Positions 1-64,000 of a stretch of 64,000 bases of DNA are shown here, one piece after another. How positions within the stretch are numbered: the first letter of the stretch is position 1; every line of letters begins with the position of its first letter. Source of the DNA: Thermothelomyces thermophilus ATCC 42464 (taxonomy: Eukaryota > Ascomycota > Sordariomycetes > Sordariales > Chaetomiaceae). A program made the translations under genes and the position numbers. The notes below the pieces were generated by a model. It was not told where the DNA came from. It saw only the letters and a program-made list of their open reading frames with translations, and ran no database searches. The stretch covers positions 186,001 through 250,000 of the forward strand of contig NC_016473.1 in the NCBI RefSeq assembly GCF_000226095.1. Reading direction: 5' to 3'.

Positions 1-654
1 TAGTAATATAATAGCTATCTAGTTAGATTAAGATAAAGCTAAGTAAGTTAATATAGATATAGGAGATATACTTAACCTAAGTTACTAAGAAAGGATAAGC
101 TCGTTAGTATTATCCTAACGATAATCTTACTAAATAGACTCGGCCCCCACTATTTAAACATTTAGGGCCTAAAGATTTTAAGCTAGTTCCTAAGTACCTA
201 CTATAGTTTATAGGCTAGGATATATTAGATATTAAAGTAAAAGCCTAGTAAAGGTATTAGGCATCTAAGAAACGGCCCTTACCTAAAGGTAATAATAGAG
301 CTAAGTAGGCTAGGCATTATAAGGAATATAAGTAAAGTTTTAGGTCCAAATTTACTAATAGGAGCCTTAGGGCGAATTCGAAGGGGAAATATGGACTAGG
401 GCTAGAAGTTCTTAATATAATTAGAGGGATATAGGGTATAGTTTTGTTTTTCCGGTTCTATAGAGCTTTACTATATATAATAGGTATAAATAAAGGTTAC
501 CTATCTAAAGGTACTAGATAAGAAAGATGAAAATAACGGATAGCTTTTAATACTTGTTTACTCTAATGGATTAGAGTAGTAGGATATAATTCTTCTTTCT
601 TTTATAAGTTAGGGATATCTTTTTCCACGTAAGTAGACTCTTTTACGTCTATCT
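1..654. other. Unassigned AT-rich sequence
   Basis: The stretch is rich in TAG and TATA words, like the mutated repeats around it. Some stretches read open if TAG is taken as former CAG or TGG, for example near 140-400 on the plus strand, but I recognise no domain. It is probably an old RIP-damaged repeat whose other copies lie outside the window. I see no LTR, inverted repeat or RNA gene in it. Confidence 0.4.
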
Positions 655-800
655 AGAGGGACATTACTATCGCCGCCTTTGCCCCTATTGTCGTTGCCGT
701 CCAGATGGTCGGACTTGCCTGCTATGACCACGAATACTCGGACGCCCTGGACATTTTGAGCCGAGGCTCCTCCCTATCTGACTAGACAGAGGTTTGGTTC
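655..800. other. GC-richer islet without RIP signature
   Basis: About 145 bp stand out from their surroundings: many CpG, CpA and TpG dinucleotides remain and the TAG/TATA bias is absent. One plus-strand frame (about 660-783) is open for about 41 codons with a hydrophobic run followed by an acidic segment. Other frames are also partly open, so coding is not established. It could be a fragment of unique sequence that escaped RIP because it is not repeated. Confidence 0.4.
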
Positions 801-837
801 TAGAGGTGCTAAGTGGTGCCTTAGAGGGTTGGTACTA

Positions 838-1356
838 GCTTAGTATAGGCTTATATAGGGGCTATTAGCCTTTATAACTTCCTATTTAGGGTTTAAGTCC
901 TAGGGGTTAATACCCCTTACTATACCTATAGCTAGGGGAGGGAAACTATGGAGTACCTAGTTATATAGTTCCTAAACCTACTAAGAAGCTAAATATAGAA
1001 ATCCTAGGAAATATAGTTATAAAGGGACCTAGACCTTGTTTTATAGGGTATAAGGGCCTGTAACTATCATTTGGCAAGGAGGGTTTTATAGTAGCTAATG
1101 GACCTAGGGAGGCTCCTAGAATACTACCTTATAAGGAGGCTAGACTAGGAGGGAAGGCCTCTATAGGGCTATTCTAGCTACTTCTCCTTTTCTTTATAGT
1201 ATATTAGTATTCTAAATTAGGCATTAAAGGAGGGATAGAGGTTTTTATCTAGCCTATTAGGTATAGTTTCCTTTGTTTATAACTAGAGAGGCTTTAGTAT
1301 ACTTATTAGTATAGTAGTATAGGACTAATAATAATAATAATAATAATAATAATATA
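838..1356 (+). mobile_element. LINE-a: 5'-truncated 3' end of a Tad-like LINE
   Basis: This 0.5 kb matches the 3' ends of LINE-b (about 19280-19384 plus 20633-20994) and LINE-c (20995-21500, reverse strand). It covers the end of ORF2, the 3' UTR and an (AAT)n tail. 5' truncation plus a simple-repeat tail is the usual product of target-primed reverse transcription. The left junction near 838 is where similarity to the other copies starts and is good to a few bases. No target duplication was recognised. Confidence 0.75.
1327..1353 (+). repeat. (AAT)9 tail of LINE-a
   Basis: Nine AAT units directly follow the motif AGGACT that ends the LINE 3' UTR. The same junction is seen at 26236-26256 (LINE-b) and, inverted, at 21001-21018 (LINE-c). 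It is a LINE tail, not a random microsatellite. Confidence 0.85.
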
Positions 1357-2071
1357 TTAGTTTTTATTAGAAAGTTTTTACCTCTAGATATATATTTTTC
1401 TTTAGAAAAGTATAGAGGTTAGCTTTAAAAGTCTAACCTTATAATAACCCTAGGCTATTAATAATATATAAAGTAGATATATAATCTTATTTATATTATA
1501 ATTTCAATTATAAATTAATCCTACCTATATATCTAGGGTTTTCCTTACCTACCCTTAATACTAGAGCCTATAAATCTCCTAAATACAATAGCTATAATAA
1601 TTCTAAATATAATATACTAGCCTTATAATATCTATAGATAAGTATATAATATTTTATTTAACTACTTTATAGAAGGAAAAAGGGAAGAATAAGTATAGGA
1701 GTTATAGGGAGGGGAGCCCTTTATATAGTAAGTATATATATACTAAGTTAGGGGCCTGGTTAGGCTCTAGGTTAGGCCCTAACTAGGCCCTGGCCGTACG
1801 CCCTATAAACGACCTACAAACGTCTTATAGACTAATCATATATACTTAGGTAGGTTAAGTAGGTCCGGTCTGTTACTAGGTAGGTCTGGTCCGTTTCTAG
1901 GTAGAGCCTAGGCCTATGACATTAAAGCATTTTAGTAAACTATCTTTCTAAGGTTAATAAACCTACTCTAACTAGCTTAGTATAAATAGAGCTTATTATA
2001 TAGATATTACTACTAAAAGAACTAGCTTACTACCTTTATATATAAGCTATATAAGGTCGCTAGAGTTTTAG
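1357..2071. other. Unassigned AT-rich sequence between LINE-a and Gy1
   Basis: Very AT-rich at first (1357-1700), then richer in GGCC and AGGC words (1740-1930). No domain was recognised in any frame, even allowing for RIP. The segment continues at 17278 beyond Gy1, because Gy1 carries the duplication AAGGT on both sides. Confidence 0.4.
1859..1900. repeat. Two imperfect 21-bp direct repeats
   Basis: Units 1859-1879 and 1880-1900 both begin GTAGGTC and end TCTAG or ACTAG, differing mainly by transitions. No function is assigned; they could be part of an unrecognised transposon end. Confidence 0.45.
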
Positions 2072-2076
2072 AAGGT

Positions 2077-2536
2077 TGTCACGAGCCAACCATATACCAC
2101 GACCCGGTGGGGCACAGAAGGCTAAATGAGCCACCAATCAAGAAGGGCACGAAGCAAGGCTAATATGGGATCGCTAGGGAGCACGGGCTACCACGGGCGA
2201 ACAATTGCCAAAAAGGGAAAGATAGCAAAGGATAGCTAGCTACCAAAGGCAATCTAAGGACAGGATAGAAAGGGACTATAAGCGATCGGCAGAAGTATAT
2301 ATATATATAAATAGTTACTCATTATAGTAGACTCTAGGAGTTCACTAGTGATAGTAACTACAACCTATAATCACAAGTACTTATACTAAGCATTACTAAC
2401 CATTATAGGAGATAACTCTAATGTTATTATAAACCCTTTAGCTTTACCAAATCCCTTAGACGACTTATACGTTTGTCCCGTTTAACCTACCTTCGTCTAA
2501 ACCCTTTTAGAAGAAGTCTAAGTTAGGTTTATTACA
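2077..2536 (+). repeat. Gy1 5' LTR (type B)
   Basis: Begins TGTCACGAGCC and ends TTTATTACA, the RIP form of TTCGTCACA. The U3 part up to the TATA box is the type B version shared with Gy3 and Gy7. The part after the TATA box is common to all Gy types. U3 holds several GATC-centred motifs. Confidence 0.93.
2296..2358 (+). promoter_or_regulatory. Gy1 LTR core promoter and predicted RNA start
   Basis: An alternating TA run (about 2296-2312) serves as a TATA box. About 35-50 bp downstream lies AGTGATAGTAAC (2347-2358). This 12-mer is exactly complementary to 2538-2549, one base beyond the LTR. In Tf1-type self-primed elements the RNA 5' end pairs with the primer-binding site, so I place the start of R at or close to 2347. 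That is inference; position and pairing are seen directly. Confidence 0.6.
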
Positions 2537-2537
2537 C

Positions 2538-2549
2538 GTTACTATCACT
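2538..2549 (+). promoter_or_regulatory. Gy1 putative self-primer binding site
   Basis: GTTACTATCACT lies one base after the 5' LTR, where an LTR element keeps its primer-binding site. It is a perfect 12-nt complement of 2347-2358 in the LTR. No TGG-starting match to a tRNA 3' end was evident. Confidence 0.65.
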
Positions 2550-2602
2550 CCCTTTGTTCTATTATAATTCAGGACGAAGGTGATTTCGACCTTAATATTA
2601 AC

Positions 2603-4825
2603 ATAGCTACTAACATTATAGCCGAATAGCTGCTTGCCTAGCTTGGTTAACTCTAGCAGCAGATCTAGGAGTTAGACTAGAGAGATAAGGTTGCTTAAGC
2701 TCGGATTAAGGAACTCGAAAACGGCAAAAAGCACTTGTAAAAGCTAGTTAACGAGGCCTATACCAAAATCAAGACACTCGAAGGCGCCAAAGCGAGCCGT
2801 ATTAAGATTAAACTACCTAGCAAATATAGAGGAACTAAGGAAGATCTTATAGGATTCCTAATAAACCTCTGATCCTACTTCTGACTTAATGACGATAAGT
2901 TTCTGGATAATAAAGCTAAAGTCCTCTATATAGCTATGAGACTAGAGGGTAAGGCACTTAGATGGTTCGAGCCTATATAGAATGACTATCTTACTAAGGA
3001 AGACGAAGACGACCGAGATACGTTTATATAGGCAGTTTTTCGATCCTATGACCGTTTTAAAGAAGAGCTTTGGAAGGTTTTTAGCGATAAAGACGAGGAG
3101 ATTTATATATAAGAAAGACTTACTAGCCTTCGATAGACTAAGTTAATAGCCTTCTATACTATATAGTTCAGATAGGACATGCTTAAGTCTTAGCTTAACA
3201 ATAAGGCGTTAATATAACTATTTTATAATAGCTTAAAGGAAAAGGTCAAAGACAAGCTATATAAGTATAACTAGCCTAAGACCCTAGATAAATATATTAT
3301 ATAGGCTATTAGAATTAATGATCGACTCTATATATAAGAGTAATAGAAACGAGGTCAAATAAACAGAACCATAGTCAAGGCTAATAACAAGAAAAAGCAA
3401 GTATACGTTAGCACCTTATATAGGACATATCCTAGAGCTATAGATATAGACGTAATATAGAAGTAAGATAAGAAGAAGATAATCAAAGACAAGTCTAACA
3501 TTACCTACTATAACTATAGAAAGAAAGGACACTATAAACAAGAATATTAAAGCCTAAAGAAAGACTAGAAATTAGTCCCTAGAAAGGAAATTACAGCTAT
3601 TAACGAAACTACTAAGGACGTTATTAAAGTAGTAGCTATAAGCTACAAAGATAAGGATAGTAATACGGATAGTCTCAGACATAATAGCGACGATAAAGAC
3701 AAACAAGCACTATACTCCGAACTAGTCACGGTAGACTTAAAGATAGGTCTTGCCAAATAGAACACGGCAGGAGAGTATATACCACTAATTTCGATTCTCC
3801 TAGCCTTAAGGCAGTAAGGTTTCATAGTCATATAGAGGCAGGATAGATTATAGACAACCGATACCTAAGGAATCGAAAGACCTAGACCTAATATTCTATT
3901 TCTCTAGGAATAAATCGAATAGTATCGTAACGAAGTTTTCTAGCTTAATACGGAACTATACGAATAGGATAAACGCTTAATTTAACTTACCTAGTAGAAC
4001 GATAAGATGAGGGACAAGATAAGGGAACTCTAACATATTATAGAAACTATCAAAGGGGAATAGCCTATGATATACGATAGGCCCGATAGCTATACTAAGC
4101 ATTTTAACGATTAGCAACTTAGCTATAACATATAGAACCCTAAGTACTAGTTTATATACGCGAACTATAGAAAGGATAAGCGTACATAGGAAAGCTATTA
4201 GAAGAAACACTTCTACCTTAGCATTAGAGTACCTACGGTCTATATATAGTAAGAAGGATTTGGAAAAGAATTCTAATACCTTCTAGGCAATACTATATAA
4301 CTATACCTACGATACGAGGTATATATATAAGTGCCCTAGTTCTAGTATATATTATACAAATGCTAATACTACTTTCGTAACAAATTCGAAAACAATCACT
4401 AGCCGACCCGACAAGGAAATGAGAACGGAAGTCTCTGCCCTGTAGAATAGGTCTATAATACAGGAAACAGAGCGGCCGAATTGCTCTAGAAGATTGAAGC
4501 CCGCGACTTAGAAGGCATCACGGTAGTACCAAAACGAGCCTAGCCTAGGTACTACGGAATAGGACGAGACATATAAGACTCGTGCCGAAGTAACGACTAC
4601 CTCTACTACGCGGACGAAAAGAAATCGCGGATCTAGGAGCTTCAGATAAAGCTATAGCATGTATAATAGAAAGCAGAACGGACCTAATAGTAGGAAGCTA
4701 TAAGCACTCAATGGCTTATAGAAATAAGTACGATTGACGAAGCCGCTATTAGCCAAACAACTAAAGAGGTTAGTACTAACCTAGGAAACAGGTCAGGGCC
4801 CTTTAAGGGGCCCGAAAACCATTAA
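2603..4825 (+). pseudogene. gag: Gy1 gag remnant (741 codons, extended C-terminal region)
   Basis: Gag would form the virus-like particle. The frame starts at ATA (former ATG) before Ala-Thr-Asn and runs without indels to TAA at 4823. Internal stops are the TAG, TAA and TGA expected from CAG, CAA, TGG and CGA codons. In order: a Gln- and charge-rich coiled coil (about residues 10-60), a capsid-like region with RLEGKALRWFEP (about 115-127), a CCHC knuckle near 3507-3560 whose first two cysteines now read Tyr, then about 340 further residues with a second coiled coil. The part after the knuckle is long for a chromovirus Gag. All seven copies end at the same TAA, so this is probably the true stop. 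Confidence 0.88.
4783..4813 (+). promoter_or_regulatory. Gy1 candidate -1 frameshift signal
   Basis: AGGAAAC (4783-4789) is in the gag phase needed for -1 slippage (A GGA AAC). A 6-nt spacer follows, then a hairpin with arms GGGCCC (4796-4801 and 4808-4813) and a 6-nt loop, 10 nt before the gag stop. The A before GGA could be a RIP product of G (CTG to CTA), which would give the classical G GGA AAC. The pol frame is open through this region apart from RIP stops. Confidence 0.55.
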
Positions 4826-4827
4826 CG

Positions 4828-7800
4828 CCTGTATAGCGGTAAGTGGTAGCGTAGTATAGGAGGAACTAGCGTAAGAGACCACTATATCGAGACCTCCTGG
4901 TAGAAATATAGGAAATCGCTATAATCTTTAGATAATAGTAGCAAGATAAGCGATTATAGATAATAGCATAATGGAAATAGCATGAAATGCTTATATTGAT
5001 AGATAGTAGAGTAAAGATAAACCTGATTTCGCTAACACTTATAAATTAGCTATAGATACCCTAGAGAATAAAGTAGAAGTATAGTATAGTTAAAGGGCTA
5101 TTTCTAATATAATAGGTATATAGGGAGACTAAACTAATCGATATCACTATAGTAAGGAAAACTATAGTAGTCGTATTTAGTATTATAGATATAGGTAACA
5201 ATAAAGATATAATATTAGGATTACTATAGTATAAAGATTATAACCTAGACATTAGCTAGAAGAATAGTAGCTACCTATAACCCTAAATAGAGTCGTATTT
5301 AACTAGTAAGATAAGGAGTATATAAGGATTATAAGCAGATAATACTTAAGGAAAGGCATATCCTATAGATCTACTATAGGAGATAAATAGTAGTAGGCAG
5401 ACTACTATAGACTCTAGAAAAAGCAATATAATAATACCGACATTACAACAGGAGGAACGAGCTAAACCACCAATAGCTATTCTCTCTATTAACGAATATA
5501 GAACACTATAACTAGAGTAATAGGTTAAGACAGGAGAAATCGCTAGCATCGCTATAGATAGAACCAAGTTCGTATATTATTAGAAAACCAAGAGACGAGA
5601 TAAGACTAGGGAAGTACCAAAGGAATACGAAAGACACCTAGCATTCGAACCGAAGCATCTAGAAAGATTACTAGAGCACGGCCTATAGGATTACAAGATC
5701 AAGCTTAAGGAAGGAACACGACTAAAGTTCTTTAAGATTTACTACACAAGCTAGACATAGAACGAAGAACTTAAGCAATATTTAGAGGAGAACCTTCGAA
5801 GAGGATATATCTACCTATCGACATCGCTAGTAGGCTACCTAATCCTATTTATACCTAAGAAAGACAGAAAGCTATAGTTATATGTCGACTATCGGTAACT
5901 TAACGAATAGACCGTAAAAAACCGATACCTATTACTGCTAATCTCACGGCTCTAAGATTAGTTAGCAGGAGCCTAATATTTTACACGTCTTGACTTGCTA
6001 TCGGCCTATAACTATATATAGATCAAAGAAGGCAACAAGTAGAAAATGGCCTTTAGGATACCCTATAGCCACTATAAGTACCTCGTTATACTATTTAGAC
6101 TTATAAATACACTAGTAACGTTCTAAGCCCTGATTAATCAAGCTATCTGACCATTTCTTGACAAATTTATAGTATATTATCTCGATAATATACTTATCTT
6201 CTCTAAAACAATAGACAAACACCGGAAGCACGTAAGAGTAGTGCTAGATATATTACACGTATATAAGCTATTAGTTAATAAGGAAAAGAGCAAATTCTAC
6301 GTTAGGAAGACGGTGTTTTTGGGATACAAAATATCCCTAGGACAAATCTAGATAGAACCCTTAAAGGTTAAAGCTATCAAGGATTAGCTACGACTAACGT
6401 TAGTTATAGAAGTATAAAGTTTTATTAGGTTTACAAACTTCTACCAAATGTTTATTAGGAACTTTAGAGCGATTATATAACCTTTATATAAACTTACTAA
6501 GAAGAACGCTAAATTCCAATGGGAAGAACAGTATAAGCAAGCATTTATACAAATCTATAACGCTATTACTAAAGATCTAGTACTAGTGCTACTAGACCCT
6601 AAGAAGCCATTTAAGGTAGAAATAGACGCCTTAGACTATGCTATCGGAGGATAATTAGGATAACAAGACAAACAAGGGGAGCTACATCCTATAGCCTTCT
6701 TTTTAAAGAAGCTTAATAGACTATATCTTAATTATCTGATCTATAATAAGGAACTACTTACGATTGTCAAAGCTTTTAAGGAATAGCGACTATACCTTAG
6801 TAGTACGATCGAACTAGTATAAGTATATATAGATTATAAGAATTTATAGTACTTTATAATAACAAAGGAGCTCAATAGATAACAAATACAATAGGCAGAA
6901 TTCCTTATAGAATTCAATTTTGAGATCCGCTATAAGAAGGGTAAAGAGAACGTATAAGCGGACGCCTTAAGCTGACAAACGGATCATACAGAAGGACAAA
7001 CGGAAATAATACCACCGTTATTTAAGGAACAAATAGACAGAATGCTATATTACGAAACGTAGATACCTATAGAAGATAATCTACTCGACTTGTTCCTAGA
7101 ATGTTACGTAATCTTTCGAGAAGAAAGGATTAACGAGGTATAGTATTAAGTAACACCTAGACTAGTAATACCTGACGAAGTAAAAGAAAAAGATAGGAAA
7201 CTCTAGTACCGAGGTAAAGCGTATATCTACGACAAAGATCAACAGCTATAAAATGATTCGAGAACTCTATAAATTGAAACTCGGAGGATATAAAGGAGTC
7301 ACGAAGACTATCGTACAAGTTAAGAAACACTACGACTTTCTATAGCTAACGATACAAGTTAAGGAAGTCGTACGGAGCTATGATATCTATAATCAAAGTA
7401 AAACGGCACGATATAAGCTATATAGGCTACTTTAGCCATTACTAATAGCTAACAAACTATAGAGTTTAGTTATAATAGACTTTATTACAAAACTACTAGA
7501 ATCTAAGGACATAGCTATAGGGGTAATCTATAATAGTATTCTCACTATAGTAGATCGCCTGACTAAATAGGTATATTTCTTTCCCTACAAGGAGTCCTAG
7601 ATAGCTAAACAGCTAGCAGATATAATCTATTGGCAAGTCGTATCGGTATATGCCTAGCTATAGGAATAGATTACCGACAGAGATACTAAGTTTATATCGA
7701 AGTTCTAGTAAGCGTTAATACAATAATTAGGCATTAATAGTAAGCTATTAATAGCATATTACCTATAGACTAACAGATAAACAAAGTAACTAAACCAAGT

Positions 7801-8045
7801 TATTAAGCAATACCTCTATTTTTACGTTAACTACTAGTAAGACAACTAGGTTATACTATTACTAATAGTATAACTCGCTTACAATATAACGCTAATAGAA
7901 ACAACCAAAGTCACACCGTTCTTTGCGAACTACAGATATAAAGTAGACCTTAGGCAAGGACTAGAGGTTATAGTGCCGAGAATAGCAGTCAAAGCAGAAC
8001 AAATGCACGCACTATACGAGAAGCTCAAAAACGAACTTAAGTTTA
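4828..8045 (+). pseudogene. pol: Gy1 pol remnant, part 1: protease, RT, RNase H, integrase core
   Basis: Lies in the -1 frame relative to gag. In order: retropepsin with Asp-Ser-Arg at 5002-5010 (Gly of DSG changed by GGA to AGA); RT with VPKKDGK-like and FTRLDLPSAYN-like motifs (about 5860-6015) and the active site at 6175-6189 now YLDN; RNase H with a DASDYAIGG-like motif (about 6610-6650); the integrase zinc region ending CNRSK (about 7250-7420); and the integrase core, including the region matching HPQTDGQTER (about 7760-7800). It is cut after residues preceding RTRIKNYY by Gy2. TAG stops replace most Gln and Trp codons. Confidence 0.9.
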
Positions 8046-8472
8046 TATGACGAACCCAGCTCAGACTTCTTCTAAAAGGGTTCAGACGAAGGTAGATTAG
8101 GCAGGACAAGCAGGCAGGTCGTCTAAGGGATTCGGTGAAGCCAAAGGGTTCACAACAATACTAGAGTTACCTCTCATAGTAATCAGCAATGCTTGGTATA
8201 AGTACTATAATTGTGATTGTTACCACTAGTAAACTCCTAGAGTCCACTATAACGAGTGACTATTTATATATATATATACTCCTAGGATCACTAGCAGTCA
8301 TGGTGATCATTTATACTGGCTTACCTGGCTTATATCGTAAGCTAGTGATCCTCTGTTGGGATCATTTCTTGCTAAGCGTGATCCCGTCCTGATTAGTCTA
8401 TCATTCCTTCGGCTTGATTAGCCTATTTATGCCAGTGGCTTAGGCGGCATCTGTATATATATTTCCGTAATA
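8046..8472 (-). repeat. Gy2 3' LTR (type A)
   Basis: 427 bp, the same length as its partner at 15173-15599. On the plus strand it reads TATGACGAACC to CGTAATA, RIP forms of TGTGACGAACC and CGTGACA. In coding direction it begins TGT and ends ACA. The polypurine tract abuts it at 8473 onward (read on the minus strand). Confidence 0.93.
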
Positions 8473-8598
8473 CGATACCCTCCCTCCGAGGCTTTTAACC
8501 CGAAAGCCCTCTTTTAGGCTATTTCAAATAGCGCTAATATCCTTTCTACGTATACCTTGTAATTTTTCCCTTTTTCTATACTGCTAGTGGCTAACAAG

Positions 8599-9260
8599 AT
8601 GGCAGATCATGTTTCTAAGCGCCGATCCTCGAAATCCTAACAGCGTGCCGTGCTTGCTTCTTTTATTAATTCTTCTAGTGTAGATGTCATACCATATTCG
8701 TAGTATTTTAAGCGAAACTTAGCTTGTCATATGGCGTTAGGCTCTTCCTGCTATAGTAAGTATATACGTCAAGGTTGTTCTTATAATAGTTCCGATGTAA
8801 CGTCTACTTATTCGTAACCTAGTTTATTGTCTTAATATTTGTAGCTAATTCTTTATAGTAACGAAGATTATATCCGAACAAAAGCGTGTAGAATAAGAAG
8901 AGGCTAATGCCAAAGAGGCCCTTTTTATCCTTCAGACTTAACTTTAGACGGCTATTAGTCGATTAGCTCGTCTTCGTCGCTAGAAACGTTTCTTGAAAGA
9001 GCGGGGTTCCGAGCTATTTCGTCAAGGTATATAGTCTCTAGAGGAAATAGAGGCGGAAGAACAGAGGGTGTAAGAGTCCGAAGTACGCGTTATTAGTAAT
9101 ATACGGTCCTAGGGTGCTAACGTCCTATTTGACTAGTCTTCTTTAGGCCTAGATTTGTCGGAGGCCGATTTAGCTATTTTGTCTAAGCTAGTGCCTATAG
9201 TCGATCTAGGTTCTGCCGGTAGAACTGTTCTAGCTTCTTAAGGCAATTTAGGTTCTTAAC
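8599..9260 (+). pseudogene. Gy2 antisense ORF (aORF type A)
   Basis: A gene opposite to pol, between the pol 3' end and the 3' LTR. It starts with ATG (MADHVSKRR) and is followed by a Cys-containing segment with a Tyr-for-Cys pattern matching CSECVRxxRSCDGS in other copies. After a change of frame around 8800-8870 comes a long charged coiled coil with RLARLRRQKRFLKERGSEL (about 8950-9020) and a SLEEIEAEE-like segment. Function unknown. From memory, unnamed fungal proteins share this layout (Cys cluster, then RLRKQK coiled coil), but I cannot verify a family. The frame change may be an indel or an intron. Confidence 0.6.
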
Positions 9261-12200
9261 TAGTTTCTATAAGTTATCTTCTAGTCCAAAATCAAGCTAT
9301 TTGACTAGGTACTATAGTTCCCTATTAATAATGCGTGAATCTAGAATTTCTTCGACGTCCTATTCTTCTTCCTCGTCTTCTGCTTTGATATATATAGCAA
9401 CCTTAGCGTTTTTCGGTACTGGTTCGAGAAGCGAAATATAAAAAACATCTATCTATAGTTATATAGATGATAGTAACGATAGTTGGTAGTTAGATGTCGA
9501 AATTCGTTCTTTAATAACGAAGGGTCTAACCTTCTTAAAGTCTAGCTTTATGCTTGGTTATTTGGTTTATAAGTTTCGTATGATTAGGTAGACTTTGTCT
9601 CCCCTCTCTAGGCAAGGTCCCTCGAGCCTATATTGGTTGTAGTAGTTCTTTATTCTAGTTTTAACAAACTCGAGTTCTTTTTTAAGCTTTTTATATAGTA
9701 TGTACATTTGTTTTGCTTTGACTACTGCTCTTAGTACTATGACCTCTAGTCCTTACCTAAGGTCTGCTTTATATCTATAGTTTACGAAGAATAGTATAAC
9801 TTTAGTCGTCTCTATTAGCGTTATATTATAAGCAAGTTATACTATTAGCAATAGTATGACCTAGTTATTTTGCTAGTAGTTGACGTAAGAGCAGAGGTAT
9901 TGCTTAATAACTTGGTTTAGTCGCTCCGTTTGTCTATCGGTCTGCGGGTGATATGCTGTTAATAGCTTGCTATTGACGCCTAGTCGTTATATTAACGCTT
10001 GCTAGAACTTCGATACGAACTTGGTATCTCTGTCGGTGATCTATTCTTGCGGCTAAGTATATACTAATGTAACTTGCCAATAGATCACGTCTGCCAGCTG
10101 TTCAGCTATCTAGGACTCTTTATAGGGAAAGAAGTATGCCTATTTAGTCAGGCGATCTACTATAGTAAGAATACTATTATAGATTACTCCTATGGCCGTG
10201 TCCTTAGATTCTGGCAGCTTCGTAATAAAGTCTATCGTAACTAAACTCTATAGTTTGTCAGCTATTAGCAGTAGCTAAAGTAGCCTATATAGCTTATATT
10301 ATGCCGTTTTGCTTCGATTGTAGATGTCGTAGCTCCGTACGACTTCCTTAATTTATACCGTTAACTATAGAAAGTCGTAATGTCTCTTGACTTATACGAT
10401 AGTCTTCGTAACTCCCTTATATCCTCCAAGTTTTAACTCGTAGAGTTCTCGAATCATTTATAGCTATTGGTCTTTGTCGTAGATATACGCTTTGCCTTGG
10501 TACTAGAGTTTCCTATCTTTCTCTTCTACTCCATTAGGTACCACTGGTCCGGGTGCTACTTGATACTATACCTTGTTAATCCTTTCCTCTCGAAAGATTA
10601 TATAGCATTCTAGGAACAAGTCAAGTAGATCATCTTCTATAGGTATCTACGTTTTGTAATATAGCGTTCTGTCTATTCGTTCCTTAAACAACGGTAGTGT
10701 TATTCCTATTTGTCCTTTTGTATAATCCGTTCGTCGGCTTAAGATATCTGCTCGTACGTTCTCTTTGCCCTTCTTATAGTAGATCTCAAAGTTAAATTCC
10801 ATAAGGAATTCTGCCTATCGTATTTATCATCCGTTAAGTTCCTTTATCATTATAAAGTATCGTAAATTCTTGTAATCTATATATACTTATACCGGTTTAA
10901 TCGTGCTACTAAGGTATAGTCGCTATTCCTTAAAAGCTTTAACAATTGTAAGTAGTTCCTTGTTATAGATCAGATAATTAAGACATAGTCTATCAAGCTT
11001 CTTTGAAAAGAAGGCTATAGGATGTAGCTTCCCTTGTCCGTCTTATTATCCTAATTGTCCTTTAATAGTATAGTCTAAAGCGTCTGTTTCTACCTCGAAT
11101 GGCTTCTTAGGGTCTGGTAGTACTAGTACTAGATCTTCGGTAATGGCGTCGCGGATCTATATAAATGCTTACTCGTATTGCTCTTCCCATTGGAATTTAG
11201 TACTCTTCTTAGTAAGCTCGTACAAAGGTTGTATGATCGTTCTAAAGTTCCTGATAAATATCTAGTAGAAGTTTGTAAATCTGATAAAGCTTTGTACTTC
11301 TATGACTGACGTCGGTTATAGCTAATTCTTAATGGCTTTAACCTTTAAAGGTTCTATCCGAATTTATCCTAGGGATATTTTATATCCTAAAAAGACTATC
11401 TTCCTAATATAGAATTTACTCTTTTCCTTGTTAACTAATAGCTTATACGCGTATAGCGCATCTAGTACTACTATTACGTACTTCTAGTGTTTGTCTATTG
11501 TCTTAGAGAAGATAAGTATATCGTTAAGATAATATACTGTAAATTTGTCAAGAAAGGGTCGGATAGCTTGATCAATTAGGGCTTAGAATGTTGCTAGCGC
11601 GTTTGTAAGTCCGAATGGTATGACGAGGTACTTATAGTAGCTATAGGGTGTCCTAAAGGCCGTTTTCTACTCGTTGCCTTCTCTGATCTGTATATAGTTA
11701 TAGGCTGATGGCAAGTCAAGACGCGTAAAATATTAGGCTCCTACTAACTAATCTCGGAGCTATGAGATTAGCGGTAATAGGTATCGATTTTTCACAGTCT
11801 GTTCGTTAAGTTGCCGATAGTCGACGTATAACTATAGTTTTCCGTCTTTCTTAGGTATAAATAGGATTAGGTAGCCTATTAGCGATGTCAATAGGTAGAT
11901 ATGTCCTCTTCGAAGGTTTTCCTCCAAATATTGCTTAAGTTCTTCGTTCTATGTCTAGCTTATATAGTAGATCTTGAAGAACTTTAGTCATGCTCCTTCC
12001 TTGAGCTTGCTCTCGTGATCCTATGGGCCGTGTTCTGGTAGTCCTTCTAGATACTTTGGTTCGAATGCTAGGTGTCCTTCGTATTCCTTTAGTACTTTCC
12101 TAGTCTCGTCTTATCTCTCGGTTTTCTAATAGTATACGAACTTGGTTCTATCTATAGTGATACTAGCGATTTCTCTTGTCTTAACCTACTACTCTAATTA

Positions 12201-12881
12201 TAGTACTCTATATTCGTTAACGGAGAGAACAGCTATTGGCGGTTTAGCTCGTTCTTCCTATTATAATGTTAGTGTCGTTATACCGCTTCTTCTAGAGTCT
12301 ATAGTAGTCTGCCTACTACTGTCTGTCTCTTGTGGTAGATCCGTAGGATATGCCTTTCTCTAAGTATCGTCCGCTCGCGATCCTTGCGTACTCCCTATCT
12401 TGCTAGTCAAATATAACTCCGTTTGGGGTCGTAGGTAGCTACTATTCTTCTAGCTAATGTCTAGGTTATAATCTTTATACTATAGTAACCCTAATATTAT
12501 ATCTTTGTTATTACCTATATCTATAATGCTAAATATAACTACTATAGTCTTCCTTACTATAGTAATATTAATCGGTTCGGTCTCTCTATATACCTATTAT
12601 ATTAGAAATAGCCCTTTGACTATACTATGCTTCCGCTTTATTCTCTAAGGTATCTATAGCTAATTTATAAACGTTAGCGAGATCAGGTTTATCTCTACTC
12701 TACTATCTACTAGTATAAGCATTTTGTGCTATTTCCATTGTGCTATTATCTATAGCCGCTTATCTTGCCGCTGTCGTCCAAAGATTACAGCGATTTCCTA
12801 TGTTTCTACCAGGAGGTCTCGGTATAGCGGTCTCTTACGCTAGTCCTTCCTATACTACGCTACCATTTGCCACTACACGGG
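9205..12881 (-). pseudogene. pol: Gy2 pol remnant: protease to chromodomain
   Basis: Minus-strand polyprotein in the -1 frame after gag. The protease DSR motif is near 12705. The RT active site near 11525 reads YLND (YLDD with Asp to Asn). RNase H (about 11040-11110), integrase with zinc region (about 10300-10460), core, and the C-terminal GPY/F-type region (about 9480-9720) follow. A chromodomain (about 9225-9370) ends with LNCPKKLEQF-like residues. Chromodomains at the integrase C-terminus define chromoviruses and steer insertion to heterochromatin. Length is about 1,230 codons. The 3' end is approximate because it overlaps the antisense ORF. Confidence 0.88.
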
Positions 12882-12883
12882 CG

Positions 12884-15106
12884 TTAATGGTTTCCAGGCC
12901 CCTCGAAGGGCCCTGACCCGTTTCCTAGGTTAGTGTTAACCTCTTTGGTTATTTGGCTAATAGCGGCTTTGTCGATCGTACTCATTTCCGTAAGCTATTA
13001 AGTGCTTGCGGCTTCCTACCATTAGGTCCGTTCTGCTTTCCATCGTATATGCTATAGCTTTATCTAAAGCTCCCGAATTTGTAATTTCTTTTTGTCCGTA
13101 TAATAGAGGCAATCGTTACTCTAGTACAAGTCCTATATATCTCGTCCGGTTCTATAATACCTAGGCTAGGCTTGTCTTAGAACTATTGTAATGCCTTCTG
13201 AATTACGGGCTTCGATCTTCTAGAGCAATTCGGCTGCTCTGTTTCCTATATTATAGACCTATTCTATAGGGCGTAAGCTTCTGTCCTCATTTCCTTGTCA
13301 GGTTAGCTAGTGATTGTTTTCGAATTTGTCGCGGAAGTGGTATCGGTATTTGTATGCTATATATTAGAACTAGGGCACTTGTGTATATGCCTTATATCGA
13401 GGGTATAGTCGCGTAGCATTGCCTAGGAGGTATTGGAATTCTTTCCTAAATCCTTCCCATTGTATATAGACTATAGGTACTCTAGTGCTAATATAGGAGT
13501 GTTTCTTCTAATAGCTTTCCTACGTACGTTTATCTTTTCTACGGTTTGCTTATATAAACTAGTATTCTAGGTTCTATATATTATTACTAAGTTACTAATC
13601 GTTAAGGTACTTGGTGTAGCTATTAGGCCTATTATATACTATAGGCTATTCTCCTTTAATGGTTTTTATAATATATTAGAGTTCCCTTATCTTGTCCCTT
13701 ATCTTATCGCTCTATTAGACAAGTCAAATCAAGCGTCTATCCCGTTTACATAGTTCTATATTAAGCCGGAAAACTTTATTACAATACTATTTAATTCGTT
13801 CCTAGAGGAATAGAACATTAGGTCCGGGTCTTTTAATTCCTTAGGTATTAGTTATCTACGATCTATCCTGCCTCTATATAACTATAAAGCCCTATTGTCT
13901 TAAGGCTAGGAGAATCGAAACTAGCGATATATATTCTCCTACCATATCTTATTTGGCGAGACCTGTCTCTAGGTCTATAGTGACCAGTTCGGAGTACGGT
14001 GCTTGTTTGTCTTTACTATTATCGTTATATCCGAGACTGTCCGTGTTACTACCCTTATCTTTGTAGCTTATAGCTACTACTTTGATAACGTCCTTAGTAG
14101 TTTCGTCGATAGTCGTAATTTCCTTTCTAGGGGTTAGTTTCTATTCTTTCTTCGGGCTCTAGTATTCTCGCTTATAGTGTCCTTTCTTTCTATAGTTATA
14201 GTAGGTAATATTAGACTTGTCTTTAGCCGTCTTCTTCTAGTCCTGCTTCTACGCTATATCTATATCTATAGCTCTAGGGTACGTCCTATACGAGGTACTA
14301 ACGTATACTTGCTTTTTCTTGTCATTAGCCTTAACCGTGGTTCTATTCATTTGACCTCGTTTCTACTACTCTCGTATATAGAGTCGATTATCGATCCTAA
14401 TAGCCTATATAATATATTTATCTAGAGTCTTAGGCTAATTGTACTTATATAGCTTGTCTTTGACCTTTTCCTTTAGGCCATTGTAGAACAATTATATTAA
14501 TGCCTTATCGTTAAGCTAAGACTTAAACATGTCCTATCTAAACTATATAGTATAAGAGGCTATTAACTTAGTCTATTAGAGATTAGCAAGTCTTTCTTAT
14601 ATATAAATCTTCTTATCTTTGTCGCTAAAAACTTTCTAAAGCTCTTCTTCAAAACGGTCATAAGATCAGAAGACTACCTATATAAATATATCTCGTTTAT
14701 CTTTGTCTTCCTTAGTAAGATAGTCGTTCTATATAGGCTCAAACTATCTAAGTACCTTGCCTTCTAGTCTTGTAGCTATATAGAGGACTTTGGCTTTATT
14801 ATCTAGAAACTTATTATTATTAAGCTAGAAGTAGGATCGGAGGTTTGTTAGGAATCCTACAAGATCTTCTTTGGTTCCCCTATATTTGCTAGGTAGTTTA
14901 ATCTTAATATGCTTCGCTTTAGCGCCCTCGAGTGCCTCGATTTTAGCATAGGCCTTATTAACTAACTTCTACAAGTACTTTTCGCGGTTCTCGAGCTCTT
15001 TAATTCGAGCTTAAGTAGCCTTATCTCTCTGGTCTAACTCCTAGATCTACTGCTAGAGTTGACCAAGCTAAGCAAGTAGCTATTCGGCTGTGACGTTAGT
15101 AGCTAT
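12884..15106 (-). pseudogene. gag: Gy2 gag remnant
   Basis: 2223 bp, identical in length to the other six gag copies. The start codon reads ATA at 15106-15104 and the stop TAA at 12886-12884. It carries the N-terminal Gln-rich coiled coil, capsid-like region, CCHC knuckle (about 14160-14210, Cys partly changed to Tyr) and a long extension after the knuckle. The slippery GGAAAC and the GGGCC hairpin lie just before the stop (about 12894-12935). Confidence 0.87.
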
Positions 15107-15159
15107 GTCAATGTCAAGGTCGAAGTCACCTCCGTTTTAAACTATAATAGAACAAAGGG

Positions 15160-15171
15160 AGTAGTAATAAC
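15160..15171 (-). promoter_or_regulatory. Gy2 putative self-primer binding site
   Basis: The minus strand reads GTTATTACTACT one base inside the 5' LTR edge. Its complement AGTAGTAATAA occurs in the LTR at 15344-15354 (minus strand), just downstream of the TATA box. Confidence 0.6.
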
Positions 15172-15172
15172 G

Positions 15173-15599
15173 TATAACGAACCTAGCTTAGACTTCTTCT
15201 AAAAGGGTTCAGACGAAGGTAGATTGGGTAGGACAAGTAGGCAGGTCGTCTAAGGGATTTAGTAAAGCTAAAGGGTTTATAATAATACTAGAGTTGCCTC
15301 TTATAGTAATTAGCAATACTTAGTATAAGTATTATAATTATAATTATTACTACTAGTAAACTCTTAGAGTCTACTATAACGAGTGACTATTTACATGTAT
15401 ATATACTCCTAGGATCACTAGCAGTCGTGGTGATCATTTATACTGGCTTACCTGGCTTATATTGTGAGCTAGTGATCCTCTGTTAGGATTATTTCTTGCC
15501 AAGCGTGATCCCGTCCTAATTGGTCTATCATTCCTTCGGCTTGATTGGCCTGTTCGTGCTAGTAGCTCAGGCAGCATCTACATGCATATTTCCGTGACA
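15173..15599 (-). repeat. Gy2 5' LTR (type A)
   Basis: 427 bp. The coding-strand start TGTCACGGAAATAT is intact at the right edge. TATA-like sequence lies near 15393-15403. U3 carries several GATCAC/GTGATC motifs (15405-15515). Confidence 0.92.
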
Positions 15600-15604
15600 G
15601 TTTA

Positions 15605-16113
15605 TCAAAACTAGAATAAAGAACTACTATGACAAACACAGGCTCGAGGGACCTTACCTAGAGAGGGGAGACAAAGTCTACCTAATCGTACGAAACTTAC
15701 GAACCAAACGACTAAGTACAAAGCTAGACTTTAAGAAGGTCGGACCCTTCGTTATCAAGGAACGAATTTCGATAACTAACTACTAACTATTGTTACTACC
15801 ATCTATACGATTATAGATAGATATTTTTTATAAGTCACTTCTTAAACTAGTACTAAAGAACGCCAAGGTTGCTATATATATTAAAGTAAAGGACAAAGAG
15901 GAAAAATAGGACGTTAAAGAAATTCTAGATTTATATATTATTAATAGAGAACTATAGTATCTAGTTAAATAGCTTGATTTCAGACTAGAAGACAACTTAT
16001 AGGAACTAGTTAAGAACCTAAATTGCCCTAAGAAACTAGAGCAGTTCTACTGACGGAATCCTAACTAGCTATAAGAACCGGCTCTAAAGCCTATTCCCTG
16101 ATAGAAAAAGAGG
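15605..16113 (+). pseudogene. pol: Gy1 pol remnant, part 2: integrase C-terminus and chromodomain
   Basis: Continues the Gy1 pol frame after Gy2. The DNA-binding tail runs from RIKNYYDKHRLEGP-like residues (15610-15655) through KVYLIVRNLRTKR to FVIKERIS. A chromodomain follows at about 15910-16070, with EILDLYIINREL, a TAG-interrupted YLVK, and NLNCPKKLEQFY. After that the type B 3' module starts. The end is approximate. Confidence 0.85.
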
Positions 16114-16139
16114 GGAACCTGCTAGAATTAAGACTAGGA

Positions 16140-16696
16140 TCTAACCCGATTAACTCCCAATCGAATACGTCAAAAGCACCTAATGCCTAAGCCTAACCTG
16201 CGAGGGTCTGCGTCTCCGATATCGGCAGAGGAGTATCTAGTTCTTCCTCCTCCTCTAGATAAGCTACGCTATAATGAAAAACTTCGGTACCATAATCGCG
16301 TAGGGATTGCTATAAACGATATAATTGACTTAAACGGCTTAGCGTCTAAGTAAGTAGCACCTTAGTCTTAGTAATCTCTCTCGAAACCTTCTCTTACTCT
16401 AACAAATTCGAAAGGACTAAGACAGTTAGTAACCTAAGACTATAAGAAAAAAAAAAAAAAAAAACAAGAAACCTATAGGCATCTATAACGTTCGGACTAT
16501 TGTACTTCTTGCCTATATGAACACAGTTTTAACACTTATTTAAACCCTCCATTATCATATAACGCTTTTATAGCTTCGCATTCTAATAACGCTTATAAGG
16601 CATGGTGACATTGTAACCCTCTTGCTTAATCTTAATCGTAATAGTATATCGTTCACGTTTAAAATCACGACGATTCCTAGGAATATAATCAGCTAT
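16140..16696 (-). pseudogene. Gy1 antisense ORF (aORF type B)
   Basis: Minus-strand reading from ATA (former ATG) at 16696. It begins ADYIPRNRRDFKRERYTIT, then has a region where Cys pairs are partly changed to Tyr, and ends in a coiled coil rich in Leu, Arg and Glu with a poly-Glu stretch (LEEEEELD) near 16225-16260. An 18-A run at 16447-16464 sits inside it; Gy3 has only 8 at the same place, so slippage has probably broken the frame. Homology to the type C and A' aORFs rests on layout, not close identity. Function unknown. Confidence 0.55.
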
Positions 16697-16777
16697 AATG
16701 AAAGGAAGTTAGCAGAAGAAGGACGTTATCTACTAGAAAAAGGGGGTATTAATAGTATTTAAAACAAGTTATAAGAA

Positions 16778-16812
16778 GCTTTCGGGTCGAAAGCCCTAAA
16801 GAGGGGGCATCG
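16778..16812 (+). promoter_or_regulatory. Gy1 stem-loop and polypurine tract
   Basis: A perfect 7-bp inverted repeat GCTTTCG (16778-16784) / CGAAAGC (16788-16794) is followed by AAAGAGGGGG and CATCG, which abuts the 3' LTR at 16813. The purine run is the expected plus-strand primer for reverse transcription. Confidence 0.7.
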
Positions 16813-17272
16813 TATCACAAGCCAACCATATACCACGACCCGGTAGGGCACAGAAGGCTAAATAAGCCACCAATCAAGAAGGGCACAAAGCGAGGCTGAC
16901 ATGGGATCGCTAGGGAGCGCGGGCTACCACAGGCGAACAATTGCCAAAAAGGGAAAGATAGCAGAGGATAGCTAGCTACTAAAGGCGATCTAAGGACAGG
17001 ATAGAAAGGGACTATAAGCGATCGGCAGAAGTATATATATATATGAATAGTCACTCGTTATAGTAGACTCTAGGAGTTTACTAGTGATAGCAACTATAAC
17101 CTATAATTACAAGTACTTATACTAAGTATCACTGACCATTGTAGGAGACAACTCTAGTGTTATTGTAAACCCTTTGGCTTTACCGAATCCCTTAGACGAC
17201 TTATACGTTTGTCTTGTTTAACCTACCTTCGTCTAAACCCTTTTAGAAGAAGTCTGAGTTAGGTTCGTCACA
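16813..17272 (+). repeat. Gy1 3' LTR (type B)
   Basis: 460 bp, the same length as the 5' LTR. Starts TATCACAAGCC (TGTCACGAGCC after RIP) and ends TTCGTCACA, followed by the target duplication AAGGT. Confidence 0.93.
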
Positions 17273-17277
17273 AAGGT

Positions 17278-18589
17278 ATCTTTACTAATAATTAGCTATA
17301 GTGCCTAGGCTTTAGTAGCTATAGTGCTTTACCTTACTATACTTTATCTTGCTTTTAGTGGCTTTATTCTGCCGGTCAAATTTGGTAGTAAGCTAGTTCT
17401 TTTTATAGCGACATCTATACTTCGAGTCTAAAGTACTTATAATGCCTAAAATGCCTATAGTACCTAAAGTGCCCCCTAGGTATAGCAAATATACTAGTAT
17501 TATCTAATAAATATAGGCATTAACCTAAGGAAGATAGACTTTATTAAGGAGAGCTAGAGTATCTAGTATATAGAAGACGTTAATAATAGACTTAGAAGTA
17601 GTTAGGCTAGAGGAAAGTAATATATATAGTTACTAGTAAATTGTTATTTTTTAATTATATATAAGATAGCAAATTAAATGCTATTTTAAATGCTTAAAAT
17701 AAGCTTAGTTTTAAAGTATTAGATAAGTCTAGAAGTTAGGTTAGTAAAAAAGAATAGAGGCATCTAGTATATTATACTATTAGCTAACTATACTATATAT
17801 TAAGATAGTAACATCCGAAGATGAAGTTAGACTTTTATAGCTAACCTCTATAGTAATAGTAGCTTTTTTTATAAGCTATGGTAATTATGGGATTTTAGAT
17901 ATAGTATTATACCTAGTGGTTAGTGCTAACTAATTAGTTTAGTACTATTGCCTATCTCCTAATAAGTAAAGCCAAAACCCCTAGACGCCTAGATATAGCT
18001 AGACAGATCGCTACCAAATTTCCTATATATTTATATCTTTATAAAAGGTGCTATCAAGTTTAATTACCATTATAATAATAGCCTTAAATAGCTATAAATA
18101 GTTTAATTGAAAACTAGGCTTTGAAAAGCTTGAAAATACAGTAAAATTCAATTCTACCTAGTTATAACTAGTCAAATAACTAGTTATATAACTTGCCTTT
18201 ATCTCCCTCTCCCTCTATATTATACCTACTATCCTTATTACTCTTAATACTCTTAATTATAATAGTACCTTCTTTTATATCTTCTCTTTTAGCCTCCTAG
18301 TAATAGTTATTATCTTCTATCCCTAGCGTTATTACTATAGACTTATAGGTATATCGCTTCTTAAACCTTTTAATATCGTTAATAATAACTATATATAGAA
18401 ACGCCTTCTTAACCCTAGATAGAGATAGTAACTTAATATCCTCTTCTTACCTAAATATAGCTAGATAGGTATATATTTAAATATATATCTTATTTTACTA
18501 GTTAACTACCTATACTTAAAGATATAACTACTATTATAAGCCTAATTTAATTACTTTCCTATATATAATACCTTTAAATAACTAAACCT
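17278..18589. other. Unassigned AT-rich sequence
   Basis: Host or old-repeat sequence that continues the target of Gy1. A short Met-containing frame near 17450-17500 (MPKMPIVPKVPPRYS) soon hits stops. The segment 18200-18560 is C/T- and TA-rich. I see no recognisable domain, LTR or inverted repeat, and no second copy inside the window. Confidence 0.4.
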
Positions 18590-19384
18590 GAGAACTAGCT
18601 AATATATAGGCTATTAAACGGGCCTATAAGGCCTATACTAAGTATATCTATAGTACCCTTACCTATAAGGCCTCAAACTTCTATAAGCCTACCAAGCCTA
18701 GGGGCAAGCTAGAGGGCCCTGTCTGGGAACTATCAAAGGCCTAATATAAGGCCCTTCGAGTAGTTACTAGGGCCTATAAGGCTACCCCTATCCAATACCT
18801 TAAAATAGAAGCCTAGGTACTACCTCTTGACCTTTATCTTAATAAGAGGTTACCTGACTTTAAAGCTAAACTTAACTAGCTACTCCTATAGACTAGGGCA
18901 GGCCTAGGGGCTTCCTAGGTCCCTATAAGGGCTCTTATCTAATAGGCCTATAATAGGCTAAGCTAGAGGTTCTAGAAGAGAAGGGCTAGAGCAAGGGGCT
19001 AGGAGCTAAAGCTTATAGCCCTAGAGGTAATAAGGTTAATAGTCTAGTAGTAGGTTTAGGAGGGCTATAGAGGAGGTCTACCCCCCTTATAGACCCTATA
19101 GAAAAGGCTATAAGCTATAGAACTAGCTATAGTAGCTAGCTAGAGCAACTATTAGAGGGCTAACTAAGCTAATAGGAAGATATAGCACGTATTAGATAAG
19201 GACCCCCTATACCTAGTTTTTATAGGGGAAGGCCCATAAAGGCACTAGGGCCTAATAAAGGCCTAGAGCTCCCTATTAGTATAGGCTTATATAGGGGCTA
19301 TTAGCCTTTATAACTTCCTTTTTAGAGTTTAAGTCCTAAGGGTTAGTACCTCCTACTATACCTATAGCCAAGGGAGGGAAACTA

Positions 19385-19444
19385 ATATAATCTATACCCT
19401 GCTCGTACGGCTACCCTGCTTGTACGGCTACCCTACTTGTATAG
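19385..19444 (+). repeat. Left terminal inverted repeat of the pogo-like element
   Basis: 60 bp, starting ATATAATCTATACCC (right end ACGTAATCTATACCC). It contains three tandem copies of a roughly 17-bp unit with core GTACGGCTACCCTGC. It differs from the right repeat only by transitions. Confidence 0.9.
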
Positions 19445-19460
19445 AGATATCTAAGACTTT

Positions 19461-19526
19461 AATTTCTACTAATTTCTACTAACTTCTACTAATTCGAATA
19501 GCAATTCGAATAGTAATTCGAATAGC
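19461..19526. repeat. Two short tandem arrays in the pogo-like element
   Basis: Three 10-bp units AATTTCTACT (19461-19490) are followed directly by three 12-bp units AATTCGAATAGC (19491-19526). Each 12-bp unit contains the palindrome ATTCGAAT. Confidence 0.85.
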
Positions 19527-19744
19527 AATTTATAGCCACTTTAATAGCCTTTTAGCTAGTAATTTAAATAGTAGTATTTTCTACTAAACTACCGGTTTAT
19601 CGTCTTTAAATACTATAATAACTATTACTAACCAACAGATAGAAGACGTAAAACGCGAAGTATCTATTGCCTTAGTATAAGTACTCTAAACGCCAAATAA
19701 GTCTATAGTATTTGATAGGCTATAAAGCTCTTTAACGTTTTAAC

Positions 19745-19949
19745 AACCCCTAGTTCCGATAACCTCTAGTTCTAATAACCTCTAGTTCTAATAACCTCTA
19801 GTTCTGATGACCTCTAGTTCCGACAACCTCTAGTTCCGACAACCTCTAGTTCCGACAACCTCTAGTTTCGACAACCTCTAGTTCCGACAACCTCTAGTTC
19901 TAATAACCTCTAGTTCTAACAACCTCTAATTCTAATAACCTCTAGTTCC
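19745..19949. repeat. Minisatellite of 16-bp units (about 12.8 copies)
   Basis: Units follow AACCTCTAGTTCCGAC with transition variants. Because 16 is not a multiple of 3, all frames are visited and three units encode a 16-residue peptide repeat containing PLVP and TTSSSDNL. Whether it was ever translated as part of the transposase is unknown. Confidence 0.9.
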
Positions 19950-20192
19950 TCTATATATATTAATAGATATAAAAGACGATTTTAAAGAATATCCCTAGTA
20001 TATGATATAGGGCTAGCTTAATTCCTTTCTACCTAGAGAAAATCCTTAGTTACTACTATCTAAAGACTCCCCTATTTCTCCTAGCTTTACGATATTCCTC
20101 TAAAACGCTAGGTTACTACTTTAAAAGAGGACTCCCTAGTCTTATATATTAATAATATTACCTTAATTATACTTAACTAGGAGCTTATTAAT

Positions 20193-20399
20193 AAAAGTAA
20201 AGATAAATAGACAAAGAAGACTAAGAAGTACTTTGGCTAGGCTAGGGTACTAATTATATAGGAGATTTAGGAACAGAAGTAGGAAAGGGAGGAAAAGGAA
20301 GCCGTTAAACAGAGGGAAAAGGAATAGTATATAGTACTTTATAGACTTATAGGCTTTATCAAGTTAGTTTAGAAGGAATATAAGATAGATAAGAGCTTG
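20193..20399 (+). pseudogene. C-terminal remnant of a pogo-type transposase
   Basis: In one frame, allowing TAG for Gln/Trp, the sequence reads SKDK, TKKTKKYFG, ARVL, then a Lys/Glu/Gln-rich tail (EEKEAVKQREKE). This resembles the basic tail with a GxARVxxxEDI-like motif found at the C-terminus of many fungal pogo/Fot transposases, as I remember them. The catalytic domain and the DNA-binding N-terminus are absent. Upstream (20060-20130) a segment resembling TPxNARSLL may belong to the same tail. Confidence 0.5.
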
Positions 20400-20572
20400 T
20401 TTAAGTAATTAGAACTTATTTAAGTAGATAGATAGATATAATACCAAGGAAAGTATTACTAGATTAAATTAAATTATATTACTTGGCTATTTAGCTATTG
20501 GAATTGTTATTATTACCTAGATATTTCTCTTATTTAGGGGTAAATTAGGTGGCGGTTTAGGTAGAGGTTTAG

Positions 20573-20632
20573 CTATACGAGCAAGGTAGCTATATAAGTA
20601 GGGTAGCTATACGAGCAGGGTATAGATTACGT
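20573..20632 (-). repeat. Right terminal inverted repeat of the pogo-like element
   Basis: Reverse complement of the left repeat over 60 bp, ending GGGTATAGATTACGT before the TA duplication. The outer CG is retained here and is TA in the left end, a RIP difference. Confidence 0.9.
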
Positions 20633-21089
20633 TATAGAGCACCTAGTTGTTTAGTGCCTAAACCTACTAAGAAGTCAAATGTAGGAATCCTAGGAAATAT
20701 AGTTATAAAGGGACCTAGACCTCATTTTATAAGGTATAGGGGCCTATAACTATCGTTTAGTAAGGAAGGTTCTATAGTAGCTAATAGACCTAGGGAGGCT
20801 CCTAGAATACTACCTTATAAGGAGGCTAGACCGGGAGGTAAGGCCTCTATAGGGCTATTCTAACTACTTCTCCTTTTCTTTATAATATATTAGTATTTAG
20901 GATTAGGCATTAAAGATGGGATAGAGGTTTTTATCTAGCCTATTTAGTATAATCTCTATTATATATAACTAGAAAGGCTTTAGTATATTTATTAATTATC
21001 ATTATTATTATTATTATTAGTCCTATACCGTTATACTAATAAGCATGCCAGAGCCTCTCTAGTTATATACAAAAGAAACCGTGCCTAAT

Positions 21090-24000
21090 AGGCCGGATAA
21101 AAACCTCTATCCTACCTCTAATGCCTAATCCAGAGTACTAATACACTACAAAGAAAAGGAGAAGTGGCTAGAATAGCCCTATAGAGGCCTTCCCTCCTAG
21201 TCTAGCCTCCTTACAAGGCGGTATTCCGGGAGCCTCCCTAGGTCCATTAGCTACTATAGAACCCTCCTTGCCAACCGATGGTTATAGGCCCTTATACCCT
21301 GTAGAACGAGGTCTAGGTCCCTTTACGACTGTATTTCCTAGGATTCCTACGTTCAGCTTCTTGGTAGGTTCGGGCACTATACAACTAGGTGCTCTATAGT
21401 TTCCCTCCCCTGGCTATAGGCATAGTAGGAGGTACTAACCCCTAGAACTTAAACCCTAAATAGGAAGTTACAGAAGCTAATAGCCCCTATATAGGCCTAT
21501 ACTAGTAGGGAGCTTTAGGCCTTCGTTAGGCCCTAGTGCCTTTATAGGCCTTCCCCTATAAAAACTAGGCGTGGGGGGTCTTTGTCCGACATATGCTATA
21601 TCCTCCTACCGGCTTGGTCGGCCCTCTATTAGTTGCTCTAGCTGGCTAACATGACTAGTTCTATAGCCTATAGCCTTCTTTATAGGGTCTATAGAGGGGG
21701 TTAACCCCCTTTATAGCCCTTCTAAACCTATTACTAGACTGTTAACCTTATTACCTCTAGGGCTATAGGCTTTAGCTCCTAGCCCCTTGCCCTTGCCCTT
21801 CTCCTCTGGAACTTCTGGCTTAGCCTATTATAGGCCTACTAGATAAGAGCCCTTATAGGGACCTAGGAGACCCCTAGACCTACCCTAGTCTATAAGAGCG
21901 GTTAGTCAAGTTTAGCTTCGAAGTTAGCTAGCCTCTTATTAAGATAGAGGTTAAGGGGCAGCACCTAGGCTTCTATTTCGAGGCACTAGATAGGGGTAGC
22001 CTTATGGGCCCCGGTAACTACTTGAAAGGCCTTATATTAGGCTTTCTATAGTTCCCTAGCAGGGCCTTCTAGCTTGCCCCCTAGCTTAGTAGGCTTATAG
22101 AAGTTCGAGGCCCTATAAGCTAGGGTGCTACGGATATACTTAGTATAGACCTTATAGGCCTATAGGAGGCTAGGGCCTTAGGTCTTTATAGTAAGCCTAG
22201 TTAGGGTAAACTCCTAGTTTTCTAGCTTCTTAGCTACCTTTATATAATAGGGGCCCTACTATAGCCTCTAGTCTAGCCAGACCCCTAGGAATCTGGCCGA
22301 CTTTAATAGGGCTATAGTAATAGTACCCCCTCTAGGCTATAAGAGCTCTAGCAGTTATAACTACTATTTCCGGCCCCTATTAAAGTAGATAAGTTTGTAC
22401 TTTTCTAAGGCAAAAGCTATACCCTAGGTCTTTACTTACTATAGGTAGGCCTTCTAAGCCCTCTATAGCTAACCGTTATAAGCCTCCTCGGCCCTCCTAA
22501 AGGCTAGAAGGTTAGTATTATTAGTAAAGCCTATTAAACTAACTATAGGGTAAGCCTAGCGAATGGCTTAGTAAAGAGAGGCTATATAGAGGATAAATAG
22601 TATAAGGGAAAGGGGTGACCCCTAGGGAACCCTAGCCCTTATTACTATATCCTCTATTTCCTAGCTATCGAAGTAAAGGATAGCTACCCTATCCTATAGC
22701 TACTCCCTAACCTAGACCATTAGCTACTTTAGGAAGCCTTAGCTCTATAAAGTAACTAGTAGCTAGGTATAATTAATAGTATCGAAAGCCCCTAAGATAT
22801 TAAGCTATAAGAGGGAGGTAGCCACCTTATACCTTTAAGCCTCCTAAACCTAGGCTATAACAAGCTAAAAGGCTAGTTCGGTAGACCTATATTCCTAGTT
22901 ACCTATTTGTTCGGTCAGGAGAGGCCTATAGGCTTCTATAACGGCCGTTACCTTCTAGGTAACTATAGCCTCTAGTACTTTACCTACTATTAGTAGGAGC
23001 GCTATAGGCCTATAGCTACCTAGGGTAAAGTAGGCTTATAGGGGTTTGCTAGGCTTATAGAAGACTATTATCTTAGCCCTTTTAAACTAGGCTAGAAAAT
23101 AGCCAAGCTATAGGCTCTCTAAGGCTAGTTTAGCTAGTATCTAGTAGAGTAGCCGCCTATAGGCCTTTAATAGGCCTATAAGGAGGAGGTCCTCCCCTAG
23201 GGCTTTCTATAGGGCCGCCTTAGCTAATACTACCTTAACTTTACCTACTATAACCTCCTAGCTTATTTTAAACTTTAGCTCCTAGTAGTCATTTAGATCT
23301 AGGTTATTAATATCTAATAGGTCTACTTCTAGGTTTAGAAAGAACTTATTAGCCAATGCTCTAGCCTTCTATTAGTAGGTTATAAGCCCTCCTTCGAAGG
23401 CCAAGAGCTTTAGAGGGTCAACCGGTAGGTAGCTTTATAGCCTTACCTACCTCTCTAGCCTCTATAGTAAGTCCGGCCGGTTAGTTACCTCTTATAATAT
23501 AGCTCTCTAGCTCTTAGTCTTCGTAGCTATAATGGTCCTAGCCTAGTCCTATAGGGCCTGCCGAAGCGCCTCCTATATATAGAGGTTTAAGGTACCCCTA
23601 TAGGCCCTCTCTACCTCCTTGGCCCTCTTCCGGGCCTCCCGAACCTTCTTTGTCTACCATCGAGCTCGTTTACTACCTGTACTAGCCTTCTTTACCAGGG
23701 CCGAGACCGTAGCTATCTCCTCGAAGGCCTCTATAAGCCTGTCGAAGGCCTATAGAAGCTCCTCTAGGCCCCGGAAGACAGGCCCGGCCGGGGCCGATAC
23801 CTACCTACCAAGCCAGAGTAAGAGGTAGGCCGCCTTGGCCTACGTGACCTCCTCGTCTAGGCTCTTCTAGTCCTACCCTTTACTAGCTAGTATAGGCCCT
23901 TTGGTCCCCTAGAGGGAGACGTTTAAGGCCTATAGGTAGTGGTCGGATTTCCTATGTTCCGTGATGTCCCTATAGGTCGCTTCTAGCCTGGCCAAGACCT

Positions 24001-24553
24001 AGAATAGGTCTATTATAGAAGGTTAGCTATATTAGTCCCCTTAGGGAGCCCTAATGACCTAGCTATATAGTATATATAGGTTAAGGTCCTATTAGTCTAT
24101 GAGGCTAAGAAGGTCTTTAGCCCCTAGGCTAAGCCTGTCAAATAGGTCCTAGACTAGGTAGTAGAGGTTAAAGTCACCTATAAGAACTAGGGGGTAGGTT
24201 AGCCAAGGTAAGGCTAGTAGGTCCTATAAAAGGGCCTATTTACCCTTATTATTATAGACTAACTAGAGTTTAAACCCCTTCTCTCCTAGGGCCGGAAAGG
24301 TTACCCTATACTAGTTTTCCTCTACTAAATGATCCTATTAGCTAACCGGGAAGCGCTTAGCCACTAGAATAGCTATTTTACCCTTAGGCTCATAAACTAG
24401 GTAGTATTTTAAAGCCTAGGGGTAGTATACTAACCCTATAAAATGGTTAATCTATAGTTCCTAGATAGCTAATAGGTTATATTTAGCCTCCTCTAGTAGG
24501 ACCTCAAGGGCCTATTTATTACCTTAGGTATTCTACTAAAGGATCTTAATTTA
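21090..24553 (-). pseudogene. LINE-c ORF2 remnant: endonuclease, reverse transcriptase, C-terminal zinc motif
   Basis: The minus strand begins with an APE-type endonuclease: an IQEPW-like motif with stops for Gln and Trp near 24445, and GDFNLYY near 24160-24190. RT motifs follow: SYRPIALL (about 22990-23025), an FDT region (about 22765-22800), GSPLS.ILF (about 22600-22640), and the active site at 22515-22532 reading GFTNNT where FADDT is expected (Ala-Asp-Asp to Thr-Asn-Asn). Near 21350-21440 the frame shows ETIEHLVV.CPN, the Cys/His motif seen at the ORF2 C-terminus of Tad-like elements. The RNase H position was not fixed. Boundaries are approximate. Confidence 0.8.
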
Positions 24554-24589
24554 CATTCGAGGTAACCGGAGCAAAGGCCGAAGGTATAG

Positions 24590-25935
24590 TAATAGGCTCT
24601 ATAGCTATTACCCCCTCGGCCGGTTACGAAAAGGAGGGGGTTCTGGGCTATAGGAAAGAGATATAGGTCTATTAGGCGTCGAATAAGGCGCTCCTAGCCA
24701 TCTACTAGGCCAGGGTAGGCCTCTTATAGGGGTATTTAGCCCTAGTTTAATAGTGGTTATCGTCTTCTAGCTAGCTACTAAACTCGAAGGCTACCTTCTA
24801 ATATAGTTACTCTAATAATTAAAAGGTCCGGGGTCTATACTAGTAGGCCTCTCTAGCCCTCTCCTAGGCCTCGACTTTCTTTAGGTAGCCCCTATACTAG
24901 GTAGTATAGGGGCCCCTATAGGCTATATACCTACAAGGGAGTTAGTTAGAGTAGGTAGAGCACTAGGCCTCCCTAGTCTTCCCCCCCTTCCTATAGGCCT
25001 TTATACTATAATGGCTATGATAGGCCGGCTACTAGTAATACCACTAGGTATAGCTAAAGCTCTAGTACCTATAGCATTACCTCGGCTTTAGAGCATCCTA
25101 GTAGGGCTCGTAGTCTAGCACCTGGGCATCCTAGACTACGCCCTTATTATAGGCCTTCTAGGCCTCTTCGAGGTCCTATAAGCCTAGGAGTATTATAGCC
25201 CATTTCCTTTATAGGCTCTTTAGTAGCCAGAACTTAACCGTTTCGATCAAGTGTAGGCCTACGGCCCCCTTAAAGTTTTGTTTACTAACCCCCTATAACT
25301 CTTCCTTCTAGACTCCTTTAACTAGGACTATATAGGCCCTACTAACCTCCCTAGCCTCCTCTCTAAAGGCTATAGCCACCTATCGCTTATTAGCCAAATA
25401 CTAATCCTTAGTAGCCTTATCCTTAAAGACTACCACTATATCCCTACTTAAGAGCTTCCTAGCTGTAACGGCTCCCTAGCGGCTAGAAGCCCTGTTAACT
25501 ACTTAGACTATCTTGGCCGGGGTTTAGGCTTTAAGGTCCTCCTATAGGCCTACGTTCTACATCGTAACCTCCTATAAGGCCTATAATAGCACTGCCTTGG
25601 CCGATAGTAGGCCCCCCTAGGGGCCTATTACCCCCTATTACGAGCTTACGGCTACCTATACCTAGGTAGGGCAGGGGGTAGCCTTAAAGGCTTCTTTAAG
25701 CCCCTTTTTAACTTCCTCGGCCACGAGTTCTTATAGGTTCGGAACCAGGCCTATAATAGTAATTATAAGGCTCTATAAGAGCCTATTAACAAGGTCCTAT
25801 ACCCTACCCTATTCAGGGCTTAGTATAAGATTAACTAGTTATATAATAAGACCCCTTAGTTCCTTAATATCTAAGGTAGGGTAGGCCTATAGTAGGCCCC
25901 CCTTTAATTAGTTCGAAGCTATAGGCCTCCCTACT
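24590..25935 (-). pseudogene. LINE-c ORF1 remnant (zinc-knuckle nucleic-acid-binding protein)
   Basis: The minus strand encodes an ORF1-type protein: an N-terminal charged region (EELVAEEVKKGL-like, about 25690-25740), a middle segment of about 200 residues, and three CCHC-like knuckles between about 25090 and 24900. Tad-like ORF1 proteins bind element RNA and carry such knuckles. Stops are those expected from RIP of Gln and Trp codons. Ends are approximate. Confidence 0.65.
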
Positions 25936-25939
25936 TAGT

Positions 25940-26206
25940 GGCTTAGCGGTAGGCTTTAAATTGACGTTACGTTTAGGGGCGCTAGGTAGTCTATACGGTA
26001 AAAATTTTTAACGGGCGTATGAGGTACGGTCGGATTGTGGTCGGGTCCGGTTTCTATGGCTATGATACCTGTTATATACCCGTAAGGGCTCGTACGTGGT
26101 TGAAAGTGGTACCGTTAGATAGCGTTTTTCGAGAGCTTTCTAGTGATAGTAGTTTTGTATATTTTGGTGGGGTATTTATAAAGACATAAGAGAAGCTTTC
26201 CCTTTT
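25940..26206 (-). other. LINE-c 5' UTR
   Basis: Less TAG-rich than the coding part; it still holds CpG and TpG. The matching segment of LINE-d at 26411-26660 is colinear on the opposite strand, so this is the true element 5' end. No clear promoter motif was recognised. Confidence 0.6.
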
Positions 26207-26256
26207 TATATTTATTAATATAGTAATATAAGACTAATAATAATAATAATAATAAT
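26207..26256 (+). repeat. 3' terminus of LINE-b with (AAT)7 tail
   Basis: Starts with the target duplication of LINE-c, then ATATAGTAATATAAGACT and seven AAT units. It matches the LINE-a end at 1300-1353 and proves that LINE-c interrupted LINE-b. Confidence 0.85.
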
Positions 26257-26410
26257 TAAATTATAAGATATTAAAGAAAAGGTAAAATATATATAAGTAT
26301 TATAAAATATATTTAAGTAAGTAAAGCTACCTATACTTTTAACCTTTAACTATATATAGAGGTAGCTAAATAATACTACCTATAATTAATATTATAGAAA
26401 TCCCCCTGTC
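26257..26410. other. Short AT-rich spacer between LINE-b/c and LINE-d
   Basis: About 150 bp, very AT-rich, with no repeat match recognised in the window. It separates the head-to-head 5' ends of LINE-c and LINE-d. Confidence 0.4.
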
Positions 26411-26660
26411 GGAAAAAAGCTTCTCTTATATCTTTATAAACACCCTACTAAAATCTACAAAACTACCATCACTAGAAAGCTCTTGAAAAACGCTATCTAA
26501 TAGTATTGCTTTCAATTATATACAAGCCGTTACAGGTATATAATAGGTATCGTAAGTATAGGAGCCGGACCTAGCTATAATCCGACCGTACCTTATACGC
26601 CTATCAAAATTTTTCACCATATAGACTACCTAGCGCCCTTGAATATAACGTCGATTTAAG

Positions 26661-28090
26661 GCCTATTACTAAGCCACTAAGTAGGGAGGCCTATAGCTTT
26701 AAACTAATTAAAGGGGGGCCTACTATAGGCCTACCTTATCTTAGATATTAAGGAGCTAAGGGGTCTTACTATATAACTAGTCGACATTATATTAAGCCCT
26801 AAATAGGGCAGGGTATAGGACCTTATTAATAGGCTCTTATAGAGCCTTATAACTACTATTATAGGCCTAGTTCTAAACCTATAGGAACTTATAGCCGAGG
26901 AAGTTAAAAAGGGGCTTAAAGAAGCCTTTAAGGCTACCCTCTACCCTATCTAGATATAGGTAGCTATAGGGCTATAATAGGGGGTAATAGGTAGCTATAG
27001 GGCTATAATAGGGGGTAATAGGCCGCTAAGGGGGCCTACCATCGGCTAAGGCAGTGCTATTATAAGCTTTATAAGAGGTTATAATATGGAATATAAGCCT
27101 ATAGGAGGACCTTAAAGCCTAAACCCTAGCTAAAATAGTCTAAGTAGTTAATAAGGCTTCTAGCTACTAGGGAGCTATTATAGCTAGGAAGCTCCTAAGC
27201 AGAGATATAGTAATAGTCTTTAAGAATAAGGCTACTAAGGATTAGTATTTAGCTAATAAGCGATAGGTAGCTATAGCCTTTAGAGAGGAGGCTAGGGAGG
27301 TTAGTAGGGCCTATATAGTCCTAGCTAAAGGAATCTAGAGAAAGGAACTATAGGGGGTTAGTAAGTAAGACTTTAAGGGGGCTATAGGCCTTTAGTCGAT
27401 CGAGACGGTCAAGTTCTAGCTACTAAAGAGCCTATAAAGGAAGTAGGCTATAGTACTCCTAGGACTATAGGACCTTAAAGAGGTCTAGAAAGCCTATAAT
27501 AAGGGCGTAGTCTAGGATGCTTAGGTACTAGACTATAAGCCCTACTAGGATGCTCTAGAGCTAAGGTAGTGCTATAGGTATTAGAGCTTTAGCTATATCT
27601 AGTAGTACTACTAGTAGCTAGCCTATTATAGCCGTTATAGTATAAAGGCCTATAGGGAAAGGGGGAAGACTAAGGAGGCCTAGTACCTTACCTACTCTAA
27701 CTAACTCCCTTATAGGTATATAGCCTATAGGGGCCTCTATATAGCCTAGTATAGGGGCTACCTAAAGAAAGTCAAAGCCTAGGAGAGGGCTAAAGAGGCT
27801 TACTAGTATAGACCCTAGACCTTCTAACTACTAGAGTAACTATATTAAAAGGTAGCCTTTAAGTTTAGTAGCTAGCTAAAAGATAATAACTATTATTAAA
27901 CTAGGGCTAAATACCCCTATAGGAGGCTTACCCTAGCCTAATAAGTAGCTAGGAGTACTTTATTTAATACCTAATAGACTTATATCTCCTTTCTATAGCC
28001 TAGAGCCCCCTCTCTCTTATAACTAGCTAAGGGGGTAATAGCTATAGAGCCTATTATTACTATACTCTTATCTTCCGTTCCGGCTACCTC
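26661..28090 (+). pseudogene. LINE-d ORF1 remnant
   Basis: Plus-strand counterpart of the LINE-c ORF1. A frame with ELIAEEVKKGLKEAF lies near 26880-26930. Three CCHC-like knuckles lie at about 27553-27760, the first reading CYRY.SFSYI (Cys and His positions changed by RIP). A frame change lies around 27050-27100. Expected role: chaperone and binder of LINE RNA. Confidence 0.65.
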
Positions 28091-28096
28091 GAATAT

Positions 28097-29049
28097 GAAT
28101 TAAGATCCTTTAATAAAATACCTAAGGTAATAAATAGGCCCTTAAGGTCCTATTAAAGGAGGCTAAATATAACCTATTAGCTATCTAAGAACTATAGATT
28201 AACTAGTTTATAAGGTCGATATATTACCCTTAGGCTTTAAAATACTATCTAATCTATAAGCCTAAGGGCAAGGTAGCTATTCTAATGGCTAAACGGTTCC
28301 TAATTAGCTAATAGGACTATTTAGTAAAGGAGAACTAGTATAAGGTAACCTTTCTAGCCCTAGGAGAAAAGGGGTTTAAACTCTAGTTAGTCTATAATAA
28401 TAAGGGTAAATAGGCCCTTTTATAGGACCTACAAGCCTTACCTTGGCTAACCTACCCCCTAGTTCTTATAGGTGACTTTAACCTCTACTACCTGGTCTAG
28501 GACCTATTTGACAGGCTTAGCCTAGGGGCTAAAGACCTTCTTAGCCTTATAGACTAATAGGACCTTAACCTATATATACCCTATAGCTAGGTTACTAGGG
28601 CCCTCTAAAGGGACTAATATAACTAGCCTTCTATAATAGATCTATTCTAGGCCTTGGCCAGACTAGAAGTAACCTATAGGGATATTATAAGATAAGGGAA
28701 GTCTAACTACTACCTATAGGCCCTATATATCTCCTTCTAAGGGACTAATAGACCTATACTAGCTAGCAAAGGGTAGGACTAGAATAGCCTAGATAGGGAG
28801 GTTACGTAAGCTAAAGCAGCCTACCTCTTACTCCGACTTAGTAGATAGGTATTAGCCCTGGCTAGGCCTATCTTCTAAGGCCTAGAGGAGCTTCTATAGG
28901 CCTTTGACAGGCTTATAGAGGCCCTTAAGGAGATAGCTTTGGTCTCGGCTCTAGTAAAGAAGGCTAGTATAGGTAGTAAACGAGCTTAATAGTAGATAAA
29001 GGAGGTTTAAGAGGCCTAAAAGAGGGCTAAGGAGGTAAAGAAAGCCTAT
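28097..29049 (+). pseudogene. LINE-d ORF2 remnant, part 1: endonuclease
   Basis: APE-type endonuclease frame: KEAKYNLLAI followed by TAG-Glu-Leu-TAG (former IQEPW, about 28160-28200), KPKGKVAIL, KGFKL, and VLIGDFNLYY near 28462-28491. It continues to the linker before RT, where Gy3 is inserted with duplication CCTAT (29045-29049 and 59200-59204). Confidence 0.8.
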
Positions 29050-29502
29050 TATGACGAACCTAACTCAGACTTCTTCTGAAAGGGTTCAGACGAAGGTAGG
29101 TTAAGCGGGACAAGCGTACAGGTCGTCTAAGGGATTTGGTGAAGCCAAAGGGTTTATAATAACACTAGAATTATCTCTCATAGTAGTCAACGGTACTTAG
29201 TATAAGTACTATGATTATGAGTTACTATCACTAGTAAACTCCCAGAGTCTACTATAACGAGTGACTATTTATATATATATATACTTTTGCCGATTGCTTA
29301 TAGTCCCTTTCTATCCTGTCCTTAGATCGCCTTTAGTAGCTAGCTATCCTCTGCTATCTTTCCCTTTTTGGCAATCGTTCGCCTGTAGTAGCCTGTACTC
29401 CTTAGCAATCCTATATTAGCCTTGCTTCGTGCCCTTCTTGATTAGTGGCTTATTTAGCCTTCTATGCCCTACCAGGTCGCGGTATATAGTTGGCTCGTGA
29501 TA
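29050..29502 (-). repeat. Gy3 3' LTR (type B)
   Basis: 453 bp, equal to its partner. Plus-strand edges are TATGACGAACC and CTCGTGATA. The polypurine tract (GAGGGGGCATCG in coding direction) abuts it at 29503. The stem-loop GCTTTC/GAAAGC is at 29521-29537. Confidence 0.93.
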
Positions 29503-29618
29503 CGATGCCCCCTCTTTAGGGCTTTCGATCTGAAAGCTTCTTATAACTTGTTTTAAATACTACTAATACCCCCTTTTTCTAGTAGGTAACGTCCTTCTTC
29601 CGCTAACTTCCTTTTATT

Positions 29619-30103
29619 ATAGCTGATTATATTCCTAGGAATCGTCGCAATCTTAAATGCGAACGATACACTATTACGATCAAGATTAAGCAAGAGGGTT
29701 ATAAGGTTACTATACCTTGTAAGCGTTATTAGAATACAAAGCTATAAAAGCGTTATATAATGATAGAGGGTTTAAACAAGTGTCAAAACTATATTTATAT
29801 AGGTAAGAAGTATAATAGTCCGAATATTATAGATGCCTATAGGTTCCTTGTTATTTTTTTTCATAGTCCTAGGTTACTAACTATCTTAGTCCTTTCGAAT
29901 TTATTAGAGTAGGAGAAGGTTTCAAGAGAGATTACTAAGATCGAGGCGCTACTTACTTAGACACTAAGCCGTTTAAGTCAATTACGTCGTTTATAGCAAT
30001 CTCTATACGATCGTAGTACCAAAGTTTTTCGTCGTAGCGTAGCTTATCTAGAGGAGGAGGAAGAACTAGATACTCTTCTGCCAATATCGGAGACGTAGAC
30101 CCT
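29619..30103 (+). pseudogene. Gy3 antisense ORF (aORF type B), 5' part
   Basis: Starts at ATA (former ATG) with ADYIPRNRR. A visible PCKRY and later NKCQNY suggest a Cys cluster with some Cys changed to Tyr. The C half has KIEALLT, LSRLSQLRRL and a Glu run (LEEEEELD) near 30048-30070, typical of a coiled coil. The frame holds through an 8-T run at 29853-29860. Gy4 cuts it at 30104; the remainder begins at 52730. Function unknown. Confidence 0.6.
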
Positions 30104-30525
30104 TGTCACGGAAATATACATGCAGGACGCCGCCTGAGCCGCCTTCCCCGACAAGCCAATGGGATAACAGGCACGAACAGACTAATTAGGAAAGGATCAC
30201 ACTTGGCAAAGTGATCTATACACTATAGGATCACTATTATAGCCGTAATCCAGACAACAAAGGATCACTAGATAAAGAGTAATCCTAGGATTATATATAT
30301 ATATAGATAGTCACTCATTATAGTAGACTCTAGGAGTTCACTAGTAGTAATAATCACAATTACAGTACTTATACTAAGTATTACTAATTACTATAAGAGA
30401 TAACTCTAAGTATTATTATAAACCCTTTAGCTTTACCAAATCCCTTAGACGACCTGCCTACCTGTCCTGCTTAATCTACCTTCGTCTGAACCCTTTTAGA
30501 AGAAGTCTAAGCTAGGTTCGTTATA
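30104..30525 (+). repeat. Gy4 5' LTR (type A')
   Basis: Starts TGTCACGGAAATATA and ends TTCGTTATA. U3 has five GATCAC/GTGATC-like motifs between 30194 and 30290. A TATA run lies near 30292-30304. AGTAGTAATAA (30343-30353) pairs with 30527-30538. Confidence 0.93.
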
Positions 30526-30526
30526 C

Positions 30527-30538
30527 GTTATTACTACT
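30527..30538 (+). promoter_or_regulatory. Gy4 putative self-primer binding site
   Basis: GTTATTACTACT lies one base after the 5' LTR. Eleven bases are complementary to AGTAGTAATAA in R (30343-30353); the twelfth differs by a transition. Confidence 0.62.
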
Positions 30539-30591
30539 CCCTTTGTTCTATTATAGTTTAGAACGGAGGTAACCTTGACCTTGACATTGAT

Positions 30592-32814
30592 ATGGCTACC
30601 AACGTTACGGCCAAATAGCTACTCGCCTAGCTTGGTCAATTCTAGCAGCGGATCTAGGAGTTAGACTAGAGAGATAAGGTTACTTAAGCCCAAATTAAGG
30701 AACTCGAAAACGGCGAAAAGTACTTGTAGAAACTGGTTAACGAGGCCTACACCAAAATCGAAGCGCTCGAGACTACCAAAGCGAGCTGTATCAAGATCGA
30801 ACTACCTAGCAAATACAGAGGAACTAAGGAGGATCTTGTAAGATTCCTAATAAACCTCTGATCCTACTTCTAGCTTAATAACGATAAGTTTCTAGATGAC
30901 AAAGCTAAAGTTCTTTACGTAGCTACGAGACTAGAGGGTAAGGTACTTAGATAGTTCGAGCTTACGTAGAACGACTATCTTACTAAGGAAGATAAAGACG
31001 ACCGAGACGCGTTTATGTAGGTAGTCTTCCGATCTTATGACCGTTTCGAAGAAGAGCTTTAGAAGGTTTTTAGCGACAAAGACAAGAAGATTTATATATA
31101 AGAAAGACTTGCTAATCTCTAATAGAACAAGTTAGTAGCTTCCTATACTATATAGTTTAGATAGGATATATTTAAGTCTTAGCTTAACGATAAGGCATTA
31201 ATATAACTATTCTATAATAGCTTAAAGGAAAAGGTTAAAGATAAGCTATATAAGTACGATCGGCCTAAGACCCTAGACAAATATATTATATAAGCCATTA
31301 GAATCGATAATTAACTCTATATATGAGAGTAGTAGAAATGAGAACGAATGAACGGAACCGTAGTTAAGGCTAACGACAAGAAAAAGCAAGTATATATTAG
31401 TACCTTATATAGGACGCACCCCGGAGCTATAGATATAGATGTAACGTAGAAGTAGGACCGGAAGAAGACGACCAAAGACAAGTCTAATGCTACCTACTAT
31501 AACTATAGAAAGAAAGGACACTATAAGCGAGAATGCTAGAGCCTAAAGAAAGACTAGAAACTAGTCCCTAGAAAGGAAATTATAGCTATTAACGAAACCG
31601 CTAAGGATATTATCGAAGTAGCGGCTACAAGCTACAAAGACAGGGATAGCGATACGGATAGTCTTAGATACGATAGCGATAGTAAAGACGAATAAGCATC
31701 GTACTCTGAACTGGTTACTATAGATCTAGAAATAGGTCTTGCTAAATAGGATATGGTAGGAGAGTATATACTACTAATTTCGATTCTCCTAGCCTTAAGG
31801 TAATAGGGTTTTATAGTTACCTAGAGGTAAGATAGATTATAGATAACCGATACCTAAGGAATTAAAAGACCTAGACCTAATGTTTTATTCCTCTAGGAAT
31901 AAATCGAATAGTACTATAATAAAGTTTTCCGGCTTAACACAGAACTATACGAACGGGATAAACGCTTGATTTGACTTACCTAGTAGAGCGATAGAATGAG
32001 GGATGAGATAAGGAAACTCTAACGTATCGTAGAAACTATTAAAGGGGAATAGCCTATGACGTACAATAGGCCCGACAGCTATACCGAGTATTTTAACGAT
32101 TAGCAACTTAGCTACGACATACGGAACCCCGAGTACCAGTTTATACGCGCGAACCGCGGAAAAGATAAGCGTACGTGGGAAAGCTATTAGAAGAAACACT
32201 CCTACCTTAGCATTAGAGTACCTACGGCCTATATATAGTAGGAAGGATTTGGAAAAGAGTTCTAATACCTCCTAGGCAACGCTACACGACTACACCCGTA
32301 ATACGAGGCATATATACAAGTGCCCTAGTTCTAGTATATATTATACAAATGCTAATACTACTTTTGCGACAAATTCGAAAACAATCACTAGCCAACCTAA
32401 TAAGGAAATGAGGATAGAAGCCTCCGCCCTATAGAATAAGTCTATAATATAGGAAACAGAGCAGCCAAATTGCTCTAGAAAATCGAAGCCTACGATCTAG
32501 AAGGTATCACGGTAGTACTAAAACGAGCCTGGCCTAGGCACTATAGAACAGGACGAGACATATAGGACTTGTACCGGAGTAATGACTGCCTCTACTACAC
32601 AGACGAAAAGAAATCGCGGATCTAGGAGCTTTAGATGAAGCTATGGCACGTATAACAAAAAGTAGAACAGACCTAATAGTAGAAAGCTATAAGCACTTAA
32701 TAGCTTATAGAAATGAGCACGATCGACGAAGCTACTATTAGCCAAATAACCAAAGAGGTTAGCACTGACCTAGGAAACGGGTTAGGGCCCTTCGAGGGGC
32801 CTAGAAACCATTAA
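30592..32814 (+). pseudogene. gag: Gy4 gag remnant
   Basis: 2223 bp from an intact ATG (MATNVTAK) to TAA at 32812-32814. It has the usual order: Gln-rich coiled coil, capsid-like region, CCHC knuckle near 31495-31545 (YYNYRKKGHYKREC, first two Cys changed), then the long extension ending FEGPRNH. Slippery GGAAAC and the GGGCCC-type hairpin precede the stop at about 32773-32803. Confidence 0.88.
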
Positions 32815-32816
32815 CG

Positions 32817-33739
32817 CCTACGTAGCAGCGGGTGGTAGCGTAGTATAGGAGGAACTGGCATAAGAGACTACTATATCGAGACCTCCCGGTAGAAACATAG
32901 GAAATCGCTATAATCTTTAGACGACGGCGGTAAGATAAGCGATTATAGATAATAGCATAATAGAAATAGCACGAAATACTTATACTAGTAGATAGTAGAG
33001 CAGAGATAAACCTAATTTTGCCAATGCTTATAAATTAGCTATAGATACCCTAGAGAATAAAGTAGAAATATAGTATAGTCAAAGGACTATTTCTAATATA
33101 ATAGATATATAGGGAGACTAAACTAATCGATATTACTATAGTAGGGAAGACTATAGCAGTTATATTTAGTATTATAGATATAGGTAATAATAAAGATATA
33201 ATACTAAGGTTACCATAGTATGATGATTATAACCCGGACATTAGCTAGAAGAATAATAGCTACCTACGACCCTAAATAGAGTCGTATTTGACTAGTAAGA
33301 TAGGAAGTATATAAGGATCGTAAGCAGACAATGCTTAAGGAAAGGCATATCCTATGGATCTACCGCAAGAGACGGATAATAGCAGGCAGACCACTATAGA
33401 CTCTAGAAGAAGTGGCATAACGACACCGACATTACGATAGGAGGAACAAGCTAAACTGCCGATAGCTGTTCTCTCTATTGACGAATGCGGAGCACTATAA
33501 TTAGAGTAGTAGGTCGAGATAGGAGAAATCGCTAGCATCGCTATAGACGGAACCAAGTTTGTATACTATTAGAAAACCAAGAGACAAGACAAGACTAGGG
33601 AAGTACTAAAGGAATACAAAGGATACCTAGCATTTAAACCGAAGTATCTAGAAGGATTACTAGAATATAGCCTATAGGATTACAAGATTAAGCTTAAAGA
33701 AGGAGCATAATTAAAGTTCTTTAAGATTTACTATATAAG
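32817..33739 (+). pseudogene. pol: Gy4 pol remnant, part 1: protease and linker
   Basis: -1 frame relative to gag. Protease with Asp-Ser-Arg near 32990-33000, then the protease-RT linker. Broken by Gy5 before the RT fingers (duplication ATAAG/ATGAG). Confidence 0.87.
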
Positions 33740-34161
33740 TGTGACAAACCTAGCTCAGACTTCTTCTAAAAGGGTTTAGACGAAGGTAGATTGAGCAGGA
33801 TAGGCAGGCAGGTCGTCTAAGGGATTCGGTGAAGCCAAAGGGTTTACAACAACACTTAGAGTTATCTCTTACAGTAATTAGCAATACTTAGTATAAGTAC
33901 TGTGATTGTAATTGTTACTACTGGTAAACTCCTAGAGTTCGCCAGAGTCTGGTGGAACGAGTGACTATATACAATTCCCTGTCCTTCCTCCTTAAGTCTT
34001 GATCGTGCGATCGCTGCTACGGTCTTACGATCGTTACCTAAGTGCTTATCTTGATCGAAGTGCGATCACTGTGATTACTTCCTGATTAGTCCTTAGGTCT
34101 TGTAGTTCTTGATTAGTCCTATATACCTTGCCGGGTCGCCTTATATAGCCAAATTATGACA
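33740..34161 (-). repeat. Gy5 3' LTR (type C)
   Basis: 422 bp. The U3 differs from types A and B and is rich in CGATCGC and CGATCA words (33995-34075). The R-U5 half matches the other Gy LTRs. Polypurine tract AGGAGGGGCATCG abuts at 34162. An 8-bp stem GTCTTTTA/TAAAAGAC lies at 34179-34198. Confidence 0.93.
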
Positions 34162-34269
34162 CGATGCCCCTCCTTTAGGTCTTTTATCTTTAAAAGACTC
34201 TAGTCCGTTTTAAATAGCGCTAATATCCCCTGTCTATATATAATTGCGTTTCCTAGTTTCTTCCTTCCT

Positions 34270-34932
34270 TTGTCTTCCTATGATGTTATCGAGATAGCTG
34301 ATTATATAAGAAAGAAGTCGAAATCTAAACCTGCTATATCGACTCTTTATGCTAATTACCTTCTTACAGCGATTCTTTCTTTAGATAGCCTTTTAACGAT
34401 ATATCCTTGTTCGCCGTGTAAGTCTAAAGGCCTTAGTTTATATGAGGTCTTAAAAGCCGACTCTTCTTAATATGTAGAGTACGTCTATAACAAACGCTCA
34501 AATTATAACGTTCTTGGCGTTTCCCTTGCTTAGCTTCGTTCTATTGTAGCTTAGCATTAGAAACTTAAGGATAAACTTATAGCTGCTAAGGAGCGAGTCC
34601 TTTGTCTTCGGAAACAAAAGTAGATATAGTTTGAGAAGATGATGAGGGCTATTGCTTAGGGTATTGATAGTGTGGAGGAGTTGGAACGAGTGGAGCGTGA
34701 GGAGGCTGAGGCGGCGGCGGCAGCAGAAACTTCTAGGGTTACTACGTCTTCTTCGACCCTATCTTATTTGTCTGCCGATTTCGGGTAGCTTTAGGATACT
34801 ATATATCCTAAAGTTCCTTTAGATCTATCCTTACTAGCCGATTTCGGGTTGGTTTCTAGTCTATCGCTTTTAGTTAATTAGGGTTCCTCTAGTAGAACTG
34901 CTGAAGTTTCTTAGGGTAATTTAGATTCTTAA
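34270..34932 (+). pseudogene. Gy5 antisense ORF (aORF type C), best preserved copy
   Basis: Opposite to pol. A single frame runs about 220 codons; its stops are all TAG or TAA, mostly at positions that would be CAG, CAA or TGG. The first 66 codons are open. PCSPCKSKG (about residues 48-56) begins a Cys cluster; later YVEYVYNKRSNYNV shows Tyr at likely Cys positions. The C half is a coiled coil: LIAAKERVL.LRKQK, FEKMMRAIA, SVEELERVEREEAEA, then a poly-Ala/Ser stretch. The start is unclear: TTG at 34270 aligns with the ATG of other types. Cellular role unknown; a nucleic-acid-binding or regulatory protein is only a guess. Confidence 0.72.
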
Positions 34933-37900
34933 TAGGTTCCTATAAGTTATCTTCTAGTCTAAAATCAAGCTATTTAACTAGATATTATAGTTCTCTATTG
35001 ATGACTCGTAAATTTAAGATTTCTTTAATGTCCTATTCTTCCTCTTTGTCTTCTACTTCGATATTTATAATGACTTTGGCGTTCTTTGGTGCTAGCTCTA
35101 AGAGTAAAATATGAAAAACGTCTGTCTATAGTCGTATAGATGATGGTAACGATAGTTGATAGTTAGATGTCGAGATTTGCTCTTTAATAACAAATAGTCT
35201 TAATTTTTTGAAGTCTAGCTTCTTGCTTAGTCGTTTGGTTTATAGGTATTATAAGATTAGGTAAACTTTGTCTCCCCTCTTTAGGCAAGGTCCCTTAAGC
35301 CTATGTTTATTATAGTAGTTCTTTATCCTTGTTTTAACAAACTCGAGTTCCTTTTTAAGCTTTTTATATAGTATATATATTTGTTCTACTTTGACTGCTG
35401 CTCTCGGCACTATGATCTCTGGTCCTTGTCTAAGGTCTGCTTTATATCCGTAGTTCGTAAAGAATGGTATAACCTTGGTCGTTTCCGTTGGCATCATATT
35501 ATAAGCGAGCTATACTATTAGCAATAGTATGACCTAGTTATCTTATTAGTAGTTGACGTAAGAACGGAGATACTATTTGACGATTTGGTTTAGTTACTTT
35601 GTTTATCTATCGGTCTATAGGTAATATACCGTTGACAGTTTGCTATTAACGCCTAATCGTTATATTAACGCTTGCTAGAATTTCGATGCGAATTTGGTGT
35701 CTCTGTCGGTAATCTATTCTCGCGGCCAAGCGTACACTGATGTAACTTGCCGATAGATTACATCTACTAACTGTTCTGCTGTCTAGGACTCCTTGTAGGG
35801 AAAGAAGTATGCCTATTTAGTTAGGCGATCTACTATAGTGAGGATGCTGTTATAGACTACTCCTGTGGCTATGTGCTTAGATTCTAGCAGCTTTGTAATA
35901 AAGTCTATCGTGACCGAACTCTATGGTTTGTCAGGTATTGGCAGTGGCTAAAGTAGCCTATACGGCTTGTATCGTGCCGTTTTGCTTCGGTTATAGATGT
36001 TATAGCTTCGTACGACTTCCTTAACTTGTACCATTAACTGTGGAAAGTCGTAGTATTTCTTAACTTGTACGATAGTTTTTATGACTCCTTTATATCCTCC
36101 AAGTTTCGACTCGTAGAGTTCTCGAATCATTTGTAGCTATTAATCCCTATTATAGATGTATACTTTGCCTCGGTACTAGAGTTTCCTATCTCTTTCTTCT
36201 ACTTCGTTAGGTACTAGTAGTCCGGGTGCTACTTGATACTATACCTTGTTAATCCTTTCTTCTTAAAAGATTACGTAACATTCTAGGAATGAGTTAAGTA
36301 GATCATCTTCTACGGGTATCTACGTTTCGTAATGTAATGTCCCGTCTATTTGTTCCTTAAATAACGGTGGCGTTGTTTCTGTTTGTCCTTCTATATAACC
36401 TATTTATTAGCTTAAGATGTCTGCTTGTACATTTTCCTTGCCTTTCTTATAGTAGATCTTAAAGTTAAATTCTATAAGGAATTCTGCCTATCGTATTTGT
36501 CGTCCGTTAAGCTCCTTTATCATTATAAAGTATCGTAGGTTCTTATGATCTATATATACTTGTACTAGTTCGATCGTGCCACTAAGGTATAGTCGCTATT
36601 CCTTAAAAGCTTTAACAATCATAAGTAGTTCCTTGTTATAGATTGGATAATTGAGACGTGGTCTGTCGAGCTTCTTTAAAAAGAAGGCTATAGGATGTAG
36701 CTTTCCTTGTCTGTCTCGTTATCCTAATTGTCCTCCGATAGCGTAGTCTGAAGCGTCTGTTTCTACCTCAAATGGCCTCTTAGGGTCCGGTAGTACTAGT
36801 ATTAGGTCTTTAGTAATGGCGTCGCGGATCTATATAAATGCTTGCTTATATTGTCCTTCCTATTAGAATTTAGTATTCTTCTTAGTAAGTTTATATAAAG
36901 GTCGTATAATCGCTCTAAAGTTCCTAATAAACATTCGGTAGAAGTTTGTAAATCCGATGAAGCTTTGTACTTCTGTAACTATTGTTAGTCGTGGCCAATT
37001 CTTAATAGCTTTAACCTTTAAAGGTTCTATCTAGATTTATCCTAGGGATATTTCGTACCCTAAAAATACCGTTTTCCGAACGTAGAATTTGCTCTTTTCC
37101 TTGTTAACTGATAGCTTATACATATATAGCGTGTCTAGCACTACTCTTATATACTTCCGGTGTTCGTCCATCGTCTTAGAGAAGATAAGTATATCGTCGA
37201 GATAATATATCGTAAATTTGTCGAGAAAGGGTTAGATAGCTTGATCAATTAGGGCTTAGAATGTTGCCGGCACGTTTGTAAGTCCGAATGGCATGACAAG
37301 GTACTTATAGTGGCTATAGGATATCCTAAAGGCCGTTTTCTACTCGTCGCCTTCTTTGATCCATATATGGTTATAGGCCGATGGCAAGTCAAGACGTGTA
37401 AAATATTAAGCTCCTACTAACTAATCTCGGAGCTATGAGATTAGTAGTAATAGGTATCGGTTTTTTATAGTCTGTTTGTTAAGTTGCCGATAATCAATAT
37501 ATAATTGTAGCTTTCTATCTTTCTTTGGCATAAATAGGATTAGGTAGCCTGCTAGTAATGTCAACGGGCGGATATATCCTCTTCGAAGGTTCTCCTCTAA
37601 ATATCGCTTAAGTTCTTCGTTCTATGTCTAGCTTATATAGTAAATCTTAAAGAACTTTAGTCGTATTCCTTCCTTAAGCTTGATCTTGTAATCCTATAGG
37701 CCGTGTTCTGGTAGCCCTTCTAGATGTTTCGGTTCAAATGCTAGGTGTCCTTTATATTCCTTCGGTACTTCCCTAGTCTTGTCTCGTCTCTCGGTTTTCT
37801 AATAATATATAAACTTGGTTCTATCTATAGTAATGCTGGCGATTTCTCCTGTCTTGACCTACTACTCTAGTTATAGTACTTTACACTTATTAACGGAGAG

Positions 37901-38554
37901 AATAGCTATTGACGGTTTAGCTTGTTCCTCCTATTATAGTGTCGGTATCGTTTTGCCGCTTCTTCTAGAGTCTATAGTAGTCTGTCTACCATTGCTTATC
38001 TCTTGCGGTAGATCTGTAGGATATGCCTTTCCTTGAGTATCGTCCTCTTGCGATCCTTACGCGCTCCCTATCTTGCTAGTTAAATACGATTCTATTTAGG
38101 GTTATAGGTAGCTACCATTCTTCTAGCTAATGTCCGGGTCGTAATCTTTATGCTATAGTAACCCTAGTATTATATCTTTGTCGTTGCCTATGTCTACGAT
38201 ACTAAATATAACTGTTATAGTCTTTCCTACTATAGTAATGTTAATTAGTTCGGTCTCCCTATATACCTATTATATCAGAAATAGTCCTTTGACTATGCTA
38301 TACTTCCGCTTTATTCTCTAAGGTATCTATAGCTAATTTACAAGCGTTAGCGAAATTAGGTTTATCTCTGCTCTACTATCTACTAGTACAAGCATTTCGT
38401 GCTATTTCTATTATGCTGTTATCTACAGTCGCTTATCTTACCGCTATCGTCTAAAGATTGTGGCGATTTCCTATGTTTCTGCTAGGAGGTCTCGATATAG
38501 TGGTCTCTTATAGTAGTTCCTCCTATACTATGCTACCACTTGTCGCTATATGGT
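34885..38554 (-). pseudogene. pol: Gy5 pol remnant: protease to chromodomain, RT YLDD intact
   Basis: Minus strand, -1 frame after gag. Protease VDSRAEINLIS near 38380 (Gly to Arg). RT has YYLDDILIFS near 37190-37220, both catalytic Asp kept. The integrase zinc region is open at 35948-36130 (MIRELYESKLGGYKG to YNRSK). The IN C-terminal part is open at 35249-35497 (YGYKADLRQGPE, RIKNYYNKHR, KVYLIL). The chromodomain is at about 34905-35060. Far fewer TAG codons than in Gy3. It ends in the overlap with the antisense ORF. Confidence 0.9.
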
Positions 38555-38556
38555 TG

Positions 38557-40779
38557 TTAATGGTTTCCGGGCCCCTCGAAGGGCCCTGACCTGTTTCCTA
38601 GGTCAGTGCTAACCTCTTTAGTCGTTTAGCTAATAGTAGCTTTGTCTATTATGCTCATTTCCATAAGCTATTAGGTGCTTGTAGCTTCCTACTATTAGGT
38701 CTGTTTTGCTTTCCGTCATATATACTATAGCTTTATCTAAAGCTCCCGAATTCGCAACTTTTTTTCATCCGTGTAGTAGAGGTAATCGTTATTCTAGTAT
38801 AAGTCCTATATGTCTTGTCCTGTTCTATAGTACCTAGGCCAGGCCCGTTTTAGAACTATCGTGATGCCTTCTAGACTCTAGTCTTTAATCTTCTAGAGCA
38901 ATTCGGCCGCTCTGTTTCCTATATCGTAGACCTACTCTACTAGGTATAAGCTTCCGTCCTCATTTCCTTGTTAGGTCGGCTAGTAGTTGTTCTCGAATTT
39001 GTCGTAGAAGTAATATTAGCATTTATATACTATATATTAGAACCAAGGCACTTGCATATATACCTCATGTCAAGGGTACAATCGTATAGCGTTACCTAGG
39101 AGGTATTAGAATTCTCTCCCGAATCCTTCCTACTATATATAGACTGTAGATACTCTAATGCTAAGGTAGGAGTATTTCTTCTAGTAGCTTTCCCACGTAC
39201 GCTCGTCTTTTCCGCGGTTTGCGCGTATAAACTGATATTCTAGGTTCTATATATCGTTACTAAGTTACTGATCATCAAAGCACTCGGTGTAGCTGTCAGG
39301 TCTATCATATACTATAAGCTATTCTCCTTTGATAGTTTCTACGATATGTCGGAGTTCCCTTGTCTTGTCCTTTATCTTATCACTTTACTAGGCAAGTTAA
39401 GTCAAACGTTTATCCCGTTCGTATAATTCCGTATTAAGCCGGAAAACTTCATTACGGTACCCTTCGATTTGTTCCTAGAGGAATAGAACATTAGGTCCGG
39501 GTCTTTTAGTTCCTTGGGTGTCGGTCGTCTATGATCTATCCTGCCTCTATGTGATCGTGAAACCCCACTGTCTTAAGGCTAGGAGAGTCGAAATTGGTAG
39601 TACGTACTCTCCTGCCGTGTCCTATTTAGCAAGACCTGTCTCTAGGTTCATAGTGACTAGTTTGGAGTATAGTACTTGTCTATCTTCTCTATTACTATTA
39701 TGTCTAAAACTATCTATATCGCTATCCTTGTCTTTGTAGCTTGTAGCTACTACTTTGGTAATGTTCTTAGTAGTTTCGTCAATGTCTGCGATTTCTTTTC
39801 TAGGGACTAGCTTCTACTCTTTCTTTAGGCTTTGGCATTCTTGCTTATAGTGCCCTTTCTTTCTGTAGTTATAGTAGGTAACATTGGACTTGTCTTTGGT
39901 TATCTTCTTCTAGTCCTACTTCTATGCTATGTCTATATCTATAGCTCTAGGGTATGTCCTATACGAAGTACTGACATACGTTCGCTTTTTCTTATTATTA
40001 GCCTTAACTATAGTTCTATTTGTTTGACCTTGTTTTTACTACTCTTATATATAGAGCTAATCATTAATTCTAATAGCCTATATAATATATTTATCTAAAG
40101 TCTTAGGCCGATCATACTTATATAGCTTATCTTTGACCTTTTCCTTTAGGCCGTTATAGAATAATTATATTAATACCTTGTCATTAAGTTAGGACTTGAA
40201 TATGTCCTATCCAAACTATACGGTATAAGAGGCTACTAACTTGGTCTATCGGAGATTAGCAAGTCTTTCTTATATATGAATTTTCTCGTCTTTGTCGCTA
40301 AAAACCTTCTGAAGCTCTTCTTCGAAGCAGTCATAAGATCAGAAGACTGCCTATATAAACACGTCTTAGTCGTCTTTATCTTCCTTAGTAAGATAGTCAT
40401 TCTATATAGGCTTAAACCATCTAAGTGCCTTGCCCTCTAGTCTCGTAGCTATATAAAGGACTTTAGCTTTTTCGTCTAGAAACTTGTCATTATTAAGCCA
40501 AAAGTAAGATCGGAGGTTAGTTAGAAATCCTATAAGATCTTCCTTAGTTCCTCTATATTTACTAGGTAATTCGATCTTAATATAGCTTACTTTAACAGTT
40601 TTAAGTGTCTCGATTTTAGCGTAGGCCTCGTTAATTAATTTCTACAAGTACTTTTCGCCGTTCTCGAGTTCCTTGATTCGAGCTTAAGCAGCCTTGTCTC
40701 TCTAGTCTAACTCCTAGATCTGCTACTAGAGTTAACTAAGCTAGGTAAGCAGTTATTTGGCCGTGACGTCGGTAGCTAT
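38557..40779 (-). pseudogene. gag: Gy5 gag remnant
   Basis: 2223 bp. Start codon reads ATA at 40779-40777, stop TAA at 38559-38557. The CCHC knuckle (about 39835-39885) reads YYNYRKKGHYKQEC. The frame is continuous through the post-knuckle region: the codon that reads TAA in Gy1 at 3815 is TGG here, showing that the long extension belongs to Gag. Confidence 0.9.
38569..38599 (-). promoter_or_regulatory. Gy5 candidate -1 frameshift signal
   Basis: In coding direction: AGGAAAC (38599-38593), spacer AGGTCA, arms GGGCCC (38586-38581 and 38574-38569) with loop TTCGAG, then the gag stop at 38559. The geometry is that of known -1 signals: slippery site, 5-9 nt, stem. Confidence 0.6.
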
Positions 40780-40832
40780 GTCGGTATCAAGGTCGAAGTT
40801 ACCTCCGTTCTAAACCATGATAGAACAAAGGG

Positions 40833-40844
40833 AGTAGTAACAAC
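40833..40844 (-). promoter_or_regulatory. Gy5 putative self-primer binding site
   Basis: Minus strand GTTGTTACTACT, one base from the 5' LTR. Its complement AGTAGTAACAA is present in the LTR at 41018-41028 (minus strand), an 11-nt match in the least mutated copy. Confidence 0.65.
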
Positions 40845-40845
40845 G

Positions 40846-41267
40846 TATAACGAACCTAGCTTAGACTTCTTCTAAAAGGGTTCAGACAAAGGTAGATTGA
40901 GTAGGACAGGTAGGCAGGTCGTCTAAGGGATTTGGTAAAGCTAAAGGGTTTATAATAACATTTAGAGTTATCTTTTATAGTAATTAGTAATGCTTGGTAT
41001 GAGTACTGTGATTGTGATTGTTACTACTGGTGAACTCCTAGAGTTTGCTAGAGTCCGGTGGAACGAGTGACTATATATAATTCCCTGTCCTTCCTTTTTG
41101 AGTCTTGATCGTGCGATCGCTGCTATGGTCCTGCGATCGTTACCTAAGTGCTTATCTTGATCGAAGTGCGATTACTACGATCACTTCCTGATTAGTCTTT
41201 AGGTCTTGTGGTTCCTGATTGGTCCTATGTGCCTTGCTGGGTCGCCTTATATAGCTAAATTGTGACA
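40846..41267 (-). repeat. Gy5 5' LTR (type C)
   Basis: 422 bp, equal to the 3' LTR. U3 type C with GATCGC/CGATCA words. The short TATA element is GTATATA-like near 41072-41080. Ends TTGTGACA on the plus strand. Confidence 0.92.
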
Positions 41268-41272
41268 ATGAG

Positions 41273-42470
41273 CTAGATATAAAATAAAGAACTTAAGCGA
41301 TATTTAGAGAACCTTTGAAGAGGATATATTTGCCTATTAATATCGCTAGCAGGCTACCTAATCCTATTTATATCTAAGAAAGATAGAAAGCTATAGTTAT
41401 ATATTAAATATTGGTAACTTAACGAATAGATTGTAAAAAACCGATACCTATTATCGCTAATCTTACGGCTCTAAGATTAGTTAGTAAGAGCCTAATATTT
41501 CACATATCTTGACTTGCCATCGGCCTATAACTATATATAGATCAAAGAAGGCGATAAGTAGAAAATGGCCTTTAGGATACCCTATAGCTATTACAAGTAC
41601 CTTGTTATACTATTTAGACTTATAAACGTGCTAGTAACGTTCTAAGCCCTGATTAATCAAGCTATCTAATTCTTTCTTGACAAATTTATAGTATATTATC
41701 TTAATAATATACTTATCTTCTCTAAAACGATAGACGAACATTAGAAGCATATAAAAGTAGTGCTAGATACGTTACACACGTATAAGCTATCAGTTAACAA
41801 GGAAAAGAGCAAATTCTACGTTAGGAAAACGGTATTTTTAGGATATAAAATATCCCTAGGACAAATCCAGATAGAACCCTCAAAGGTTAAAGCCATTAAG
41901 GATTGGCTACGATTAACGTCAGTCACGGAAGTACGAAGTTTCATCAGGTTTACAAACTTCTACCGGATGTTCATTAGGAACTTTAGAGCGATCGTACGAC
42001 CTTTATATAAACTTACTAAGAAGAACGCTAAATTCCAATGGGAAGAGCAATACAAGCAAGCATTTACGTAGATCCGCGACGCCATTACTAAAGATCTAGT
42101 ACTAGTGCTACCAAACCCTAAGAAGCCATTTGAGGTAGAAACGGACGCTTCAGACTATGCCATCGGAGGACAATTAGGATAACGAGACGAACAAGGGAAG
42201 CTATATCCTATAGCCTTCTTTTCAAAGAAGCTTAATAGACTATATCTTAATTATCCGATCTACGATAAGGAACTACTTGCGATTGTCGAAGCTTTTAAGG
42301 AATGGTAACTATACCTTAGTAGTATAATTAAACTAATATAAGTATATATAGATTATAAGAATTTACAATACTTTATAATAACAAAGGAGCTTAATAGATA
42401 ACAAATACGATAGGTAGAATTCCTTACGGAATTTAATTTTAAGATCTGCTATAAGAAGGGTAAAGAGAAT
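41273..42470 (+). pseudogene. pol: Gy4 pol remnant, part 2: RT and RNase H
   Basis: Resumes after Gy5 with the RT fingers and palm. The active site near 41695-41712 reads YLNN (both Asp lost). A stretch of 104 codons (41760-42071) is open and covers the RT thumb and connection (SKFYVRKTVFLGYK, VRSFIRFTNFYRMF). RNase H DASDYAIGG is visible near 42140-42170. Gy6 interrupts at 42471. Confidence 0.9.
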
Positions 42471-42898
42471 TATAACGAACCTAACTTAGACTTCTTCTAA
42501 AAGGGTCCAGACAGAGGTAGGTGAAGTGGGACAAGTAGGCAGGTCGTCTAAGGGATTCGGTAAAGCCAAAGGGTTTATAATAACACTTAGAGTTATCTCT
42601 TATAGTAATTAGCGATGCTTGGTATAAGTACTATGATTGTAATTATTACTACTAGTGAACTCCCAGAGTCTACTATAATAAGTGACTATTTACATGTATA
42701 TATACTCCTAGGATCACTAGCAGTCGTGGTAATCATTTATACTAGCTTACCTAGCTTATATCGTGAGCCGGTGATCCTCTATTAGGATTACTTCTTGCCA
42801 AGCGTGATCCCGTCCTAATTGGTCTATCATTCCTTCGGCTTGATTAGCCTATTTGTGCTAATAGCTTAGATGGCATCTGTATATATATTTCTATAATA
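42471..42898 (-). repeat. Gy6 3' LTR (type A)
   Basis: 428 bp. Plus-strand edges TATAACGAACC and CTATAATA, RIP forms of TGTGACGAACC and CCGTGACA. A stem GGCTTT/AAAGCC lies at 42916-42934, next to the polypurine tract. Confidence 0.92.
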
Positions 42899-43024
42899 TA
42901 ATGCCCTCCTTCTAAGGCTTTCGACCTAAAAGCCCTCTTTTAGGCCGTTTTAAATAGCGCTAATATCCTTTCTATATATACCTCGTAATTTTTCCCTTTT
43001 CCCGTACTACTAGCAACTAACAAG

Positions 43025-43690
43025 ATAGTAGATCGTATTTCTAAGCGCCGATCCTCGAAATCCTAACAGCGCGCCACGCTTGCTTCTTTTATTGATTCTT
43101 CTGGCGTAGACGTCATACCGTGTTCGTGGTACTTTAAGCGGAACTTAGCTTGTCGTATAGCATTAGGCTCTTTTTGCTATAGTGAGTGCGTACGTCAGGG
43201 TCGTTCTTACGATGGTTCTAATGTAGCGTCTACTTATTCATGACCTAGTTTATTGCCTTAATATTTATAGCTAATTCTTTATAGTAACGAAGATTATATC
43301 CGAACAAAAGCGTATAGAATAAGAAGAGGCCGATGCTAAAGAGGCCCTCTTTGTCCTTTAGACTTAACTTTAGACGGCTGTCGGTCGATTAGCTCGTCTT
43401 TATCACCAGAAACGTTTCTTAAAGGAGCAGGGTTCCAAGCTGTTTCGTCGAGGTATACAGTCTCTAGAGGAAATAGAGGCAGAAGAATAGAGGGTACGGG
43501 AGTCCGAAGCACGTGTTATTAGTGATGTACGGTCCTAAGGTGCTAACGTCCTGTTTGACTAGTCTTCTTTAGGCCTAGATTTGTCGGAGGCTGACTTGGC
43601 TATTTTGTCTAAGCCAGTGCCTATAGTTAATCTAGGTTCTGCCGGTGGAACTGTTCTAGTTTCTTAGGGTAGTTTAAGTTCTTGACTAGT
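43025..43690 (+). pseudogene. Gy6 antisense ORF (aORF type A)
   Basis: Close relative of the Gy2 copy. Start ATA (former ATG). SECVRQG at 43185-43205 keeps one Cys of the cluster. The frame changes around 43230-43280. Then comes a coiled coil: EQKRIE, EEADAKEALFVL, RLARL.HQKRFLKEQ, LFRRGIQSLEEIEAEE (about 43295-43490), followed by an acidic, Asp/Ser-rich tail. Overlaps the antisense of the pol chromodomain region at its end. Function unknown. Confidence 0.62.
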
Positions 43691-46600
43691 TCCTATAAGT
43701 TGTCTTCTAGTCCGAAATCAAACTATTTGACTAAGTACTATAGTTCCCTATTAATAATATATAAATCTAGAATTTCTTTGACGTCCTATTCTTCCTCTTT
43801 ATCCTTTACTTCGATGTATATAGCAACCTTAGCGTTCTTTGGTACTAGTTTGAGAAGTGAAATATGAAAAACATCCGTCTATAGTCGTATAGATGACGGT
43901 AATAATAGTTAGTAATTAGATGTCGAAATTCGTTCTTTAATAACGAAGGGTCTGACCTTCTTAAAGTCTAGCTTCGCGCTTGGTCGTTTAGTTCGTAAGT
44001 TCCGTACAATCAGGTAGACTTTATCTCCCCTCTCTAGGTAAGGTCCCTTGAGCCTATATTTGTCGTAGTAATTTTTTATTCTAGTTCTAATAAACTCGAG
44101 TTCTTTTTTAAGCTTTTTATATAGTACGTACATTTGTTCTGCTTTGACTGCTGCTCTCGGCACTATAATCTCTGGTCCTTACCTAAGGTCTGCTTTATAT
44201 CCGTAGTTCGCGAAGAACGGTGTAACTTTGGTTATTTCTGTTAGTGTCGTATTATAAGCGAGTTATACTGTTAGTAATAGCATGACCTAGTTGTCTTGCT
44301 AGTAATTAACGTAAGAGCGGAGGTATTGCTTAACAACTTGGTTTAGTCGCTCCGTTTGTCCGTCGGTCTATAGGTAATACGCTATTAATTGCTTACTATT
44401 AACGCCTAATTGTCGTATTAACGCTTGCCAGAACTTCGACGCGAACTTAGTGTCTCTGTCGGTGATCTATTCTTACGGCTAAGTATATACTGATGTAACT
44501 TGCCGATAGATTACGTCTACTAACTATTTAGCTGTCTAGGACTCCTTATAGGGAAAGAAGTATGCCTATTTAGTTAGGCGGTCTACTATAGTAAGAATAC
44601 TATCGTAGATTACTCCTATGGCCGTGTCCTTAGATTCTGGCAGCTTCGTAATGAAGTCTATTATAATTAAACTCTATAGTTTGTTAGCTATTAGTAGTGG
44701 CTAAAGTAGCCTATACGGCTTGTATCATGCCGTTTTGCTTCAATTGCAGATATTATAGCTCTATATAACTTCCTTAACTTATACCGTTAACTATAGAAAG
44801 TCGTAGTGTTTCTTGACTTGTGCGATAGTCTTCGTAACTCCTTTATATCCTCTGAGTTTCGACTTGTAGAGTTCTCAAATCATTCGTAGCTATTAATCCC
44901 CGTTATAAATATATACCTTGCCTCGGTACTAGAGTTTCCCGTCTTTTTCTTCTACTCCGTCGGGTACTACTAGTCCGGGTGCTGCTTGATACTATGCCTT
45001 ATTAATCCTTTCCTCTCGAAAGATTACGTAGCATTCGAGGAACAAGTCAAGTAGATCATCTTCTACAGGTGTCTACATTTCGTAATGTAGCGTTCCGTCT
45101 GTTCGTTCCTTAAATAACAGTAGTATTATTCCCGTTCGTCCTTCCGTATGATCCGTTTGTTAGCTTAAAATGTCTGCTCGTACGTTTTCTTTGCCCTTCT
45201 TATAGCAGATCTCGAAGTTAAATTCTACGAGGAATTCTACCTATTGTATTTGTCGTCCGTTAAGTTCCTTTATTGTCGTAAAGTATCGTAAATTCTTATG
45301 ATCTATATATACTTATATTGGTTTAATCGTACTACTAAGGTATAGTCGCTATTCCTTGAAAGCTTCGATAATTGCAAGTAGTTCTTTGTCGTAAATCGGA
45401 TAATTAAGACGTGGTCCGTCGAGCTTCTTTGAAAAAAAAGGCTATAGGATATAGCTTCCCTTGTTTATCTCGTTATCCTAATTGTCCTCCGATAGTATAG
45501 TCTAAAGCGTCTGTTTCTACCTCGAATAGCTTCTTAGGGTCTAGTAGTACTAGTACTAGATCCTTAGTAATAGCGTCGCGGATCTGTATAAATGCTTGCT
45601 TATATCGCTCTTCCTATTGGAATTCGGCGTTCTTCTTAGTAAGTTCGTACAAAGGTTATACGATCACTCTAAAGTTCCTAATGAATATCTAGTAGAAGTT
45701 TATAAATCTGATAAAGCTTTGTACTTCTGTAACTAACGTCGGTTATAGCTAATTCTTAATAGCTTTAACCTTTAAAGGTTCTATCCGAATTTGTCCTAGG
45801 GATATTTTATATCTTAGAAATACCGTTTTCCTAATATAGAATTTGCTCTTTTCCTTATTAACTGATAGCTTATACGTATATAGCGTGTCTAATACTGCTT
45901 TTATATACTTTCGATGTTTGTCTATTATCTTAGAGAAGATAAGTATATTGTCGAGATAATATACTACAAATTTGTTAAGAAAGGGTTAGATAGCTTGATT
46001 AATCAGGGCTTAGAACGTTACTAGCACGTTTGTAAGTCTAAATGGCATAATAAGGTACTTATAGTAGCTATAGGGTATCCTAAAGGCCGTTTTCTACTCG
46101 TCGCCTTCTTTGATCCATATATAGTTATAGGCTGATAGCAAGTCAAGATACGTAAAATATTAGGCTCCTATTAACTGATCTCGGAGCTATAAGATTAGTA
46201 ATAATAGATATCAATTTTTCACGGTCTATTCGTTAAGTTACCGATAGTCGACATATAACCGTAGCTTTCCATCTTTCTTAGGTATAAATAGGATTAGATA
46301 GCCTGCTAGCGATATTAACGGGCGGATATATCCTCTTTAAAGGTTCTCCTCTAAATATTACTTAAATTCTTCGTTCTATATCTAGCTCGTGTAATAAATC
46401 TTGAAGAACTTTAGTCATGCTCCTTCCTTGAGCTTGATCTTGTAATCCTATAGGCCGCGTTCTAGTAGTCCTTCTAGATGCTTCGGTTCAAATGCTAGAT
46501 ATCCTTTGTATTCCTTTGGTACTTCTCTAGTCTTGTCTCGTTTCTCGGTTTTCTGATAGTATACGAACTTAGTTCTATCTATGGCGATGCTAGCGATTTC

Positions 46601-47308
46601 TCCTGTCTTAACCTACTACTCTAATTATAGTGCTCCGCATTCGTTAACAGAGAGAATAGCTATCGGCGATTTAGCTTGTTCCTCCTATCGCGATATCGAT
46701 GTTATTATGCCGTCTCTTCTAGAGTCTGTAGTAGTCTGTCTACCATTGTCTATCTCTTATAGTAGATCCGTAGGATATGCCTTTCTCTAAGTATCGTCTG
46801 CTCGTGATCCTTATATACTTCCTATCTTACTAGTCAAATATAACTCTGTTCGGGGTTATAGGTAGCTATTATTCTTCTAGCTAATGTCTAGGTCGTAATC
46901 TTTATATTATAGTAACCCTAATATTATATCTTTATCGTTACCTATATCTACGATGCTAAATACGACTACTATAGTCTTTCCTACTATAGTAATATCGATT
47001 AGTTTAGTCTCTCTATATACCTATTACGTCGGAAATAGCCCTTTGACTATGCCATGCTTTCGCTTCATTCTCTAGGGTATCTATAGCTAATTTACAAACG
47101 TTAGCAAAATCAGGTTTATCTCTACTCTACTATCTACTAGTACAAGCATTTCGTGCTATTTCTATTATGCTATTATCTATAATCGCTTGTCTTGCCGCCG
47201 TCGTCTAAAGATTGCGGCAATTTCCTATATTTCTGCTAGGAGGTCTTAGTATAGTGGTCTCTTATGCTAGTTCCTCCTATACTACGCTACCACTTGCCGC
47301 TACGTAGG
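43640..47308 (-). pseudogene. pol: Gy6 pol remnant: protease to chromodomain
   Basis: Minus strand. Protease DSR near 47135. RT active site YLDN near 45950. The RNase H and integrase zinc region follow. The IN C-terminus is open at 43909-44163 (RIKNYYDKYRLKGPYLERG, KVYLIVRNLRTKRPSAKLDF, FVIKERISTSNY). Chromodomain at about 43660-43815. Stops are of RIP type. Confidence 0.88.
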
Positions 47309-47310
47309 CG

Positions 47311-49533
47311 TTAATAGTTTCTAGGCCCCTCGAAGGGCCCTAACCTGTTTCTTAGGTCAGTGCTAACCTCTTCGGTTGTTTGGCTAATAGTAGCTTCGTC
47401 AATTATGCTTATTTCTATAAGCCATTAAGTGCTTACGGCTCCCTACTATTAGGTCTGTTCCGCTTTCCGTCGTACGTGCCATAGCTTTATCTAAAGCTCC
47501 TAAATTCGTAATTTCTTTTTATCCGCGTAATAGAGGCAATCGTTGCTCTAGCACAAGTCCTATATGTCTTGTCCTATTCCGTAGTACCTAGGCTAGGCTT
47601 GTCTTAGAACTATCGTAATGCTTCCTAGATCACGGGCTTCGATCTCCTAGAGCAATTTGGCCGCTCTGTTTCCTATGTTATAGACCTATTCCACAGGGTA
47701 TAAGCCTCTATCCCCGTTTTCCTATCGGGTCGGCTAGTAATTGTTTTCGAATTTGTCGCAGAAGTGATATTAGCATTCGTATACCATACACTAGAACTAA
47801 GGCATTTGTATATATGCCTCGTGTCGAGGGTATAGTCACGTAGCGTCGCCTAGGAGGTATTAGAATTCTTTCCCGAATCCTTCCTATTATATATAGACTA
47901 TAGGTACTCTAGTGCTAATATAGGAGTATTTCTTCTAGTAGCTTTCCTATATACATTCGTCTTTTCCGCGGTTTACGTATATAAACTAGTATTCTAGGTT
48001 CTATATATTGTTACTAAGTTACTAATTGTCAAGATACTCGGTATAGCTATTAGGCCTATTATATATTATAGGCTATTCTCCTTTGATAGCTTCTATAATA
48101 TATTAGAGTTCCCTTATTTCGTCCTTTATCTTATCGCTCTACTAGGTAAGTTAAGTCAAGCGCCTATCCTATTTATATAGTTCTATATTAAGTTAGAAAA
48201 CTTCGTTACAGTACTATTCGATTTGTTCCTAGAGGAATAGAGCATTAGGTCCAGGTCTTTCGATTCCTTAGGTATCAGTTATCTATGATCTATCCCGCCT
48301 CTATATAACTATAAAACCCTACTGCCTCAAGGCTGGGAGAATCGAGATTGGCGGTATATACTTTCCTGCCGTATTCTATTTGGTGAGACCTGTCTCTAGG
48401 TCCATAGTGACTAGTTCGGAGTACGGTGCTTATTTGTCTTTACCGTTGCTATCGTGTCCGAGACTATCCGTGTCACTGTCCTTGTCTTTATAGCTTGTAG
48501 CTGCTACTTCGATAACGTCCTTAGTAGTTTCGTCGATAGCTGTAATTTCCTTTCTAGGGGTTAGTTTCTATTCTTTCTTTAGGCTCCAGCATTCTCGCTT
48601 ATAGTGTCCTTTCTTTCTGTAGTTATAGTAGGTAATATTAGACTTGTCTTTGGCTATCTTCTTCTAGTCCTGCTTCTACGCTATATTTATATCTATAGCT
48701 CTAGGGTACGTCCTATACAAGGTACTAATGTATGCTCGCTTTTTCTTATTGTTAGCCTTAACTATAGTTCCATTTATTTAGCCTTGTTTCTACTACTCTC
48801 GTATATAGAGTTAATTATCGATCCTAATAGCCTATGTAATATATTTATCTAGAGTCTTAGGCTAATTATACTTATATAGTTTGTCTTTAACTTTTTCCTT
48901 TAAGCCGTTATAGAATAATTATATTAATACCTTGTCATTAAGCTAAGACTTAAGTATATCCTGTCTAAACTATATAGTATAGGAGGCTACTAACTTAGTC
49001 TATTAGAGATTAGCAAGTCTTTCTTACATATAAATCTTCTTATCTTTGTCACTAAAAACTTTCTAAAGTTCTTCATCGAAACGGTTATAAGATTAGAAGA
49101 CTACCTATATAAATGTATCTCGGTTGTCTTTGTTTTCCTCAGTAAGATAGTTATTCCACGTAGGCTCAAACCATCTAAGTGCCTTGCCCTCTAGTCTCGT
49201 AGCTATATAGAGAACTTTGGCTTTGTCATCTAGAAACTTGTTATCATTAAGCCGGAAGTAGGATTAGAGGTTTGTTAGGAATCCTATAAGATCCTCCTTA
49301 GTTCCTCTATATTTACTAGGTAGTTTGATCTTAATACGCTTCGCTTTGGCGTCCTCGAGTGCTTCGATTTTGGTGTAGGCCTCGTTAACTAACTTCTACA
49401 AGTACTTTTCGCGGTTCTTAAGTTCCTTGATTCGAGCTTAAGCAGCCTTGTCTCTCTAGTCCAACTCCTAGATCCGCTACTAGAGTTAACTAAGCTAAGT
49501 AAGTAGCTATTCGGCCATAACGTTAGTAGCTAT
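47311..49533 (-). pseudogene. gag: Gy6 gag remnant
   Basis: 2223 bp, start ATA at 49533-49531, stop TAA at 47313-47311. CCHC knuckle near 48590-48640. The slippery site reads AGAAAC here (one RIP change), and the GGGCCC/GGGCC hairpin remains. Confidence 0.87.
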
Positions 49534-49599
49534 ATCGATGTCAAGGTCAAAGTCACCTCCGTTCTAAACTATAATAGAATAAAGGGAGTAGTAATAACG

Positions 49600-50027
49600 T
49601 ATGACAAACCTAACTTAGACTTCTTCTAAAAGGGTCTAGACAGAGGTAGGTAAAGCGGGACAAGCAGGCAGGTCGTCTAAGGGATTCGGTGAAGCTAAAG
49701 GGTTTATAATAACACTTAGAGTTATCTCTTATAGTAATTAGCGATACTTGGTATAAGTACTATAATTGTGATTATTACCACTGGTAAACTCCTAGAGTCT
49801 ACTATAACAAGTAACTATTTATATGTATATATATTCCTAGGATTACTAGCAGTCGTGGTAATCATTTATACTGGCTTACCTGGCTTATATCGTGAGCCGG
49901 TGATCCTCTGTTAGGATCACTTCTTGCTAAGCGTGATCCTATCCTGATTAGTCTATCATTCCTTCGGCTTGATTGGCCCGTTCGTGCCAGTGGCTCAGGC
50001 GGCATCTACATATATATTTCCGTGACA
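49600..50027 (-). repeat. Gy6 5' LTR (type A)
   Basis: 428 bp with the intact coding-strand start TGTCACGGAAATAT. R contains AGTGGTAATAA against the site complement AGTAGTAATAA (49587-49598), one mismatch. GATCAC/GTGATC motifs are present in U3. Confidence 0.92.
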
Positions 50028-50032
50028 AGAAT

Positions 50033-51634
50033 GTATAAGCAGATGCCTTAAGCCGACGAACGGATCATATAGAAAGACAAACAGAAATAACGCTACCATT
50101 ATTCAAGGAACAAATAGACGGAACACTATATTACGAAATATAAACACCTATAGAAGACAATCTACTCGACTCATTCCTAGAATGTTACGTAATCCTTCGA
50201 GAAAAAAGGATTAACGAGATATAATATCAAGTAGCGCCCGGACTAGTAGTACCTAACAGAGTAGAAGAAAAAGATAGGAAACTCTAGTACCGAGGCAAAG
50301 CGTATATCTACGACAAAGATCAATAGCTACGAATGATTCGAGAACTCTATAAGTCGAAACTCGGAGGATACAAAGGAGTCACGAAGACTGTCGCATAAGT
50401 CAAGAAACATTATAACTTTCTACAGTTAATGACACGAGTTAAGGAAGTTATATAGAGCTATGATATCTGCAATTAAAGTAAAACGGTACGACATAAGCTA
50501 TATAGACTACTTTAGCTATTACTAATAGCTAACAAACTATAGAGTTTAGTTACGATAGACTTTATTACAAAGCTACTAGAATCTAAGGATACGGCTATAG
50601 AGGTAATCTACGATAGTATTCTCACTATAGTAGATCGCCTAACTAAATAGGTATACTTCTTTCCCTATAAGGAGTCCTAGATAGCTAAATAGCTAGTAGA
50701 CGTAATCTATTAGCAAGTCGTATCAGTACACACTTGGCCATAGGAATAGATCACCGACAGAGATATCAAGTTCGTATCGAAGTTCTAGCAAGCGTTAATA
50801 TAACAATTAGGCGTCAACAGCAAGCTGTCAACAGCATATCACCTACAGACCGATAGACAAATAGAGTGACTAAACTAAGTTATTAAGCAATACCTCTACT
50901 CTTACGTTAACTATTAGTAAGACGACTAGGTCATACTATTACTAATAGTATAACTCGCTTATAATACGATACCAATGGAAACGACCAAAGTTACACTGTT
51001 CTTCGCGAACTATAGATATAAAGCAGACCTTAGGCAAGGACTAGAGGTTATAGTGCCAAGAGCAGCAGTCAAAGTAGAACAAATGTACGTACTATACGAG
51101 AAGCTTAAAAAGGAACTTAAGTTTATTAGAACCAGAATAAAGAACTACTACAATAAATATAGGCTCGAGGGACCTTGCCTAGAGAGGGGAGACAAAGTCT
51201 ACCTAATTATACGAAACTTGCGAACTAAACGACTAAGCACGAAGCTAGACTTTAAGAAGGTCAGACCCTTCGTTATCAAAGAACGAATTTCGACATCTAA
51301 CTATCGACTATCGTTACCGTCATCTATACAACTACAGATAGATATTTTTTATATTTCACTTCTCGAACTAGCACCGAAAAACGCTAAGGTTGCTATATAT
51401 ATCGAAGTAGAGGACAAAGAGGAAGAATAGGACGTCAAAGAAATTCTAGATTTACGTATTATTAATAGGGAACTATAGTATCTAGTCAAATAGCTTGATT
51501 TTAGACTAGAAGACAACTTATAGGAACCTATTAAAAACCTAAATTGCCCTAAGAAACTAGAACAGTTTCACCAGCAGAACCCGGATCGACCAAAGGCAAA
51601 ACCGGGACAGAATCGAAGACGGTACCCCAGTTAA
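50033..51634 (+). pseudogene. pol: Gy4 pol remnant, part 3: integrase and chromodomain
   Basis: Resumes after Gy6 with VQADALSR-like residues. Integrase zinc region at about 50330-50480; core at about 50545-50880; a 152-codon open stretch (50975-51430) covering the DNA-binding tail (METTKVTLFFANYRYKADL to EVEDKEEE). The chromodomain at 51434-51585 has EILDLRIINREL and LNCPKKLEQF. The frame ends at tandem TAA codons (51632), which could be true stops. Confidence 0.9.
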
Positions 51635-51659
51635 TAACGTCAACGCCACCATTAAGCTA

Positions 51660-52180
51660 TACACCTAGAGCCGCCCCCGATTCCTGCTACTCTACCTCTT
51701 CTAATTTATCTAAAGACGCAAGACCCTGGCAAACTATCTCCAACCCTCGAAATAATAACAATCGCTTTTGATGACAAATACGGTCTAAACGAGCTAGAGA
51801 CTTATCTAGGCGACGCTACGCTTTTACTAACAAATTACGGTCAGTATAAAGAGCCTCCTTAGCATCTTATTCTAATTAGTCAAGGCACTTTAATTCGTCT
51901 ATAATATAAGACACTACAGAAGTCAGTATAGGAAAAATATACTAATAAAGGAACACTAACAAGACAAGACTAGAACCCTAGAACCATTATACGACCTCCT
52001 ATAACGAATATATTTGCTATAACGAGAAGAACTCTCTATTATATAGCAATAGAGGCTATAAGAAAAACAAAAAGAACAAGGCATTACTTCGAACCCTAGC
52101 TTGTTAATAGCAGTAGCTAGGGCAATACGCTCCTTAGTCTTTATAGACCTTTTTATCGAACGCTTTACTATACAAGACAT
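51660..52180 (-). pseudogene. Gy4 antisense ORF (aORF type A')
   Basis: Opposite to pol. The N part is open for 74 codons (52180-51956): a basic start (MSCIVKRSIKRSIKTK), then MPCSFC, a Cys, and SSSRYSKYIRYRRSYNGS with Tyr where CSECVR.RRSCDGS is expected. In another frame from about 51945 the coiled-coil half follows: YIIDELKCLD, DAKEALYTDRN, SLARLDRICHQKRLLLFRG, LASLDKLEEVE. The Cys-cluster plus RL-rich coiled-coil layout links it to types A, B and C. The frame change may be an indel or an intron. Confidence 0.65.
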
Positions 52181-52302
52181 GTTATTAGCAGTATATAGAA
52201 GAAAGAAGAAAACACGGGAGACAACTTACTAAGGGTTGTTAGCGCTATTTGAAACGGCCTAAGATAGGCTTTTAGGTCGAAAGCCTTAAAGGAAGGGCAT
52301 CG

Positions 52303-52724
52303 TGTCATAGAAATATATATATAGGACGCCGCCTGAGCCGCCTTCCCCGACAAGCCAATAGGACAACAGGCACGAACGGACCAATCAGGAAAGGATCACG
52401 CTTGGCAAAGTGATCTATACACTATAGGATCACTATCGTAGCTATAATCCAGATAACAAAGGATCACTAGATGAAGAGTGATCCTAGGATTATATATACA
52501 TGTAGATAGTCACTTGTTATAGTGGACTCTAGGAGTTTACTAGTGGTAATAATTACAATTACAGTACTTATACTAAGCATTGCTGATTACTATAAGAGAC
52601 AACTCTAAGTGTTATTATAAACCCTTTGGCTTTACCGAATCCCTTAGACGACCTGCCTGCCTGTCCCGCTCAATCTACCTTCGTCTAAACCCTTTCAGAA
52701 GAAGTCTGAGCTGGGTTCGTCACA
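52303..52724 (+). repeat. Gy4 3' LTR (type A')
   Basis: 422 bp, starting TGTCATAGAAATATA and ending TTCGTCACA. The stem GGCTTT/AAAGCC (52267-52285) and the purine tract GGAAGGGCATCG lie just upstream. Five GATCAC/GTGATC motifs lie at 52393-52485. Confidence 0.93.
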
Positions 52725-52729
52725 ACCCT

Positions 52730-55700
52730 TACAAGTTAGGCTTAGGCATTAGGTGCTTTTGACGTATTCGATTAGGAGTCGATCGGGTTAGATCCTAGTC
52801 CTAATTTTAGCAGGTTCTCCTCTTTTTCTACTAGGGAATAGGCTTCGGAGCCGGTTCTTATAGCCGGTTAAGATTCTGTCGGTAGAACTGCTCTAGTTTC
52901 TTAAGGTAATTTAGGTTCTTAATAGGTTCTTATAAGTTATCTTCTAGTCTAAAATCAAGCTATTTAACTAGATACTATAGTTTTCTATTAATAATATATA
53001 AATTTAGAATTTCTTTAATATCCTATTTTTCCTCTTTATCCTCTGCTTCGATATATATAGCAACCTTGGCGTTCTTTGGTACTAGTTCGAGAAGTGAAAT
53101 ATAAAAAATATCTATCTGTAATTGTATAGATAATGGTAACGATAATCGGTAGTTAGATGTCGAAATTCGTTCCTTGATAATAAAGGGTCCGACCTTCTTA
53201 AAGTCTAGCTTCGTACTTGGTCGTTTGGTTCGTAAGTTTCGTATAATTAGGTAGACTTTGTCTCCCCTCTCTAGGTAAGGTCCCTTGAGCCTGTATTTAT
53301 TATAGTAGTTCTTTATTTTAGTTTTAATAAACTTAAGTTCCTTTTTAAGCTTCTCGTATAGTATATATATTTATTCTACTTTGACTACTACTCTTGGCAC
53401 TATAACCTCTAGTCCTTACCTAAGGTCTGCTTTATATCTATAGTTTATAAAGAACGGTATAACTTTGGTTATTTCTATTAGTATTATATTATAGGCAAGT
53501 TATACTATTAGTAATAGTATAACTTAGTCGTTTTACTAGTAGTTAACGTAAGAATGGAGGTACTACTTAATAACTTAGTTTAGTCGCTCTATTTATCTGT
53601 TAGTCTATAAGTAAAATGCCGTTAATAGCTTACTATTAACGCCTAATCGTTATATTAACGCTTGTTAGAACTTTGATACGAACTTAGTATCTCTATCGGT
53701 GATCCATTCTTATAGCCAAGCGTATACTAATATAACTTGCCAATAGATCATATCTACTAACTGTTTAGCTATCTAGGACTCCTTGTACGGGAAGAAGTAT
53801 ACCTATTTAGTCAGGCAATCTACTATAGTAAGGATACTATCATAGGTCACTCCTATAGCTATATCCTTAGATTCTAGTAGCTTTATAATAAAGTCTATTA
53901 TAACTAAACTCTATAGTTTGTTAGCTATTAGTAGTAGCTAGAGTAGCCTATATAGCTTATACTATACCGTTTTGCTTCAACTATAGATATTATAGTTCTA
54001 TACGACTTCCTTAACTTGTATCATTAACTATAGAAAGTTATGGTGTTTCTTAACTTATATAATAGTTTTTATAACTCCTTTATATCCTCCAAGTTTTGAC
54101 TTATAGAGTTTTCGAATCATTTACAGCTATTGGTCTTTATTATAGATATATACTTTGCCTTAGTACTAGAGTTTCCTATCTTTTTCTTCTACTTTGTCAG
54201 GTACCGCTAGTCCGGGTATTGCTTAATACTATACTTTGTCGATCCTTTCTTCTCGAAAGATTATATAACATTCTAGGAACGAGTCAAGTAGATTATCTTC
54301 TATAGGTATTTACGTTTCGTAATATAGCGTTCCGTTTATTTGTTCCTTAAATAACGGTGGCGTTATTTCTGTTCGTTCTTCTATATGATCTGTTCGTTGG
54401 CTTAAGGCGTCCGCTTATACGTTCTCTTTGCCCTTCTTATAGCAGATCTTAAAATTGAATTCTATAAGGAATTCTACCTATCGTATTTGTTATCTATTAA
54501 GCTCCTTTGTCGTCGTAAAGTACTGTAAATTCTTATAATCTATATATACTTATACTAGTTCGATCATACTACTAACGTATAGTTACCATTCCTTAAAAGC
54601 TTTGACAATTATAAGTAATTCCTCATTATAGATTAGATAATTAAGACGTAGTCTATCGAGCTTCTTTAAAAAGAAGGCTATAGGATATAGCTTCCTTTAT
54701 TCGTCTCGTTATCCTAACTATCCTCTAATAGTATAGTCTAAAGCGTCTATTTCCACCTTAAATAGTTTCTTAGGGTCTGGTAGTACTAATACTAGATCTT
54801 TAGTAATGGCATCGCGAATCTACGTAAATGCTTGCTCGTGCTATTCTTCCCATTGGAATTTAGCGTTCTTCTTAGTAAGTTCGTATAAAGGTCGTACAAT
54901 CGCTCTAAAGTTCCTAATAAACATCCGGTAAAAGTTCGTAAACCTAATGAAACTTTGTACTTCTGTGACTGACGTTAGTCATAGCTAATCCTTAATAGCT
55001 TCGACCTTTAAAGGTTCTATCCGGATTTGTCCTAGGGATATTTCGTATCCTAAAAACACTGTCTTCCTAATATGGAATTTGCTCTTTTCCTTGTTAACTA
55101 ATAGCTTATATACGTATAACGTATCTAATACTACTTTTATATACTTCTAGTATTCGTCTATTATCTTAGAGAAGATAAGTATATTATTAAGATAATATAC
55201 TATAAATTTGTCGAGAAAGGGTTAGATAGCTTTATCGATTAGGGCTTAGAACGTTGCTAGCGTGTTTATAAGTCTAAATAGTATAACGAGGTACTTATAG
55301 TAGCTATAAGGTGTTCTAAAGGCCGTTTTCCACTTGTTACCTTCTTTAATCTATATATAGTTATAGGCTAATAGCAAGTTAAGTTGCTAATAGTTAACGT
55401 ATAACTATAGCTTTCTATCTTTCTTAGGTATAAACAGGATTAGGTAGCCTACTAGCAATATTAACAGGCAAATATATCCTCTTTAAAGGTTCTCTTCTAA
55501 GTATCGCTTAAGTTCTTCGTTCTATATCTAGCTTATATAGTAAATCTTTAAAGAACTTTAATCGTACTCCTTCCTTAAGCTTAATCTCGTAATCCTATAG
55601 GCCGTGCTCTAGTAATCCTTCTAGATACTTCGGTTCGAATGCTAGATATCCTTTGTATTCCTTCGGTACTTCCCTAGTCTTGTCTCTTCTCTCGGCTTTC

Positions 55701-56455
55701 TAATAATATACGAACTTGGTTCCATCTATAGCGATGCTAGCGATTTCTCCTATCTCAACCTACTACTCTAGTTATAGTATTCCGCATTCGTTAACGGAGA
55801 GAATAGCTATTGGCGGTTTAGCTCGTTCCTCCTATCGTAACGTCGGTATCGTTATGCCGCTTCTTCCAGAGTCTATAGTAGTCTGCCTACCACTGTCCGT
55901 CTCTTGCGGTGGATCCGTAGGATATACCTTCCCTTGAGCATTGTCTGCTTGCGATCCTTACGCGCTCCCTATCTTACTAGTCAAATATAACTCTATTTAA
56001 GGTTATAGGTAGCTACTATTCTTCTAGCTAATGTCTAGGTTATAATCTTTATACTATAGTAACCTTAATATTATATCTTTATTGTTACCTATATCTATAA
56101 TATTAAATATAACTACTATAGTCTTCCCTACTATAGTGATATTAATTGGTTCGGTCTCCTTATATATCTATTATATTAGAAATGGCCCTTTGACTATACT
56201 ATACTTCTGCTTCATTCTCTAGGGTATCTGTAGCTAATTTATAAGTATTGGCAAAATCAGGTTTATCTCTACTCTATTATCTACTAGTATAAGCATTTTA
56301 TACTATCTCTATTATACTATTATCTATAGTTACTTGTCTTACTACCGTCGTCTAAGGATTATAGTAATTTCCTATATTTCTACTAGGAGGTCTCGATATA
56401 GTGGTCTCTTACGCTAGTTCCTCCTATACTATGCTACTACTCGCCACTATATAGG
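52730..56455 (-). pseudogene. pol: Gy3 pol remnant, with a 90-bp RT deletion
   Basis: Minus strand. Protease Asp-Asn-Arg near 56285. RT active site YLNN near 55190. A 90-bp segment of RT present in the other copies is missing at about 55380. RNase H, integrase and chromodomain (about 52880-53035) follow. The part 52730-52860 is the type B tail overlapping the 3' part of the antisense ORF, up to the Gy4 insertion. Among the most RIP-damaged pol copies here. Confidence 0.87.
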
Positions 56456-56457
56456 CA

Positions 56458-58680
56458 TTAATAGTTTTCGGGCCCCTCGAAGGGCCCTGACCCGTTTCCT
56501 AGGTTAGTGCTAACCTCTTCGGTTGTTTAGCTAATAGCGGCTTCGTCAATCGTACCTATTTCTACGAGCTATTAAGTGCTTACAGCTTCCTACCATTAGG
56601 TCCGTTCTACTTTCCGTCGTACATGCTATAGCTTTATCTAAAGCTCCTAGATCCGCAATTTCTTTTTGTCTACGTGGTAGAGGTAGTCGTTACTTCTATA
56701 CGAGTCCTATATATCTTGTCCTATTCTATAGTACCTAGGCTAGGCTCGTTTTAGAACTACCGTGATACCTTCTAGATCGCGGGCTTCGATCTTCTAGAGT
56801 AATTCGGCCGCTCTATTTCCTATATTATAGACCTATTCTATAGAGCAGAGGCTCCTATCCTCATTTCCTTGTTAGGTCGGCTAGTAATTGTTTTTAAATT
56901 TGTCGCGAAAGTGGTATCGGTATTTATATAATATACACTAGAACTAGGGCACTTATATATATACCTCGTATTATAGGTATAGTCATATAGCGTTACCTAG
57001 AAGGTATTAGAATTCTTTTCTAAATCCTTCCCACTATATATAGACTATAGATACTCTAATACTAAGGTAGGAATATTTCTTCTAATAGCTTTCCTATATA
57101 CGTTTATCTTTTCTATAGTTCGCGTGTATAAACTAGTACTTAGGGTTCCGTATGTCGTGGCTAAGTTGCTAATCGTCAAAATGCTTGGCGTAGCTATCGG
57201 GCCTATTATATATCATAGGCTATTCCCCTTTAATAGTTTCTACGATACATCGGAATTCCCTTATCTTGTCCCTTATCTTATCGCTCTACTAGGCAAGTCA
57301 AATTAAGCATCTATTCTATTCGTATAGTTCTATATTAAGCCGGAAAACTTCGTTATAATACTATTCGATTCGTTCCTAGAGGAATAGAACATTAGGTCTA
57401 GGTCTTTCGATTCCTTAGGTATTAGTCATCTACGATCTATCCTACCTCTATATAACTATAAAACCCTACTACCTTAGGGCTAGGAAAATCGAAATTGGTA
57501 GTACATACTCTCCTGCCGTATCCTATTTGGCAAGACCTATCTCTAGGTCTACCGTAACTAGTTCGGAGTACAGTACTTGTTTATCTTTACCATCGCCGTT
57601 ATATCTACGACTATCTATATTACTATCCCTATCTTTATAGCTCGTAGCTACTACTTCGATAATATCCTTAGCGGTTTTATTAATAGCCGTAATTTCCTTT
57701 CTAGGGACTAGTTTCTAGTCTTTCTTTAGGCTTCGACATTCTCGTTTGTAGTATCCTTTCTTTCTATGGTTATAGTAGGTAACGTTAGACTTGTCTTTGG
57801 TTGTCTTCTTCTTATCCTGCTTCTATGCTATATCTATATCTATAGCTCTAGGATATATCCTATATAAGGTACTAATATATGCCCGTTTTTTCTTGTTATT
57901 AGCCTTAACCGTAGTTTTATTTATCTAACCTTATTTCTACTACTCTTATATATAGAGTTAATCATCGATTCTAATAGCCTATATAATATATTTATCTAAG
58001 GTCTTAGGCCGGTTGTACTTATATAGTTTATCTTTAACCTTTTCCTTTAAGCTATTATAGAATAGTTATATTAATACCTTATTATTAAGCTAAGACTTAA
58101 GTATATCCTATCTAAACTATATAGTATAGGAAGCTACTAACTTAGTCTATCGGAGATTAGCAAGTCTTTCTTATATATAAATCTTCTCGTCTTTATCACT
58201 AAAAACCTTCTAAAGTTTTTCTTCAAAACGGTTATAGGATCGAAAGACTACTTATATAAATATATCTCGGTTATCTTCGTCTTCCTTAATAAGATAATCA
58301 TTCTATATAGGCTTAAACTATCTAAGTACCTTACCTTCTAGTCTCGTAGCTATATAGAGGACTTTGGCTTTATTATCTAGAAACTTGTCGTCGTTAAGCC
58401 GAAAGTAAGATCGGAGGTTTGTTAGGAATCTTGCGAGATCCTCCTTGGTTCCTCTATATTTACTAGGTAGTTCGATCTTAATATGGCTTACTTTGGCGCC
58501 TTCGAGTGCCTTAATTTTGGCGTAGGCCTTGTTAACTAGCTTCTATAAGTGCTTTTCGCCGTTCTCGAGTTCCTTGATCTAAGCTTAAGTAGCCTTATCT
58601 CTCTAGTCTAACTCCTAAATCTGCTAATAGAGTTGACTAAGCTAGGCAAGTAGCTATTCGGCTGTAACATTAGTAGTCAT
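56458..58680 (-). pseudogene. gag: Gy3 gag remnant
   Basis: 2223 bp, ATG at 58680-58678 (intact), TAA at 56460-56458. CCHC knuckle near 57720-57775 reads YYNHRKKGYYKREC. The frameshift hairpin GGGCCCTTCGAGGGGCCC is intact before the stop (about 56469-56486). Confidence 0.88.
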
Positions 58681-58733
58681 ATCGATATCAAGGTCGAAAT
58701 TACCTTTATCCTAAACTATAATAGAACAAAGGG

Positions 58734-58745
58734 AGTAATAGTAAT
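58734..58745 (-). promoter_or_regulatory. Gy3 putative self-primer binding site
   Basis: The plus strand reads AGTAATAGTAAT, one base from the 5' LTR. The LTR minus strand contains AGTAATAGTAAC just downstream of the TATA box: 11 of 12 identical, the last differing by a transition. Confidence 0.62.
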
Positions 58746-58746
58746 G

Positions 58747-59199
58747 TATGACAAACCTAACTTAGACTTCTTTTGAAAGGGTTTAGATAAAGGTAGGTTA
58801 AGCGGGACGAGTGTACAGGTCGTCTAAGGGATTCGATGAAGCTAAAGGGTTTATAATAACACTAGAGTTATCTCTTATAGTAGTTAATAGTGCTTGGTAT
58901 AAGTACTATAATTATAAGTTACTATTACTAGTAAACTCCTAGAGTCTACTATAATAAGTGACTATTTATATATATATATACTTCTGCCGATCGCTTATAG
59001 TCCCTTTCTATCCTATCCTTAGATCGCCTTTGGTAGCTAGTTATCCTCTGCTATCTTTCCCTTTTTGGTAATCGTTTGCCTGTAGTAGCCTGTACTCCCT
59101 AGTAATCCTATGTTAGCCTTGCTTTGTGCCCTTCTTGATTAGTGGCTTATTTAGCCTCCTATGCCCTACCGGGTTGCGGTATATAGTTGGCTCGTAATA
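58747..59199 (-). repeat. Gy3 5' LTR (type B)
   Basis: 453 bp; edges TATGACAAACC and CTCGTAATA on the plus strand, followed by CCTAT. Alternating TA box at about 58968-58981. U3 is as in Gy1 and Gy7. Confidence 0.93.
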
Positions 59200-59204
59200 C
59201 CTAT

Positions 59205-60138
59205 AAGGGCACCCTAAACCCTTATATATAAGAGGTACTTTAGCAGGCCCTATAAGACTAGGCTAAGACTATTATAGCTATGAAGACTAAGAGCTAGAAG
59301 GCTACGTTATAGAAGGTAACTAACCGGCCGGACCTACTATAGAGGCTAGAATAGTAGGTAAGGCTATAAAGCCACCTACTGGTTAACCCTCTAAAGCTCC
59401 TAGCCTCTAAAGGAAGGCTTATAACCTACTAATAAAGGCTAGGGCCCTAGCCGATAAGTTCTTTCTAAACCTAGAAGTAGACCTATTAGATATTAACGAC
59501 CTAGATCTAAATGATTACTAAGAGCTGAAGTTTAAAATAAGCTAGGAGGTTATAGTAAGTAAAGTTAGGGTAATACTAGCTAGAGCAGCCCTATAGAAGG
59601 CCCTAGGGGAGGACCTCTTCCTTATAGGCCTATTAAAGGCCTATAGGTAACCACTCTACTAGATACTAGCTAAATTAGCCTTAGAGAGCCTATAGCTTAG
59701 CTATTTCCTAGCCTAGTTTAAAAGGGCTAAGATAGTAGTCCTTTATAAGCCTAATAAACCCCTATAGGCCTACTTTACCTTAGATAGCTATAGGCTTATA
59801 GCGCTTTTACTAATAGTAGGCAAGGTATTAGAGGCTATAGTCGCTTAGAAGGTAACGGCTATTATAGAGGCTTATAGGCTTCTCCTAGTCAAATAAATAG
59901 ATAAATAGGAATATAGGTCTATAGAGCTAGCTATTTGGCTTATTATAGCCTAGGTCTAGGAGGCTTAGAGGTATAAGGTAGTTACTTCCCTCCTATAGCT
60001 TAATATCTTAAGGGCTTTCGATATTATTAACTATACCTAGCTATTAGCTACTTTACAGAGCTAGGGCTTCCTAAAGTAGATAGTAGTTTAGGTTAAAGAG
60101 TAGCTATAGGATAAGATAGCTATCCTTTACTTCAATAG
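59205..60138 (+). pseudogene. LINE-d ORF2 remnant, part 2: reverse transcriptase N-terminal half
   Basis: Continues LINE-d exactly at the Gy3 target site. The linker is followed by RT: YKPNKPL and RPIALL-like motifs with VGKVLEAIV (about 59745-59850), and LNILRAFDIINYTQ near 60000-60040 (Asp of the first catalytic motif visible in FD). It ends at DKIAILYFNS, where Gy7 is inserted before the second catalytic motif. Confidence 0.8.
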
Positions 60139-60590
60139 TATTACAAGCCAACCATATACCACGACCTAGTGGGGCGCAGCAGGCTAAACGAGCCACTAAT
60201 CAAGAAGGGCACGGAGCAAGGCTGACACGGGATCGCTAGGGAGCACAGGCTACCACAGGCAAACAATTGCTAAAAGGGAAAGATAGCAGAGGATAGCTAG
60301 CTACTAAAGGCAATCCTAGGGCAGGCTAGAAAGGGACTATAAGCGACCAACAGAAGTATATATATATATAAATAATCACTTATTATAATAGACTCTAGGA
60401 GTTTACTAGTAATAGTAACCTATAATTATAATATTTATACCAAGTATTGCTAACTATTATAAGAGACAACTCTAATGTTATTATAAATCCTTTAGCTTTA
60501 TCAAATCCCTTAGACGACCTATATACTTGTCCTACTTAATTTACCTCTATCTAAACCCTTTTAGAAGAAGTCTAAGTTAGGTTTGTTATA
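60139..60590 (+). repeat. Gy7 5' LTR (type B)
   Basis: 452 bp from TATTACAAGCC (TGTCACAAGCC after RIP) to GTTTGTTATA. TATA run near 60357-60370. R contains AGTAATAGTAAC; the site after the LTR complements it with one mismatch besides a RIP-type change. Confidence 0.92.
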
Positions 60591-60656
60591 TATTGCTATT
60601 ACTCCTTTTATTTTATTATAGCTTAGAATAAAGGTAATTTCGACCTTAATATTAAT

Positions 60657-62879
60657 ATAGCTATTAACGTTATAGCCGAATAGCTGCTTACCTAGCTTAG
60701 TTAACTCTAGTAGCAGATCTAGGAGTTAGACTAAAGAGATAAGGTTGCTTAAGCTTAGATTAAGGAACTCGAGAATGGCGAAAAGTACTTATAGAAGCTG
60801 GTTAACGAGGCCTATACTAAAATCAAGGCACTTAAGGGCACTAAAGCGAGCCGTATCAAGATCGAACTACCTAACAAATACAGAGGAACTAAGGAGGATC
60901 TTGTAGGATTCTTAATAAACCTCTAATCCTACTTCTAGCTTAATGACGATAAGTTTCTAGACAATAATGCTAAAGTCCTCTATATAGCTACGAGACTAGA
61001 GGGCAAGGTACTTAGATAGTTTAAGCCTATATAGAATGACTATCTTACTAAGGAAGATAAAGACGACCAAGACGTATTTACGTAGGTAGTCTTTTAATCC
61101 TATAACCGGTTTAAAGAAGAGCTTTAGAAGGTTTTTAGTGATAAAGATAAGAAGATTTATATATAAGAAAGACTTACTAATCTCTAATAGACTAAGTTAG
61201 TAGCCTCTTATATTATATAGTTTAGATAGGATATACTTAAGTCTTAGCTTAATAATAAAGCATTAATATAACTATTCTATAATAGCTTAAAGGAAAAGGT
61301 TAAAGATAAGCTATATAAGTATAACTAGCCTAAGACCTTAGATAAATATATTGTATAGGCTATTAGAATTAATAATCGACTCTATATATAAGAGTAGTAG
61401 AAACGAGGTTAGATGAATAGAACCGTAGTTAAGGCTAACAATAAGAAAAAACGAGTATATATTAGCACCTTGTATAGGACGTATCCTAGAGCTATAGATA
61501 TAAATATAGTATAGAAGTAAGATAAGAAGAAGACGACTAAAGACAAGTCTAACATTACCTACTATAATTATAGAAAGAAAGGACACTATAAATAAGAATG
61601 TCAAAGCCCAAAGAAAGATTAGAAACTAGTCCCTAGAAAGGAAATTATAGCTATTAACGAAACCACTAAAGTTATTATCAAAGTAGCGGCTATAAGCTAT
61701 AAAAATAGGGATAGCAATATAGATAGTCTCGGACATAATAGCAACAGTAAAGACAAATAAGTACCGTACTCCGAACTAGTTACTATAGACCTAGAAATAG
61801 GTCTTGCTAAATAGGATATAGTAGGAGAGTATATACTACTAATTTCGATTCTCCTAGCCTTAAGGTAGTAGGGTTTTATAGTTACCTAGAGGCAGGGTAG
61901 ATCGTAGACAACCAATACCTAAGGAATCGAAAGACCTAGACCTAATGTTCTATTCCTCTAGGAACGAATCGAATGGTACTATAACGAAGTTTTCCGGCTT
62001 AACACGGAACTGTATAAATAGAATGGACGCTTGATTCGACTTGCCTAGTAGAGCGATAAGATAAGGGACAAGATAAGGGAACTCCGACGTATCGTAGAAA
62101 CTATTAAAGAGGAATAGCCTATAATATACGATAGGCCTAATAGCTATACCAAGTATTTTGACGATTAGTAACTTAGCTACGATGTATAGAACCTAGAGTA
62201 CTAGTTTATACGTATAAACTGTGGAAAAGATAAACATATATAGGAAAACTACTAGAAGAAACACTCCTACCTTAGCATTAGAGTACCTATAGTCTATATA
62301 TAGTGGGAAGGATTTGGAAAAGAATTCTAATACCTTCTAGGTAACGCTACGCGACTATACCTACGATACGAGGCATATATACAAGTGCCCTAGTTCTAGT
62401 ATATATTATACGAATGCCGATACTACTTTCGCGACAAATTCGAAAACAATTACTAGCCGACCTAACAAGGAAATAAGGACAGAAGCCTCTACCCTATAGA
62501 ATAGGTCTATAATATAGGAAATGGAGCAGCTGAATTGCTCTAGAAGATCGAAGCCTACGATCTAGAAGGCATTATAGTAGTACTAAAACGAGCCTGGCCT
62601 AGGTACTGCGGAATAAGACAAGATATATAGGACTTGTGCCGGAGTAATGACTGCCTCTACCACGTAGATAAAAAGAAATCGCGGATCTAGGAGCTTTAGC
62701 TAAAGCTATAGTATATACAACGGAAAGTAGAATAGACCTAACAGTAGGAAGCTACTAGTACTTAATAGCTTATAGAAATAAGTACGATTAACGAAGCTGC
62801 TATTAGCCAAATAACCGAAGAGGTTAGTACTGACCTAGGAAACAGGTTAAGGCCTTCCGAGGGGCCCGAAAACCATTAA
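60657..62879 (+). pseudogene. gag: Gy7 gag remnant
   Basis: 2223 bp, start ATA, stop TAA at 62877-62879. CCHC knuckle near 61558-61608 (YYNYRKKGHYK, stop, EC). The frameshift region keeps AGGAAAC; both hairpin arms are recognisable, with two transitions. Confidence 0.87.
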
Positions 62880-62881
62880 CG

Positions 62882-64000
62882 CCTATATAGCGGCAAGTAG
62901 TAGCGTAGTATAGGAGGAACTAGCGTAAAAGACCATTATATCGAGACCTCCCGGCAGAAATATAGGAAATCGCTATAATCTTTAGGCGACAGTAGTAAGA
63001 TAAGTGATTATAGATAATAGCATAATAGAAATAGCACGAAATGCTCGTACTAGTAGATAGTAAAGTAGAGATAAACCTGATTTTACCGACACTTGTAAAT
63101 TAGCTATAGATACCCTAGAAAATGAAGCAGAAGTATAGTATAGTCAAAGGGCTATTTCTAATATAATAGGTATATAAGGAGACTAAACTAATTAACATTA
63201 CTATAATAGGGAAGACTATAGTAGTTATATTTAGTATTATAGATATAGGCAACGATAAAGATATAATATTAGGGTTACTATAGTATGAAGATTACGACCT
63301 AGATATTAGCTAGAAGAATAGTAGCCACCTACGACCCTAAACGGAGTTATATTTAACTAGCAAGATAGGGAGCGTATAAGGATCGCGAGCAGACGATACT
63401 TAGGGGAAGGCATATCCTATAGATCTATTACAAGAGACGGACAATGGTAGACAGACCACTATAGACTCTAGAAGAAGCGGTATAACGATACCGACATTAC
63501 GATAGGAGGAACGAGCTAAACTACCGATAGCTATTCTCTCCGTTAACGAATGTAGAGCACTATAACTAGAGTAGTAGGTTAAGACAGGAGAAATCGCTAG
63601 CATTACTATAGATAGAACCAAGTTTGTATACTATTAGAAAGCTAAGAGACAAGATAAGACTAGGGAAGTATTAAAGGAATATAAAGGATACCTAGCATTT
63701 AAACTAAAGTATCTAGAAGGATTACTAGAATATGGCCTATAGGATTATAAGATCAAGCTTAAGGAAGGAGTATGACTAAAGTTCTTTAAGATTTACTATA
63801 TAAGCTAGATATAAAACGAAGAACTTAAGCGATATTTAGAGGAGAATCTTTAAAGAGGATATATCTACCTATTGATATTGCTAGTAGGCTACCTAATCCT
63901 ATTTATACCTAAGAAAGATAGAAAGCTATAGTTATATATCGACTATTGGTAACTTAATAAATAGACCGTGAAGAACTAATACCTATTACTGCTAATCTCA
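62882..64000 (+). pseudogene. pol: Gy7 pol remnant (protease, start of RT), truncated by the window
   Basis: -1 frame after gag. Protease with DSK/DSR-type motif near 63055-63065. The protease-RT linker and RT fingers (FVPKKDGK-like near 63900-63925) run to the window end. The active site lies outside. Confidence 0.85.

Follow-up and report, generated by a model that had tools for sequence, protein, structure and literature searches.

Putative self-priming chromoviruses with a matched primer and primer binding site in Thermothelomyces thermophilus

Self-priming elements and the elements of the window

Most LTR elements use tRNAs as primers. To our knowledge, most inferences of self-priming have relied on one or a few copies per family. 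The closest described systems are Tf1 and Tf2 of Schizosaccharomyces pombe, which, in the available parts of PMC7175516 and PMC10085805, have a chromodomain integrase and no tRNA primer, and use an 11-nt primer at the 5′ end of their own RNA with a primer binding site (PBS) beside the 5′ LTR. In Tf1 pairing involves the first 11 bases, and the RNase H cut falls between nucleotides 11 and 12 (PMC7175516, available part). For Tj1 of S. japonicus, self-priming was proposed from primer/PBS complementarity (PMC4600332, available part). Maggy, Skippy, Cgret and sushi-ichi belong to the cluster of fungal and vertebrate chromoviruses for which the accessible text of PMC10085805 and PMC6317226 states self-priming as a group feature.

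The elements analyzed here share with Tf1 and Tf2 an 11-nt primer, presumably at the RNA 5′ end, a PBS beside the 5′ LTR, a chromodomain integrase and no tRNA primer. They differ from both in that the 11-nt PBS starts 2 nt after the LTR's CA and in that most copies read are RIP-damaged. Like Tj1 they are assigned by primer/PBS complementarity; transposition of Tj1 has been tested in cells, whereas our elements are known from sequence alone. The likeness to Maggy, Skippy, Cgret and sushi-ichi is one of description and not of compared primer letters. In the literature that our search could access we found no report on this element, by which we do not claim absence from print.

We consider it highly probable that we have here Ty3/Gypsy chromoviruses whose reverse transcription is self-primed in the manner of Tf1 and sushi. 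This reading, already put forward in the first-pass annotation of this DNA, is the best-supported one because the pair is concordant in 559 of 560 junctions, the duplex is 11 nt long as in Tf1, no match to 43 tRNA sequences rises above chance, and the chromodomain and the placement of the reverse transcriptase (RT) of one open-framed copy agree with it. That we are dealing with a new member of the self-priming chromoviruses, and not with a new kind of system, is well supported.

The window, i.e., the whole stretch of 64,000 nucleotides analyzed here, contains several Ty3/Gypsy elements, and the host genome searched comprises 38.7 Mb in seven contigs. Four elements with both LTRs inside the window are about 7.5–7.6 kb long each, Gy1 being counted without Gy2, which is nested inside it. 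LTR borders were set by TGTCAC...CA ends and 5-bp target duplications (one with a single C/T difference); the terminal CA is frequently mutated to TA and is followed by two letters, CG or a mutated form of it. The sequence is heavily mutated, with a TA/AT ratio of 1.5–2.3 and depletion of CA/TG, and all differences between the LTR pairs of the four elements are transitions (35/35, 47/47, 46/46 and 41/41). Transition-only differences together with CA/TG depletion are the mark of RIP. The following features were located in Gy1:

2077..2536, + strand: 5′ LTR (TGTCAC...CA), 460 bp; AAGGT, the 5-bp target duplication, lies on both outer sides of Gy1
2296..2310, + strand: TATA run of the LTR, 36–50 nt upstream of the primer site
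2347..2357, + strand: putative self-primer copy, type B, presumed RNA nucleotides 1–11
2358..2366, + strand: variable junction after nucleotide 11/12 (2–9 nt from nucleotide 12, six length classes, 157/159 copies parsed)
2537..2538, + strand: spacer of 2 nt, CG, separating the LTR's CA from the 11-nt PBS
2539..2549, + strand: putative PBS, type B, complement of nucleotides 1–11
16813..17272, + strand: 3′ LTR; a purine run and CATCG stand before it
17083..17093, + strand: primer copy within the 3′ LTR, type B

The window also holds other repeats. A 16-bp tandem repeat array spans 19711–19981 (12 overlapping register copies listed), and an inverted-repeat unit of about 230 bp at 20900–21131, with arms of 13 and 17 nt, is possibly a small non-autonomous element. 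A large inverted pair at 23600–29049 (arms 23600–25659 and 26987–29049, 87% complementary in two pieces) consists of two opposed copies of another repeat; between its arms lies a 14-bp inverted repeat (26186–26199/26416–26429).

The primer/PBS pair and its junction

An LTR stretch complementary to the site behind the 5′ LTR had been noticed in the first-pass annotation, and we found both sequences in the window where it had placed them. The 11-nt PBS begins 2 nt past the CA of the 5′ LTR and pairs with nucleotides 1–11 of the LTR stretch, perfectly in five of the seven LTR/PBS junctions of the window and with one mismatch, at the RIP-prone position 4 or 9, in the other two. Besides Gy1, the following sites were assigned:

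15344..15354, − strand: Gy2 putative self-primer copy, type A
15160..15170, − strand: Gy2 PBS, type A
8217..8227, − strand: primer copy within the Gy2 3′ LTR, type A
30343..30353, + strand: Gy4 putative self-primer copy, type A
30528..30538, + strand: Gy4 PBS, type A
41018..41028, − strand: Gy5 putative self-primer copy, type A (type C in the first-pass annotation)
40833..40843, − strand: Gy5 PBS, type A
49772..49782, − strand: putative self-primer copy, type A, of the element at 42471–50027
49587..49597, − strand: PBS of the element at 42471–50027, one mismatch at position 4 (G.U)
58919..58929, − strand: putative self-primer copy, type B, of a further element
58734..58744, − strand: PBS, type B, of the same element
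60408..60418, + strand: putative self-primer copy, type B, of the element starting at 60139
60593..60603, + strand: PBS of the element starting at 60139, one mismatch at position 9 (U.G)

For five mutually related elements, the complement of the 11-nt site was present once in each real LTR and appeared in 1, 9, 1, 1 and 1 of 4000 dinucleotide-shuffled LTRs. We then used 159 distinct junctions, which were the best hits to four window queries and not a random sample (162 before three identical rows were dropped; only hits spanning both primer and PBS were used). Over 11 nt, 36 of them paired perfectly, 75 had one mismatch, 39 two and 9 three, and 153 of the 180 mismatches lay at positions 4 and 9. 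If the elements are self-primed, RIP has to account for the imperfect junctions.

Hundreds of copies in one genome offer a natural test of whether primer and PBS stay matched. We scanned the whole genome with four RIP-tolerant patterns, which miss any junction whose pattern, nine letters upstream of the primer included, has been lost. This gave 264 B/B, 295 A/A, one B/A and no A/B junctions (primer/PBS), i.e., concordance in 559/560, with reversed-pattern controls at 0 in all four scans. The sole discordant junction, a B primer with an A PBS, lies at G000:C3:4217654-4217865. A search for relatives confirmed 0/4 pattern matches in viral contigs and 0/48 in genome contigs.

The pair had previously been given as 9–12 nt long; its complementarity stands, its 12-nt Watson–Crick length does not in type A, where it is 11 nt. 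In this type nucleotide 12 was T in 74/74 copies and the opposite base G in 64 and A in 10, and we therefore rejected a 12-nt Watson–Crick duplex; were a U.G wobble counted, the pair could reach 12 nt, so that 11 is not strictly proven. In type B, nucleotide 12 was C in 84/85 copies and the variable stretch begins after it. In two open-framed families (one copy each, both ends) the pair AGTGGTAACAA/TTGTTACCACT is exactly 11 nt long. The pair length of 11 nt is set from the letters of the copies and nothing else. In the same copies CG stands after the CA of the 5′ LTR and before the TG of the 3′ LTR, and CG on both flanks would suit two-letter trimming by integrase at both ends.

Behind nucleotide 11 the copies vary in length. 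Up to a common anchor we counted 2 nt in 74/74 type A copies and 3, 4, 5, 8 or 9 nt in 83/85 type B copies, the other two B copies being unparsed. There were thus six length classes (157/159 copies); no other 20-nt segment that we checked had more than three. On a weak tree the junction required 23 changes, against 0–16 in eight other segments, the 16 belonging to segment 2407–2427. That the junction is an indel hotspot is moderately supported.

We propose the following course of priming. RNA synthesis would start at the LTR copy of the 11-mer, which may thus mark the RNA start. RNA nucleotides 1–11 would fold back on the PBS 2 nt past the 5′ LTR, in line with the complementarity seen there. 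As in Tf1, RNase H of the RT would cut after nucleotide 11, and the freed 11-mer would prime minus-strand DNA. Minus strong-stop DNA would then end at nucleotide 12 and transfer to the 3′ R region. Since the element's own RNA supplies the primer, any change in the primer calls for a change in the PBS or brings one about by itself, and the two sides would therefore stay matched.

Types A and B: covariation, descent and RIP

Positions 5 and 8 distinguish the types. Checking covariation on a larger set of copies, as had been proposed with the first-pass annotation, we found the same type on both sides in 144 of the 159 junctions (AG 76, GA 68), opposite types in none and one-sided loss of the letter in 15. 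True covariation is limited to these two positions. Types were called from the primer, or from the PBS if the primer was unclear; primer columns hence differ by construction, while PBS columns were free to vary.

When we compared 74 A with 85 B copies, 9/431 columns differed by more than 0.8: two primer columns, one junction column, two PBS columns and four elsewhere. A-like letters occur at 2469 and 2584 in twelve of the B copies, six of which are A-like at 2400 too. Between these six and the 74 A copies, a difference above 0.7 was found at only 6/431 columns: primer positions 5 and 8 (by construction), two columns at the nucleotide 11/12 junction and the two complementary PBS letters; the three marker columns served for selection and are excluded as evidence. 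The two subfamilies thus differ strongly only in primer, junction and PBS. The other six intermediate B copies differ from A at fourteen columns. A type switch confined to primer, junction and PBS fits a rewriting of the PBS, and one old event followed by descent fits too.

The history of the types is short. A gag tree of 64 copies needs 3 type changes, 2 of which are forced by starred branches, and all 29 A copies fall with five B copies into one 99% clade. On the 159-copy tree the starred branches likewise force 2 switches and the best tree has 8. Its two supported independent pairs go in the same direction and are too few, leaving a sign test without power. Independent type switches were few, perhaps 1–3. 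Copy L038 looks like a recombinant with a B LTR and PBS on an A body.

Among the alternatives, common descent survives best. One old double change may have been inherited by all type A copies, which would show that pairing once mattered and tell us little beyond that, and we regard this as possible, if clearly the lesser chance. The single clade with all 29 A copies and the few switches required speak for it, and L038 looks like an ordinary recombinant of the kind just described. Yet strong differences occur nowhere but in primer, junction and PBS, on an otherwise matching background, and a joint change of two sites about 190 nt apart still demands a reason. Moreover, common descent limits the statistics but offers no alternative function. 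Within self-priming, a tentative reading is that the copies are a fossil record in which the primer rewrites the PBS in each cycle, since plus-strand DNA would copy the primer RNA. Matching would then be mechanical rather than the result of slow selection, so that a primer change and its PBS copy would appear together with the U5 between them unchanged, and the nucleotide 11/12 indels would be the scar of minus-strand transfer from the cleaved RNA end. We hold this bolder reading to be possible but less likely than not.

RIP can imitate covariation. A CA of the PBS and a TG of the primer copy represent one RIP target seen on opposite strands, and the preferred context is a G following T. With the same target on both arms, C–G pairs become T–A pairs on both sides, which mimics compensation. 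At position 4, the R side was changed in 114 of the 159 junctions, the PBS side in 96 and both in 70, with 68.8 expected under independence; at position 9 the counts were 82, 75 and 37, with 38.7 expected. These joint counts match independence, i.e., separate RIP hits, and we rejected covariation at both positions. The changes that the first-pass annotation had seen side by side on both arms hold at positions 5 and 8, whereas at positions 4 and 9 RIP struck the two arms independently. Independent RIP damage also explains why Gy1 differs from Gy3 at position 4, and it explains the AYAA/TTRTT letter given there for types A and C.

That covariation altogether is a RIP by-product, with both arms decaying in step and only looking compensated, is very improbable. 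Positions 4 and 9 are RIP contexts, vary within both types and are hit jointly as by independence; the LTR pairs of the four window elements differ by transitions alone; and of the 15 one-sided losses of the diagnostic letter at 5 or 8, 14 are to A, pointing to RIP at a low rate there. Against this, the types differ at 5 and 8 on both sides and in opposite directions (one position has G in type A and A in type B, the other the converse), neither G at these positions is preceded by T, type A letters are present in open-framed copies, and concordance holds throughout the genome (559/560). We hence rejected the by-product explanation for positions 5 and 8 and accepted it for positions 4 and 9. 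In inverted repeats, the work of RIP looks like compensatory base-pair change, and in RIP-active fungi CA/TG sites should be excluded from covariation counts.

Primer choice, leader RNA and proteins

A host tRNA, or an internal tRNA fragment, might prime instead, with the LTR match as a structural or packaging signal. We screened the post-LTR site, as had been suggested earlier, against 43 tRNA sequences from 40 loci (65 places listed), a set in which some isoacceptors are missing and initiator Met is absent from the labels, and no match went beyond chance. The best Watson–Crick runs at the seven window junctions were 7–8 nt, with shuffles at a mean of about 7 and a maximum of 8–10, and runs with tRNA 3′ ends were 5–6 nt. 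With G.U pairs allowed the best run grew to 9–11 nt, which favors a tRNA, but the PBS does not start with TGG and the Watson–Crick runs in this incomplete set equal those of shuffles. On these 43 sequences we rejected tRNA priming and give it only a slight chance.

The fold of one little-mutated copy was mapped on the 159 copies, with controls slid by one to three columns, which paired in 14–68% of cells overall. The primer/PBS helix was paired in 94% of cells and a hairpin in R in 89%. Two further stems are predicted beside the PBS (Gy1 coordinates):

2448..2461, + strand: U5 stem, 5′ arm, approximate in Gy1; 88% of cells paired in 159 copies, slid controls 14–45%
2516..2531, + strand: U5 stem, 3′ arm, approximate in Gy1; the stem ends near the PBS
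2551..2580, + strand: hairpin directly 3′ of the PBS; pairing in 96% of cells across the 159 copies, 39–57% in slid controls

Four other helices were paired in 91, 73, 79 and 56% of cells, the last being no better than its slid versions. The mapped stems lend support to a leader structure but are not proof, because their source was itself one of the copies and because RIP is apt to leave pairs intact. The Tf1 leader needs three duplexes, two of which join PBS-flanking and LTR sequence (PMC10085805, available part). Compared with this Tf1 "pretzel", the primer/PBS helix and a U5-side stem are present here, and a local hairpin appears where Tf1 has its third long-range duplex. Long-range pairing of post-PBS sequence with R-U5 was rejected (duplex z-scores −3.8 to +0.9 across 20 copies, with changing partners). 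That the pair serves only RNA folding, translation or dimerization and not priming is the least likely reading of all: the leader is structured and additional stems are kept in most copies, but the site occupies the place from which minus-strand synthesis has to start if the LTR end is to be defined, and we found no other primer.

The proteins agree with a self-priming chromovirus. Three of seven stop-free Gy5 fragments scanned had domain matches, and four gave nothing of note:

40402..40641, − strand: Gy5 gag fragment (DUF4939, 4.9e-9; Ty3_capsid, 0.0042, under its cut-off)
37037..37231, − strand: Gy5 reverse transcriptase fragment (RVT_1, 6.6e-12)
35948..36136, − strand: Gy5 integrase zinc-binding fragment (Integrase_H2C2, 5.7e-7)

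The domains stand in Ty3/Gypsy order, with integrase after RT. No chromodomain turned up in the seven Gy5 fragments. One open-framed copy from their lineage has RVT_1, rve (just under cut-off), SH3_Tf2-1 and, at the integrase C-terminus, Chromo (2.1e-14). In a midpoint-rooted tree of 19 rows (the query and 18 of 120 listed proteins, with no reference Tf1, Maggy or sushi sequence), its RT clusters with proteins from fungi (nine) and vertebrates (four), and those of four plants and one alga stand apart (99% SH-aLRT). This fits the position of Tf1/sushi in the cluster of fungal and vertebrate chromoviruses (PMC10085805, PMC6317226, available parts). Among the matches listed, the closest named RT belongs to Thermocarpiscus australiensis, with 84% over 57% of the query.

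Thirty RT matches of the window's lineage lie in stop-free open frames of 1264 or 1287 aa (G000, e.g., L209-L214; C1, C2, C3). Outside fission yeasts a −1 frameshift between gag and pol is usual in the Tf1/sushi group, according to the available part of PMC10085805. LTRs of the open-framed families are 100% identical and 415 and 448 bp long (two copies, both ends). It seems that these copies were missed by RIP, or that RIP ceased before a recent burst. Such open-framed, near-identical copies in the same genome make mapping of RNA 5′ ends and cDNA directly feasible. We also noticed an open frame in antisense orientation, at least 257 aa long, that lies between the stop of pol and the 3′ LTR (L216:1098-1871, − strand), gave no Pfam match and, judged by eye, contains a cysteine cluster and a coiled-coil-like stretch. 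The Gy5 fragment 34204–34470 (+ strand) is its degraded counterpart.
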